Shown here in pieces: positions 1 through 64,000 of a DNA stretch of 64,000 nucleotides. Origin of the DNA: Pegea sp. RAD2-039 (Eukaryota > Chordata > Thaliacea > Salpida > Salpidae). The notes below the pieces were generated by a model. The model worked only from the letters and a program-made list of their open reading frames with translations. It was not told the origin of the DNA and did not search any database. The stretch lies in NCBI GenBank assembly GCA_034620365.1, contig JAQGEQ010000071.1, forward strand, positions 806,001 through 870,000, in the 5' to 3' direction. Every line of letters begins with the position of its first letter. Within the stretch, counting starts at the first letter, position 1. Made by a program: the position numbers and the translations under genes.

Positions 1-3000
1 TTGGTGTAGGTTTGCCATACATAGGGACAGCAATTCGTAATGTGTTACCAGCTCTTACTGAGATTACTTTTTGATCAAATAACTCAGAACCAAAATTGGG
101 TATCATGTAGCGATTAGTTGGAACAACATCGTTTTGCAGCATAGCTTCTTTTGATCTACCAGCATCATTATGAGCAAATAATCGGAATCGATAGAGATTT
201 TTATCAGAAAGACCTGTTGCTATGTAAACAGGAATTTTTAACCGAGTTTGAATTTCCTTCCAATCACTATATGCTTCATCATCTGAATTGATATCAGTAT
301 GACATTGTTCCAAACTGTAATATGTTACACCTGCCCCTCCATCATACGACGGTGACTGCCATTCAAGTGTAACTGATGTAAGTGTACAATCAGTTACTTT
401 GAATGATTCAGGTGGTCCTGGTGGGTATGTTTGTTCACATATTTTCACTTGCTCAGTTGTTTCACTTGGTGGACTAAGACCTCCAAGGTTTTGTGCAAAT
501 ACTCGAAACTGTTGATTGGTTCCTTCAATTAAACCATGAGCTCTTAAACGGGTATCATGAGTTGGATTACGATTTACTCGTAACCAGCGAGTTGCCTTTC
601 GATCACGACGTTCGACAATGTAACCAGTGATTTCAGATCCACCATCTGATTCTGGTTTTGTCCACGTGATAACACAACCATCTCGAGCTATATTCGTTAC
701 CATAGGCATTCGTGGTGCTGTAGGTACTGTATAGTCCTTATGTAGAGTTATTGGTCCAATTATTACTGGCTCTCCAGGACCAAGTTTATTTTCTGCTTGA
801 AGTTTGAAAGTGTATTCTCGTCCTTCTCCGAGTCCTTTAACTGTATGTTCTAATCGAACTATTGTTTTAGATACTGGCACCCATGATAAACGGGAGGTTT
901 CTCGCTTTTCTAATCGGTAATTAGATATTGAACATCCGCCATCAATTGTGGGTGGCTGCCATGAAATTGTACATTTTTCATCTGAGGCGTTTACAATCTT
1001 AGGAAACTGACAAGCACCTGGTGTATCTGATACCTGTACTTTTATCTCAATTGAACACACTCCACTAGGATTTTGAACCTTCAAAGTATATAGACCTGTA
1101 TCTTCTCTAGTGAGGTTTCTTATTGTTAGACAGCTAGTTCTGTCACTTGTCTCAATTTCTATTTTATTTGTTGTATCTAACTCTAGACCATCTTTATCCC
1201 ATTCAACACTCGGCACAGGTAATCCAATCACAGACGATTTTAATACCAAGGTTTCACCTGCTTTTAGTTTGAGAATATCTTTATGTTTTTCGAGCCATTC
1301 GCATTTAGCCGGTTCTATAATTTCTTCTAATTTAACTGGTCCGGTACTAGGTGAAGGCTCACTAATATTGCCAGCTGCATTATGAGCAAATACTCTGAAC
1401 TCATAGATTTCATTAACAATCAGATCTAATACTTCGTATTCAGTATCAGCAATATTGTTGAGGTTACAACGAGTCCAACGTCCCATTTCCAGCTTTTCGA
1501 TGGTGTAACTAACAATTTTACTGCCACCATCATTAAGTGGAGGCTTCCATTTGAGAGAAACACTTCGTTTTTTCATCGATTCAATTCGAAGATTACAAGG
1601 GGAATCAATTGGATCTCTTGCAAATGTCGCCTTAGAACTTACACTAGGCTCACTTTTTCCGGCAAGGTTTTCAGCAATTACTCGAAACTCATAACTTAAA
1701 CCACTTGCCAAGCTTCCACATTTAAACTTAGTGTCTAAGATAGGATGACGGTTACCCTTCATCCAAAGGATTGAATTGATGTCTTTATACTCTACATGAT
1801 ATCCTGTAATTGGAGACCCTCCGTCAGATGAAGGACTCTTCCATTTAATATTAATTGCATTTCCTGAGATTTTGACAATTTCCGGGTAATTTGGGGAATC
1901 AGGTACATCGAAGGGATGCTCTGCTTTTATAGGCTCACTTGTGAGAGGTTCACTTAAACCGAACTTGTTTAATGCACGTACACGGAAGATATATTCTCTT
2001 CCAGGATGCAATCGTGTCACTCTATAGTTTGTACGATTCTGATATCCTGAAAGTTGCTTCCAATCCATTGCTCCAGCCTCTAACTGTTCTATTACGTAAT
2101 GCTGAACAGCAGCGCCACCATCATCAATGGGTGGACTCCAACGAAGCATTATAGATTCGTTTGTCAGCTTTTCAACAATAAGTGGACCAATTGGAATAGA
2201 TGGACATGCTGTCACTATTAGTTGAACGCTCTGACTTGCCTTACCAGTAGAGTTTTCGGCAATGATATGATATCGACCATTATCAGAACGATGTAAATCA
2301 TTTATATCAAGAGCTGCGAAACGTCCTTCAATTCCAACCTTGATACGTTTTGTATTGACAACTTCAACACCATCCGAGCGCTCAAAACGGACATTAGGGA
2401 AAGGTTTCCCTGATATTGGCACACGCAAACGGAAATTAGTCCCAGCACGCTCGACTATAGTGTAGTTCATAAATGAGCTCATATCAATTGCTGGTGAATC
2501 AAATACTTCCTTTACACAAATACTTGCCGTTTCACGAGCTTCTGATACCCCAACAACGTTTTGTGCTCGTACACGGAATTTGTAGTTGCAATCAGTCTTA
2601 AGATTAGTGACTTTGTAAGGAGCACATTTATCATTTCCAGCTACGACCCAGGCTGAACTGTCACTATCTGATGTAAACTCAATAATGTAATCATCAATAA
2701 TGCTTCCTCCATCGTAAGCGGGAGGATTCCAGGTCAGGGTTACTGAGTTGTCAGTAACACCGATAACTTTCACGTCCTGTGGTGGTGAAGGTAACTCTGA
2801 TACTCGTACTTTTTCTGTTTCATTGAAGTCTCCTTTACCATGCTCATTAATTGCATATACACGAAATGAGAAACATTCTCCTTCTCGAAGGCTTGTAGCT
2901 TTATATGAGCAGCGAGTCAAATTGGCAAGATGTTGAAACGTAGTTCTGGTAGCTTCTCGTTTTTCGATAATGTAATTAGTGATATCAGAGCCACCATCAA

Positions 3001-5955
3001 ACAAAGGGGGCTCCCATGAAATCACAGCAAAACCTTTTCCTACTTTACTTACACAAAGATCAGTAACTATTCCAGGTGTAGCAAATACTTTTACATTATA
3101 TGCGACAGATGTTTTTCCTGAACTATTTTCAGCTTCTAATATGTAAACTCCTGCGTCCTCACGTTGACCTTCATCAATCACTAATGAAGCACTATTAGCA
3201 TTTGCTTCAATCAATGCCTTGCTGCTGATTTCACCGTTTTTACGTGACCATGAAACTGTTGGATTAGGACGACCTTTAATAGTTGCGTAAAGTCCAATTT
3301 TAGATCCTCCACGAACGGTTATTATTCTTCCAACTGTTGAATCAATTTCAGGGGGGAAAAGTAGGTTTTGTGGATCAACTAACTTATAAAAGTCAGCTGG
3401 AGCACCCCGTCCCACAGTATTCACAGCGTATATGCGAGCTCTGTATCTAAAAGCAGTTGACAATCCTTCTACAGTATGTGGACTTTTAGTTGTAGAAGCT
3501 TTTATCATTTCAGATTCATCTAATTCACCAGAGTCGGTCTGGGGAGTCAGTTCAATATGATACTCAATGACATCACTTCCACCATCATAGCTAGGCGGTG
3601 AAAATGCAAGTGTCACTGAATTAGAAGTTATATCCAAAACTTTTAGTTTTTCAGGTTTGCTTGGAACAAATAATGGATCTTTAGCAACTATTAAATCTGA
3701 TATGGGGCTTGGATTTCCAAAACCTTCTATGTTTTGAGCTTTCACTTGAAATTGATATTCCTGCCCTTCAACTAGACCTTGAACTCTTGCTCGACATTCT
3801 CGTACATCAGCAACTTGAATCCATTTTGCAGAAGTTGAAGATCTTTTTTCAACAATATAATTTTTGATATCCCCTTCTTTAGTCGGAGGAGTCCAGACAA
3901 TAGTAACTTCTCGCTTTTGAATATTGACAGCTTTAGGTTTTCCAGGCTCTCCAGGTAACCCAAAAGGATTTTTGGCTGTAATCGTTTCAGTCTGAGCTGC
4001 TTCACCAAGTCCTTGCTTGTTCTTAGCACGTACACGAAAAGAATACTGTTTGTCTTTTATCAGTCGATCTACTTTTAATGAGCAAGATTTCAATTCTGAG
4101 TCAATTGTCGACCAACCAGCCGACAGATTTTCTACATTTAGTTTTTCCACATTATAAGATAATATTTTATTACCACCATCGTTCAGAGGCGCTTGCCAAG
4201 TCAAAGTACATGATTTTGCATTGACATCTTTAGCAATAAGATTTTGAACTGCTTCTGGAACATCAAGTACAGTGGCAGATAGTTTCATTGAAGTCTTTCC
4301 AACTTTGTTAAGAGCTTCAATCTTGTATTCACCACTATCTGATTTGGTTAGATCATCTAAAGTGAAATTAGCAAAACCATCTGTGTATTTCAATTTATAT
4401 CGTTTTTCAACACTTGCAAGAATTTCTTGGCCTTCTTTAAACCAATTGATGAGAGGAATTGGCTTGCCTCTTACAGCAATCTTCCAAGTAAGATTTGAGT
4501 TTCGTGAAATAACTTGATTTTTAGAATCTGGTGGAACAATCTCGAGCCTTGGAGCTTCTGTTTTTTCTTCACATTTTACTGTTTCTGTTGGTAATGATGG
4601 CTCTGAGAGTGAACCAGAATAACTTTTAACAATAAAACGAAATTCATATTTCTCATTTGGAAGTAAATGGCGAACTGTGCAAACTGTTTTAGCTGCGAAA
4701 TCAGCAGTACTTGAAACCCTCCATTTACCTTTACCTCCTGCTCGCTGCTGGATTATGTATTCAGAAATTTTATTTGCTGGCATGACATCAGTATCCATTA
4801 CTTTGCATTCAAGAGTGACATAATCATGTCCGTAATCTAAAATTTCTGGTTTTTCTGGTCTGTCAAGGGCTTGTTGAAACGCAATCAGATCACTACCTTC
4901 ACTAACGTTGGATAGGCCAGCTTCATTCTCAGCATAAATGCGAAATTCATACTCTAAGCCCTGTTCTAACCCCACAACATTCTGTTCGAGAACTCGTAGA
5001 GGTGAAGCGTTGTACTTTTGCCACAGAATTGCGTTTTTGTCCTTATATTCAATATAATATCCGATAATTGGAGCACTGTCTTCACTTTGAGACGCTTTCC
5101 ATTTAATAGTCAATCCGTCTGTAGTTATTTTGGACAATTGAGGTTGCCCAGGTTGGCTTGGTACTTTATGTGGACTTTGCGGTGAAATAGGTTTCGAAAT
5201 AATAGCCGAGCTAACACCGAACCGGTTCTCAGCTTTGATTCGGAAAATGTATTCACTTCCTTTCTTCAAACCTTTTACTTTGATTGTCGGTACTGTGCGA
5301 GATGACGTCACTTGCGTCCAAGTACCATCATTTGATGAAATTTCTTGTTTTTCAACAATATAACTCAACAACTCAGCTCCAAACCTTTCTTCAGGTTCTT
5401 GCCAGTTCAAAAGAACTGTATCAGATTTAATAAACTCGACTTCAATTGGTGGACGTGGCGGGCCAGGTTTATCTTGAACCACAATGTTCACGGGCGAATT
5501 TGTTATTCCAACTGTATTTTCTGCTTCTAGTTGATAAATTCCTGCATCTTCAGACTGACAATCTTTTATAGTCATCACTGCAAAATCATCTACATGATCC
5601 AACTTAACTCGTTTTGAAGGTTCAATTAATCTTCCATTTTTATCAAGCCATGTAAATGTTGGACGTGGTGATCCTCTCACACGGACACGTGCAATAAGAT
5701 CATGACCACTTTTGGCTGAGTAAGTTAGCTCAGTTTGGTTTTCAAAGTCTATAGAGGGAGCTTCTTTGTCCTCTTTTAAGTTAATTCCTTGGTAGATTTC
5801 AGCAGGCTCACTAGAACCTTTTTCATTAAATGCTTTTACTCTAAACAGATGTGTGCAGCCTTCAGCTAAGTCGTTTACAACTGCAAGTGGTTCTTTGACT
5901 GTAGCTGATGTAAGCCATTCACTTTCACCAGCAACACAAGTTTCAAGGATGTAAC
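1..5955 (-). CDS. TTN: Exon 83 (runs off the window): C-zone-like super-repeats 2 and 3
   Basis: An open frame of at least 5,955 nt with no intron, entered in phase 1 after an AG at 5957-5956. Domains in order with rough positions: end of an FnIII (5955-5770), Ig (5765-5480), three FnIII (5475-4580), Ig (4555-4270), three FnIII (4262-3360), Ig (3355-3075), two FnIII (3085-2500), Ig (2500-2195), three FnIII (2195-1310), Ig (1300-1020), three FnIII (1020-110) and the first part of an Ig (105-1). The Ig at 3355 opens super-repeat 3, which spans 11 domains in about 3,250 nt (about 1,083 residues) and ends as the next Ig begins. The third FnIII of each triplet before a super-repeat boundary ends in a similar V-x-P-Q-N-L-type tail. 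In vertebrates this zone binds the thick filament and myosin-binding protein C. Confidence 0.88.
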
Positions 5956-8900
5956 CTGAAATAAGTTTACAATTGGTTTAAATAACTAATTATTATCAAT
6001 CAAATTAATAATCTGTGATATTGTGTCGTATTTTAGATAAAAAAATTGATAGATTTCAACGCTTTTATATTTTGAATTGAATTTTCAGTACATTAAGAAT
6101 AAATTTATTTATATAGATATTGTTTGAATAACTAATTTATTTTTGTTAATATTTAAATAAGAGTTGGAAAAAGTGTCTACCTTGTATTTTACTACCGCCA
6201 TCAGAGTTAGGTTTACTCCATTCAAGCCTAACACTAGCAGCAGTTTGATGTTTAACTGTTGGTCGTCCTGGTACTGACGGTACATCGCATATTTTAGTTG
6301 GTTCTTTAGTCACACTGGCTTCACTTGATCCATATTCATTTTCAGCTGTGACTCTAAATAAATATTTCTTTCCTCGTTTAAGGTTATTGACCTAAATATC
6401 AAAACAAAATTATGAAAACTCTGTCAATTACTAATTAAACCCATTTATACCGTATGGTTATTTCGTATACAGCTTGGAGTAACAATAGTCCATCTGCTTT
6501 CGTCAGCATCTTTCACTTCAACTGCATATTGAAGACTTAGACTTCCTCCGTCAAACTCAGAAGGAAGCCAGCTGATTGTAGCAGACGAGCTTGTGACATC
6601 TTTTACTTTCAAATCTCGTGGCTTTGAAGGAGTGTCAAACACAGTAAGATCACACTGAAGGTTTTTAGTTCCTGCTTGATTTGAAACTTCCACAACATAT
6701 TTACCGCAGTCGTCCCTTTTAATATTTGAATTGTTGAAAAATTTGGGTTGAATTGTGGAATAAATATTTGAATGGTTTAGTAAAATTTTGAACTACAGTT
6801 GTATTGAAGACTAATTTACCTTTGAACTTTATCCAAAAGGAACCTTACAGTCTTTTTATTCTTATCAACTTTTACTTTTGAATCTTCAATTTTACTTCCA
6901 TTTTTCATAATAGACACAGTAGGAGTAGGGTTTCCACTAAAAGCTGCCTTGATGCTGACAGAGCCTCCAGCTTTTATCTAAGAGATTTAAGGTAACAAAT
7001 AGTAGACTAATTTTATGTAGATGAGCAAACGTTTTAATCACTATATACAGCAACAAAGCTATTGACAACCCAAAGTTGAGACATAAACAATTAATTCTAT
7101 TTAAAAAAAAATTATTTTTACGAACAGATTAAGTTATCAAAGAAAACTATGGTGCTTGTCAATGTCTAGTTATTGCTATTTATAAATTATAAAAAACTAC
7201 ACTATTATTCAAATTAATAAGAAGTTATAAACATACCTTCATTATTGGACGAGTTTCCTCAAATGAAACTTCAGGTGCAATTACAAGGTTCTGTGGTACT
7301 ACTGTTCCTGGCATGTAGGCAAATTCACTCTGTCCAACCTCATTAACAGCAGCAACTCTGATTTAAAGTAATGAGATTATTAAGTAAATGCAGAAAATAG
7401 TTCTTGCAATGATTTCATAAATTTTCGTTAAACAAAATTTGTCAATCATTTTAATATACAAGATATTATTGAAATGTTTATACGTGAAACTTACACAAGA
7501 AATACTTTGCTTATCTTAACTTAAGAAGATTATACAGGCTGAAGAATATTTTGAGAAACAAACTAATTATGTGAGAAAACCCTTTTAATCTTAAATCTAT
7601 CTCATCTATTTGTTTAACATAAAATTTCTCTTTCGAAGAAAATCTCATCACAAATTTTACCTAATTGTATATTCTTCATTTTCTTTAAGTCCAGTAATCT
7701 TAACTGCTCCGTCTTTGGGCATCTCTTGACTTTGAAACCATTCATCATCTCCAGCAGCTGCTAGTTTATATTCAATGACGTATTTAGTGACCTCTGCACC
7801 CCCGTCAGATATAGGACTGCTAAATCCAATGTTCACTGAATTGGATGTTGTTTGTAATGCTTTTAAAGCTAGTGGAGCTCCTGAAACGTTAGTTACATAA
7901 ATATTGTATTTTAAAAATATTTCATTGCAGCAAACCTGGTACAGTTGATGGTTGCTTGATTACAACGTAATCTGTTGGGCTTGAAAGTTCACCTGTTCCA
8001 GCAGCATTTCGAGCTTTTATCTGAAACTGAATTTCGCTTCCTTCACGCAGCTTGGTCACCCGATGACGACAGTCTAAGTCCCCATCAATTTCAGCCACGT
8101 GTGTCCACCGTGTACTTTGTCTGAGCAAATAGTGATGTTTAAAAAATTGATAGCCAAATGTGAATTAGACAAACTTTTCTCGTTTCTCAAGAATGTAGCT
8201 AGCAATTGGTGTAGCTTTGGCAGGTTTATTCCATGTGACAACACAGGAGTCACTTGTGATGTTGGAGACCTTAAGGTTTTTAGGTTCACCTGGAACTCCA
8301 TGAGGAACTTTAGCAATGAATGAAGAAGATTCTTTGAACTCTCCAATGCCATATTTATTCACAGCTGCTACTCTTACTAGATATTCTTTTCCCTCAATAA
8401 TTTTGATCTTTGTTTTTGTGTCTTTTAGCTGAAAAGAATAGTTAACATAAAATTAGGTCAATAAAAATCCTGCTTGAACACTTACATCACTTTTAATTGA
8501 ATTCCAGCTAGTCTTATTCGATTCACGCTTATCTATAGTGTATGATATTACATTAGAGCCACCATCATAAGATGGTGCTTCCCATGTAATAACTGCAGAC
8601 TTTTCGGTTACATCTTTCACACTGAGATTACTTGGAGGTCCTGGACTACCAAGGACTTTTACATTTAGAGCAGAAGTGACATCTTCACCAATTTTGTTGT
8701 TAGCAGTTGCAGTGTAAACTCCTGAATCAGATTTAGTCACATTTCCTAATTTCAATGTGGCACAATTTTCTTGGAAATCGAAGTTAGAACGCGGGCTAAC
8801 TTCTACTTTTTCATTATTTTTGAGCCATGTGACTTGAGGATTTGGTTTTCCTGAAATAAGTCAAAGTTTGTAAGAATTGGAAAAATACTTTTCTGAGGCT

Positions 8901-11900
8901 CTACCATAAACATCAGCCTTGATAATAAGGTCATCTCCCGGCTTCGCAATGATATCTCTTCTGTTTTCTGATTTTAGTTCAATTCTTGGCTTGAATTTTT
9001 CTTCTTTACATGTAACAGGTTCAGAGGATTCTGAAGGTTCAGAAAATGACCCCAAAGAGTTTTTAGCTTTCACTCTAAACATAAAAGATTTATTTGAATT
9101 GTACTTCTAGGTATATCATCGCTATTATAAAAATATTTATTAAATGACTTTGATAACAATTTTTATCCGTAAAATTCAAGCTTTTCTTAACCTAAATAAA
9201 TATTCATGATTTTCTTCGAGACCCATTACAGTGAAATTATTTTCACTAACGTTTCCATACGAGCAGACAGACCAATGTTCTTTTCGTATAAGGTCGTATC
9301 TTTCAACCTCATAGCCTGAATAAATATATTTTCAAGAATAAATCATTCAAAGTGTTATTATTATATACCTGTAATTTTACTTGATTGTTCATCTTGTGTT
9401 TCAGGTTTTGACCAGGTTAATGAAACATGTGTTCTACCAACATCTGTCGCTCGTGGTTGTGATGGTACCGGAACGTTTTCTTTGCACAAGATTGATTGTG
9501 ATGTAGTTGCATACTGACTGCGTCCTGCATCGTTCTCAGCACAAACTCGAAATTCATATTCGACATTTGGAGTTAAGCCAGTGATCTAAATAAAGTTTAA
9601 CCAGTTAGTTAATAAGTTTAAATAAAACGATGACACACATTAATCCTAGAATAAAACTACTTTGTTGAAATATTTATGATAAAATGAATGTGTAGCTAAA
9701 AATACTTGAAGATTGAAACAAAATAACCTTGTAGTTACTGTTTCTTGTTAAAGATTTTACTGTAGACCAAAGGATTTCTTTTTTGCCTTTGTACTCTACT
9801 TGGTATCCTTTTATTTTGTTACCTAAGATAAATTTAGCATAGTATCAGTAAATTCTTTAGCTGTTTATCATTCAATGATTATCTTGAAATTATTACCTCC
9901 ATCATTAGTTGATAACTTCCATTCAAGATCAGCAAAATCATTTCCATATTTTGTGACTTGAAGATTTGTTGGAGCACTTGGAGGTTTGAATTGATATTCT
10001 GCTGTAACGTAATCTGAGTCCAAAGCTTCTGACAAACCAAATCTGTTTTCAGCAAATACACGAAACGTATATTCGCATCCTTTTGTTAATTTGCGGGCCT
10101 AAAATAATTGTTGTTAATTTCTCTTTACAAATCTTATATGATTTAGATTACCTTTATTGAATTTGCAAGTACGCTAGCTGAAACTGATTCCCAGGTGTTT
10201 GAATTGCGTTGTTGTTTTTCAATCACATAGTTGCTGAGTTTGACGCCTCCATTATTTAAAGGGGGATTCCAACTGATTGTAATATCTTCAGCTGTAATTT
10301 CATCAAATCTAATTGGACCAACTGGAGGACTTGGCCGATCAAGAATAACCACCTGTAATTAAGTACACAATGTTTCTATGGACTAAACCACTGCAAGTTT
10401 GCAACGGCTTTTAAATAAACTTTTATCAATTCATTAAAATTGAGACAAACCTTTAGCGGCACAGTTTTGCTTCCAGCAGTGTTTTTTACATTGACTTCAT
10501 ATATAGCAGCATCTTCATGTTGGCTCTTCTTAATTACAAGTGAAGTTTCGATTTCACTGTCGCATTCTAACTGTACTCTGTCTTCTTGACTACTTCCAAT
10601 AATTGATTTTCCATCTCGTCTTGACCATACGACTTTTGGAGCTGGATTACCTGTACATAAGTTGCAAAATTTATATAAGGTTGAAAAAAATTTAAAGCTA
10701 AAGGCTAAACAAACCTTCTAACGTGCCATGAATACGAATTGGGGCACCAACTTTGGCACTAATTGTATCGCTTTTGAAAATCACATTTGCTGGAACAGTG
10801 TTGTCTACAGTTGTATGTGCTTGTAAGGTTTGTTTGCTTTCACCTTTTCCAGCTGCTGTTATAGCACTGACACGAAACTTGTAGTCTTTTCCTTCCTCTA
10901 AGCCCGTAACGATTGAACTACATAACAACTAATTAATCAAACGTTTTTCATTTACAACAACAAACCTTAGATCGCTTGATGTAGAGGACATCACCCAGTC
11001 ACTTTCACTACTGACGCATTTGTATTCAACTTGATATGAGGTGATCCTACTACCGCCATCACTGACAGGAACTGTCCATGTCAGTTTAGCCCAATCTTTT
11101 GAAATGTCCAAAACAGAAAGTGTAGTGGGAGCAGAGGCAGGTTCATGAGCGATCACTGCTTGTGTTGTAATTGCAGCTTGGCCGAAACCTTTACTATTTT
11201 CGGCCTTGACTCGGAAAAGGTAATGTGCGCCAGGATATAAGTCAGTGATTAGTATTTGTGTTCGCAATGTCTGCAAATCGAAAATTTTATATATTTGAGG
11301 AGTCCTAGCTTTTTTTAGTGTTTCGTCACTGGATGATTTACATTAGAAGTTGAAAATTTACTATCTAATTGTAAGCACTTAATAAAATACTTTTATAAGG
11401 AAGCATTTATCAAGTTTCGAAATCACTTAGTAATTATTCAGTGTGTCTAGTATGAAACTTGTCATGAAGCTATGTTAAGCATGTATAGTTTTGAAAGAAA
11501 TTACTTTAGAAGACACTGTGGTCCAAGATTTCTTTCCAACATCTTGTTTTTCTATTTTATAGCAAGTGATTTCACAACCTCCATCATTGTCTGGGGGGCT
11601 CCAAGTCAACTTTGCTGATTCTTGAGTCACCTGAATACAGTTTAAAATTGAGTTTTCTTAAATCAAATCAATGTTGATTTTTATATTGATTAGTTTAATG
11701 CTTAATTAATAAAAATTTACAGAAATTTCACGAGAAATGTTAACTTTACATCATGAACTTGTAGATCTTGAACTCTTCCTGGTACATCTAACACATTAAC
11801 TTCAAAATTAACGTGTTTAACACCTCCAGCATTTTGTAGTTGTAACTCATAGTTGCCAGTATCTTCATATTTACTTTTTTTGATCTTTAATACACTGTAA

Positions 11901-14900
11901 TAAAACAAAATGGTAAATTTACTAGAAACTGCTTCAACAAAATCTTTTCTAACAAACCTTTTTAGTTTGGTATCTTCAATATCAGCACGATCATTGAGGT
12001 CTCCTTCAACCTTACTCCATGTAGCAACAGGAGAAGGTTCACCTTCGAAATTAACTTCTAAGCGAAGAGGTTTTCCAGCGTCGATGTTCATTGTTTCTTG
12101 AGTTTCCGACCCCAATGAGTATGTTGGAGGTTGTTCAGCCTCTTGTGGCTTGATTGAAGTGCTCACTTCACTCGCTTCGGATTCACCAACCTCATTGATT
12201 GCACGTACACGGAATCTAATGATTGTAGTAGACATTAGAAAAATGATCATAAGATTTAGATAAAAACTTTTTCATATGATTCGAAATGTCTAACTTAATT
12301 CCTCTTAACATTTGTATGTACGTACTTATAATTCTCTCCAACGTTTAAGTTTTCAGCTGTGTATGTGGTTCCAGCAACTTCATCATTCAAACAATTAAAA
12401 TTGTCAGAAGATTCTGTTGCCATTTCAACTGCATATTTTGTAGGTTGAGGACCAGTACTATTATCTGTCCATTTGATCGTTATTGTAGTCGTAGTAGTTT
12501 TCACTACTCTTGGTACTGTAGGAGCTTTTGGAACGCCTACAAAAATCTTCTTTTATTGCTCAGCTTTTATTTGTTGAAAATAGAATACTATGGAGTGATT
12601 ATTTTTTAATTTGATGTAAATTTGTGCAGTGGTTACAAACGACATTAACGAAAGCTTGTGTTATCATAAAGTGTAAAATTATTGGTTTCTTAAAACAATA
12701 ATCTACTTACGTGTTCCAAGAGGCTTAGCAGGCGTTTTTGGAGTTGTGCCAGGCTTTTGAGTACCACTCATGCTAATTTCAAAGGTAGTTTCGACTTTGC
12801 GCTTTCTGAATTTTTCTTGAACTTCATTTTTAGCGTCATCTAGCGGTTCAGTTGGAGCAAAATGCTTTACTGAAGATGCTAAGCTGACATTAGAGCTTTG
12901 ACGACTAATAACTACAGGCTCTTGCTTTTTCATTTCGAATTTGGCCTGTTTTGACGTTTTTGATGATTTAGAAGAAACTGACTCACTATCTTCATCTCTA
13001 AAAGTCTTAGATTTTGTAGATTTATCAGCTTTAAGAGCCTCTTGCTTAACTTTCTTGAGCTTAAAGTCTTCAAGTTCATTCTTCTTAATGCGAGTTTTTT
13101 TCTTTTCTGACTTAAGAAGTGCTTCTTTAGCTTTCTGCAAAGCTGAAGCACCAGAATCATCTTCTATAGTTTCAGACTTTCTAACTTTTTTCTTTTTTAG
13201 ATTAAGTTTATCGCTTTTGAGTTTTAATTTCTCATCAACTAACCCTTTTTCTTCTAACTTTCCTTTCTTAAGCGATTTATTAATATCACTAACTTCCTTT
13301 TCTTCTTCAACAAAACTTTGTGCTTTCTTAGAAACTGATTTATTTCTTTCATTAAAAGATGCTGCTGACTTTTCACTAAATTTATGTTTCGAGTTTTCGA
13401 TTGAAAGTAATTTATTTTCGTCATCATCTGAAAATAACTCAGTAATTTTTACTGAGCTTGGAGTTGTAAAATTATCATCGAAGTTAATACTAGAAGTTTG
13501 TTTAGTCTCAAATGTTTTCTCAAATCTACTTGAACCTTTTTGTCTAGCTGACTTTGTAAGGAAACCTTGATTGCTTTCAACAGATTCTGATGAAAAATTC
13601 TTAACACTAAAAGACTTTGAAGAAACTGACATGCTAGAAGATGACTCGTCACCATCTTTAGAGACTGTGACTTGCATTGACTTCGACATACGAGTCGAAG
13701 TGAAGCTGCCATCTTGTTTAAGATCTACGACAGAGCTGACAGATTTCTTAACAACTCGATCGGCTCGCTTTGATAACTTGCTTTCGCTTACATTTAAACT
13801 AGATGCAAGCATTTTCATCCGTTCTTGAAGACTCATATCGTCTTCCTCTTCTTCAAAATTATTCTTGGTAAGTTTATCACTTGTTTTCTCAGTGCTTAAA
13901 TTGAAATAAGAGCTTTCACTCAATGATAGCTCCGCAGCTTGTTCGCTCTCTTTAGCACTAACTACTGATGACTCATAGGCTAAAATTGCTGTTGATTCAT
14001 CATCTGTGGGTTTTAGTATTGGCTCAGAGACTTCTGCTTTATATGTATTATCATGAAAATCTTTTATTAGTTCATTCTGTTGCGCCACATAACTATCACC
14101 TTTTATATTATATTTTTCATCCTCTGGTGGTAATGTTGAAGTTGAAACTAGTTCGATAGAAACTCCATCAGCTTCATGCGCGTCCTTGACAACTATTTCA
14201 CACAAATCTGGGTAATCTTCAGTCGGTGTGCTGATAGAATATGGAACATAATTTGAGTGCTGAGAAGCTACATTTTCACTTGTAATTGTCTCGTTACTTT
14301 TCGCGCTAGTTTCATCAGAAACTTTGTCTGAATTCAACTGCTGTTCCATTTTTTGTCTTTTTTCTGCTGTACTCGTAATCTCCGGGATCACGTTATTTTT
14401 ACTTTCATCTACATTAGGTGCCTGGTCTAATGAAGATTTTTCTGTCTCAACCTCTATGGATTTTGACTGTGTTGTAACGATTTTATTTTTAGTGTTTGTT
14501 TTTGATTGTTTTTGTTTAATTTTTTCTTGTTTTTGTTCATTTTTTTCTTGTTTTTGTTCATTTTTTTCTCTTTTTGGGCTTTTTGGTTTACTCACAGTAT
14601 TTGTTTGATCTAAAACAGTTTTTGAAGTGTTCTTTTGATTAACAGTTGTTTCATTTTTGGAATTACTAAGAATTTCAGCTTTGGTGTCAGCAGATTGTTC
14701 TGTTTGTTCGGAATGTTGTGTCTGCTTAATTTGCTTATTTTTCAGATCAGCATCATCACGTTCAGACGTGATTTGTGTCGTTGTATTTTCATCGGAAATC
14801 GAATTATTTTCAATTTTGTGTTGTTCTTTTTTATGAAGAGAAACAACTTCTAATGTTCTTAGATCATTTGTATTTTCTTTGCTTTGATCGTCAACTGATG

Positions 14901-17900
14901 ATTGATTTGTTGATTCAAATGTTTCGTTAAACCTCATTTGGTTTAGGGTTTCTTCTGAAGATAAATAAGCTTTACTGCTTAAAGAGCTATCTTCTTTTAT
15001 ATCTTGTGTTGAGATATTTTCAGGAATGTCTGGTAAAATTTCTTTTTGATAAAAGTCATTTGACTTGGATTCTTTGGTAATTTTAGTATCTAAGGTATCA
15101 AAGCTTTGATCCTTTGTGCTTGCATCAACTGAAACATTTTCAGTAGACTTTGATATTTGTTCCTTATAGACTTTACTCTGCTTTTCATAATTGTCACCAG
15201 AGCTTGTTGACAATTGGTTTGCAGAATCTGAAGGTCTTGCGTCCATTACTGGATGAAAACCTGAATGTGAAAGTTTTTCTGAATGACTTAAAGAATTTAT
15301 CTTTAATGATTTTAATTCTTTTGATTCTAATGAATCTTTTGTGGTCAACAACTCATTGAGTGTTGATGTTTCTTCAATTTGTTTTGAAACTTCATTTTTA
15401 GAAGATTTCATAAGTCTTTGATTAAAATCTTTATCAGAGTGCGAAATGCTTGGCAGAGCTAGTCCTCCTTTACTAGCTTCCAAACCGACTCTTTCGTTAT
15501 TTTCAAACTCATCAGATTTTAACTGACGAATTTCAGGATCTAAACCTCTACGATAATTATCCATGATATTAGAATATGACACATCCTCACTGAATGTAAC
15601 AAAAGATTTATTTTTGTTACTTCTTGTGCCATTTCTATTTTCATCAATAGAAGTTTCAAATCTTGGATCAGATATTTCTTTGCTTGTTTCGAAATGTTTT
15701 GGTATATTTCTCAAACGTTGGTGTTTACCATCTGCTTGATTTAGTCGCATATTTTTTTGTACTTGAAAATCTTCTAATAACCTCATCTCTTCAGATACTT
15801 TAGCCGGATGATTAGAGCGTCTACTAAAATTAGAAGAACCCTCATCATATTCTTCATATGACTGATTCTGATTACTCTTAGAAGAGTTTACTGATGCTTG
15901 AAAACTTCCTCTTCTTTCTCTTTGAACTCTTAACTGTGAAGATGATTTTGGTTGATAATCTCGCTCGTAACTGTCGAGTCTTGATGGAACAACACGACCT
16001 CGGTTTCTATCTGAACGAGAAAAATCTCTCGGGTTGTAATCACTTGCAAAGTCATCGTATCTCGTTGGAGTTGCAGATGCTCTTGAAGATCGCTTGTCAA
16101 AGACTAAAGCGGATCGTTGATCATAGGTCACTGGATGTCTTTCAAATCTTGTTGGAGATCGATAAACGTGTCCCCCTCTTTCACTATAATTTGTTGATGG
16201 AGATGAAGCTCTTGGTCGAAAACCTCCTTCATAAGTTTCAAATATTGCAGGACTGTGAGGTCGATGTATTTCTCTTCCTCTACTTTTATTGTACTGCAGA
16301 GGAGAAGGTGAACGAGTCCGAATGCTTCTTTGTGGAGAACTGAATCTAAGGGGACTCGGGGACCTGTAAACTTCTCTTTGTCTGCTGATGTAATGTGCTG
16401 GAGTTGGAGAGCTTCGACCAAAATCCCTTCGTGAATTTTCTGATCTTAAAGGACTGGGTGATCGATAAACACTTTGGTCATACTCAAATCTAGAAGAAGA
16501 TGGAGATCGTGGACGAATTCTCCTTTGAGGAGATTCAAACATGACAGGACTTGGAGATCTGTAATAATCTCTTTGCCTGCTATCAACCAATCGAGATGGT
16601 GATGGAGAAATTGGTCTATAATCTCGACGAGATCGCTCATATCTTCTTGGACTTGGAGACCTATAAGAGTCCCTTATTCTCATTCTGCTCACTTGTGAAC
16701 GAGTTGGTTGTCTTTGTTCGTAGGGTTCCAATTGAGATGGAGATCTATAACGCTCTCTACCACGACTTGTTTCTGAGCGCATAGGTGATGGTGATCGAAA
16801 ATAATCGCGCCTTTCTCCGTATCTAGATGGAGTTGGTGACCTTTGAAACAGTTCAATTCTGTTGTGATACAATCGTGATGGTGTAGATGATCTGGAAATG
16901 TCTCTGTACGGAGGATAGTAACTACTTCGAGAATCTGAGCGATCTTGTCTTCTGGGAATCCTTGGTCTTGGAACTCTTTCTCTGCTTCTGGGACCTCTAA
17001 ACGCCACATAATTATTATAACCATCCTCACTATACGGTTGTGAATAATATTGTGACATTTGGTTCCTGTTGCTTCGTCTTCCTCGTGAATTTATTCCTTC
17101 GACATCTGCGTATTTTGACCTTTCACCAGAGGCTGGCATAAATAAACGAACTGGCGGTCTTCCACGTCTGGCTGGCCCGCTGTAGCTTTGGCTACTTCTC
17201 GGTCTATCACTATCGTATCTAATTGGAGCCCTTGCCCGCGGAAACCTTCCTACAAGTCTCGAAACTTCCTCATCTGAGCCCCCACTAGTTCTTCTTCTGC
17301 GTCTAAATCCAGCTGAACTCGAAGACAGAGGTCCGTGACTCGGACTTCTTGAAGAAGATTTCTGTCTTTTGCTACTGTCCATTGGGGACAGTTAGCACTT
17401 ACAACTGACACCTTTCTTTTTAAAATACTTACTTAAAACCTTTAACTAAAAAACAAACTCAAAATCAGAACCTAACAACTTCACTACCTTTTCAAGAAAT
17501 TACCTTTCGATAACTTCAAAATCAGGTAGATACTTTCGCCCTGGTACTTCACTTATGAGAAGTTCTAGCAAAAGCTGAAAGGCTCCTTCACTGTTGCTTA
17601 CTTCTTGTGATGCAATATTAAATACTTTGTTTCTTCATTTTCTCCCAGGAGTATATGTTTTCAAAGATGGAGTTGTTAATAAATTCCTATATTTAGTTAC
17701 ACGTCAGAAGCTTTAGCATACGTCAAAACCTATCCAGCATATGTCCATGACTCATGTTAGCTATTTTATTTTGTTTGCATTACACATCTTAAATCAACGA
17801 CAAAATATCATTTCTGTTATATCTTATTTAAGTACAACATTTGTGATGATAAAAAGTTTAATTTTAGTTCAAAGCAAAAAGCAGTGGAAAATGTAATTAG

Positions 17901-20900
17901 TAATGATTACGTGCGTGAAAAATATCTGATTTATCGGTAGACGTTACTGCAAATATTTACATATACTACAGCAACAGCGTTACAGAAGGCTGTAAGAATT
18001 ATATCGCAGAGCAAAATTTACCAATTTGTGAAAGAAACATAAAAACGATGTAATTAAAGATTACATAATTTCAGTGTAAAATACGTGAGTTAAAAAATCT
18101 TTGCAAACTGTGAATTGGTGCGCAGGATCTAACATCATGTTCAAAGTTGAAGAGACCAATTTACACTTGCCTTGTTTCGTGCAGTAAAACAACGAACTTT
18201 CACTCCAACTGCTTTTACCAAAGTTATTTTTGCAACAGATACGAAATTTGTATTTAGTATTTTCTTTAAGTTCTTCCACAACCACTTGGCATTCATCAAC
18301 TCGCTTACTTGTACATCTATGAAATATTAAAAATCATTTTTTTCAATAACTCTACATCTGTTCAATACTAACAATGTCCATGGGGCTTCTTTTCCTTTAA
18401 CCTTCTTTTCAACCAAGTATTCATTCACTAAGGAACAAAAATCATATTTTTCTGATTTCCACGACAGTAGCATAGTTGTAGTAGTTATCTTTGTAGCAAT
18501 TGGTCTACCAGGCTTGTTTAAATAATCTGAGTTTTCAGAAAACATTAATTTTCGATTCTAATTGGTAAATTATTTCTAGAAAAACCTTGTAGCTGTGTTA
18601 AAGGTGTCCAATCAGATACCAAGCTTTCGCTTTTTCCAGCAATATTTTCAGCTGTAAGTCGAAACATGCAGTCACTGTAATCATCATTTTTAGGAAGGTT
18701 GCATCTAGTTGCATCAATATTTTTAAACAATATTGTCCATGGTGAAGAATCAGATTTCTTTTGAATTTCCACCATGTAAGTAATCATATCAGATCCTAGA
18801 AAAGTTGTTAATTGGGAATAAATCAAAATAATTTGAATTGAAAAGCTGTTGTTTATTCTAATTGTAATAACTCGCCATTTTCTAAAATTTTAACCACTTG
18901 AATAAATCAAAAGAAAGAATAAACATAACTTATGTTCAAGCATATTTAATTTTCAGTGGATAATATTATCACGTTGAGTCAAAATATTTGATCATATATA
19001 AGGACTGATAATTTAAAGCTGTTATTGCAGTCTTGAAAAAGGGTAAATGTTTGTTGCAGCATTTAGTGAGTTTGATTTCGTGCTTTTACAGAGTATTACG
19101 TCATTATAAAAGACTTGAAGCTTTTGCAAGAACGGTTATAACGTCATTGCTTAAACTTTTAATTAATTCAGCTGTCTATCTACCATTAGATGAATACGGG
19201 TTCAGTAAATAACTATTTCAAGGTTGAAGAATACTAAGCTTCAAAAACTTATAGCAATTATTTGAAGACTGGTGAATCGTTCAGTATATTTTGTAATTAT
19301 CTATTAATGCGCACTAATTTAATACCAAACATAAACTAATAAGTGAGTAAATTAACCAAAAATGGTTAATGAGTAAAGATTTAGGGCTTTTTGTTAATAT
19401 ACTCGTACTTGCATAAGTTATCATTAAAAAAGTAAATAAGCAACAATCAAAAATAAGTCTTTCGCAGTATACTTCTAGCATCAAATGATTGCAGAAATTT
19501 ATTTGTGAAGCGACTCTGCATGACTTGATTTAATTAGCTAAGGGCTTTATCGAACCAACTGACATTTGAATTATTTTCTGTGCTATACGTGAGATCAAAA
19601 CTGATAGTGCAATTAATTATAACTTATTGATTTATCAATTGGAGAGTCACGCTTAATTAGATAAAAATTTATTAAATATTATTTCTTTCTTGAACTTTGC
19701 TGCGATAATTGAAATTTTGGTGAAACTTTTTAAGTATTTGAGTTCTTTAACAAAATAGCAATTTTGTGTAATAAATGTTTACATTAAAAGTGATAGTTTA
19801 CGACTAAAATATCAGCCTTCAGTACAGCTCTATTTGTTCCATAAACAATTATTACAGTTTTTTTGTTTATGTTTGTATTTAAATACATTTTGAACAAATA
19901 CTCCAGCCGAGAACATACTTTCTTAATTTACAAACTATTTGATTAACAGTAAAGCTATCAAATATAATCTGCAAAAAACTTTTGTTATTAGAGTAAGTCT
20001 AGTCGCAGATTTGTTTGGTCAAGATAAGAAATTTTAAATCAAGTTGAAAAACAGCAATACCTCCGTCATCTTCTGGAGAAATCCATGACAAATATAAGTA
20101 TCCATCATCAAGAAGTGATATTTGAAGTGGTGGCCGTGGGCAACTTGGTTTTCCTACCACTGACAGTCTAATTTGAATTTGATCATGGCCAATTGAGTTT
20201 GATGCTAGTAGCACATAGCTCCCTATTAAAAATGAAATGTTTTTAAAATTAATTTTCGTATATAGTCAATTTTGATAGTAAATGTTTAAAAGAATGTATT
20301 TATAATTTAATAATACAAAGCTATGTAATATATCGATTGAAATATTTACCGCCATCATCTCGGGAGCAGTTGTGGATGAGAAGACAGTTATCAAGAAAAT
20401 GATATTTTGCATCATTTAATTGTATTGTTTTTTCATCCTTTTGAAGCTTTATAGTGGGTGTAGGTACACCACGTAAACAAAATTTGAAATTGAATACTTC
20501 ACCCTCAGCAATGATAAAACTTTTTTGTGTAATTTGACTCTGGTCAAATATTGGTTTTAAATTTTCAAGATAAGAACTTGATTCCGTCAAATCAATCGGT
20601 CGTTTACTTTCCGATGGTATGTTTATGAGTGTAGGACCCAGGTTAGTAGAAACACTAGAGAAATCTGATAAATTTGCTGCAGAATCTTTTCTAAGTGAAT
20701 CTTCACTAAAGTCTTTTAGTTCCGTTTCTCGTTCTTGATTACAAATACTACTGTCTGAAATGCTTTTCATTATATCTCCAGCTTCAGATCCGTCAAGATC
20801 TTTTTCAATTTGTAAATCTTTCATGACAGTAGCATCTGCATCATAAACTTTATCTTTTTCATTGTCCTCACCTGGTTGCAGTGATTCAACATGTTCATGT

Positions 20901-23900
20901 TCAACAGCTTCGTTCACTGACTTTTTATTTGAAAAAGAAGCATCATCTTCGTGATTCACAGTTTCATCATCAGGAAGATTTAAACACTCCTCATCATTTA
21001 AAGGATCTTTTCTTTTTGCAGACTTACTTTTAATTTTCTTTTTCAAGAAAAGCTTTTTCTTCTTTTTCTTCTTATTTTCTCCTTTTTCAGCATTTTTACT
21101 TGATTGTGCTAAATTACTAACTTCCTTTTCATCACTAATGCTTTGACAGGAAGTTTTCTGGCCATTTTCTTCTCTATGAGTCATATCTACAGCTTCATGA
21201 TTTTCATGCTCTTCATTTTTAGAATCTATGTCAGCAGATGATGAATGTAAGTCGTCCATTTGTGATAAAATATGAAACTCATCATCTTCACCTTGATTTA
21301 CAGACCCTAATGTGTGCTCACTATCGTTTGTTTCATTTGCTTTTGTTTTATTGCTTTCTTCAGAATGATTAAGATCTACTAAATCGAGCTCTGCTGGTTT
21401 ATTTTTTGCTGAATCTTTGACATTAATATCTATTATTGATTCTTTTCCTTTTGAGATCTCAATATCTGATGCAGAACTTTCAACATCATTTTTTAGATTA
21501 TCAAAAGATCTTATCTCATCGACTGATTTCTGAAAGTCTTTATCATTCAATTTACTTTTTTTGTCACTTTCAAGTTGCTTATAGTCCTCATCATTCTGAC
21601 TATCAACTGGCATTTCATTTTCAAAAGTTTGTTTTTCTTGATTTAAATGGCTATTTTGGATTTTTTGCAATTTTAAAAGCTGATGAATTTCGCTTTCACT
21701 CGAGCAGTCTGAAAATACTTCAATTACTTCTTCATCGTTTATGAAGCAATCGTATTCAGGAAATTCAACGATAGTTACAGAGTCTGACCATTCACTAGAT
21801 GCTCCTATTCCAATTTTATTTTGAGCAAAGACACGGAACTCGTAAGAGAAACCAACTCGGAATCCACCACAATTGATTTTGTTCGAAGTAATATGTTTCT
21901 TTCCTAATTGATACCATCTTGGTGAAGAATTTTCACATTTTTCAACAATGTAATTTGTAATTTCACAATTACCACACCACTCAGGTGGTTCCCATGACAG
22001 CGTAATGACATTTGATTTTGGACGTTGAAACGCTACCAGCCTAATGGGAGGTCCAGGAACAGTTTGTGTTGGTCGTGTTACTATAGAAATAGAATCAAGA
22101 GCTGGTCCATTTCCAATTCGATTAATTGCACGTAAACGAAATTTATATTCTAAATCTTGCTGTAACTTTGTGAACGTAAATCGACAATTACTCGCTTTTG
22201 ATGTTACAGCTGATTTAATTTTTCTAACAGTTTCAATTTTCTCAATTACGTATCCAGTGATTGGACATCCGCCGTCATTTGATGGCGGATTCCATGAAAT
22301 TGTACAAGTTTTGTTTGAAACAGAGAAAACTCTAACTGGACCACGACAAATAGAAGGCTTCACACAAACTTTGATTTGAAATTCTTTACTAACTTTACCA
22401 ACTTCATTTGTAGCTGTCAAAATATAACCTCCTGCATGCCTTCCTTCTGCTTCTTGTGTTCCCAATGAAACTTGGTTTCCATGACTATCTTCTTGTAACT
22501 CAACTTCACTTTCATCTGAACGAGACCAATCAATTCGTGGAATCGGATGTCCTGAAAAAGTTGCTTTCATTTGCAATGGTCTCGAAGCATCTACTTCAAT
22601 GTAAGGTTCTTCTATTGAGATGATGGGAATCATTAGAATACGTGGTTGAATGAATTCATCTGCAATCCAAGGAGCACTAACACCAAATTCGTTAACAGCC
22701 GTAATTTTGAACAAGTAAAAATGATCAGGGTTTAGATTTTCAACACAGTAAGTAGTTAATAGTGAGATACCAGCTTCGGTCCAATCATTTTCCAAACGAT
22801 CCATCGAAAAAATCTTATAATTGGAAACCTCAGTGTCATCATGTTTAAGAGCTTTTTTCCACGATAATTGAACTGCTCCATCACGTACAACAGATGTACA
22901 AACATCTTCTGGTGTAAGTGGTGTCAAATCTATTGCAGTGACATAATCATACAGCTCAACAGTGCGGCTTGCCCCACATTGGTTTAAAGCAGAGACTCGA
23001 AACTTTACATGAAGTTTATTTTCAACCAGAATCAAGGCTTTCAAATTCAATGTCTCTTCGACAATTGACCAAACATCAGATTCTTTTTCACGTTTTTCTA
23101 CAACATAACTTGTGATTGGAAGCCCTCCGTCATCATCAGGTGGATCCCATGAAAGTGTACAAGCGTTGTTAAAAATTATTGAGCAATATAAGAATTTGCA
23201 AGCGCATGGTGGAGATACAACTTTAACAGAAGCTTTTGCGGTTGCTTCACCAACTTGGTTAGTGGCAATTAAAGAATACAAACCTGAATCACTTCGCTTG
23301 CAATTAGGAATCTTAAATATCAAAGAACCTGATTCACTATCTTGAATTTCATCTCCAGTAATTGGCTTAGAATCTTTGAACCAACTTAGCCTTGCTAAGG
23401 GTCGACCACTGACCTTAGCACGTAAAATCAATTCACTTCCTTCTGAAATTATTTCTTCAGAAACTAAAGTGACTTGAGGTTCTTGAGGAAACTGTCCAAT
23501 AAAAACAGATTGACTTGCTCCGCTAATTCCACATTCATTCACAGCTAAGACTCTGCATTGAAATTCAGAATCTTTGTCGATATCAGTTATAATTAGTTCT
23601 GTTGCAGCAACATTATCGTCATCAACATTCTCCCACTTTTCTTCTTGATATTTTTGCACTAAATAACCCGTCACTGAGGCTCCACCGTCATCTTTTGGTT
23701 CACTCCATCGAAGAACAACTGTTGAAGCTTCACGAGACTCGACAAATAAATTAGTTGGAGCCTCTGGACATCTAACTTTTCGACTTGCTTCAATCAAAGC
23801 AGTTGGTACTGATGGTTCACTTTGTCCAACTTTATTGACAGCTCTTACACGAAAACCGTAAAGATGATTCTTAATTAATCCACTAACTCGAAATTCTCGC

Positions 23901-26900
23901 TCGACTACGGCTTGTATAGTTACTGTATCCCAGTGGTCATCACCTTCCTCTATCTGCTCGATTGTGTACCCGATTATAGATGAGCCTCCATCATTTTCTG
24001 GTTCATCCCAATCTAAAGTCAACGCATTGTCACTTATTCTACTCACTCTTACTGACAGTGGAGCACTAGGAAAGTCATATTGATGACTTGCAATGATCTC
24101 TTCAGATAATAACCAATCACTTTCACCAAAGACATTTTCAGCTCTAACTCGAAACTGATAACTTTGATTGGCTTCAAATCGAGACAACTTAAACCTTGTT
24201 TTAGTTCCATCTTTTGTATAAACTGGTAAAACCCATTTGTCTTTCTTTGTATTTCGTCTTTCTATGCAATACTTTACAACAACATCACCTCCATCATCAC
24301 TAGGTGGTTGCCATGTTATAATTGCGTGGTTGGTTGTAATCTCCTCAACATTTAAAGGTCCTACTGGAGTTGAGGGTTTATCAAATACTTGCAATTTTAT
24401 TGTGGCTTCTTCACTACCAACATCATTAGTAGCAGTAATAGTATAATCTCCTGTATCTGAACGTTGAGCTTCATTAATAACTAATGTTGATGAGTTAGCA
24501 TTATTTTTTATCTTTACTCGTGATTTTTCTTCAACTACATTCCATCTAATGTGAGGTTTTGGCAATCCATTTAGCTTAGCTGTTATTTTAAATTTTTTTC
24601 CTGCTCTTAGCTCTATATTTTCTTTTATGTGTGACGCAAATGAAACTGTAGGAGCTTCTGTCCTACTTGTAATATCAGTTATAGTTTGCTGATCTTCTAA
24701 ATTCACTGAAGTCACAACAATTGGTTTCACAAGACTCTTTGTATCACATCCTTCACTTTTCTGGTTTTCATTTTCGGCTTCTATACGGAAGCGATATGCT
24801 TTATTCGAGTCTAGCCCTTCTACAACATATTCGTAATCCTTGCAAGTTCCAATTTGCTCCCATTTCTCTTCGCCTTCTTCTAAAAGGCTGATGCAAAATT
24901 GGTTAATACTTAACGAATTTTCATCTGAAACGACCCACTTGAGCAAAACCACTGAGTTTTCTGTTATTTCATAAGAAAGTTTCTCTGGTTTAGTTGGATA
25001 AGCTTCTGATTTTGCAGGAACAACAAAACATTTAAATTCGTTAAACTCGCCGTAACCGCATTTATTCTCAGCACAAACTCTGAATTTATATTCATACCCA
25101 GCTTCGACTGCAATGTCAACACTTTCACTTAGACTTTCCGCTACAGGCTGCCAGCTCTCGCTGGATTTCTTAAACTGTTCTATTTGGTATTTCAAGATTT
25201 TTGAGCCACCATCATTTTCAGGTAACTCCCAAGTTAATGAGCATACAGTACTTTTAGAGACATGAAGTTTAAGATTTTTACATTTTCCAGGAGGCTCTAT
25301 TACATCAATAGTAATTTTTTTTGTTGATTCGCCTGCCTCATTTCGAAGTAGTAAACAATAGTTTCCAGAATCTTCAATTGTACAATTTAAAATACGCAGA
25401 GAGATCCCGTCTAGTGCTTCTTCCTGCTTCACTCTATCGCTATGTAAAAGCATTGTACCATTTTTACTCCACAGCAGTTCAGGAAATGGCCTACCTTGTA
25501 TTGCAGCATTAATAACAATTTCTTCATGTAACATTACCTCTTCTTTTCCAGTTAATATTACGTTAGGAGGTGAATGCAGAGGTTGGACATAAATTGGGTT
25601 ACTAGGTTGACTTGCTCCGACTAAATTACAAGCAATTACTCGAAAGCTGTAACCATGTTCAAAATGAAGATTAGATATTTTTAATTTCAACAGTATCACA
25701 GGCTCTTCACCGACTTTTTGCCACTCCTTTGTTCCATCTCGTAATTTCTCGACAAAGTAGCAAGTTATTGGACTACCACCATCATCAGATGGTTCAGACC
25801 AGTGCAGAACCAAAGTTGAGTCGTTTTTAGATTCTAAACGCAAGTTTAGTGGCGAACTAGGTGTACGATTTGGACGTAATAGACAAATAAAAGCAGTTGC
25901 TTCACATGGCTTGCTATTACCTGCCTCGTTGACAGCACACACTCTAAAAGAGTATTCTCTGTCTGTAAGTAATCCACAAACTCGATAAAACAATTCAGTA
26001 ATAGGCTGCAACGTGATTATACTCCAATAACTTGCTCCTTTTTCTTGCTGCTCAATTATGTATCCTGTTATATCTGAGCCTCCATCATCACTAGGCTTAA
26101 TCCACTCTAACGTAACAGCTCTTTTCTCAATTTCTTTAAACCTCAACGATCTTGGGGGTTCTGAAATTTCAAATGGTAGCTCAACCAAAACAGGTTCAGA
26201 AACTAGTGGTTCACTTTTTCCATATTTATTTTCAGCTGTAACTTTAAACTGATATTTCTCGCCAGCCCTTAGACGTGATACTTTACTATTTGTGCGAGTT
26301 CCATCTCTAGTAACTGCTGCAGTTAGCCATTTATCTTTTTTAATATCACGTTTATGAACATAGTATCTGGTGATGGGTTCTCCACCATCATCCTCAGAAT
26401 GTTTCCAGCTTACAACAGCAGTGCTAGATGAAATCTCACTGACATCTAGAGGTCCAATTGGTATCGATGGTTTGTCAAATACATCTAACGTTATCACAGC
26501 TTGAGCGCTACCCACCTCATTTGTGGCAATTAAAATGTAATCTCTGCGGTCGGCTCTCACTACATTGTTGATTGAAAATGTTGTTACTGATTTATTTCTT
26601 TTAATTTGAATTTTTGGTGAGCTTCCAGGATGTGCCCCTTTCCATTCAGCTTTGGGTGTAGGGTATCCATAAAGATGCGCAGAAAATCTCACTAAGCTTC
26701 CAGATCTTACAGACACACCTTCAGCAACTTTGGAGTCTAATTTGATGGATGGCTTAACTTTTGGTTTTTCTGGTTCTGGATGCGGTTCAATAATTGAGAT
26801 ATTTGTGGGGGTTTCTAAAACAGGTTCATCTTCGATCTTTGGTTTAGTTGAATGAAGAGCTGCTCTTGCGTCTTCACTAATGATCGGGGGTCTTAGATCT

Positions 26901-29900
26901 TCATTTCCATCATCAAATGAAGATTTAATCTTTATTTTCTCTTTAGAACTCTGTCTAGAGCCTGTCAGTAGATGCTTTCGAAGAAGGCGCAACCGAGGAG
27001 CAACAGTTGGTTTTCCTCTTCCACATTCATTTTCAGCAGAAATTTGAAACATATATTTTGACCCTTGTACTTGAATCAAGCGATTTTCAGTTATTGTCAA
27101 TAATCTCCAACACTCATCTCCTTTTTCTTTATTTTCAATTACATATTTAATAGGAAGACCTCCACTACTTTCAGGACTATCCCAAGATAATAGAAAACCT
27201 GTGTCTGTTTCGTCGGTGGATCGAAGATTCTGTACAGGGCCTGGTTTGTGGACAACATTTACTTGTGTTTCGCTCGAAGCTTGTCCAGATTTATTTCGAA
27301 CTACTAAAGTGTAGGTTCCACTATCGGCAAGCTCACATTCTGCTAAATATAACTTAAATAAATTTGGTTCTTTAATTTGATTCCATCTCCTTAGGTTGGT
27401 TAAAGGCTCATCATTCTGAAACCAAAATAATTCTGGACTTGGACGGCCAGTGATTACAGCTGTTAGAGAAATCTCTGAACCAAGATATACCTTATCATCG
27501 GATTTATTATCGAGAGTAAGATTAACTGATGGATCTTCTAATATTTCTTCTAGACTTACAACATTACTGTAAGCCCCTTTTCCTGCTTCATTTGATGCAT
27601 AAACACGAAACTTGTAAGACGTTCCATCATTTATTTCACTGATTTCAATCTTTTCCTCAATTATTGCTTCACTACTAACTGCTTCCCATTCTTCTTCATT
27701 CAATAAACTTTTTTCAAGGTAATAGCCAGTAATGAGACTTCCTCCATTATCACGTGGCTGTGACCAAGCTAATGTTACTGCTTCAAAGTCTCTTGATTCA
27801 ATATGCAAATTAACTGGTTGGGCAGGCTCCTTGAAGCTTCTTTTGATCTTTATTAACGGAGTGGCAGAAGATGCTTCACTTACTCCAAGTTTGTTTAATG
27901 CTCTAACACGAAATGCGTATTCGTGGTTCTTAATCAAGCCACTGACTTGAAGCTCTCGCTCCAGAATCGGTTGGATAGTTACTGTGTCCCAGTGGTCATT
28001 CCCTTCTTCAATTTGTTCAACTATGTATCCACTTACAGGAGAGTCTCCATCTTCTTCTGGCTTATCCCATTCTAACATCAACCCGTTGTCAGTAATTCTG
28101 ATAACACTAGGCTCTGCTGGTGCACATGGAATATCTGATTGGTGCTTAGCAGTTACTTGCTCAGATAACAACCAATCACTTTCACCGTACTTGTTCTCAG
28201 CTCGTACTCGAAACTGATAAATCGAGTTTGATTCAAATGTGAGAAGCTTGGCAATGGTCTTAGAAGCATCTTTTGTGTAAACTGGTGACGTCCACATTTC
28301 ATTTCCTACTTCATTCCTTTCAACACAATATCTTAAGATAGGAGCACTGCCATCATCTTTTGGAGCTTGCCAAGTTACTACTGCGTATTTAGTTGTAATT
28401 TCTTCGATAATTAATGGACCAATTGGAATAGATGGTCGGTCAAAAACTTCAAGTCTAATGGTACATTGTTCACTACCAGCTTCATTAGTTGCACATATGG
28501 TATATTCCCCTTCATCAAAAAGTTCAATTTGACGAATTACAAGAGTTGAGGTCTGTTTGTCAGAAGTAATTGTGATTCGAGGCTGGCTACGAGGTTTTTG
28601 ACCTGTCCATTCTACGATTGGATCAGGTGTTCCACTGATATGAGATGAAAACCGGACACTACTTCCTACACGAGCAGTGACTAGTTTGCAAGATAATTTT
28701 GAAGGTAGCAGGATAATTGGAGGTGTAGAGTTAGATGTAGCTTCACTGTCATATGAAGGTAGAGTAAGCGATCGTTGTAAACAAACTTTTTGATGACCTT
28801 CATCTTCATGCGAAAAACTGGACATTAAAGGGTGAAAATCAGGCAAGACGCATAATCTAGAAAGTGATTTACGACTTGCTGAGTATTGTTTAGTTTCAAC
28901 AAACTCCCCTTTTCCTAAAGAATTTTCAGCACACACTCGAAATTTGTACTTAATATTTTTCTCGAAAGTAAATTGACACTTTCGCTGCTCTGTAGTCTTA
29001 AAGTAGACCCATTCATCAAAACCTTCTTTTTGTACTTCTACAATGTACTGCAACACAGGTTTACCACCATCATCAAATGGAGGGTCCCATACAAGAACAC
29101 AAGATGATGACGAAATGTCAGAGAGTTTTACATTCTCACATACTCCTGGTATGTCAACTGTAGTTATAACAACACTATCTGTAGACTGGCCAACTCTGTT
29201 CTTTGCAGTTAGACTGTACCTTCCAGCATCCATTCTAATGCAACTTTCTAACTCTATTTTACTACCAGAAGAGGATCTTGTGAATAACCATCTTTCAATG
29301 TTAAAGTGCTTGTTATCTTTTCTCCAATAAATTTCTGGTACAGGGTGACCAACAATATCAGCATTAATAAAGATACTTTGGCCAACATTTATTGTACAAG
29401 TACTTGTCGATAAATGTACTTGAGGTTTGACGAGTAGTTCTTCAACAGTTATAGACTCACTTGGATGACCTTGACCTGATTCATTGCAGGCAAGTACTCT
29501 AAAACTATAACTAGTACCATTATCAATATCATCAATTTTTAATTTGGTTTCAGCAACTGCTGTATTGTTTACAAGCTCCCATTCACCGCCTCCTACTATA
29601 TAACGTTCAACATAATAACCAAGAAGGATGCTACCTCCTAAATCTTCGGGCTCAGACCATTTAAGTGTCACAGTAGAGATATCTCGAGAATCAACTTGTA
29701 AACCTAAAGGTGGGCTTGATTTGTAAAACTGTCTTTTAATTCTAGTTAAAGCAGTTGGTACTGATGGTTCACTTTGTCCAACTTTATTGACAGCTCTTAC
29801 ACGAAAACCGTAAAGATGATTCTTAATTAATCCACTAACTCGAAATTTTCGCTCGACTACGGCTTGTATAGTTACTGTATCCCAGTGGTCATCACCTTCC

Positions 29901-32900
29901 TCTATCTGCTCGATTGTGTACCCGATTATAGATGAGCCTCCATCATTTTCTGGTTCATCCCAATCTAAAGTCAACGCATTGTCACTTATTCTACTCACTC
30001 TTACTGACAGTGGAGCACTAGGAAAGTCATATTGATGACTTGCAATGATCTCTTCAGATAATAACCAATCACTTTCACCAAAGACATTTTCAGCTCTAAC
30101 TCGAAACTGATAACTTTGATTGGCTTCAAATCGAGACAACTTAAACCTTGTTTTAGTTCCATCTTTTGTATAAACTGGCAAAACCCATTTGTCTTTCTTT
30201 GTATTTCGTCTTTCTATGCAATACTTTACAACAACATCACCTCCATCATCACTAGGTGGTTGCCATGTTATAATTGCGTGGTTGGTTGTAATCTCCTCAA
30301 CATTTAAAGGTCCTACTGGAGTTGAGGGTTTATCAAATACTTGCAATTTTATAGTGGCTTCTTCACTACCAATATCATTAGTAGCAGTAATAGTATAATC
30401 TCCTGTATCTGAACGTTGAGCTTCATTAATAACTAATGTTGATGAGTTAGCATTATTTTCAATTTTGTATCTTGTTTTTACATCTAAGTTTTTCATTTTC
30501 CATTCTATTTTAGGTTTTGGTAGTCCTGAAATATCAGCTTTGAGCTCAATTTTCTCCCCTTTTGTAACAGTTGCAACATCACCAATGATTGAATTAAACT
30601 TGATTGTAGGATGTTGAAGAGCAACTCTTTTAATATTTGTTGCTTGATGTAACGTTTCATTTTTTTCAATAACTTTCACTTTATCCTGATTTGTTAGTGT
30701 ATATAGTTTGACGTTTTCTTCTTCAGTTACAGTTTTTATCTCTGCTTCTAGACAAGTCTTTACTTCATTTGCTTCGATTTTGAAATCTACTTTTTCAAGG
30801 ATTGTTTTTTCCTTATGCAAAGTATCAAATTCAATTCCATCAACTTTGCTGATATTTTCTTGCACAACAATCGGCTGGAGACTCGTTGATTCTACAGCTT
30901 TATGTAAAGACGTTTTTATTGAGTCTGCTGAAGAAAATCTTTCTTGGTTAAGATATTCTGAAAATATTTTTTCACTGTAGTCAGAAGTAGAACAGAGTTC
31001 TGATTCTGAAGGAAATTGAGCACAATCAATCTTTCTGTTGAGCTCAACTACATTGAAAACCTCATCATGTTCGGAACTATTACTTATATAAGCCTCTTCG
31101 TAGTCGTCAAGTGGACGAAGCAGGCAGTCATTGCAACTTTTTCTGTGAAATATTTAAAAACAATTTTTACAGAGAAATTAACATTTTTTTTACCTAAATT
31201 TGTTCACAATTGAGTTCAAACTAATGTTGCAATAGGCCTAGATAGCAACAAACCTTTCTGGTTGGTGTGAAGACATCGCAATGTCAGAGCCTTTAGCTTG
31301 CCATTGTAACATATCCAAACCTGACAGTGAACTCACATTATACTGGTGAGATGAGCTTGAACGAGCTAATCAAAAAAAATTATTGAAAATTTGTTTACAA
31401 ATACTTATTAGTGATGCAGCACTGATAATTTTGAATGTAGTTTAAAGAGTTAATGCAGAAATTAACATACTTGAGACTTTTTCTATCGTAATAAAATCAC
31501 TTTCAGCTGAAGGACGGCCGACTCCAGCATCGTTTTCAGCACAAACTCTGAACTTGTATTGCAATCCTTCAAGTAACTCTTGTGTCTACACAACAATACA
31601 AATTAGTGACTGCAAATTGGTCATAATTTAAATCATCTTACTCTGAAAGTTTTTGTTTGAGAGTTTCTTTCACCTATGCTCTGCCATCTTTTTGATTGCG
31701 AATCATATTGTTCGATGATATAAGAAATTAATTGAGATCCACCATCAAACTCTGGTGCTTCCCATGTTAGACTGATGTGCTTTTGAGAAATTTCCAAAAA
31801 TGTTCGAAGATAATTTGGTGAGTTAGGAGCTCGAACAACGTCTCGAGCAGATATTGGATCTGATTGAACATAACCGCTCATTCCTGCCGAGTTATAAGCA
31901 GCTAAACGAAATTCGTAAGTCCTTCCAATCTTCAGTGACTTAGCAGTGTACATCAAATCTTTTATATCCTTTAAAAATAGGTTTCTTAAGTCTTTAAATC
32001 AAGAACGGTTTTGTTTAAATGATACCTTTGCTACATTTTTCCATGATTTCTTGCCAATCTCTCGTTTATCGAGCACATATGCATCAACATGTCTACACTC
32101 GTGTGGGTCTTCAGGTACTTTCCATTGAAGAGTGATAGCAGTCTTACATGTCTCAGCTGTTTCCAGTTTATTTGGTTTATTTGGAGCTTTGAGAGGTGAC
32201 CGACAAGTTACGATATCTGTACATTCACTGGCTTTTGAATCGCCAGCTTCATTGTGAGCCACAACTCTGTGAAAAGAATCATTTTTAGGCCGGCATCACC
32301 GACAAAAGATGATCTCTACCTGAACTGATATTGGCGCTTGATTGGTATCAAGCCGTCGATAACTTGGTCAGTTGCAGTGATTCCACTTTTCCACACCACA
32401 AAGCTGCTTTTCCATTCACCACCTAGCGACTTTTGTCGCCGCTCTACCGTATAAGAATCTACTTTTTCTGAGTTAGGATTAGCTCTCCAAGAAAGTTTTA
32501 CTGATGAACGAGTAATCTGCCATATACAATAACTAATTGATGCCGATGTTCTAAAAATATCTTTCACATAATTGTAAGCGTGAAAAGAGTTTAACAACAA
32601 ATAAAAACGAACAGCAGTAAAGTAATTTTTATATATATTTAAAGCATCTGAAAACTATCATTTATATGCTCTTCAATTACAGCACAATTTACTTCGCATA
32701 TTTTAGGCTGATTGGGTGTGCTTGGAGGTTTTAGTGGTTCTCGAGGTGAGTAACCTTCGCTGGGATGACTAGGTTCACCAAGACCAACTTCGTTTTCAGC
32801 TGATACTCTGATAATTTGTTTTTATCAGCAAAGTTAGAACTTAGATTTATTTAAAAACAGAAAATTGTCCTGGTTTAAAAACAAGAGGTTTTAGTTCATT

Positions 32901-35900
32901 TAGTTAGTAGCAAACCTGAAGTAGTAAGTCTTGTTTTCAGTTAATCCATGCACTTTATATGACCTTTCATCTTTGCCCACATTTGCAACATTCTTCCAAG
33001 GCTTTTTCTTGTCTCCTACTCTCATTTCGAGGTGATAGAAAATAATTGGTAGTCCTCCATCATCCAGTGTCTTCTCCCATGTCACATTCAATGAATCTCG
33101 CGTGATACAATCGCATTGGGGAGGAAAAGGGGGTAAGGGACGATTGAACGGATTCTTAGCAATTATTGGATCACTTGAAGCCCATGAGCCAGAACCAAGT
33201 TCATTATTTGCTTGAATCTGTTGGAAATTACTTAATTGGCTTCAATTTTTAAACGTTTTGATGTTAATACCTGAAGCTGATAGGTTCCTCCTTCACATAA
33301 ACCACCCACTTGGTAGCAGCATTTATCAGATGAGATAGAGTCAAAACTAATTGTGTCCCATTCGATCTTCCGTAAGGAGTGCTTCTTATCTGCAACTTCT
33401 CTTTTCACTCTCACGTCGTAACTTCTTATTGGGAGACCCCCATCATCTGGTTCAATCCACGAAACAAGACAGGACGAGCTTGTGATGTCTGTTACCTCTT
33501 TTATTTATAAACGACTTCAATTAAAAAACTATTTCATCATTATTTTTTTGCAAATATTTGAAACTTTTAAACACATTTTTATCTCTGACAAGTTAGCATA
33601 TATCAATTAAAACAAATATTTTCAATTTCTTACTAATATTTTGTGGTCTAGCTGGCTTATCATAAACTTGTACAAAACATGAATCTGTTGCCGTTCCACA
33701 TTTACTTTTAGCTTGTATCGTGTACTCTCCGTGAGCTTGACGCTTCATCTAAAATAAAGTAAAATCAAATTTCATAATCTAACAAATTATAACATCAACA
33801 ATAGTTTGGCATAGGATGAGAAACTTGATTTTGTAAGATTTTGTTACACTTTCACTTTTTTATTTTAAACTTTTCATTCATATTTACAATTAACAATAAG
33901 TTTGAAAAAATTATAATTGTCTATCAGCTTATCAAAGAAATAGCAAAATTATATCAGCTTTATACTATATTGAAAAATTTAATCCTTAGGTAAACATTTC
34001 TCATTCGGTTCAAACCTAATGTGAAAAAATTTATTTAAAATTTCCACAATCTGCTTATGTTGAGAGTGTTAATACACACTATAATCAATATTGAAGATGA
34101 TAAGAAGTTTTTCTTGGAAAGTGTCAATAAAGCAAAATTATATGTCTCTTAAGTACACTCAATTACTAAGCACGTCTTTATTTTGGAAAACTTTGTTTGG
34201 GTTGGTATTTTTAATTAAAACATGATCTAAAAGAAGAACCGACCAAACCAATCTTCCATAATATTTATCTTTCAGTATGAGATTAAAGCCAATGTTGTTA
34301 ATACAACATGTCCAAGTTGCTATCACGCTAACAGGAGAACATATCAAAAATGTTAGCTGTTAGCAGAAGATTCAATTAGTCAATGGTATGTCATAGACAC
34401 ATACTGAATCAATTAAACAGTAGACTCATTAACTATAAAATAAAAATATATTCCGTTGGAACCTTTTTAGTTTTTAAGGTAATTACATCTCCAGCAATTT
34501 CACAGATAGGAGCGTAATGTAGATTGAGTTTTTCAAAAGGAATGCCGTTCAATAACCAAGATACTTCGGGAAGAGGGTTGCCTTTGATATACGCAACAAT
34601 ATTCAAAGAATCGCCAGAACGAACTTCAACTCCTTCACAAAACTCTTTATCAAGCTTTACAAATGGCCCATCTGTATTTCACAAAAAATAATCAAATACT
34701 TATTTGGGTTTACAGAAACTTTATCTTAAACCAACCTCTTGATGGTCTAATTAGAACTTTATCTGTTGAAGAAGTTGCTTCTCCAAGTCCTACATGATTT
34801 ATTGCTCGAACTCGAAATCGGTAAGACCTACTGTACATAAGATCAGAAGCAACATAACAACATGAAGGATGTGGAAGGACATTGCAAGGAGTATATTGAT
34901 CATCACGCAAATCATCTTTACACAATTGTTGCTCAATCAAATATCCTAATGAAACACGAATTAGATGAATTAGTTATTGAAATTCTGGAACAACATCTTA
35001 ATTTGTGCATTCTTTGATTTCTTTTTAACATTAATAGTTGAAACCTGTAATCAGAGTTCCACCGTTGTTCTCAGGTGCAGACCAACATAATTTCACCGAA
35101 CTTTCAGTCACATTTGACCAGGACAGGTATAATGGAGGGCTAGGCTTTGTAGCAGGGTTTCTGGCAATTACTGGATGATCAAGCTCAGTAAGTGGTCCGT
35201 ATCCATACACATTATAGGCTCTTATCCGATATCTGTAAGTCTTTCCCGCTTCCATGTCTTTGACATCACACTTTGACGTGCTTTTGAAAAACTGCTTTAT
35301 CTGTGATTTGTTAGAAGAAAAAATTAAGAAAAAAAGCTTTGAATCAAACTTTAAATTGTGTCACAACGATTTTATCTACTGCTACGTTTACTATGTATTG
35401 TCGTTAACGTATTTAGCTTTCAAGAATGTGAAAATATAAGTTCAAGATCGAAAGTAAAGAAAATTTCAATATAAACCCTTTTAGAAAATGAAGTTTATAA
35501 AACAATTTAAAGTTTAGCTCATCACACAGAATATAGTATAGTGAATAGTTTTATTATTTTCAAAGAACAGCTAATTATACATACTCAAAATTAGCGATTA
35601 CATTATATCCGAAGATTTTTTTATGTAAACTTCACTTTGTTTTAAGTAAATAATTTTAATGATAATCATAATGCAGATTTATTTCTGATTTTTATTCTTT
35701 ATCATTTTTTTGTTATCCTTTATTTAAACAAGTCATACTTTCTAGTGAATAAATATAATAATAAAATGTAAACTTGAACCAACTTATACCTCGAGCCACT
35801 CATCACTACCCTCTTCTTTTCTCTCAACTAGATAGCCATCTATTTTTATTCCTCCATCTTCTAAGGGACTTACCCACAGTAGTTTGCAGCTGGTATCGGT

Positions 35901-38900
35901 TACGTCATCGACAACTATATCATTTACAGGTCCGGGAACATCTGCTCGTACAACGATAGTTAAGCAAAAAATACAGTTTTTAAAAATGTAAAAAACAAAA
36001 AATCGATCAGAGTATTACTTTTAATCAACACAAATAATGTTTGAAGTTAAAACCAGCTAAATATTTACGCTTGCAAAATTCAGTTTATTTAGTTATTTTT
36101 AAATAATTGAAGATTTTTGATCAGTGTGGAAATTTTTTTATTCATTGTGTTGATACCTAAACCATCAAAAGACTTTTGATAAAATTCTTGAAAATGAGTA
36201 TTTTCTTCTAAAAATCTCACTTTAATTATTTATAATATTTTATATTCCTGATGTATAAACCAAAACGTTTTGTGAGATACAACGATATGAAGCTGCTATA
36301 ATCGTGTTTTCCTGACTTTAATATTTTAACAAGGTGTTTTGAATAAATAAAACTTACCACAGTGATTCAGAAACAGCTTTTATTAATTTTTCATAAACAG
36401 TGTTGTATAATAAAAGCATAATTTCTAAACTAATTTTTTTGTTAAATTCTAATGTATAAAAGGTTACCACATCATAACCTGGTGTACAAAAAAATTGTTA
36501 ATTTCTGTTGTAATAAGGAAAACAAGTTTTGAATAATGTAAAATAATTGAACTATTTTGTAGACAACAATTTTCTTGGAAAAAACTTTTTAAGAATATCA
36601 AGAAATGATTAAACATTTATTCTATAGGTTTTGTTATAATAAAACTACTCGTGATTTTTTATCTAATTTTTAAATTTTAAGAATTTTTATTGTAAATAAC
36701 ACCATTTGTCTTTATTGGGTAGTATAATGGCTTCCATCATGATAATTACTTTGTTGTGCAACTCTAGGCCACCAATCGTAAGATTTTTGTTTGCAAGAGA
36801 AATTTTCTAGGCTTGGTTTTGCTGGCCGATAGTTTTTTAAGTGTCACTGTGTTAAATCGACTCAACTTTGTTTTTACTAAAATTTTTGTTTTATTTTGGA
36901 TATAAAACAGGGTTGATTCAAGTCAAAACAAGTTAAGGATCTTATCGTGTTACTAGATAAGCGCACCAAGGTTTATCTAATGACTAAACATCAAATCTCA
37001 TTGGAGCATCTATTTCGGGCTTTTTACTTCAATTGCTAATAAGTTATCCGATAAAATATTGACGTATTTGACAACTAGAGACTGTTTTTGATAAATTAGC
37101 TGACGTCTTCCTAGCTATGTTATTTTACTAAATACATGAATATATGAATTTACCAAAGATGTCCACGTGGAAGCTGCAGAAAGCTTTTCCCATTTCGTTC
37201 TGCAAATGTAATCTATACTCTCCTGAGTGGTTTTGACGAGAGCTTGGCTCTAATAAAAGGGTTGCAGTTGTTGGTGTTTGGCTTATTTTTATTGATGTTT
37301 TATTGAAATGTTCGCTATTTAGTTCAGTTTCTCCGTAAAACCATTGTACTTCTGGTACTGGTAGACCATCAATTGTTGCATGCAACACAACTGGTTTTGG
37401 TTGAACAAGCGTTACATTTTCTTTATATCCAATTATTGTAGGCTCACCTTTACATAGCAAATAATCATTGTTAATTAAAGTATGTTACTAATTTAAATAT
37501 TGATAAAGTAAAGTAATCATTATTAGCATTTAGAAGTTTTTAGATAAAGATAATAATAGTTTGGAAATAATAATCAAACTTTGTAAGTTAATTCTAATTT
37601 AACAAATAGTAATCCTTGAGAAGTTGTTTTTAATAAAAAAGTCTGTTGAGTAATGTTTGTAAAATTATGATATTAGCAAAATAAAGTGTTAAGAGAATTT
37701 ATTTGTGTTACCTACAAAATTGTTTTAGATTTCTCATAAGATATATTCTATTATATATTCTATTATATTCTATTAGGCAAAAAGGTTAATGTACGGTATT
37801 TGATTTAGAAAGTAAGAAGATTTAATTAACAACAAAATTTTAATTTATGATAAGAACTGACATACATTTTACTCTAATAACTTCACTTTCTGTTGAGAAT
37901 TCACTTTCACCAGCTTCATTTACAGCTTTCACTCTATAAGAATAGTATTTCCCAGTTACAGCAAGTGTATCCAAATATGTGGTTGCTGAATCAATAGTCT
38001 CCAAATGAGTCCAATCACCTCCTTTTCGTAACCGGTCAATTACGTACAAAGTATTTTCTGTTGCTCCCTTTGTCGGGGGCTCCCAAGAAATTAAAATCGA
38101 TTCATTGATATAATGTTCACAAGTCACTTGCTTTGGAGCAGATGGTGCTTCTGTATTGAATTATTTGTTTGATTCTAAATACTATTAACAATTTAATCAT
38201 AATTATCTCACCAATCGGATCTTTAATTAGCACAAGAGATGAAGCATTAGCTTCACCCAGTCCAGCTTTGTTTGCTGCACAGACTCGAAAATAATAAGAT
38301 TTTCCATCTTTAATATCAGGTGATCTTATATTGCAGTGATTGACGTCTGGCTCTAATACCGCAAGTTTCTTCCATCTATATTATACAAAGAATATCATTT
38401 TTGTCTACAAATGATCAATTTTATTTTCAGCTAATGACCGTGTTTGCAAAGCAATAGCTTGTAACTAGCAGTTAGAAAAAAAAGAATTTTTCTCTTTTCT
38501 AACTGAACTAAAAACGAGATCTATAATTAGTATCTTTATGTTTAGATCGAAATTATTTAGAATTAGAATATTTTGCTGAAATTGAAATTCTATTGAATTA
38601 GAAATGCTTAATCGTTTTAAAAACGAATTAAAACTGATTAAAGTAATATAAACGTGAAATATAGTAGAAGTTATTTGAAATATTAAAAGAATTGTTCTCA
38701 CTTCTTGTCGCTTCTGCCTCTAATATCAACAGTAAAGTTGGTAATAGAACTTCCGCCATCAAATGGAGGCGGATTCCAACTTAAAATTATTCGCTGCTTC
38801 GTCATCACGGTGACTTGTAAGTTTTGTGGTCTTTGAGGCTTATCTTAATTCAAATAGTATCATTATGTAGATCTTAACAAAATTTAGATGTAACTTATGT

Positions 38901-41900
38901 AGATGTAACAAAAAGTTTAATAACTCCAAGAATGAGTTTTATTTCTTTGTGAAGGAAAGTTTATGTTATTTTCAGTGAATATTTTTAAATTTTGAGGCTT
39001 GAAAGCGGAAAAAGATATTAAAAAAAAGAATTTTTTTACAAACCAAATTGCTTTTTGATTTCAATCCATTGAGATGCTTCGCACCATTCAGATATACCAA
39101 TCTCATTACAAGAAGCGACTCTAAATAGATATCTTTCACCAGTTTTCAACCGTTCCACCTATCATACAATGAAACAAAAGCTTTAAGCATGCATTAAGGA
39201 TCACTAAATAAAAAGTCTTGTAGATCATCCAAAAATTCTTCTCACTCTATAAAAGCAATCTTGTATCGTCCTCGATACTGTTTTCCAAAAGTTTTCTTTT
39301 TCAGCTCTTTTCTCTAATAAGTAACTAGTGATTGGAAGACCACCATCATCTTCAGGTTCATTCCAGCAAACAGTTGCCTTATGATCAGTTACTTTATTAA
39401 CAGCAAGACTAGAAGGTGAGTTAGGACAATCTGCTCGGATTAAAAACATCCTCAGTTTAATAATCTATATGAGGTAGCGTTAAATCAATGAGGTTAGCTC
39501 AATCTTTGAAACAATGACAAGTAAAAAAGCATTGATGCAAGCTATTAGTTGTAGTAAAGTAAATTAGAATAATTAAGGGTTTCAAATAACCAAGTTGTTT
39601 ACCAACAATTGAAACCCAGAAGTTGATCTGAGCTTCACCATGCTTGTTCATCGCTGTGATGTAATATGATCCTGAATCAAGTACGCTTGGATAAAGAAGT
39701 TCTAATTTGCTTAATCCGTTTGTGTTTATAACTTCACTCTCATCAATTGTGTGAAAAACATTTTCATCGTTTTTCTGTTAATTACCGGAAAAAAAAGAAG
39801 ACATTTGTATTCTGTTTGACAAGACTGTAGCAATCAGTTTATAGAAACAAAATTAGTGTTAAGGTTCATAAAATATTCCGCTTACCTTCTTTTGCCACTT
39901 AATAACAGGTTCTGGTATGCCTAAGTAAGAAACCGATAGGCAAGTTGGAGTAGCTGCTTTTAGTATAACTTGATTTAATTCATTTGTTGAAGTTGTCAAC
40001 CTAAGTTTAGGTGGTTGGATGACGCTCAAAGTACAAGATGACTCTAAATCATTAGTGAGTTTGGCTTTGTAGCTTCCACTATCATTGAAGTCGATATTTG
40101 CAATAAGCAAACCATGCACCTTCCCCTATTAAAAAGATATATCGTCAAAAAAGTTTCACTATAATTCGAGATAAAATTAACAGCATAATGCTTAAAACTT
40201 GAAAAAATGAAGTTTATGGTTTTCATGTAATATTTAAAAATATTTTTAGTTAATAGATGTATTATAAATCTACGAAAATATTTGTTGTTTTTAGAAACTT
40301 TATTCAAATCATCTTATAAATAATTTATGGTTGTATTCATTTTCCAAACGTGGTTAAGTAGAACTTGCCACACTTGTTAATTTTAAAGCTGAGTATAAAC
40401 CTTAGGTGGTAAATTTACTGGAAAACTCATTTACCTGGTGGCTTACTACAATATCATATCTTGAATCTTTTTCAAGAACACATTCATCATGAAACCAAGT
40501 GACTCGATCAGATTGGTTCAATTCGCAGCTCAGTTGTTTCATTTCACCAAAATTTACTTCTTCGTTACGAAGATGATAAATAAATTTTGTTTTTTTGCGT
40601 TCATTCATAACAGGAATAATATCTAATTCAGCTTTGGTGAAGATCTTTCCAATCTTGCATTGATAAACTCCAGTATCGTAGGACTTCAAAAATTAGACGA
40701 TAACTTTATTAAATGACTTTGATGTTTACAAAAAAATTATTTACTTTCGAATTAATTCCATATTAAATAAATAAAACAATTTTACTTAAAAAAATCTTCA
40801 TAAATTTTTCGATTTTAAAATATTTTATGAATATTTATTCAAGTAGTTTTGCAATTATCTTTGAATAAAACTGCTTACCGTCACGTTCTCGATAAAAAGT
40901 TGTAGCTTGTTATTTTTCATTATGAAGCGATACTTTTCCCCAGGGAATATTTGTCTTCCATTGTGAGTCCAAACTGTTGATAGTCTTGTTCGCTTTGATA
41001 ATTCACATTCTAATGTGACGTCACTGCCTTCGTAAGCTTCTACTGATTGAAGAGGACTCAAAAGTTTAATTTCTTCTTCTATAAAAACAAAAGAGAACTT
41101 AGCAAAGCTTTCACGAGACAATCACTTTTATTTAAATAAAAAACCTAAAACAAAGCACTAAGCATACCCATTCGTTAACAAGTTCCGATTTTCTTTTTAC
41201 ATTTGACATATGCTGCTTTTGAAACTACTAAAAGTTATTTTTTAAGCAAGATAAGAAACAAAAAGTTACTAAAAAGATTTTATTTGAAACAAATGATCTC
41301 AAACTACCAAAAATTTTATCAACACCTGTTTCATAACTTGGCTCTTTAAATTAAGAAAGAAAAGCTAAGAACATCTACCAAACTAAACAATCTCTATCGC
41401 GGTTATCTCTAATTTTGCTACTGATATCACGATGCAAATTAATTGAGCTTGCTGTGCTATTTCTTTTAAGACTTCTCATATTAGAAGCAGCAGCCAGCCA
41501 ACAGACTTCTTCATAACTAAAGCTTACCTCTTACTGTTAGCCGGCAATTAGAGGTTTGCGTCCCAGCACGAAAAGTGACATCAACATCATCGAACTCGTG
41601 AGAAGCAATCGACAAAATTGCTAAACGATGTAAATATTTCCCGATGCTTTCAATTATTATGTCAGCTCCCTGGCGAATTGCTTTTCCATCAACAAGCCAG
41701 CCAATAACTTTTTCGGTGCTGTAATCTGGTCTTAATTCTATTTCGAATAAAGCTTCTTCGTTTTCTTCAACACTTAATCTAGCAGGAAGAGGTTTTGAAA
41801 AAATCGAAGTTGAGTCTAAAATGAAAAAAAAAGATCAGCTGGAAATTTGAAATTATCAAATAATTTTCAATTATGCGTCAACTTACCTTTAACTGCAAGA

Positions 41901-44900
41901 CATGCGCTCGTCGAATTCTCATTATTAACTAGTGAACAAGTATAAACAGCTTCATCGTCAAAATTACAATGACTGATCAGTAAGCGATGTTCTGTTCCGC
42001 ATGATTCAATTTTGTATTTGCACCCATCATCATTTATTGGGACTTCTCGATCCCGTGACCACTTGACTTTTGAATCAGAGTTTGAAACCTGAATCAAAAA
42101 AGTTTATGTTTTCAGTTGAAGTACTTCTAGCTGCTACAAGTCCTTCAGTTATTACTATTTATAGACCAATAAAGTTTTGAACTGTTTTTTTTTCTTCAAT
42201 GCTTACTTTACATGTGAAGATAGCATCTTTATCTCGAGATATTGAGATATCCTGAAGTCGAACAGAGAAGTAATCGACTGGTGGTAACACAAGTAAGTCT
42301 GCTTCACTTGTTATCAATTCTGTTTCGCTTATTTTAGCAACACATTTCACTTTTCCTGCTTTGTCAGAACTAACGTTCAATATTTCAAGTTTATGTTTTG
42401 AGCCAACTTTTACAACGCTGTAAAGTTTTTAACTTTGTTAATTTCTCTAACAAATACGTATTTAAGTTTTATTTTGAGTTAACTTGTTCAAAAAAAGTTT
42501 TGAATCTTGAATAAGTCTCAATTTTTTTAATTAAAAGTTTATGAAAATAATGATAAAATAAATTTATAAAATAGTGAAAAAGAGTTTGTAAATTGGTTAT
42601 ATTATTTTAAATAATAACTAAAATAAATTAAAAATTTAACTTTTAAGAAATTAAATTAGTTTGACGTACTTGAAACCACTAGAGTCCTCAGTAATCATTT
42701 GATTATTCAAGAACCAAGTACAGTTGATATCATTGTAAGATAACTGACAATCAAATATTGCTGTTTCGTTCTGATTAGTTGTATTGGAACAAAGTTGTCG
42801 AATAAATTTAACATTTCTCTCTGAAAGTTGATCATCAACATTTTTTTATGTTATTTTTATTTTCATCATACTTTCAACGTGTAAGAAGGCGTGAGTTTCA
42901 GCTGATTCGCATTTGCATACGATCTCTCCCGAGTCTTCAACCGCTGAATTGATAATCAACAAACGACAAGTTGCTCCATCCTGAATAATTTCGATACGAT
43001 CTTCATCTGTAGAAATCAACTTTTCGTTTTTCCACCATGTCACCTTTAAATAAGAGAAGATAATTCTAAACTTTATTGGAAGTATGAAACTAACTTGACA
43101 AGATGTTTTGTTCAATAAACATTTCAGTTCTACAACTTCTTGCTCTTTCACATAAACTGCTTTTAAGGGTCGAACAAACACCGCTTCATTTTCTAGAAGA
43201 AATTTTCATTTATTCATAGTTGACTTAAACACAACCAGCTCGTTTTCATCATCACTTTATTTCATTAAAAGCATTTTTAAAGTTTACCTTTAACTTCCAC
43301 AACACATGATGACTTCAAATCCTCAACAACGAAATGAAACTCTCCGCTGTCATCTGAAGTGACGTCACAGATTGTGAGCAAATGAAGTTTTTCTTGTATA
43401 GTCATGACATAAAATGGGTCTGAACGTTTAATCTTTTCTTTATCCTTATACCAGTGACCTACAAAATGTGTTGACCATGCGATAGTTTCGAAGTATTTTA
43501 AGAAAAATAATAATTAAAATGAGAAAGTTACCTATCTTGTTTGATTTGTTCAATTCGCAAACAAGTTTCAGGTCCTCGCCTTCCTTTATAATCACATCAC
43601 AAAGTTCTTTAGTAAACTGGATCGCTTTCTCGCTAACTTTTAAAAGAGCTTTTGCCTATAAATGATATACAGATAAAGATTTTTATACAGTAGTAATTTT
43701 TTGAATAGCCTTAACGGTTTCTCATTAGCTTCTAGTAATATATTTAGTAGAAATAAATAATTTTATCAAAACATTCTAAACTGCTTTTTATTTTAAGAGT
43801 TTTTTATTTGCTTCCATTATAGAAAAACCATCTTAAACAATTACTGTGACTATAAAGCTACTTGTAATGTGTGCAGTCACCTGTAGGTTCTCTGCCACCA
43901 TCATAACTACTCCTTTGCTTTCACATTGAACGTTTAAGAGCAATAAAGTTTGAAGGTTTCCACAATTTTCAACAGTGATGAGATTGGTATTGCTCAGCTT
44001 GAGATCATTAAGATACCAACAAACATTAACATCTTTCTCATTCAAAATGCAAGAAAACATGGCATTTTCGTTTTCCATTATACATACATCTGAAAGTGGC
44101 TCAACCATTTTGATTAATCGTTCTGAAAAGATAATAGTCATTAAAATTTTACAACATCAAGTCCAACAACTTTTTACCTGTTATGGTAAGCTTACAAGTC
44201 GATTTACAATCCTTTAGTTGACATGTATATAAAGTCTCATCATTATGTTCTACTTCATGAAGTATCAGTACTCTTTTACATTTTTCTGAATTTATCGTGC
44301 ATCTCTTATTATTGACCAGCTCTATATGATTATCTCTGTAAAAATAAACAATATTAAAAAAATAAGTTACATTTTAATCAATTCAATTTTATTCACAGAT
44401 ACCTCATCCATTTCACTTCAGCATTTTCCTCACTAACGATAACTTCAAAAATGATATCACTGCCTACAAGAGCGCATTGATCTCTGAGGGGCTCCACAAA
44501 AAATGAAGGTTTTGGTGACACAAACAACCGAACAACCGATCTAAGTTCACCAATACTTAACGCAACCTGTTTAAAAGTTTTAGCATCAATTTCAGAAGTA
44601 ATATTTTCGCTGGTTTACAAAGCATCTAGAAAGCACTTTTAAGAACACTTTAATTTGTTTTGTTATGTTGTGTTTGGTTTGTTTTTATTTCCCATGTCTT
44701 AAGTAATCACTTGGCATAATAGTATATAAAAATATGAACTAATACATTAATTATGTTAGGCAGAAAAGTGGGTGACTGCAAAGTTTTATCTGATAAATAT
44801 TATATCTTAAATGTTTGCATTTGTAGAAACCACAGTTTATAAATTGAAAGAACTTTTTTGGTCATAAAATTCTTTTAAAGTAGTTTTATTTGCATATAAC

Positions 44901-47900
44901 TAAGATAATGTTAGGTGAAAATAATTACTTCTCCTGATTGACTTAGTTTTATGTTTTTAATTTTCAGGCAAACTTTTCTTTTGGACACTTCTACTGAAAT
45001 GTCTTCATCTTCAACAACTATATTGTCATTAATTGTCCATACAAACTCATTCTAAAAAAAACAATTAAAAGCTTTTTAAAAATGTTTTAACTACAAATAA
45101 AGCATCAGTATAGGCAATAAAGATGATTTCAAATTTTTCATTTTAGACTTTACTGTTTAGTAAACTATTGAATATGAGTTTATCGTTAATGAAACTTACT
45201 ACATCTTCTGACATTTCTGCTTCAAATACTGCTTGTTCGTCCTCCATAACACAAACGTCACGTAGACTTGTGATAAATTTCAAATCACGACACATTACTA
45301 GTAAATAAGCTTGGGTAGAAGCTCTTGAATCAACTGTCTGACAAGTGTACAGTCCTTCATCATCACGATGAGCTTTTTCAATGATCAATGCGTGATGTCT
45401 TCCATGAGTGTGTATGTATCTCTCACCTACATTTAAAACAGACAGCAACTCAGTCAAAACAATCATTTAATTCATCTATTAATCTAAGGCTTCGTTAAAA
45501 TGTAAATTACCTTCAGTTTCGTTTAATTTTTTTCCGTTGAACATCCATTCTATTGGAGTTGTAGCATTGTCTAGTTCACATTCCATCATTACTTTATCAT
45601 ACTCTTTTATGTGTGTGTCTTCGAGTATTTTAATAAACTCATTTTCTGTGTTTAAGATAAACTTACTTTCAAAACTGTAATTTTTATTTTTATTGCTACA
45701 TTTTCTACAAAGATACTTTGTTGTAGTGATTATCTCTCAAACTAAATTTATTTTCAAATAACTAAGTAATATGTTTAAGACTGTACAAATTAAATAAAAA
45801 GGTTTAATGTTATTTGAGCTAATTTAAATTAGAATAAAACATATAAAGTAAATTAGAAGCAAATTATTACTGTATTTTGAAGTATTTCAACAAAACTATT
45901 TCATAATTTAATTAAATTTTTTAACTGAAAATCTTTTAGTATAAATTTTACTAACCTCTTTTCAAAACAACTATTGTTTTTGTAGTACAATCTCCATATT
46001 TGCATTCATATATACCAGCTGCTTCGACAGTAGCGTTCTCAATAACCAAAGCACAACGGTTTTCTATTGTTTGTTTCTTGATTCTAAATAATTATTAAAT
46101 TAAATGGTTATTAAACAAATAAGAAATTGTTTTTATAAGTTTCTAATCATTAATGATCTATAATAATATCCTTGTCCAAGTTTCTACCAGAATAGCTCTA
46201 AACATTCCGTAACATGCTTTCTTCTTGCCTACTTTTAAAGTTTTAATTTTTGATTTGTTGATCGCAGGCATGAACCACTGTTTTTAAGTTTTACTTAATT
46301 TACTAACTTAATGAATTTTTACTCAAAGAAAGTAGTCATTCAAAAGACAGAAGGTAAAAACAAAAGTTTTAATTACTTATTTTCATCATTAAACGTCAAA
46401 ACTTTTCCATTGTAAAACCAAGTTACATCTGCATTATTATTTGTAACTTTACATTCAAGAATCACTGTATCTTCAGCATAACAGCTAACTAGTGATGGCA
46501 ATTCTTCAAGAAAAATTTTTTCAATTTCATCTTTAGTTTCTATAAATCAAGTTAACAAAAAATTTAATAAAAGTTAGATATGAAAGTAATTCTTTTCTTA
46601 ATCTTTATATATTTCTTAAGCAAAATCGATTATTTTGATAAAACATAATAATTTTAGCATACCCTCTTCTAGTACATCAAAGTGACATTTTATTTCTCCT
46701 GTTTCATTCTCTGCTAGACATTGGTAATTTCCGAAATCTGATTTTTGCATCTTTTCTACAATGAGCAAATGATTGCCTGAACCTTTTTCGACCAGCATTT
46801 TTTCTTTACTATCAATCAGTGTTTTTCCCTATAAGGTTAAGTTTATTAGAAATGGAATGAACCGTGTATTGAGTCAAATTATTGCATCGACCACTACACA
46901 TATTTAAGCGTAATAAAATTTGTATATGATTTAGAGTCCTAGTTGATGTTAGGAGTTGTGTTTAATGTACTAATTATTTCATCTATATGATAAAATGTAA
47001 GTTTCATGTAGAATTTGAAAACTAAAATTAATTTATATTTTATTTTGTTCAGTTTTATGCAATTCAAAGCTAAATAGTAAATGCATTTATTAAACTAGAT
47101 TTGCAACTTACTGCAAGTTTTTAAAAAATAAAATATTTGTATTTTTTTTGAAATATCATTAGTTGAGACACTTTTGAGTAATATATATTCTTAATTATTC
47201 AAACGCAATCCTTAATCAAAGATTATAACAAGATTCCAATAGTTGAAATTCTCAATCAAAATGAGTATAAGAAAACTAAGAAATAATTGAACAAAATTTC
47301 ATGTATACAACATTAATGAATGAAGCTACCAATTAGTAAATGAACTTATTGACTTTTTTATTTAAATTTTCGGATGATATCTTAAACCCCTTAGGATTGG
47401 TAACAAAATTTGAGAGATAAAAGTAAAAAAATTTAAATTAAATATTTTATTTGTTTATATTTTGAAACAGAGGGTTCATTCAATAAAGATTTGAAATGAT
47501 GTTTATAAAAGCTACTTATGATAAAATGTAATTTAGTTTTGATAGTAATCAAAATATTTATTTATTTTCTTAAGTAAATTGTTGTTTTTTACCAAAGTTA
47601 TTTATTTTCATTTTTTGTAATCAAGTTTATTTGATGCTGTTCTAGTTTTGAGATTTCAACTTACATTGAAGCTCCAAAAAATACTCGGCTCTGGAAAACC
47701 GGTTACTGATATATTTGCTTCTAGTCTTTCCCCTTGGCGAACAACTATATTTTGTGGTGATGTTACAAACTCAGGGGCGATACCTAGCGTCAAAATTTAT
47801 TATATAAACACAATTACTCAAACTTTATATAAGTGACTGAAACACTGTGTTACTACAATTCAAAAAATACAACAACTGCAAAGATTAATACTTTATGTAT

Positions 47901-50900
47901 ATGTGTATATGCAATGATAATTTGCATAATCAAATTTGTGCGAAAAAGCCACATTTGCATGCTTAGTAAAGGTGTACTAGTTTCTACTAGCTGTTCAATA
48001 TCTTCAAACAGAAGGAAACGAGAAAGTTCAGTTTAGATATACAGCGAAATTACAAATAAATTCACAGCTCATTAATCAAGTTAGTTTTGCTTCTGTCAAA
48101 AATATTCTACTTGTAGAAAGTAAAAATCATATTTTCAACATGGTATACACATAACCTTTTATTCACTTGAAAATAATACTTTGTTAATAAGAAAGATCAA
48201 CAACTTCTATAAAAATGTTCTTTCATTGAAGTGGTGGAAAAGTGGAGAACAAAAGATTGAAAAAGATTTATTGTGACAAATAAATTTAGTGAATAGATTA
48301 AAACATCTTTGTTATGTGCACGTGTTCTCATCAAAACCGACCTTGAACATAAATCGTAGCAGAACATGAAGTTGAACCAGATGGATTGCTTGCAGTTACT
48401 GTGTACTCACCAGCGTCACTAGAAAAATGTCCAGGAAAAAATAACAGTTTGATGAAATTAAAATTAATATTGGCATTATACACAAAATTATAAGATTGAA
48501 ATTATTATTTAAAAAAAATTGATATTCTTATTCATTATACTGACTAATCAACACATATGATATAATAATAATATATTTCAAATAAACATTGCTTTAACCG
48601 CATAGTTAAAAATAAGTTACAAAATGAATATCGTTCAAGTTGTGACAATCTACCTATGAAGGATCTTGTGGAACTCTAAATGAGGTTTTGTACGACTCTT
48701 TCCAATACTTATTCCTTTTCTAGATTCATCAACTTCCTTACCATCATGACTCCAACTTATATTTGTTGCGTTTGAATACTTAAGTCGACATTTCAACCGA
48801 ATCTGGTAATGTTAGAAATTTGTACAGAAACAATTTTATGATAACATAAAGTATGTTCAATTTAAACAAATAATTGTTTTGTAACTTGGCAGTAATATTT
48901 GAGCCAAAAACAAGTTTCTTACTTTGTCACCATGTCGTGCTTCAACCTTGCTCAATTCTTTAACAAATACTGGAGCTTCAAAAGTATGTTCTGTAAAATT
49001 ATTATCAACTTCAACTGAATAGGTCTTGTAAATAAATTCTTTAATATACAAATGAGCTTATACCTATATAGGTAGACTCAAAATAAATAGACATAAGCTC
49101 AACGTGCATTTTACAATACAAGTTTTAATAAAGCTTTTTAAAGTTATTTCTCTTAAAAGTTTATGTGTATCTATTAGTTCTTAGGTGATAGAAAAATAGG
49201 CAATGCTATAAATTTGAAAGTTTTTATTTGCTTGGTGCAAGTTTTCAAAAAAACTAAATAAACAAAAAGTAAAAATATTTAAGAATTTCTTGTGCTGATT
49301 GTTGGTGGTGAGGTGCATGCGTTTACTACTGATTTATCTACTTTATACCATCTAAACTAGCATGCATATCCATCAATTCATTCCAACATAATTCTTCATG
49401 CTCTATAGTGAATTTAGCCAACCTTGCTGAGATTCTTTTGATTTTAAACATCTGATCTTAGCTGCAGTTGTTTCATTATCATCCTCTGCCGACCGTTTAA
49501 TAAATCTTTCTTCTGTTTGAGAAGTCTGATCGGCAAATGTTTGTGATGACTTGTTGACCATTTGCGGGGTTTCCAGAAGATTGGGTACAGACGAACGTTG
49601 AAGATTACTTGACCCTTTAACAAGCAAAGATGCTTTTGCTTGTGTGCTTCCATATTCGTTTGAAGCAACACATTTGTATATTCCACCATGCAAGGGTTCA
49701 GCTTCACTAATGATTAAACAACCAGCATCGTTTTCATCTGTTACAATATCCAAGCTTCCACTGACAGGCAACAACAAAATACCATTTTTGTACCACTGAA
49801 CAGTAGCACTTGAGTTGCTCTTCAGTAAATAAACAAAGTGAGCTGGTTGACCAGCCTGTACTTCACAATCAACTATTGCTCTTTCAAATTCGGGACCTTT
49901 TGCAGTTTCTTCCTGTGTTGTTAGATCTTTTATTGGATATCTTTTTTCCATTTCTTCATTAATGATACTTCGAACACGTTCAGACCATTCTTCCATCAGA
50001 GCTATTTTGTTCAAAGGTTCAGTATCTTCTGCAACAAATACTTCATCAGATTGATCTTTGAAATATTTTCTTTTTTCGCCTCGAGCAGTTAAGATACGAG
50101 AACTGATATCACTTTCACATTCACTATCATCAAGAGAAGTCAAACTGGAAATGTCTTGCACCAACTTCAAAGTACTTTGCTGCTTTTTGTTATCTTTTAA
50201 CTCGACACGTTGATGATTGTTGATAGTAAGTGAAGCTGAAGAGAAGACTTCACCAAACTTGTTAACAGCTCGACACTTGATGGCGCCAGAGTGCTGAGGC
50301 TTGCAAGCAGCCAGAGTGAGTTTGTGAAAGTCAGAAGTTTTATGATAACAAAAGCTTGATTGATTACTGATGACGTCATCATTCCACAACCAAGTAATTA
50401 ATGGTTCTGGAACTCCGACTACTTGAGCTTCAAAAACAACAGAATCGCCGATAGAAGCCGTGACGTCATCAAGCGTCTTAGAAAAGATCGGTTTTTGGCC
50501 ACTTGAGCTCATCAGGATGTTGGAATAAGATCTCATCATTTGCATCGAGGGTTGACTAAAGAGCACATTTGAAAAGTTGAGAGATCTTTCGGAAAGATCT
50601 CCGAATTTGTCGGAAGATTTGTAAGAGGTAAAGGATTCCTGTTGATGTGTTTCATCACCTATGATGATCAATTAAGATTACATTTTTCACAAACGTCAAC
50701 AATAACACAAAACGCAGAAAAGAAGAAAGAAATGTGAAAAGATTTTTTTACTTAAAAAATTTCAAACAAAATTTGTGTATCTTATTAAAGCTCTTATCAA
50801 AATTCACATCTCTTGCTCATCACAACAATAATTAGCATTGAGAAGTTACTAAGCTTTTCTTCTTTACAATCATTGCAGAATTAAAAAAAGTTGATGTTTT

Positions 50901-53900
50901 TCTAAAGTTTTTGCTAATAGACAGTTCTTCTTTCTATACTTTTTTTGATTAACTTTTTTGACTTTTAGCCCTTTCCGTAATGTGTAATTTCTGCAAAAAA
51001 AAACAGACAAATATTAAACTGAAAATTTTCAGCTATTTAAGTTAAAGATATTTATCGAATAATCTGTTCTATTTTTCAAACAATTGCTAACAAACTTCTA
51101 CCAACAAATTTATTTTTATACTTAATCTGAAAAACATCAGTTTATAAAATGATAAAAAACAATCATAATTATTTATCTCAACAAATGTTAATTAATAAAG
51201 ATTATTAAAATTGAATTTTACACAAGAAGACGAGCATTTAAGATTAGCGTAGCGAATTCATACAAGTATGAAACGACATTTTAGTAGCATTTTTAACAAA
51301 ACATTATTCTAAAATTATTGTTGGTTTATAATTGACCAACAAAAGTTGCAAGCAAGCAAACAAAACTGATACATGCCTTGTTACGCTTCCACCAAACTGC
51401 TTGCTTAGTATAATCTAAACAATTGTGAAAATTCAAACACCATGCAAGTAATTAGTGGCGACTTCTTTCATGTTGTTATTTATTCAAACACTCATTATTG
51501 TTTTGATCCATTTCAGTTTCATGCACATGGTTTTATTTTAAATGATAAATTGCAGATACCATTCACAGTAAAAAAAGTTATGTCAAAGGGGTTTGTATAA
51601 ATTTCAGATGAAACTTAGACAAACTGCAGATAAAACCATGCATTTAGTATTAAAAAGTTGTGGAAATATTTACATAGCTTCAACTATTATCTTGATTGAA
51701 AATGATTCACAAGAAACACGTGTTTATGTAAATAGATTGCTTTTCATTAGTTTTACTTCAAGCTAAACTGTTTTTTTTATAAATTAAATCAGTCATGCTT
51801 ATGGTTTTCAAGTATATTCAAAATGGCTTGATGAAGTTAATATGAAAAGGTTTTAATTTGTTAATTGTCAACACGTGATCAATGGAAAAGCAGAATAAAA
51901 GTTCGGCAAAAAAAACTACTCACGTTTTTCTTTTACTCTCAATACAAAATGTTTCACTAAAATTCCATCTTGATGAGAAACTGTGAAAGTGTAATTCCCT
52001 TCATGTCTTTTTCCTGCCTTTTCAGCTTTCAACATATATCGTAATTTAATTGTTCCAAAATCAGTAGGAATGTTAACTTGAACAGCTTCTAGTTTCAAAT
52101 CTTTGTTATAACTCAACTTCTTCCCATCTTTTTCCCAAATTTCAAGTGAAGTTGGTTTTTTTATGAGATCATAATAAAAAGTAAAAGGAGATCCAATAAA
52201 TACACTTCGGTATTCCCAGGGATCTTTTCGCAATACACGATTCATAGAAGGTTCCGCTGTTAGAGTTCTAGTAGATGATGCTGAAGAGTTTGAAGTACAC
52301 AAAAACGAACATTCATCAGTATTTACAGAATCGCAGTCTGAAAACATTGATGTATCAACTGATATAGTTGATGAAGAATAGTTGCTTGTAAGGGATTGCT
52401 TTTCAGCGTTTACAAACGGTTTTCTCCGTGACAGAAGATTAGCTGCTTCATCACTAACATTAGAAGCTTCATTTTTCTTCACTCTTTCATCGATTATAAC
52501 TTCAAGACTCGTTTTTGCAATTGCTTCTCCTTCGTAATTACTGACAACAATCTTGTAGATTCCTGAATCTTCTTTCTTACATCTGTTTATTTGAAGAGTA
52601 GCAATGTAAGAGAACATATCATGTTCTAAAAAACTTTTTATTCTCTTGGTCGACAAACAATCCTTAAAAGTTAATAAAAACGTTAAGAGTTTTGACTGAA
52701 AACATAAATTTTTTATCTACTTACCGAAATATTTTTATCATTCAAAAACCAAGCAACATCTGGCTTAGGCGATGCAACAAAACTGCACTGAAATTCGACA
52801 TCCTTGTTTTCTTCAGCTTGCTTCTTCATTGGTTTTATAATAAAGGCCGGTCTTACATACGTTCCATGAATAGATCTTTTTACGCATGATCTAAAGTTTA
52901 ATCTTAAATGAAAATCTTTGTAACATTTTAAGTGAACTTACTGAAGTAAGCTAGATGAGTCGTCTAATTTTGGATTGATTTCAAATTGATGACATTTTAT
53001 CATCGGATAGCTAGGTCTTGAAAAATTCAACTTTGACCTCAAATCGGAAGCTTTATCTAACCGTAACTGTGAAACTGTAAAAATATAGAAAAAGATTTTT
53101 ATATGAATATTTTTACTCGGAATTACCTGAAAAATTGACCTAATAAATGAGATTAAGAAAATAAATAGAAACATATCATTAAGCACTCACCATGATGTGT
53201 CTAGAGCTGATGAATTGAAGAGAGTAAAAAGATGGTATAGAAGACCAAGGAGTAGTAGAATAAAGAAAAGTTGTCATAAAGTTTTGAAGAAGTATATTTT
53301 CTAATTGATATCTAAGTTAATCTGAGCTTAACTCTTTTTGCAATTTGTTGTTTTTTGAAAGCGCCAAAATGTTTCTGGTTTCAATTTGAAGAAACGGTCC
53401 ATATACCAAGCGAAAAATAAACTTGTTTCAACATTGAAACTCAATTTTCAATCAACACATAAAAAAGTGAAATTAAAAGCGAATTGAAAAATAGTTGATA
53501 AAGTCAAAGTGAATATCAGCAGTCAAAGATAATAAATAAAGTGAAAAGGAAAATGACAAAGTAAAAAAGATCGTTTAAAGTAAGAACGAAAAATAAGATT
53601 GATATAAAAATGCAAATTAGTCCATAAAATTCAATCTTACCATCGATATCGCTTGTAGATTGTTCTATTACCGTTGAAGAGTCGAAAAGTTCTAAAAATG
53701 ATTGTAAAGTTAGTTTTAAGGTTAAGCTTATTTTTACCTAAAGTTTTCACCTTAATAGTAATTAATTAGTTGCAGAAAACATGCATTAAATGAATATTTT
53801 ATGATTAAATAAAATTCACTTCAATAAAAACATTTTATAAATCATTAATAAAAGCCATTTGTTAAATATTTAAATTAGGCAAGTAGAATCGAACAAAAGA

Positions 53901-56900
53901 CTTACTAATTGTAGTAATTTAAATGTAACATTTTAAAAATGACATAAATAAAAACTACAAACCTGAAGTTTTATTAATTACATTTGTTTTTGTTGTATGT
54001 GCTTTATTTGGTTATATAAAAATTTGTGTTTTCAGTGTTAATATGTTTTATTCTATGAATTGTGTAACAGATCTCAGATAGCAATTCAAATTGTGTAATA
54101 AATTTTTAGCTCATGATATTACACCTGAATAAAGTTGCTTGCTTCTTACTGCTGTTATATTTTGATATAATCTCTCAAATAAATTTATTTTAAGCTTTAT
54201 AGTTATTAATGCTTACAAAGCAGCTTCTTATACTGATCTTATATATAAAACACTACAACCTGAAGCAACAAAAATGGGTTAAAACAAGCAAAAAACGTAA
54301 ACTCTTAGAGATCACACAGCTCATTTATGTGACCTTGATCTTTGAAGACAACTTGAGTACTGGTACTAACTGCTCCATGTTCACTTTTCCCAATGCATGT
54401 ATAAACACCACTCCTTTCTGGAGTCATCTTTAAAATTTCTAGACAAGCCTTGGTTTCTCCTTCTTCTGTTTTCCAAGAGCTTTTACGGAATAGTTGGGGA
54501 TGTTCTGGTAATGGCTTTCCATCTTTTAACCACTCAACTTTACTGCTGTCTCCAATAATACATTCCAAACGAACATCTTGATCTTGTTCGATTGAAGGTG
54601 AATCAACAGGCCGCAAGACTGATGGGGGTCGCTCAAAACTATCTGATGTAGAAAGCCACCCTCGTTTCTTTGATCTCTCTGTTTGTGGGGAAAATTATTA
54701 TTGTAAATAAATACTCTAAAATAACTGTGAAATATTTAGTAGTAAAAATAAAATAATTTTCATGCTATAGAACTTAAATGAAAAATAAAGAAAATTATAA
54801 AAGAATAAAGTCATAAGCAGTTTGATTTTCGTGTAATTAAGAAGTATGCTGAAGTTATAATCTTCTTTATCTATAAGAATACTACTTCAAAAATGTCTAC
54901 ATTTATGTATATTCGTAATTATATACATTCTTAATTATTTTCGAACAAAACGGTTAAAAATCAGATTGTAACTTACCAACTACTAAAGAAGCTTCTGATG
55001 CAGCATAACCTCTTTCATTTTTAATTTCACAACGAACTTTAATGCCATTATGCTTCCTTCTACTTGCTCTTTCTAGAATCAAACTATGAGTATTTGTAGT
55101 ATCCTCAACCAGTATAGACCAGCCACATTCAGTTGGTGTTATTATTTTATCATTAACAAACCATTGAATTTCAGCAACACCTTCTATTTGACACATAAAG
55201 ACGGCAGCTTCACCATCAAAGCATTTCACCAGCGCCAACGATCGACGAAAACACGGAGGAACTTTGCATTTTGTAGCTATTTTATCACATTTATAATCGG
55301 AGGAATTTTCACAACTGAAAGACACAACCCCGGAGCTGATATCATCTTCATCATCTAAAAAAGTTGTTGCTGTAGTGCAACTGTAGCTAGAGAAGGTCAC
55401 ATTGCTTTCACAACCATCTTCATCTATTCCAATTTCAGAAACAATTATTTCATTATCCTCATTAACTTTCATATTTTGACTTTTTTCTATAAAGACATTG
55501 TCGAGATCATCATCGTCATCAACTTCAGTAACATATGGCTGGCTTTCCTCCACAATACATTCAGTTACATTTTTCAGTTCTTCTTTACTGAAATCTGAGA
55601 AGTTGTCAGAAGATTTCTCAATATTTTTCTTTGGGCTTTTTTTTGCAATCATGTCATTTTCAAAGTTTTCTTTTAATTTCCCTGTTTGTGATTCATCAGT
55701 GTTTTGTTGTAAGCTGCTGACTGAAGTAGACTTCTTTTTACAGCCGACTTCTTTTTTTATGTCTTGTGTTTTCTTTCTGTCTGATTTTCTGTTTTTTTTA
55801 TTAAGTTGTAAGTTTAACTCGTCATTTCTTGAAACGTGTTTTGATTTTTTAATGGAAGTTCCCGAATCATGTTTTAAACTCTTGGAAATAGAACATTTGG
55901 TTTGAATGTTAGTATCTGATATTTCGATGGATTTTTCTTTCCTTGAACCTTTTGAAGAAGACTTTTTTCTCTTCTCAGAGCTTTTATCTAACTTCTTTTT
56001 TTCTATTGTTTCTGAAACTTTGTCAGATTTACAGTTTTCTGACACTTTGGTTTGCTTGGTAAGTTTGTCAGAGGTGTTGGAAGTAGAAACCTTTTCAAAT
56101 TCAGATTTATCTGTTATTAGTTTTGCTTTTGGTTCCTTTAATGAAGTAGATTTCTTAGTTTGTTTTGTTTCCTTATTAGATAATTCATTTTCACTTTGAC
56201 CTTTAATTGAGGAGACATCAGCATCAAAATTTTTTGATTTTATAATTTTTCTCCGAGTAGAGACCTTATCTTCCTTGATTTTAGAGATTGAATCAGGGTT
56301 TGGCTGCTCAATTTGTGTAGTATCAGTGTGAAATGATTTGATTAATGTTGAATTTACTTCTAAATTACTTGTTTCAAATTCGTTTTTATATTTTAGTGTT
56401 TCAGTTTTTCCAACACTTTTCATTATCTCCATTTTTTTAGGATAATTTTTTAAGTTTGCTGATGTCTCAGAAACATCTTGACAGTTTGAATCTATTACTT
56501 TTTGTTTTTTTGTTTCTAAAATTTCTTTTTGTTCAACAAATTTAGATTGACTTGAAGGTTTCAAAGTTTTTTCTTCTTGAGGCTTTGAAAACTCTTGCAG
56601 AAGATTTTTATCAACTTTTTCGTTGGCAATCAGAGCTTGATCATCAAAGGATTTACTTGTTGAAATCTTTGTCTTGATCTTTTTTGTTGATTTTGGACTT
56701 GAATCAAATGATGAATGAATTGATGTCAATAAAGATTTATCTTTTCTCCTTAAAACTTTCTTTTTAGTTGAACCTCTTTTCACAGATTCAGTAGACTGTT
56801 TTTTTACTACTTTTTCATTTTTAAGAATATTTTCGTTACTTGAAAAAGTTTTTGCAGAGTTGGAACTTTTTATTTTCTCACTTTTTTTCAAGTTTTCGGA

Positions 56901-59900
56901 CTTTATAGCTTCGTCAGAGTAATTAGGTTCTGTACCAACTGTCGACAGTAAAATATCTTTATCCAACTTGGTTTGGTTATTTTGAAAACTGTTTGAAACT
57001 TTAGAAGAAGATTCTTTGTGATCGGCTGCTTTAGTTTCATGCTTAGAAGTAATTTCCATTCTTTGATTTCCATTTTCATTTTCTTCAGTAGTTTCAGTTA
57101 CTTTTACTTTGTAATTTATTTGTTTAGAAGGTGCAAAAGCTCTTGTTATAAGCTGCCTAACCATTTTTGGACTAGCTTCAAATCGTATTTCTTCTTCAAC
57201 TGAATTATTTTCTTTCGTATTTATGTTCAAACTCTTTCTTTTAGAGTTTGGTGTTTGTGTTTTTTCTTCTTTCATATGTTTATTTTCAGTAACTATCAGC
57301 ATATTTTTCTTATCTTGATACCTAGTTTCAATTTTAAGCAAGTTTTCACTTGTATCACTTTTTAAACGAATTTCTTTATTCAGAGTTGTCGTTTCCAAAG
57401 GTTTGACTCTTGGAGTAAATGTTTTATTAACTGCTGACTGGGTATCTTTTTTTAATCTACCAACAGAATGACCATCAGTTCTTTCATCACATGTGAGTTT
57501 GCCGGATACTTCTGCATCCAAATCCTTAAACGATGTATTTAAAAATGTTTTCAAATCTTCTTTTGATTCTTCTTTTTTTTCTAAACTTTTTTCTAAACTT
57601 TTTTTTTCTGAAACTTTTTTCTTGGTATTTACCTCAACCAAGCTGGGTTCTTTAATAAGTTCCTTTTTTAATTGTTGTGTATGATTAGTTCTCTTATTTC
57701 TTTTGTTTAATTTAGGAATTGTTAAAAGCTGCGTTTCTCCCACAGAATGAGAGTTCTTCGCTAATACATCTCTTGACTTTTTTCCATGATCCTCTTTTAC
57801 AGTCGAAGTTTTCTTTATTTTTGAAGTATTTTCATCTATTGGCTCTTTATTTTTACTTTGACTAAGTGACTGCTCTTTAACTATTACTTTTTTAGCTTCT
57901 ACTATTTCTTGCAAAGTTTCAACGTGTAAATCATCAAGGAAATTTTTTCTTTCTTCTTTTACTTTTGTTAAATTTTTTGTTGAATTTTTTTCAGAGTTTA
58001 TTTTGGATTGATTTCCGCTTTCGATTTTTATCTCTTCTTCTAATTGTTTTTTAAGCTTATTTAAGTATTTATCTTTTGAAAATGCTTCTTCATTTTTCGT
58101 TATTTTAATTTCTGTGTGATTTTCTACATCTGTTTTTTTCAAAGTTTCAAATTCTTTTGTTGAATAGGAAAGCTTGTTTTCTGCATCATCATCCTTAGAG
58201 ATCTTTGAGTCTAAGTTGAATGGAATTTTGTGTTTTGAAAAATCAGTTAAATATACTTGTTCTCTTTCAACTAAATTAGTTCTCAAAGCATCATTATCAT
58301 TAGAAGTATTGGGACCTTTTTCGATTACATGATCCAACTTATTTCTTGATGAACTTGAAAGAAGAACCTTGTCCTCTGTTTGGATCTCATTGCTTTTTGT
58401 CACTGTTTTTGATTGACCAGCTTTTTTCTCACCAGTTATATTTTTACTTAAAATCTTTTCATTTTCTTCAACAGAAGTTAACTTTTCATCTTTTCTCGTT
58501 AAACTAAGAGAGTCATCTTCACAACCAATCAAGTCTTTATTTTTGATATTCGCTGATTTTGATAATTCATCAACTATTTCAAGTTGTTCTTTTGTCAAAC
58601 ATTTCGTCACATACCTATCATCTTTCACTTCAAAGCTTGGTTGCTTTTTTCTTTTAGATTTATTTTTTTCTTCTACTGAAAATATACGCCCAAAGATTCC
58701 TTTTACTTTGTCACTTTTAGGCTTTTTCGACAGCTTAGTTTGACTTTTAGTAATCGAATTGGAATCATCGATTGAACGCATAGGTATCTCAGCTGTTTCG
58801 TTAATGTTTGTTGTCAGTTTTTTCGAGTTGTTCCTGTTTCTATTGGAAGTTTTACAATCAACTTTAACCTCATTTTTTGATAAACTTTTCTGCAAAAAAC
58901 CGATTTCATTATTCTTCTTTCTTTCACTTGTAACTTCTTCGTCCGTTTTTGATTCAATTTCTTTAGTCTCTGAAATTTTTTTATCGATCATACTAGTAAA
59001 AGATTTATCAAATGTTGATGATCTTTGGGGAGTTGGTTTAATCTCTTCACTTTTTAAATCTGAAGATTCTGTTTGAGATTTAGAAGAAATTAATTTATTC
59101 TTTACTACTTTTTTGTCTTCAGTTTTTTCCATTTTCAGCTTTTCTTCATTGAGAAAGAGTCTTCCGATAAAGTCTTTTGCTCTGACAGCTCTAGACTTGG
59201 TATTTTTTGACTTATCGTTTAACTCTTTCATTTTGTTTGAGTTTTTTGAGCGAATACTTGAACGTGAAGATTTGGGAAACTGTGGTTCATAGTTTACTGG
59301 TCCAGGTCCCATTTGAAACAAAACGTCAAATGGATCATTTACTTCCACTGGAAAAGAAGATGGAATACTCCCTGTTGGCCCACTTGTGGATGTTTCAGGT
59401 AGATCGTCTTCTTGTACTAAAGTAGAACTGACAGCAGGTGGCTCTTCATCAACAACTGGGTAGAAATTCTCAAACTTTCGAGTTATTGGATTCCATAATC
59501 TTCTTACAGATGGTTTTGCTTTTGATTCGATTACTTCTTTTCGTTTCTTTTCTTGCTGCTGCATAAATGTTTTCATCTTCTGTCTATTATCCATAGATGC
59601 TAGATAATCTTTTTTAATCTCCTGCATCTTTCTTTTGGCCTCTGACTTCTGTATACTCTTATCCTTCTCTGATGTTTCTGTTTTTGCTTCTGTTTTTTGA
59701 ATGATCACTTTGGGTGTGGCAGTAAATTCAGGAACTTCCTCAATAGTTTCTGGCTCTCCGACGTAGACCATTTCAAATCCTCGTCTACGAGGATTCCACC
59801 TTCTCCGCCAGCCAGGAGCGAGTGTCCCTGGAGCGTTAACTCTTACACAGTCACACGAAGCTGGCCGTCTGAAAAGATCATGACTCAACCCAGATGGGGG

Positions 59901-62900
59901 TCTATGGGGCATGTCTGGAACGTCTTCACTTGCTATTGAAGCTATTTCATCAAGTTCAGATCTAGTCGAATCTGCTTTTGACAAGACTTCTTCTCTTTCG
60001 ATATCTAAGCTTTTGTTTTCTAATCTTTTAGGAGTGGATTTGTTATTTGCAAAAGTATGCGAACGTTTCACTTCATCTCTTCTTTCTTCACTTGAATCTA
60101 AATATTTAATCTCGAATGCTCTTGTCCTTGGATTCCAACGACGCTTAGAACTAAACTTTTCATTTCCAAATTTTTCTGTTCGGACACAATCACATGAGGC
60201 TGGTCTTTTGAAGATATCAGTTGCAGGTTTTGTAGTAAAATGGACTGCTTCCTTAGCTAGATCTTCATCATTCAACTCTGTTATTCTTGCTCTATCTTCA
60301 CAATCATCAATCATCCATGCGTCTTCTTGAGACTCGAAATCTAATTTTAAAACTTCAGGCTCAGGTAAGTTACCTTTATTCTGTTCTTGGTCTTGCTTCA
60401 CTGTGGTCACGTACTTCTCTCCTGTACTTGGATTGTAAACTTCATATCGGATTTCTTCTTCCTTAACCTGCACATTTGCATTTCCCCTTTTCTTAATTCT
60501 TGTTCTTGTCGTTGTTTCAGTTGTTTCAACTAAAACCACTTTGTTCTTATCTTTGTTCTGTTCTAGAGCAGTTTCTTTAATTCTTCTCGGATCTGGTGGA
60601 GGTATCGGCAGAGTCATGATCTCATCTTGCTGATTGAAACTCTCATTGAAATGATGAGAAGATCTTAAACGACTTTTGGTTGTTGTCTCATCATAAATAG
60701 TTTTTTCTTTGACATGAACTGTCGGCTTGATCTCGGCCAGGATCTTCTTTCTGTATTCTTCTTCATCAAACACAGTTGGTGATGTTTGCGTTTCAATAGT
60801 TTGTTTGCCTACAATACAACTTTCCTCTTCTTTTAACATCTCTTCATACTGATAAACTGGTTCAGGAGAAGGAGCAGACTCTATCAGTATGGGAGCTTCG
60901 GTAGGTGCTATTTCTTCAAGCAAAGGTTTATTTGGTTTTTGAAAGCGAAAGTTTAGTGGGGTCGGAGCTTTCCTGTCAGGGAGCTTCATCTTAAACACAG
61001 ATCTTTCTTTTTTAATTTCTTTTTCTTCGTCTTCGGGTGAACATTGAAGTGGTTTAATCAACTCAATGCTTTTGACTGTTTCGGTGATAGTTTTTGGGTT
61101 TTCTTTTCCCATGACAACAGGTTCTTTTCCTAACTTCACACAAAACAATGATGGAGTCCCATTTTGCCCTGAGATGTTTAACTTCATCACATTTTTATAA
61201 ATTTCATCAGAGAAAGGAGAAGATTCATCCCAAGGAAGTTCATATTCTTTCTGAAGGTCTTCTCGTGTGTATTCTGACAAGACACTTGTGTTTCCATCTC
61301 GTGAATATTCGTAAAGATCATTTGGATTCCTTTGGAGGAGGAGGTTGAAGATCTGAGCTTCTTGATCTCCTTGTAATTGCATTGAAATTTCACTTCGATG
61401 ATTCTTCATTAATTCTTTTTCAAAGATCTTTCTTTCAACTTCATTAAACTCTTCCAAGATCCTGATTCGCGCAGGACTTGGGGTTCGTGCGACTCGCACA
61501 TCAAACATCGTTGGAGTGAAGAGTCTTCCAGGTATTTTCATTTGAATCTCACTCCTATCTCGTCTCGCATCCTCATCATCAGTATCCATGATGACGTCAC
61601 GTGCCTCTTGAATACTTCTACTGACCAGCCTATCAGTAAAGTCGTTGCGATCATCAACATCCGAGTAAACTTCCTGAAAACTTTCGTGATCTGAGATTGC
61701 ACTTTTAGATCTAAAGATCATTGGAGGAGTTGGAGTTCTACTCGTAATCCTCATCCTGATCTCATTTCTGCCCTTGCCAATCTTTCTTCGATCTTGCTTT
61801 GAGGATGATTCTTCTCTTAATACTTCTTTTCTACAATCTTCCGACATTCTAAATGTCTTCACTTGCATCAGTCTTGAAGGCGTTGGAGTCCTACCGACTA
61901 CTACATTAAACATTGGAGCTAAATGGTCCCCATTTAGATACATCGTGTATGTGCTGACATCACGTGGTTGCTCATTAAAGTCATCATCACGTGTCAGATA
62001 ATAATCACTGATGCGTGAAAAGCAAACTGATCTATCTGTCATCTTAGTTGAGGAGCTCATTGCTGAGATGCTCCTATCATTATCACCAAACTTCATTGCA
62101 ACATGACATACTTTTCGTGGAGTTTCTACCAGTTGATGATTCCTTTCACTACCTGCTACACATTCATCATCAACCAATCACAAGAGTTGAATTCCCAGCG
62201 TTGTTTTAATTGGCGCGTCAACGTGCGATCAGATGCCAGAAGAACACATGAAAGAAAAACAAAAAACAAACAAATAATCAACAAGTCAACATATGCAGTA
62301 AAATTTACTTCAACACTCTAACGCTCGAATTATATAGATTATACTATTATTAGTATTTTCATGCATACATTTTAAATTAAAACAGAAAAATTATCTACAA
62401 AACACTAAAAAGTAATCTTTAATTATTCAATATTATCTATTCAATATTATACAAAATTAGTTAAGAATCGACTATCAGGTAGTTACACTATTCAATACTT
62501 TAACAAATGTTGATCTCTTAGAATGAAAATCACAGCGAATAGTAAATTCAACGGAACTACCGATATTTGCAAAACCTTTTTTAACTATCTAGATAATATT
62601 TATAATAAAAAGAAATAGTTAATCACTTGGGCACCAACCGATCCTGTTGTTACAATCAAATCTATGCAGTAAGCAAACATTACACTAATTTTAGGCAAGC
62701 ACAATTCACTATAGAAGTAGTTAATTCTTACGCAGCGATAGCGACAAATAACAGCCCAAGAATTTCTCCAAAACTTTTATTGAAGTCTTTACCTTCAAGG
62801 CTAAAGTTGTACGCAGAGAACACTTGGCCAAGTTTATTCCAAGCTTTACATTTGTATTGACCAAAATCTTCATCATTAAAATGCGAAATCACAAGTACAC

Positions 62901-64000
62901 TTGTGTAATAATGCTTGTCTGATTGAAAGTTGAAACGAAAATGGGGATCTTTTGAAGATATCTGTTCAGTTAAGTCGATTTCTACATCATCTTTAAACCA
63001 GGATATTTGAGGATCCGGGCAAGCAGCAAACTTTACTCTCAGATGAACTTCATTTTCTTTTACAGTTGCATGAATTGATTCAATAACAGTTGGTGAAAAT
63101 TCCATATCAGAGTTTTCGATTGGAACTCGTATTTCATAAGCACTATCATTGTATCTTTCAATATCAGCAATATGTTGTTTTCTTTCCTTATCAAGAACCT
63201 TTTTTCCTGTAAATACCAGAAGATAATGCAAAAGTTCAGCTAGTTAAAGTTCAACCAATCAAGCTGCGACTCACCCTCATCAAACTTGTGAAGTCCAACA
63301 TGCATCAGGACTAAACAACTGATTTGAAACCATAAAATGTAAAACCAGGCCGTGCAATAAAGCATGTTTATATGTTTATTAAATTAAAGATGATGTAAAT
63401 GAATAGAATTCAAAACAACCATTTATCAAATGGGTAAAATAAGAAACCCTTTACTTTAACTCTTTTCATGATCTAAACTATTTAACTACATCCTAGTTTG
63501 ATGGTTGGTAAAACATATACAAAACAAGAAACTCATCACACCTAAGTTCTATTTGCTTTTTATGACTGAAAGCCATTCTCAGAAACCCAGAAAAACTTTT
63601 TATCTCAGATGCAGCAAGCAATCATAAGAAGGATATGAGATACCTGTTATAAGCAAATCTGTACTACATATAGCTTCACCAGCAACGTTCGAAGCATAGC
63701 AACGAAATTCGCCAGAATCAGCTGGCCTACTAGACTCCATTATTAACCAACAATGGCCATTATCAGTATGTCGTCCACACTGCAAGAAATATAAAATGAG
63801 TTGAACCAATATTTCATCACAAGATTATTGAAAGTCTCAACTACAAGTTATAGAAGTTTAACAAACCTGATATCGTTGCTGATTGGTTATGTCTACGCCA
63901 TTTCTAAACCAACGAGTTTGTAGTTGCTCCCCTTCAATTATACAACTTAATCTTACAATACTTCCTTCAATTACATGTAAAGGCTGAAGAGGTTCAACAA
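1..64000 (-). CDS. TTN: Titin-like giant sarcomeric protein gene, partial at both ends (83 exons in window)
   Basis: One minus-strand gene spans the window. I joined 83 exons with GT-AG introns, and phase agrees at every junction, giving about 14,900 residues. Domains follow the order Ig-rich (about 25 Ig in the 5' half), then mixed Ig/FnIII (about 57 FnIII and 20 more Ig). Ig domains show the core Trp and a D-x-G-x-Y-x-C/A-type F strand. FnIII domains show the B-strand Trp, a D-D-G-G turn and a Y-x-F-R-V-x-A-x-N strand. In the 3' part the domains form 11-domain super-repeats (Ig-Fn-Fn-Ig-Fn-Fn-Fn-Ig-Fn-Fn-Fn), preceded by 7-domain-type units, as known for vertebrate titin. Titin links Z-disc to M-band and templates the thick filament. 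The kinase, M-band, start codon and promoter are not in the window. Twitchin/projectin is the alternative, but three FnIII in a row and the 11-domain period argue against it. Confidence 0.85.
6181..7357 (-). CDS. TTN: Exons 79-82: Ig and two FnIII opening C-zone-like super-repeat 2
   Basis: Exons 7237-7357, 6820-6977, 6451-6715 and 6181-6391 give the tail of one FnIII, an Ig split over three exons, one full FnIII and most of a second that finishes at the start of exon 83. The Ig has G-N-P-T-P before its C strand, but its core Trp position reads V-S-I, so the usual Trp is replaced. Its F strand is D-D-C-G-K-Y-V-V. The donor of exon 80 is best placed at 6820, because an earlier GT at about 6843 would drop the E strand (F-L-L-D-K-V-Q). 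Introns here are 59, 104 and 259 nt. Confidence 0.85.
7358..7660 (-). other. Intron between exons 78 and 79 (303 nt)
   Basis: AT-rich sequence with GT donor and AG acceptor at its ends on the minus strand. I see no coding frame, repeat or RNA in it. Confidence 0.8.
7661..9074 (-). CDS. TTN: Exons 74-78: Ig followed by three FnIII (C-zone-like super-repeat 1, third block)
   Basis: Exons 8905-9074, 8486-8850, 8175-8428, 7936-8120 and 7661-7880. They encode the end of an FnIII, an Ig (K-P-N-P-Q-V-T-W, then D-S-G-V-Y-T-A-T-A-N), and three FnIII. The second FnIII lacks the usual D-D-G-G turn (A-K-A-T-P-I-A-S-Y); the third has S-D-G-G-A. Introns are 51 to 60 nt (8429-8485, 8121-8174 and 8851-8904), near the lower limit for animal splicing. 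Phases run 2-1-0-2-1-2 without conflict. Confidence 0.87.
9192..10352 (-). CDS. TTN: Exons 69-73: three FnIII (C-zone-like super-repeat 1, second block)
   Basis: Exons 10152-10352, 9897-10098, 9728-9822, 9369-9585 and 9192-9315. The first FnIII opens with R-P-S-P-P-V-G-P-I, the proline-rich linker typical of titin FnIII, and carries N-N-G-G in the turn. The second has T-N-D-G-G-N. The third has an unusual C-D loop (E-T-Q-D-E-Q-S-S-K). Each domain is split by an intron in its middle, the common arrangement in this gene, with the first half ending at the G-G turn in two of the three. Confidence 0.86.
10451..10917 (-). CDS. TTN: Exons 67-68: end of an FnIII and a complete Ig
   Basis: Exons 10715-10917 and 10451-10650. 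The first carries the F-G strands of an FnIII (Y-K-F-R-V-S-A-I-T-A-A-G) and the A-B strands of an Ig. The second completes the Ig with G-N-P-A-P-K-V-V-W and D-A-A-I-Y-E-V-N-V-K-N. The intron before exon 67 (10918-10965) is only 48 nt, the shortest I find. Confidence 0.86.
10966..12536 (-). CDS. TTN: Exons 62-66: FnIII, Ig and two FnIII starting the C-zone-like region
   Basis: Exons 12326-12536, 11958-12215, 11750-11894, 11505-11630 and 10966-11270. The first FnIII follows the RSPSP exon directly; it has a Thr-rich B strand (K-T-T-T-T-T-I-T-I-K-W) and ends Y-K-F-R-V-R-A-I-N. The Ig that follows (E-G-E-P-S-P-V-A-T-W; D-T-G-N-Y-E-L-Q) opens the first 11-domain super-repeat. Two FnIII follow, with D-N-D-G-G-C and S-D-G-G-S turns. 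Exon 62 ends in phase 2 at TATAA|gtacgt; a second GT four bases on is out of phase with exon 63. Confidence 0.86.
12711..17374 (-). CDS. TTN: Exon 61: giant disordered exon with RSPSP repeats
   Basis: A single 4,664-nt exon, about 1,555 residues, with no Ig or FnIII fold. The first third (to about 16130) is Arg/Ser/Tyr/Pro-rich, with a tandem series of about 20-residue units around Y-R-S-P-S-P-x-R-x-E, resembling SR-protein and titin Z-disc or M-band SP motifs, which are proline-directed kinase sites. The rest is acidic and Ser/Lys/Glu/Thr-rich, without cysteine or Trp clusters. Entry fits an acceptor at 17376-17375 in phase 2 after a TGCTAAC-like branch site; exit is phase 1 (C|gtaagt). An ATG at 17382 lies four codons after an in-frame TAA, just upstream of that acceptor, so an independent start cannot be excluded. 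The phase match on both sides favours an internal titin exon between the second and third FnIII of an Ig-Fn-Fn-Fn unit. Confidence 0.8.
14500..14561 (-). repeat. Coding tandem repeat, 21-nt unit (EKNEQKQ heptads)
   Basis: Two identical 21-nt units (14520-14540 and 14541-14561) and one degenerate unit (about 14500-14519) encode E-K-N-E-Q-K-Q, E-K-N-E-Q-K-Q, E-K-I-K-Q-K-Q in exon 61. The highly charged heptads could form a short helix. The identity of the two units points to a recent slippage event. Confidence 0.85.
16130..16900 (-). repeat. Degenerate coding repeat, RSPSP units in exon 61
   Basis: About a dozen diverged units of roughly 20 residues. Core matches include F-R-S-P-S-P-M-R, Y-R-S-P-S-P-R-R-Y, Y-R-S-P-S-P-V-M-F, Y-R-S-P-S-P-L-R and R-T-R-S-P-S-P-L-Q-Y, alternating with R-x-R-x-x-S-P-S/T-P-x-R/x-x-F/Y. 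They contain many Ser-Pro and Arg-Ser pairs and are divergent at DNA level, so the array is old. Confidence 0.85.
17375..18166 (-). other. Intron between exons 60 and 61 (792 nt)
   Basis: AT-rich non-coding sequence. On the minus strand it begins gtgtaa and ends with a TGCTAAC branch-like site and a weak tract before ACAG. If the ATG at 17382 were used as a start, this stretch would have to hold a promoter, but I see no clear TATA or other core element. Confidence 0.65.
18167..18795 (-). CDS. TTN: Exons 58-60: second half of one FnIII and a complete FnIII
   Basis: Exons 18586-18795, 18356-18526 and 18167-18299. Exon 58 completes the FnIII begun in exon 57 (D-D-G-G then S-D-M-I-T-Y-M-V-E-I). 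Exons 59 and 60 form another FnIII (M-L-L-S-W; L-V-N-E-Y-L-V-E-K; Y-K-F-R-I-C-C-K-N-N-F-G) with an atypical turn lacking D-D-G-G. Introns are 59 and 56 nt. The acceptor of exon 60 is inferred from phase and is less sure: the nearer AG at about 18319 would leave a 37-nt intron and the wrong frame. Confidence 0.75.
18796..20060 (-). other. Intron between exons 57 and 58 (1,265 nt)
   Basis: Long AT-rich intron that splits an FnIII exactly at its D-D-G-G turn. I find no open frame with Ig/FnIII features, no inverted repeat pair and no RNA gene. Confidence 0.8.
20061..20222 (-). CDS. TTN: Exon 57: end of an Ig and first half of an FnIII
   Basis: A 162-nt exon, phase 1 to phase 1. It supplies the F-G strands of the Ig begun at the end of the giant exon (G-S-Y-V-L-L-A-S-N-S-I-G) and the A-C strands of an FnIII (L-Y-L-S-W-I-S-P-E-D-D-G-G). 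The Ig joins across a 127-nt intron with no residues missing. Confidence 0.88.
20350..31142 (-). CDS. TTN: Exon 56: 10.8-kb exon with D-zone-like Ig/FnIII units
   Basis: One uninterrupted 10,793-nt exon (about 3,598 codons; enters phase 2, leaves phase 1). It opens with a 170-residue Ser/Glu-rich linker. Unit 1: Ig (30610-30334), three FnIII, Ig (29425-29140), FnIII, linker. Unit 2: Ig (28720), three FnIII, Ig (27530), FnIII, linker. Unit 3: Ig (26750), three FnIII, Ig (25570), two FnIII. Unit 4: Ig (24650), three FnIII, Ig (23485), two FnIII. Then Ig (22620), two FnIII, a 390-residue acidic and Lys-rich linker (21760-20600, with a KKKKKKKLFLKKK tract near 21050) and the start of an Ig. Units 3 and 4 match the vertebrate titin D-zone 7-domain repeat; units 1 and 2 have a disordered linker where the seventh domain would be. 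Confidence 0.9.
23796..24507 (-). repeat. Near-identical 712-bp duplicate, copy in unit 4
   Basis: Matches 29748-30459 at a constant offset of 5,952 bases without indels. I count 4 mismatches (two silent, one Glu/Lys and one Val/Ile change). It covers the end of an Ig and two FnIII. Sequence on both sides diverges at once to ordinary paralogue level. Confidence 0.95.
29748..30459 (-). repeat. Near-identical 712-bp duplicate, copy in unit 1
   Basis: Partner of 23796-24507. The 5,952-base offset equals 1,984 codons, that is three D-zone-like units, so the two copies sit at the same position in units 1 and 4, while units 2 and 3 between them are diverged. This is the pattern expected of gene conversion rather than of tandem amplification. 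Confidence 0.95.
31254..33497 (-). CDS. TTN: Exons 48-55: FnIII array and linker at the I-band/A-band transition
   Basis: Exons 33271-33497, 32916-33217, 32693-32807, 32320-32516, 32026-32266, 31642-31968, 31471-31585 and 31254-31365. With exon 47 they give five FnIII in a row, without an Ig between them. Hallmarks include C-L-V-S-W, L-N-V-T-W, V-K-L-S-W, I-T-L-Q-W and I-S-L-T-W B strands. The third domain lacks the glycine turn (N-P-N-S-E-K). Exon 55 is a 37-residue Ser-rich linker with no fold, leading into the linker of exon 56. Introns range from 53 nt (32267-32319) to 176 nt. Confidence 0.86.
33634..34671 (-). CDS. TTN: Exons 46-47: one Ig domain split by a 738-nt intron
   Basis: Exon 34487-34671 carries the A-E half (V-R-S-G-D-S-L-N-I-V-A; G-N-P-L-P-E-V-S-W). 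Exon 33634-33748 carries the F-G half (H-G-E-Y-T-I-Q-A-K-S-K-C-G) and the Y-D-K-P-A-R-P linker to the next FnIII. The joint is phase 0. The intron 33749-34486 is AT-rich and holds nothing I can recognise. Confidence 0.84.
34736..35941 (-). CDS. TTN: Exons 43-45: two FnIII
   Basis: Exons 35790-35941, 35045-35300 and 34736-34945. The first FnIII reads D-V-P-G-P-V-N-D-I, then C-K-L-L-W, E-D-G-G-I and Y-R-Y-R-I-R-A-Y-N; the second V-K-L-C-W, E-N-N-G-G-T and Y-R-F-R-V-R-A-I-N. The 489-nt intron at 35301-35789 is AT-rich and apparently empty. Exon 43 contains an in-frame TGG|GTAAGT sequence that looks like a strong donor but is read through in the domain. Confidence 0.86.
35942..37153 (-). other. 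Intron between exons 42 and 43 (1,212 nt)
   Basis: Long intron lacking any Ig/FnIII coding half. About 36700-37080 is visibly less AT-rich than the rest and has a short tRNA A-box-like string near 36717, but no complete tRNA, open frame or terminal repeats. Confidence 0.7.
37154..37447 (-). CDS. TTN: Exon 42: complete Ig in one exon
   Basis: A 294-nt exon, phase 1 to phase 1, encoding one whole I-set Ig: V-V-L-H-A-T-I-D-G-L-P-V-P, V-Q-W-F-Y, then N-H-S-G-E-Y-R-L-H-L-Q-N. The cysteines are absent, as in many A-band titin Igs. It is the first Ig after the FnIII series begins. Confidence 0.88.
37448..37865 (-). other. Intron between exons 41 and 42 (418 nt)
   Basis: AT-rich, with a short TATTCTAT-type simple repeat near 37740-37777. 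No coding or RNA signal was seen. Confidence 0.75.
37740..37777. repeat. Short AT-rich simple repeat
   Basis: Four imperfect copies of a tattcta/ttata string within an intron. A slippage-type microsatellite of no evident function. Confidence 0.6.
37866..39430 (-). CDS. TTN: Exons 37-41: first three FnIII of the gene
   Basis: Exons 39246-39430, 39044-39158, 38702-38843, 38212-38375 and 37866-38150. They mark the switch from pure Ig to FnIII. Domain 1: A-T-V-C-W, E-D-D-G-G-L, Y-L-F-R-V-A-S-C-N. Domain 2: I-I-L-S-W, F-D-G-G-S, Y-Y-F-R-V-C-A-A-N. Domain 3 is in a single exon: I-L-I-S-W, no glycine turn (T-K-G-A-T-E-N), Y-Y-S-Y-R-V-K-A-V-N. The 326-nt intron at 38376-38701 is AT-rich and apparently empty. 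Confidence 0.86.
39603..41078 (-). CDS. TTN: Exons 33-36: last three Ig of the tandem array
   Basis: Exons 40879-41078, 40435-40683, 39886-40125 and 39603-39774. Ig one: V-T-L-E-C-E-L-S, T-V-W-T-H-N-G-R, D-T-G-V-Y-Q-C-K. Ig two: Q-L-S-C-E-L-N, V-T-W-F-H-D, D-S-G-S-Y-K-A-K. Ig three: G-I-P-E-P-V-I-K-W, D-S-G-S-Y-Y-I-T-A-M-N-K-H-G. Each is split between the C/E and F strands, with an exon starting in a linker and ending mid-domain. The 309-nt intron at 40126-40434 holds nothing recognised. Exon 34 depends on a weak AG acceptor (TTGAAG). Confidence 0.84.
41079..41527 (-). other. Intron between exons 32 and 33 (449 nt)
   Basis: AT-rich; no frame, repeat or RNA recognised. Confidence 0.75.
41528..41815 (-). 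CDS. TTN: Exon 32: complete Ig in one exon
   Basis: A 288-nt exon, phase 1 to 1. The Ig is compact and acidic (V-E-E-N-E-E-A-L-F-E-I-E-L), with V-I-G-W-L-V-D-G and D-V-D-V-T-F-R-A-G. The F-strand Tyr is replaced by Phe. This type resembles the short tandem Igs of the titin I-band. Confidence 0.85.
41887..42820 (-). CDS. TTN: Exons 29-31: two tandem Ig
   Basis: Exons 42670-42820, 42207-42417 and 41887-42088. The first Ig has A-I-F-D-C-Q-L-S, C-T-W-F-L-N-N and K-V-K-C-V-A-K-I; the second A-I-F-T-C-K-V, K-V-K-W-S-R-D-R and A-V-Y-T-C-S-L-V. Both have the paired cysteines of I-band titin Igs. Exon 30 ends one domain and starts the next, so domain and exon borders do not coincide. Confidence 0.85.
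42872..43655 (-). CDS. TTN: Exons 25-28: two tandem Ig
   Basis: Exons 43532-43655, 43288-43458, 43095-43192 and 42872-43043. First Ig: F-T-K-E-L-C-D-V, K-L-V-C-E-L-N, G-H-W-Y-K-D, D-S-G-E-F-H-F-V. Second Ig: F-V-R-P-L-K-A-V, E-L-K-C-L-L-N, T-W-W-K-N-E-K-L, D-S-G-E-I-V-C-K-C. They resemble the titin proximal tandem Ig segment (E-L-x-D-V...W-Y-K-D-G). Confidence 0.86.
43881..44566 (-). CDS. TTN: Exons 22-24: two tandem Ig
   Basis: Exons 44403-44566, 44178-44335 and 43881-44122. Exon 22 first finishes the previous Ig (V-V-R-L-F-V-S), then starts F-V-E-P-L-R-D-Q with E-V-K-W-M-R-D-N; exon 23 gives L-Y-T-C-Q-L-K-D. Exon 24 carries most of the next Ig (A-M-F-S-C-I-L-N; V-C-W-Y-L-N-D), whose last strand is at the start of exon 25. 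A 215-nt intron follows at 43656-43880. Confidence 0.83.
44567..44928 (-). other. Intron between exons 21 and 22 (362 nt)
   Basis: AT-rich sequence without recognised content. It splits an Ig after Q-S-G-E. Confidence 0.7.
44929..45645 (-). CDS. TTN: Exons 19-21: tandem Ig pair
   Basis: Exons 45511-45645, 45200-45426 and 44929-45051. First Ig: F-I-K-I-L-E-D-T, V-M-M-E-C-E-L-D, I-E-W-M-F-N-G-K, L-Y-T-C-Q-T-V-D. Second Ig: F-I-T-S-L-R-D-V, A-V-F-E-A-E-M-S, F-V-W-T-I-N-D-N, finishing in exon 22. The motif E-D-E-Q-A-V-F-E-A-E is close to that of titin tandem Igs. Confidence 0.84.
45646..45955 (-). other. Intron between exons 18 and 19 (310 nt)
   Basis: AT-rich; nothing recognised. Confidence 0.7.
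45956..46539 (-). CDS. TTN: Exons 17-18: one tandem Ig
   Basis: Exons 46377-46539 and 45956-46083, joined phase 2 across 293 nt. The Ig reads V-I-L-E-C-K-V-T, V-T-W-F-Y-N-G-K and A-G-I-Y-E-C-K-Y-G-D. It follows an acidic linker (E-T-K-D-E-I-E-K). Confidence 0.84.
46663..47783 (-). CDS. TTN: Exons 15-16: one Ig split by an 836-nt intron
   Basis: Exons 47665-47783 and 46663-46828, phase 0 joint. Strands: P-E-F-V-T-S-P, I-S-V-T-G-F-P-E-P-S-I-F-W-S-F-N, then F-G-N-Y-Q-C-L-A-E-N-E-T-G. This is a classical I-set Ig of the long type. The intron 46829-47664 is AT-rich and has no recognised content. Confidence 0.85.
47784..48341 (-). other. Intron between exons 14 and 15 (558 nt)
   Basis: AT-rich; no coding frame with Ig features, repeat or RNA recognised. 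Confidence 0.75.
48342..48990 (-). CDS. TTN: Exons 12-14: one Ig over three exons
   Basis: Exons 48923-48990, 48654-48802 and 48342-48418. Strands: P-V-F-V-K-E-L-S-K-V, L-K-C-R-L-K-Y-S, I-S-W-S-H-D-G-K, D-A-G-E-Y-T-V-T-A-S-N-P-S-G. Splits fall after D-K and before S-D-A-G-E-Y. Start of the continuous tandem Ig run. Confidence 0.86.
48991..49422 (-). other. Intron between exons 11 and 12 (432 nt)
   Basis: AT-rich; nothing recognised. Confidence 0.75.
49423..50658 (-). CDS. TTN: Exon 11: two Ig with linkers, 1,236-nt symmetric exon
   Basis: 412 codons, phase 1 to 1. A 50-residue Ser-rich linker leads to an Ig (P-I-F-S-K-T-L-D-D-V; G-V-P-E-P-L-I-T-W-L-W; C-R-A-V-N-K-F-G). A 105-residue charged linker follows, then a second Ig (V-Q-W-Y-K-N-G; G-G-I-Y-K-C-V-A-S-N-E-Y-G) and a polar tail. 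Inter-Ig linkers of this size resemble those between Z-disc and proximal Igs of vertebrate titin. Being a multiple of three with matching phases, the exon could be skipped without frame loss. Confidence 0.88.
50659..51923 (-). other. Intron between exons 10 and 11 (1,265 nt)
   Basis: One of the two longest complete introns in the window. Very AT-rich, without Ig-like frame, tandem or inverted repeat, or RNA gene that I can see. Confidence 0.8.
51924..52890 (-). CDS. TTN: Exons 9-10: two Ig separated by a Ser-rich linker
   Basis: Exons 52725-52890 and 51924-52662. The first Ig spans the exons (F-I-I-K-P-M; E-F-Q-C-S-F-V; V-A-W-F-L-N-D-K; D-S-G-I-Y-K-I-V-V-S-N). A 90-residue Ser/Thr-rich linker follows (T-S-N-S-S-A-S-S-T-R). 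The second Ig is diverged (L-E-I-W-E-K-D-G-K; E-G-N-Y-T-F-T-V-S-H-Q-D-G) and lacks the cysteines. Confidence 0.86.
52942..53691 (-). CDS. TTN: Exons 7-8: linker exons
   Basis: Exons 53641-53691 (17 codons, phase 1-1) and 52942-53074. They encode polar linker without domain fold (for example D-S-S-T-V-I-E-Q-S-T-S-D; K-A-S-D-L-R-S-K-L-N-F). Support is splice sites and phase only, so exon 7 could be an optional cassette. The 566-nt intron between them is AT-rich and contains a 10-nt AG-flanked segment ending ATG|gtgagt that does not fit the frame. Confidence 0.6.
53692..54333 (-). other. Intron between exons 6 and 7 (642 nt)
   Basis: AT-rich; nothing recognised. Confidence 0.7.
54334..54678 (-). 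CDS. TTN: Exon 6: complete Ig in one symmetric exon
   Basis: 345 nt, phase 1-1. A basic linker (R-S-K-K-R-G-W-L) precedes an Ig with V-R-L-E-C-I-I-G, V-E-W-L-K-D-G-K-P-L and S-G-V-Y-T-C-I-G-K-S-E-H-G. A cassette-type exon between the giant exon 5 and linker exons 7-8. A 298-nt AT-rich intron separates it from exon 5. Confidence 0.88.
54977..62152 (-). CDS. TTN: Exon 5: 7.2-kb exon, giant disordered segment ending in an Ig
   Basis: A 7,176-nt exon (2,392 codons), phase 1-1. Its start is set by AG at 62154-62153; just upstream an in-frame TGA closes the frame. Order: about 65 polar residues; six Thr-Pro repeats (61970-60920); linker; repeated RPASCDCVR/W-N-P modules (60215-59457); then about 1,400 residues rich in Lys, Ser, Glu, Thr and Asn with little Pro (about 59400-55500); an acidic, Asp-rich patch (55520-55330); and an Ig (55255-54977; I-Q-W-F-V-N-D-K; V-R-C-E-I-K-N-E-R-G). 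Position between Ig domains near the N-terminal side, with R-T-P-T-P motifs, recalls the Z-disc inter-Ig segment of vertebrate titin. The charged stretch may act as a spring in place of PEVK. Both roles are inferred. Confidence 0.88.
59457..60215 (-). repeat. Repeated RPASCDCVR / W-N-P modules in exon 5
   Basis: Two modules (60215-60100 and 59880-59766) share an identical R-P-A-S-C-D-C-V-R followed after 12 to 13 residues by R-R-W-N-P-R-x-R-x-F-E. A third partial copy (59510-59457) has only R-R-L-W-N-P-I-T-R-K-F-E. A possible weak fourth (about 60450) reads Y-N-P-S-T-G-E-K-Y. The Cys, Trp and Pro conservation in an otherwise disordered exon suggests a short binding motif. I do not recognise it. 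Confidence 0.8.
60920..61970 (-). repeat. Six 45-70-residue Thr-Pro repeats in exon 5
   Basis: Aligned cores: M-Y-L-N-G-D-H-L-A-P-M-F-N-V-V-V-G-R; M-R-I-T-S-R-T-P-T-P-P-M-I-F; M-K-I-P-G-R-L-F-T-P-T-M-F-D-V-R; M-Q-L-Q-G-D-Q-E-A-Q-I-F-N-L; L-N-I-S-G-Q-N-G-T-P-S-L-F-C-V-K-L; M-K-L-P-D-R-K-A-P-T-P-L-N-F-R-F. Consensus: M-x-I/L-x-x-x-x-x-T-P-x-x-F-x-V. Charged linkers of 25 to 50 residues separate them. Confidence 0.82.
62153..62792 (-). other. Intron between exons 4 and 5 (640 nt)
   Basis: AT-rich; ends in GATGAATGTGTAGCAG. No frame with domain features. An alternative promoter is not visible. Confidence 0.75.
62793..63310 (-). CDS. TTN: Exons 3-4: 12-codon microexon, linker and one Ig
   Basis: Exons 63275-63310 (36 nt, phase 1-1) and 62793-63206. 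The microexon encodes V-L-M-H-V-G-L-H-K-F-D-E. Exon 4 gives a charged linker of about 40 residues and an Ig (V-H-L-R-V-K-F-A-A-C-P-D-P-Q-I-S-W-F-K-D-D; F-G-Q-Y-K-C-K-A-W-N-K-L-G). The linker between the two Igs is too long for the tight vertebrate Z1-Z2 pair. Confidence 0.83.
63311..63643 (-). other. Intron between exons 2 and 3 (333 nt)
   Basis: AT-rich; nothing recognised. Confidence 0.7.
63644..64000 (-). CDS. TTN: Exons 1-2 (in window): one Ig, 5' edge
   Basis: Exon 63867-64000 runs off the window; exon 63644-63779 follows in phase 0. The Ig reads E-P-L-Q-P-L-H-V-I-E-G-S-I-V-R-L-S-C, T-R-W-F-R-N-G-V-D-I, then D-S-G-E-F-R-C-Y-A-S-N-V-A-G-E-A. The frame is open to the window end, so further 5' exons, including the start codon, lie outside. 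Confidence 0.87.

Follow-up and report, generated by a model that had tools for sequence, protein, structure and literature searches.

The window analyzed here, 64,000 nucleotides of contig JAQGEQ010000071.1 from the salp Pegea sp. RAD2-039 (positions 806,001 to 870,000), carries part of a gene that is, judged from its sequence, a chordate-type titin. When the kinase of this gene was used as a query, the best PDB match was titin (6ygn, 1.8e-67), followed by twitchin (3.1e-51); this C-terminal titin-type kinase stands after the Ig/FnIII A-band. Ig and FnIII domains were mapped with HMMs built from the gene itself. The map contains a D-zone and, after it, a C-zone of twenty consecutive Ig-Fn2-Ig-Fn3-Ig-Fn3 super-repeats. 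Nineteen of these have groups of exactly 2, 3, and 3 FnIII domains, and the remaining one (2, 4, 3) probably contains a split FnIII that was counted twice. Exon 61 lies in an Ig-Fn-Fn-Fn group, with FnIII 2 before it and FnIII 3 after it, and a single domain separates it from the first C-zone super-repeat; the domain map thus confirmed the location at the D/C-zone boundary that a preliminary description of this DNA had given. Feature coordinates are collected in Table 1.

Table 1. Features in and around exon 61 (positions in the window)
Feature	Position	Strand	Remarks
C-zone start, first of twenty super-repeats	1..12085	-	Runs on beyond the window to C1 ~740 kb
FnIII 3, first part	12325..12536	-	Acceptor 12536 (8.3, phase 1), able to receive exon 61 or FnIII 2
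Exon 61, coding part if translated from ATG 17382	12711..17382	-	1,557 residues plus one base; ends at donor 12711 (CAC/GTAAGTA)
Degenerate repeat of ~17 residues, 16 copies (residues 164-420)	16123..16893	-	About [V/Y]YRSPSPxR(F/Y)xxSRxR
In-frame TAA	17392..17394	-	Directly upstream of the exon 61 open frame
Candidate 5' intron, 58 nt (64 nt with acceptor 17439)	17446..17503	-	Donor 17504, 9.6; acceptors 17445, 6.8, and 17439, 7.6
Two TGACGT (CRE-type) and one CTAAATATAG (MEF2-type) within 39 bp	17687..17725	-	Candidate internal promoter element
FnIII 2 of the group	18171..18494	-	Pieces 18494-18373 and 18316-18171; phase-1 donors 18171 (AAG/GCAAGT, 5.8) or 18165 (3.9)
Acidic linker, 392 residues, net -44	20603..21778	-	Upstream neighbor of the Ig-Fn-Fn-Fn group; ends counted by hand

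The open frame of exon 61 comprises 1,562 codons (17391-12703, minus strand) and contains no domain. No Pfam family was found in it at E ≤ 1, no PDB sequence matched it at E ≤ 1, and no NCBIfam model (these models are prokaryotic) matched at E ≤ 0.1. Two blastp runs against other minus-strand frames of at least 25 residues in 214 kb gave no match at E ≤ 1, and a search for a second genomic copy, in which 13 candidates were scored, returned only the exon itself at E ≤ 0.001. By composition (no Trp and a single Cys in 1,557 residues), the predicted product is disordered. The open frame, the lack of Pfam and PDB matches, and this composition bear out the earlier claim that the titin gene holds a domain-free exon. 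Among the papers listed in a literature search that covered work other than the primary Ciona and amphioxus titin papers, none stood out as an earlier description of such a titin exon. A calsarcin search, made as a muscle marker, gave no match, and neither did its control.

The exon had also been described as RSPSP/SR-like. RSPSP is present in six copies, all within residues 1-430; by chance, 0.04 ± 0.21 copies (maximum, 2) were obtained in 1,000 shuffles of these residues. The units belong to a degenerate tandem repeat of about 17 residues (lag 17, z = 8.2; lag 34, z = 5.6, against 300 shuffles; repeat units delimited by a regular expression) and characterize a confined part of the exon rather than the whole of it. 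The residues outside the repeat region, about 1,100 in number, are rich in S, K, and E. A search for tandem repeats at the DNA level, which listed seven, did not detect the RSPSP array; the best of the seven was a 21-nt array at 14499-14576 (score 114), and the others scored 31-47. An RS domain is defined as a stretch of at least 50 residues with more than 40% in RS/SR dipeptides. Since RS/SR runs in exon 61 are at most 3 residues long and such dipeptides fill at most 32% of any 50 residues, exon 61 does not contain a classical RS domain. Its excess over chance is larger for SP than for RS. The frame contains no RNA recognition motif (no Pfam family at E ≤ 1) and no PEVK spring modules (0 PPAK-like motifs; P+E+V+K = 28%). 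What stands of the earlier label is the RSPSP content, well above shuffles and restricted to the repeat at residues 164-420; the classical SR character does not.

Splice sites were scored with models derived from 55 introns of the same titin gene, 15 of which come from near-identical repeats at C1 751-769 kb (10th percentiles, 5.1 for acceptors and 4.9 for donors; median acceptor, 8.5). The 3' junction proposed earlier, 12711/12536, is good at the level of sequence signals, with scores of 7.9 and 8.3 and both sites in phase 1. Three other large titin frames, 44,799 nt in total, contain 18 donors scoring at least 7.9, so the location of donor 12711 at the very end of this frame is not casual.

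A different picture was obtained at the 5' end. The proposed junction, 18167/17374, is in frame but could not be confirmed: its donor (3.2) and acceptor (-2.3) score below the 10th percentiles, and we doubt it as the 5' boundary of the exon despite a branch-point-like CTAAC 18 nt ahead of the AG of the acceptor. Frame-opening acceptors near this end reach at most 2.4, then 2.0 and 1.2; a score lower than 2.4 is found for two of the 55 reference acceptors. Among 14 large frames, 12 begin with an acceptor of at least 6.3, eight of these 12 owing that score to sites in the training set. Another large disordered frame of the gene (62177-54957) resembles exon 61 in this respect: the acceptor at its start is weak (3.6, phase 1), and a strong one (13.3) lies further up. 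This frame may be an ordinary internal exon. Deeper inside exon 61, 12 acceptors score 5 or more, and six of them (15260, 14954, 14951, 13850, 13586, and 13427; scores 5.0-11.3) are in phase 1 with FnIII 2, so that a later part of the exon could be spliced from FnIII 2. Skipping exon 61 altogether, by a phase-1 join from 18171, gives an Fn-Fn linker of 22 residues. Since the gene contains 79 Fn-Fn linkers of 20-25 residues (median, 23), omission of the exon leaves an in-frame linker of normal length.

The sequence upstream of exon 61 contains several further signals. Between acceptor 17445 and the exon 61 frame there is a single ATG, at 17382; a start there would have the context CCCCAATGG, with no purine at -3. 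If the candidate intron at 17446..17503 is used, the sequence upstream of 17504 would be a 5' untranslated exon. The observed score sum for the 58/64-nt intron was reached in 3 of 500 dinucleotide shuffles, and some donor/acceptor pair over both thresholds appeared in 30 of 500. Donors such as 17504 number 17 on the sense and seven on the antisense strand in 155 kb, the antisense rate being 0.035 per 765 nt. The open stretch ahead of this donor is coding-like (17.0 bits in 33 codons) and could be a coding exon. Among 11,222 windows taken from presumably noncoding DNA, 56 score as high, and 43 of these 56 come from a single place that may itself be coding. The CRE/MEF2 cluster further upstream is unique in 214 kb at spacings of 60, 100, or 200 nt. 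It was noticed post hoc, and with random placement 79 of 2,000 trials at 60 nt and 170 of 2,000 at 100 nt yielded at least one such cluster within the 214 kb; as an internal promoter element it is suggestive only. In ascidians, the promoters of muscle terminal genes are described as enriched in CRE sites (PMC6589888). The upstream intron of exon 61 contains two CRE sites against 0.25 expected; CRE density by itself was dropped as a promoter sign, since 800-nt windows with five sites exist elsewhere. The genome of this species also contains a tandem array of spliced-leader-like genes. This array and a VSP fragment give the genome an ascidian-like appearance. The VSP fragment agrees with Ciona entries in the PDB at 51 of 91 residues, which, judged by this single fragment, sets the species apart from Ciona intestinalis/robusta.

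The preliminary description had taken exon 61 as an insert within the filament. The strong downstream splice agrees with this view, yet it is made doubtful by the poor 5' frame-opening acceptors (no higher than 2.4), the normal Fn-Fn linker left upon skipping, and the exon's own ATG behind an in-frame stop. The frame and its repeat, the downstream splice signals with their phase, this linker, and the poor 5' acceptors can all be read directly from the sequence. We favor, with a probability of roughly 0.45, the reading that a short titin beginning at the C-zone uses exon 61 as its alternative first coding exon. Transcription would start inside the intron behind FnIII 2, from an internal promoter near 17.7 kb and/or with a spliced leader joined to acceptor 17445 or 17439, and translation would begin at ATG 17382. 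Exon 61 would then be spliced from 12711 to 12536 into the last D-zone FnIII, with the entire C-zone, kinase, and M-band following, and full-length titin would omit it (18171 or 18165 to 12536). This short titin would belong to the thick filament and M-band, would lack a Z-disc anchor and an I-band spring, and would carry a disordered head of ~1,550 residues. The 17-residue RSPSP repeats of the head, which are basic and contain many proline-directed Ser/Thr, might act as a phosphorylation-switched tether or a binding surface at the free end. The promoter, start codon, isoform, phosphorylation, and function of this short titin are what we infer. The fuller proposal, in which such tunicates would make their own short C-zone-to-M-band titin by starting inside the gene, perhaps with the help of a spliced leader, and in which a phosphorylatable 17-residue-repeat domain would head the product, is rather doubtful.

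Inclusion of all or the later part of exon 61 between FnIII 2 and 3 in some full-length titins, as a cassette that would form a disordered hinge at the D/C-zone boundary, is the chief alternative, possible at clearly less than even odds. An exon 17312-12711 would be symmetric, since FnIII 2 ends in phase 1 and donor 12711 is in that phase too, and a chain through the small exon 17603-17504 into 17347 is likewise in frame. Weak acceptors are common for alternative exons, but the whole exon has only acceptors of 2.0, 2.4, 1.0, or -2.3 at its disposal, and a cassette from 17312 would omit a coding-like SRSPS stretch. The internal phase-1 acceptors 13427 (11.3) and 14954 (8.2) allow a shorter symmetric cassette, but the RSPSP repeat would be missing from it, and the 800-1,300 codons upstream would have no use. 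The strong acceptors 17445/17439 have no role in any such cassette. They would be used if FnIII 2 were joined through the small exon to 17445 or 17439, where (by eye) the coding-like frame from 17504 reads a stop in one or two codons; the outcome would be either a titin reaching from Z-disc to D-zone, comparable in its logic to novex-3, or a transcript destined for decay. This truncating choice leaves the 1,557-codon frame and its good downstream splice unexplained, and we regard it as very improbable. An intron-poor gene nested in a titin intron, with its own ATG behind a stop, its own TAG (12705-12703), and poly(A) signals at 12571 and 12557, is only slightly less improbable. Two AATAAA occur in the 174-nt intron against 0.32 expected, but this motif is cheap in 32% GC DNA; the stop falls inside a strong donor (CAC/GTAAGTAG) that fits the next titin exon in phase, and the genome holds no other copy at E ≤ 0.001.

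According to PMC12198301 and PMC4720518, titin's spring and thick-filament halves are encoded by two genes in flies and nematodes and by one in chordates. The vertebrate Cronos start partly undoes this union. If the short titin encoded through exon 61 is real, a tunicate would have a second start at another place in the gene, which would allow a test of whether the making of separate A-band titins is ancient, and A-band-only products of the united gene would exist outside vertebrates. It would also provide a titin without Z-disc anchorage for unstriated muscle, such as the ascidian body wall. With its large disordered head at the edge of the C-zone, it would place a phosphorylation target of a new kind next to the thick filament.

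Titin contains other long, domain-free, exon-coded disordered segments (the N2B unique sequence, PEVK, novex-3, and the M-band KSP linker), some with Ser-Pro phosphorylation sites. These are located in the Z-disc, I-band, or M-band, whereas exon 61 is in the A-band part and has no PEVK-type modules. The nearest parallel to the favored reading is Cronos, a C-terminal titin made from an internal promoter in zebrafish, mouse, and human (as described in PMC4720518); the exon 61 titin would likewise be C-terminal, made from a start inside the same gene, and equipped with A-band, kinase, and M-band. In that account, the Cronos promoter lies over human exon 240 and the product includes distal I-band, while the exon 61 start would be at the D/C-zone boundary, one FnIII ahead of the C-zone and not in the distal I-band, and would add a large disordered head. 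Homology of the Cronos promoter and the putative exon 61 promoter is not claimed. R-S-P-S-P chemistry is common to exon 61, SR proteins, SRRM-type RSPSP proteins, and the RSRSP stretch of RBM20; a reporter containing the latter was hyperphosphorylated by SRPK3 in cells, as described in PMC10937387. Unlike SR proteins, exon 61 has no RRM and no (RS)n run longer than 3 residues, has a period of 17, and belongs to a sarcomere gene. As described in PMC12198301, Ciona and amphioxus connectin share with the gene analyzed here the chordate titin plan of an I-band plus an A-band region that binds myosin.

The minus strand of contig JAQGEQ010000071.1 (C1) carries, between ~886 and 730 kb, about 320 matches to Ig and FnIII domains (321 once split matches were merged), and its kinase was closest in the PDB to titin (6ygn, 1.8e-67), followed by twitchin (3.1e-51). 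Since titins of urochordates and cephalochordates are described in PMC12198301 as having an I-band and an A-band region as in vertebrates, the host gene itself is expected. Counting from the Ig at 30571, successive Igs are followed by 3, 1, 3, 1, 3, 2, 3, 2, 2, and 3 FnIII domains, and from the Ig at 12085 onwards by twenty 2,3,3 groups (one read as 2,4,3, probably through a split FnIII). Exon 61 lies inside the last group of three ahead of these twenty, leaving a single FnIII between it and the C-zone; its placement in the preliminary description, between the second and third FnIII of an Ig-Fn-Fn-Fn unit at the D/C-zone boundary, thus agrees with the domain order along the gene. The C-zone itself (C1 ~740-818 kb, from window position 12085 past the left end) comprises twenty 11-domain super-repeats, whereas human titin has eleven. 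Several of them, at C1 ~750-769 kb outside the window, look almost identical even in their introns and recur every ~4.2 kb, which points to recent duplication in tandem. The Ig group preceding that of exon 61 may have lost its third FnIII at the acidic linker.

Features of the exon 61 region (window coordinates; splice scores in brackets)
Feature	Position	Strand	Remark
Exon 61, single open frame, 1,562 codons	17391-12703	minus	
Candidate 5' intron, 58 or 64 nt	donor 17504 (9.6), acceptors 17445 (6.8) / 17439 (7.6)	minus	splice models
Cluster of two TGACGT sites and one CTAAATATAG site spanning 39 bp	17725-17687	minus	sole such cluster in 214 kb
Acidic linker, 392 residues, net -44	20603-21778	minus	directly upstream of exon 61's domain group

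Counted from its ATG, exon 61 encodes 1,557 residues with no Trp and a single Cys, and lies to the disordered side of the charge-hydropathy boundary. Searches of the frame against Pfam and PDB sequences gave no match at E<=1, confirming its description as domain-free, and a genome search returned the self-match only. Residues 164-420 form 16 degenerate units of 11-19 residues (15-17 in 13 of the 16), starting with RSPSP or similar; the unit borders were set by our own pattern. Self-similarity was maximal at lags 17 (z 8.2) and 34 (z 5.6), relative to 300 shuffles. Within residues 1-430, SP occurs 24 times (9.5 +/- 2.6 in shuffled sequences), RS 25 times (17.5 +/- 3.3), and SR 17 times (17.3), while only 6 of the 33 [ST]P sites of the exon lie outside this part. 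Proline-directed sites are therefore more conspicuous than RS dipeptides, and of the RSPSP/SR-like character first ascribed to the whole exon, the RSPSP units stand, confined to one segment, while the count of SR dipeptides is at chance. A 21-nt tandem repeat (14499-14576, 3.8 copies, about KNEQKQE) was also seen. Among the 12 other minus-strand frames of >700 residues in 214 kb, one fell on the disordered side as well: the giant 2,407-codon frame 62177-54957, which precedes the A-band part. Its protein, P0001, has RTPTP/RTPSP motifs, no Pfam match at E<=1, and two full occurrences and one partial of a motif like RPASCDCV...RRWNPRxRxFE.

Donor and acceptor models were trained on 55 introns of the host gene that interrupt an Ig or FnIII domain; near-identical repeats supplied 15 of these. 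At the 3' end, the proposed junction 12711/12536 was supported by its splice signals: exon 61 ends in a strong phase-1 donor (CAC/GTAAGTA), and the next exon, which opens an FnIII domain, has a strong phase-1 acceptor. A different picture was obtained at the 5' end. The acceptor assumed in the preliminary description, 17374 (joined to 18167), scored -2.3, and the other frame-opening sites, 17347, 17344, and 17312, scored 2.4, 1.2, and 2.0, against a reference median of 8.5 and 10th percentile of 5.1 (two of 55 below 2.4). Start acceptors reached at least 6.3 in 12 of 14 large frames, the exceptions being exon 61 (2.4) and frame 62177 (3.6). In eight of the 12 the best site belongs to the training set, so the remaining four (9.2, 7.2, 11.8, and 6.3) are the fairer comparison; in the frame scoring 6.3, the training-set site scores 4.1.

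An exon beginning at either acceptor of the candidate 5' intron would run into an in-frame TAA (17394) and then the sole ATG (17382) at the frame start. Judged by sequence, this looks like either a 5' untranslated exon followed by the first coding exon or an acceptor for a spliced leader. The first quartile of reference intron lengths is 62 nt. Of 500 shuffles of the candidate's intron, 3 matched the observed score sum and 30 contained some pair above both thresholds; qualifying donors in 155 kb numbered 17 in sense (4 in the training set) versus 7 in antisense. An 18-base pattern combining the ascidian spliced leader with GT has 99 exact copies in the 105.7-Mb genome (reversed control, 0), many of them in a ~199-bp tandem array. 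This array of spliced-leader-like genes lies at locus L032 (C4:1135044-1142219), with more copies on many contigs. The TGACGT/CTAAATATAG cluster, tested post hoc after its sites had been noticed, arose by random placement in 214 kb in 79 of 2,000 trials (60 nt) or 170 of 2,000 (100 nt). Promoters of ascidian muscle terminal genes show an enrichment of CRE sites, according to PMC6589888.

Several points speak against an alternative start. The context of ATG 17382 is mediocre, and one reading frame of the stretch before donor 17504 is open and resembles coding sequence (17.0 bits), a score attained by 56 of 11,222 windows from presumed noncoding stretches (two of which overlap); a single place, itself possibly coding, accounts for 43 of these 56. 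Frame 62177 combines its weak phase-1 start acceptor, which fits the donor, also phase 1, of the Ig exon before it, with a strong acceptor (13.3) further upstream, behind a closed frame; if it is an internal exon, the like picture at exon 61 proves nothing. A possible alternative is a cassette made of the later part of exon 61 alone: 12 acceptors of at least 5 lie within the exon, and six are in phase 1 with FnIII 2, the domain preceding exon 61, led by 13427 (11.3) and 14954 (8.2). Direct joining of FnIII 2 to 12536, a point in favour of an alternative start, is in frame from donor 18171 (AAG/GCAAGT), of the GC type found in none of the 55 reference introns, or from 18165 (GT, 3.9). Skipping from 18171 leaves a 22-residue Fn-Fn linker, the 79 others measuring 20-25; a transcript lacking exon 61 would therefore give a normal filament.

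We regard exon 61 as an optional exon of a chordate titin, disordered and probably N-terminal. Its skipping would yield full-length titin, to which the acidic linker would be confined; a start at 17382 would yield a thick-filament-only titin, with the disordered head, one FnIII, the twenty C-zone super-repeats, kinase, and M-band. Proline-directed or SR kinases might phosphorylate the basic RSPSP head, lowering its positive charge and so releasing or binding partners. According to PMC10937387, human disease links titin genetically to the muscle SR kinase SRPK3, whose likelier substrate, per the authors, is the splicing factor RBM20, direct titin phosphorylation being mentioned as possible. Ascidian body-wall muscle is unstriated, as stated in PMC6589888, so a titin without Z-disc anchor is conceivable there; this step is speculative.

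Elsewhere in the genome, a voltage-sensing phosphatase fragment was closest to "voltage-sensor containing phosphatase" PDB entries, presumably those of Ciona (51/91 identical), ahead of TPTE2. Together with the spliced-leader copies, it was read as a sign of an ascidian other than Ciona intestinalis/robusta. Two PTEN-like 411-codon single-frame genes on separate contigs (L029 and L030), much alike by eye, are possibly retrocopies.

Among the papers listed by searches on Ciona titin, Cronos, disordered stretches of the A-band, and isoforms of ascidian titin, none was described there as containing such an exon; Hanashima 2012 (Ciona) and Ohtsuka 2011 (amphioxus) were covered as cited references. 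The proposed short product would resemble vertebrate Cronos, a comparable product arising within the gene from an internal promoter, as described in PMC4720518.
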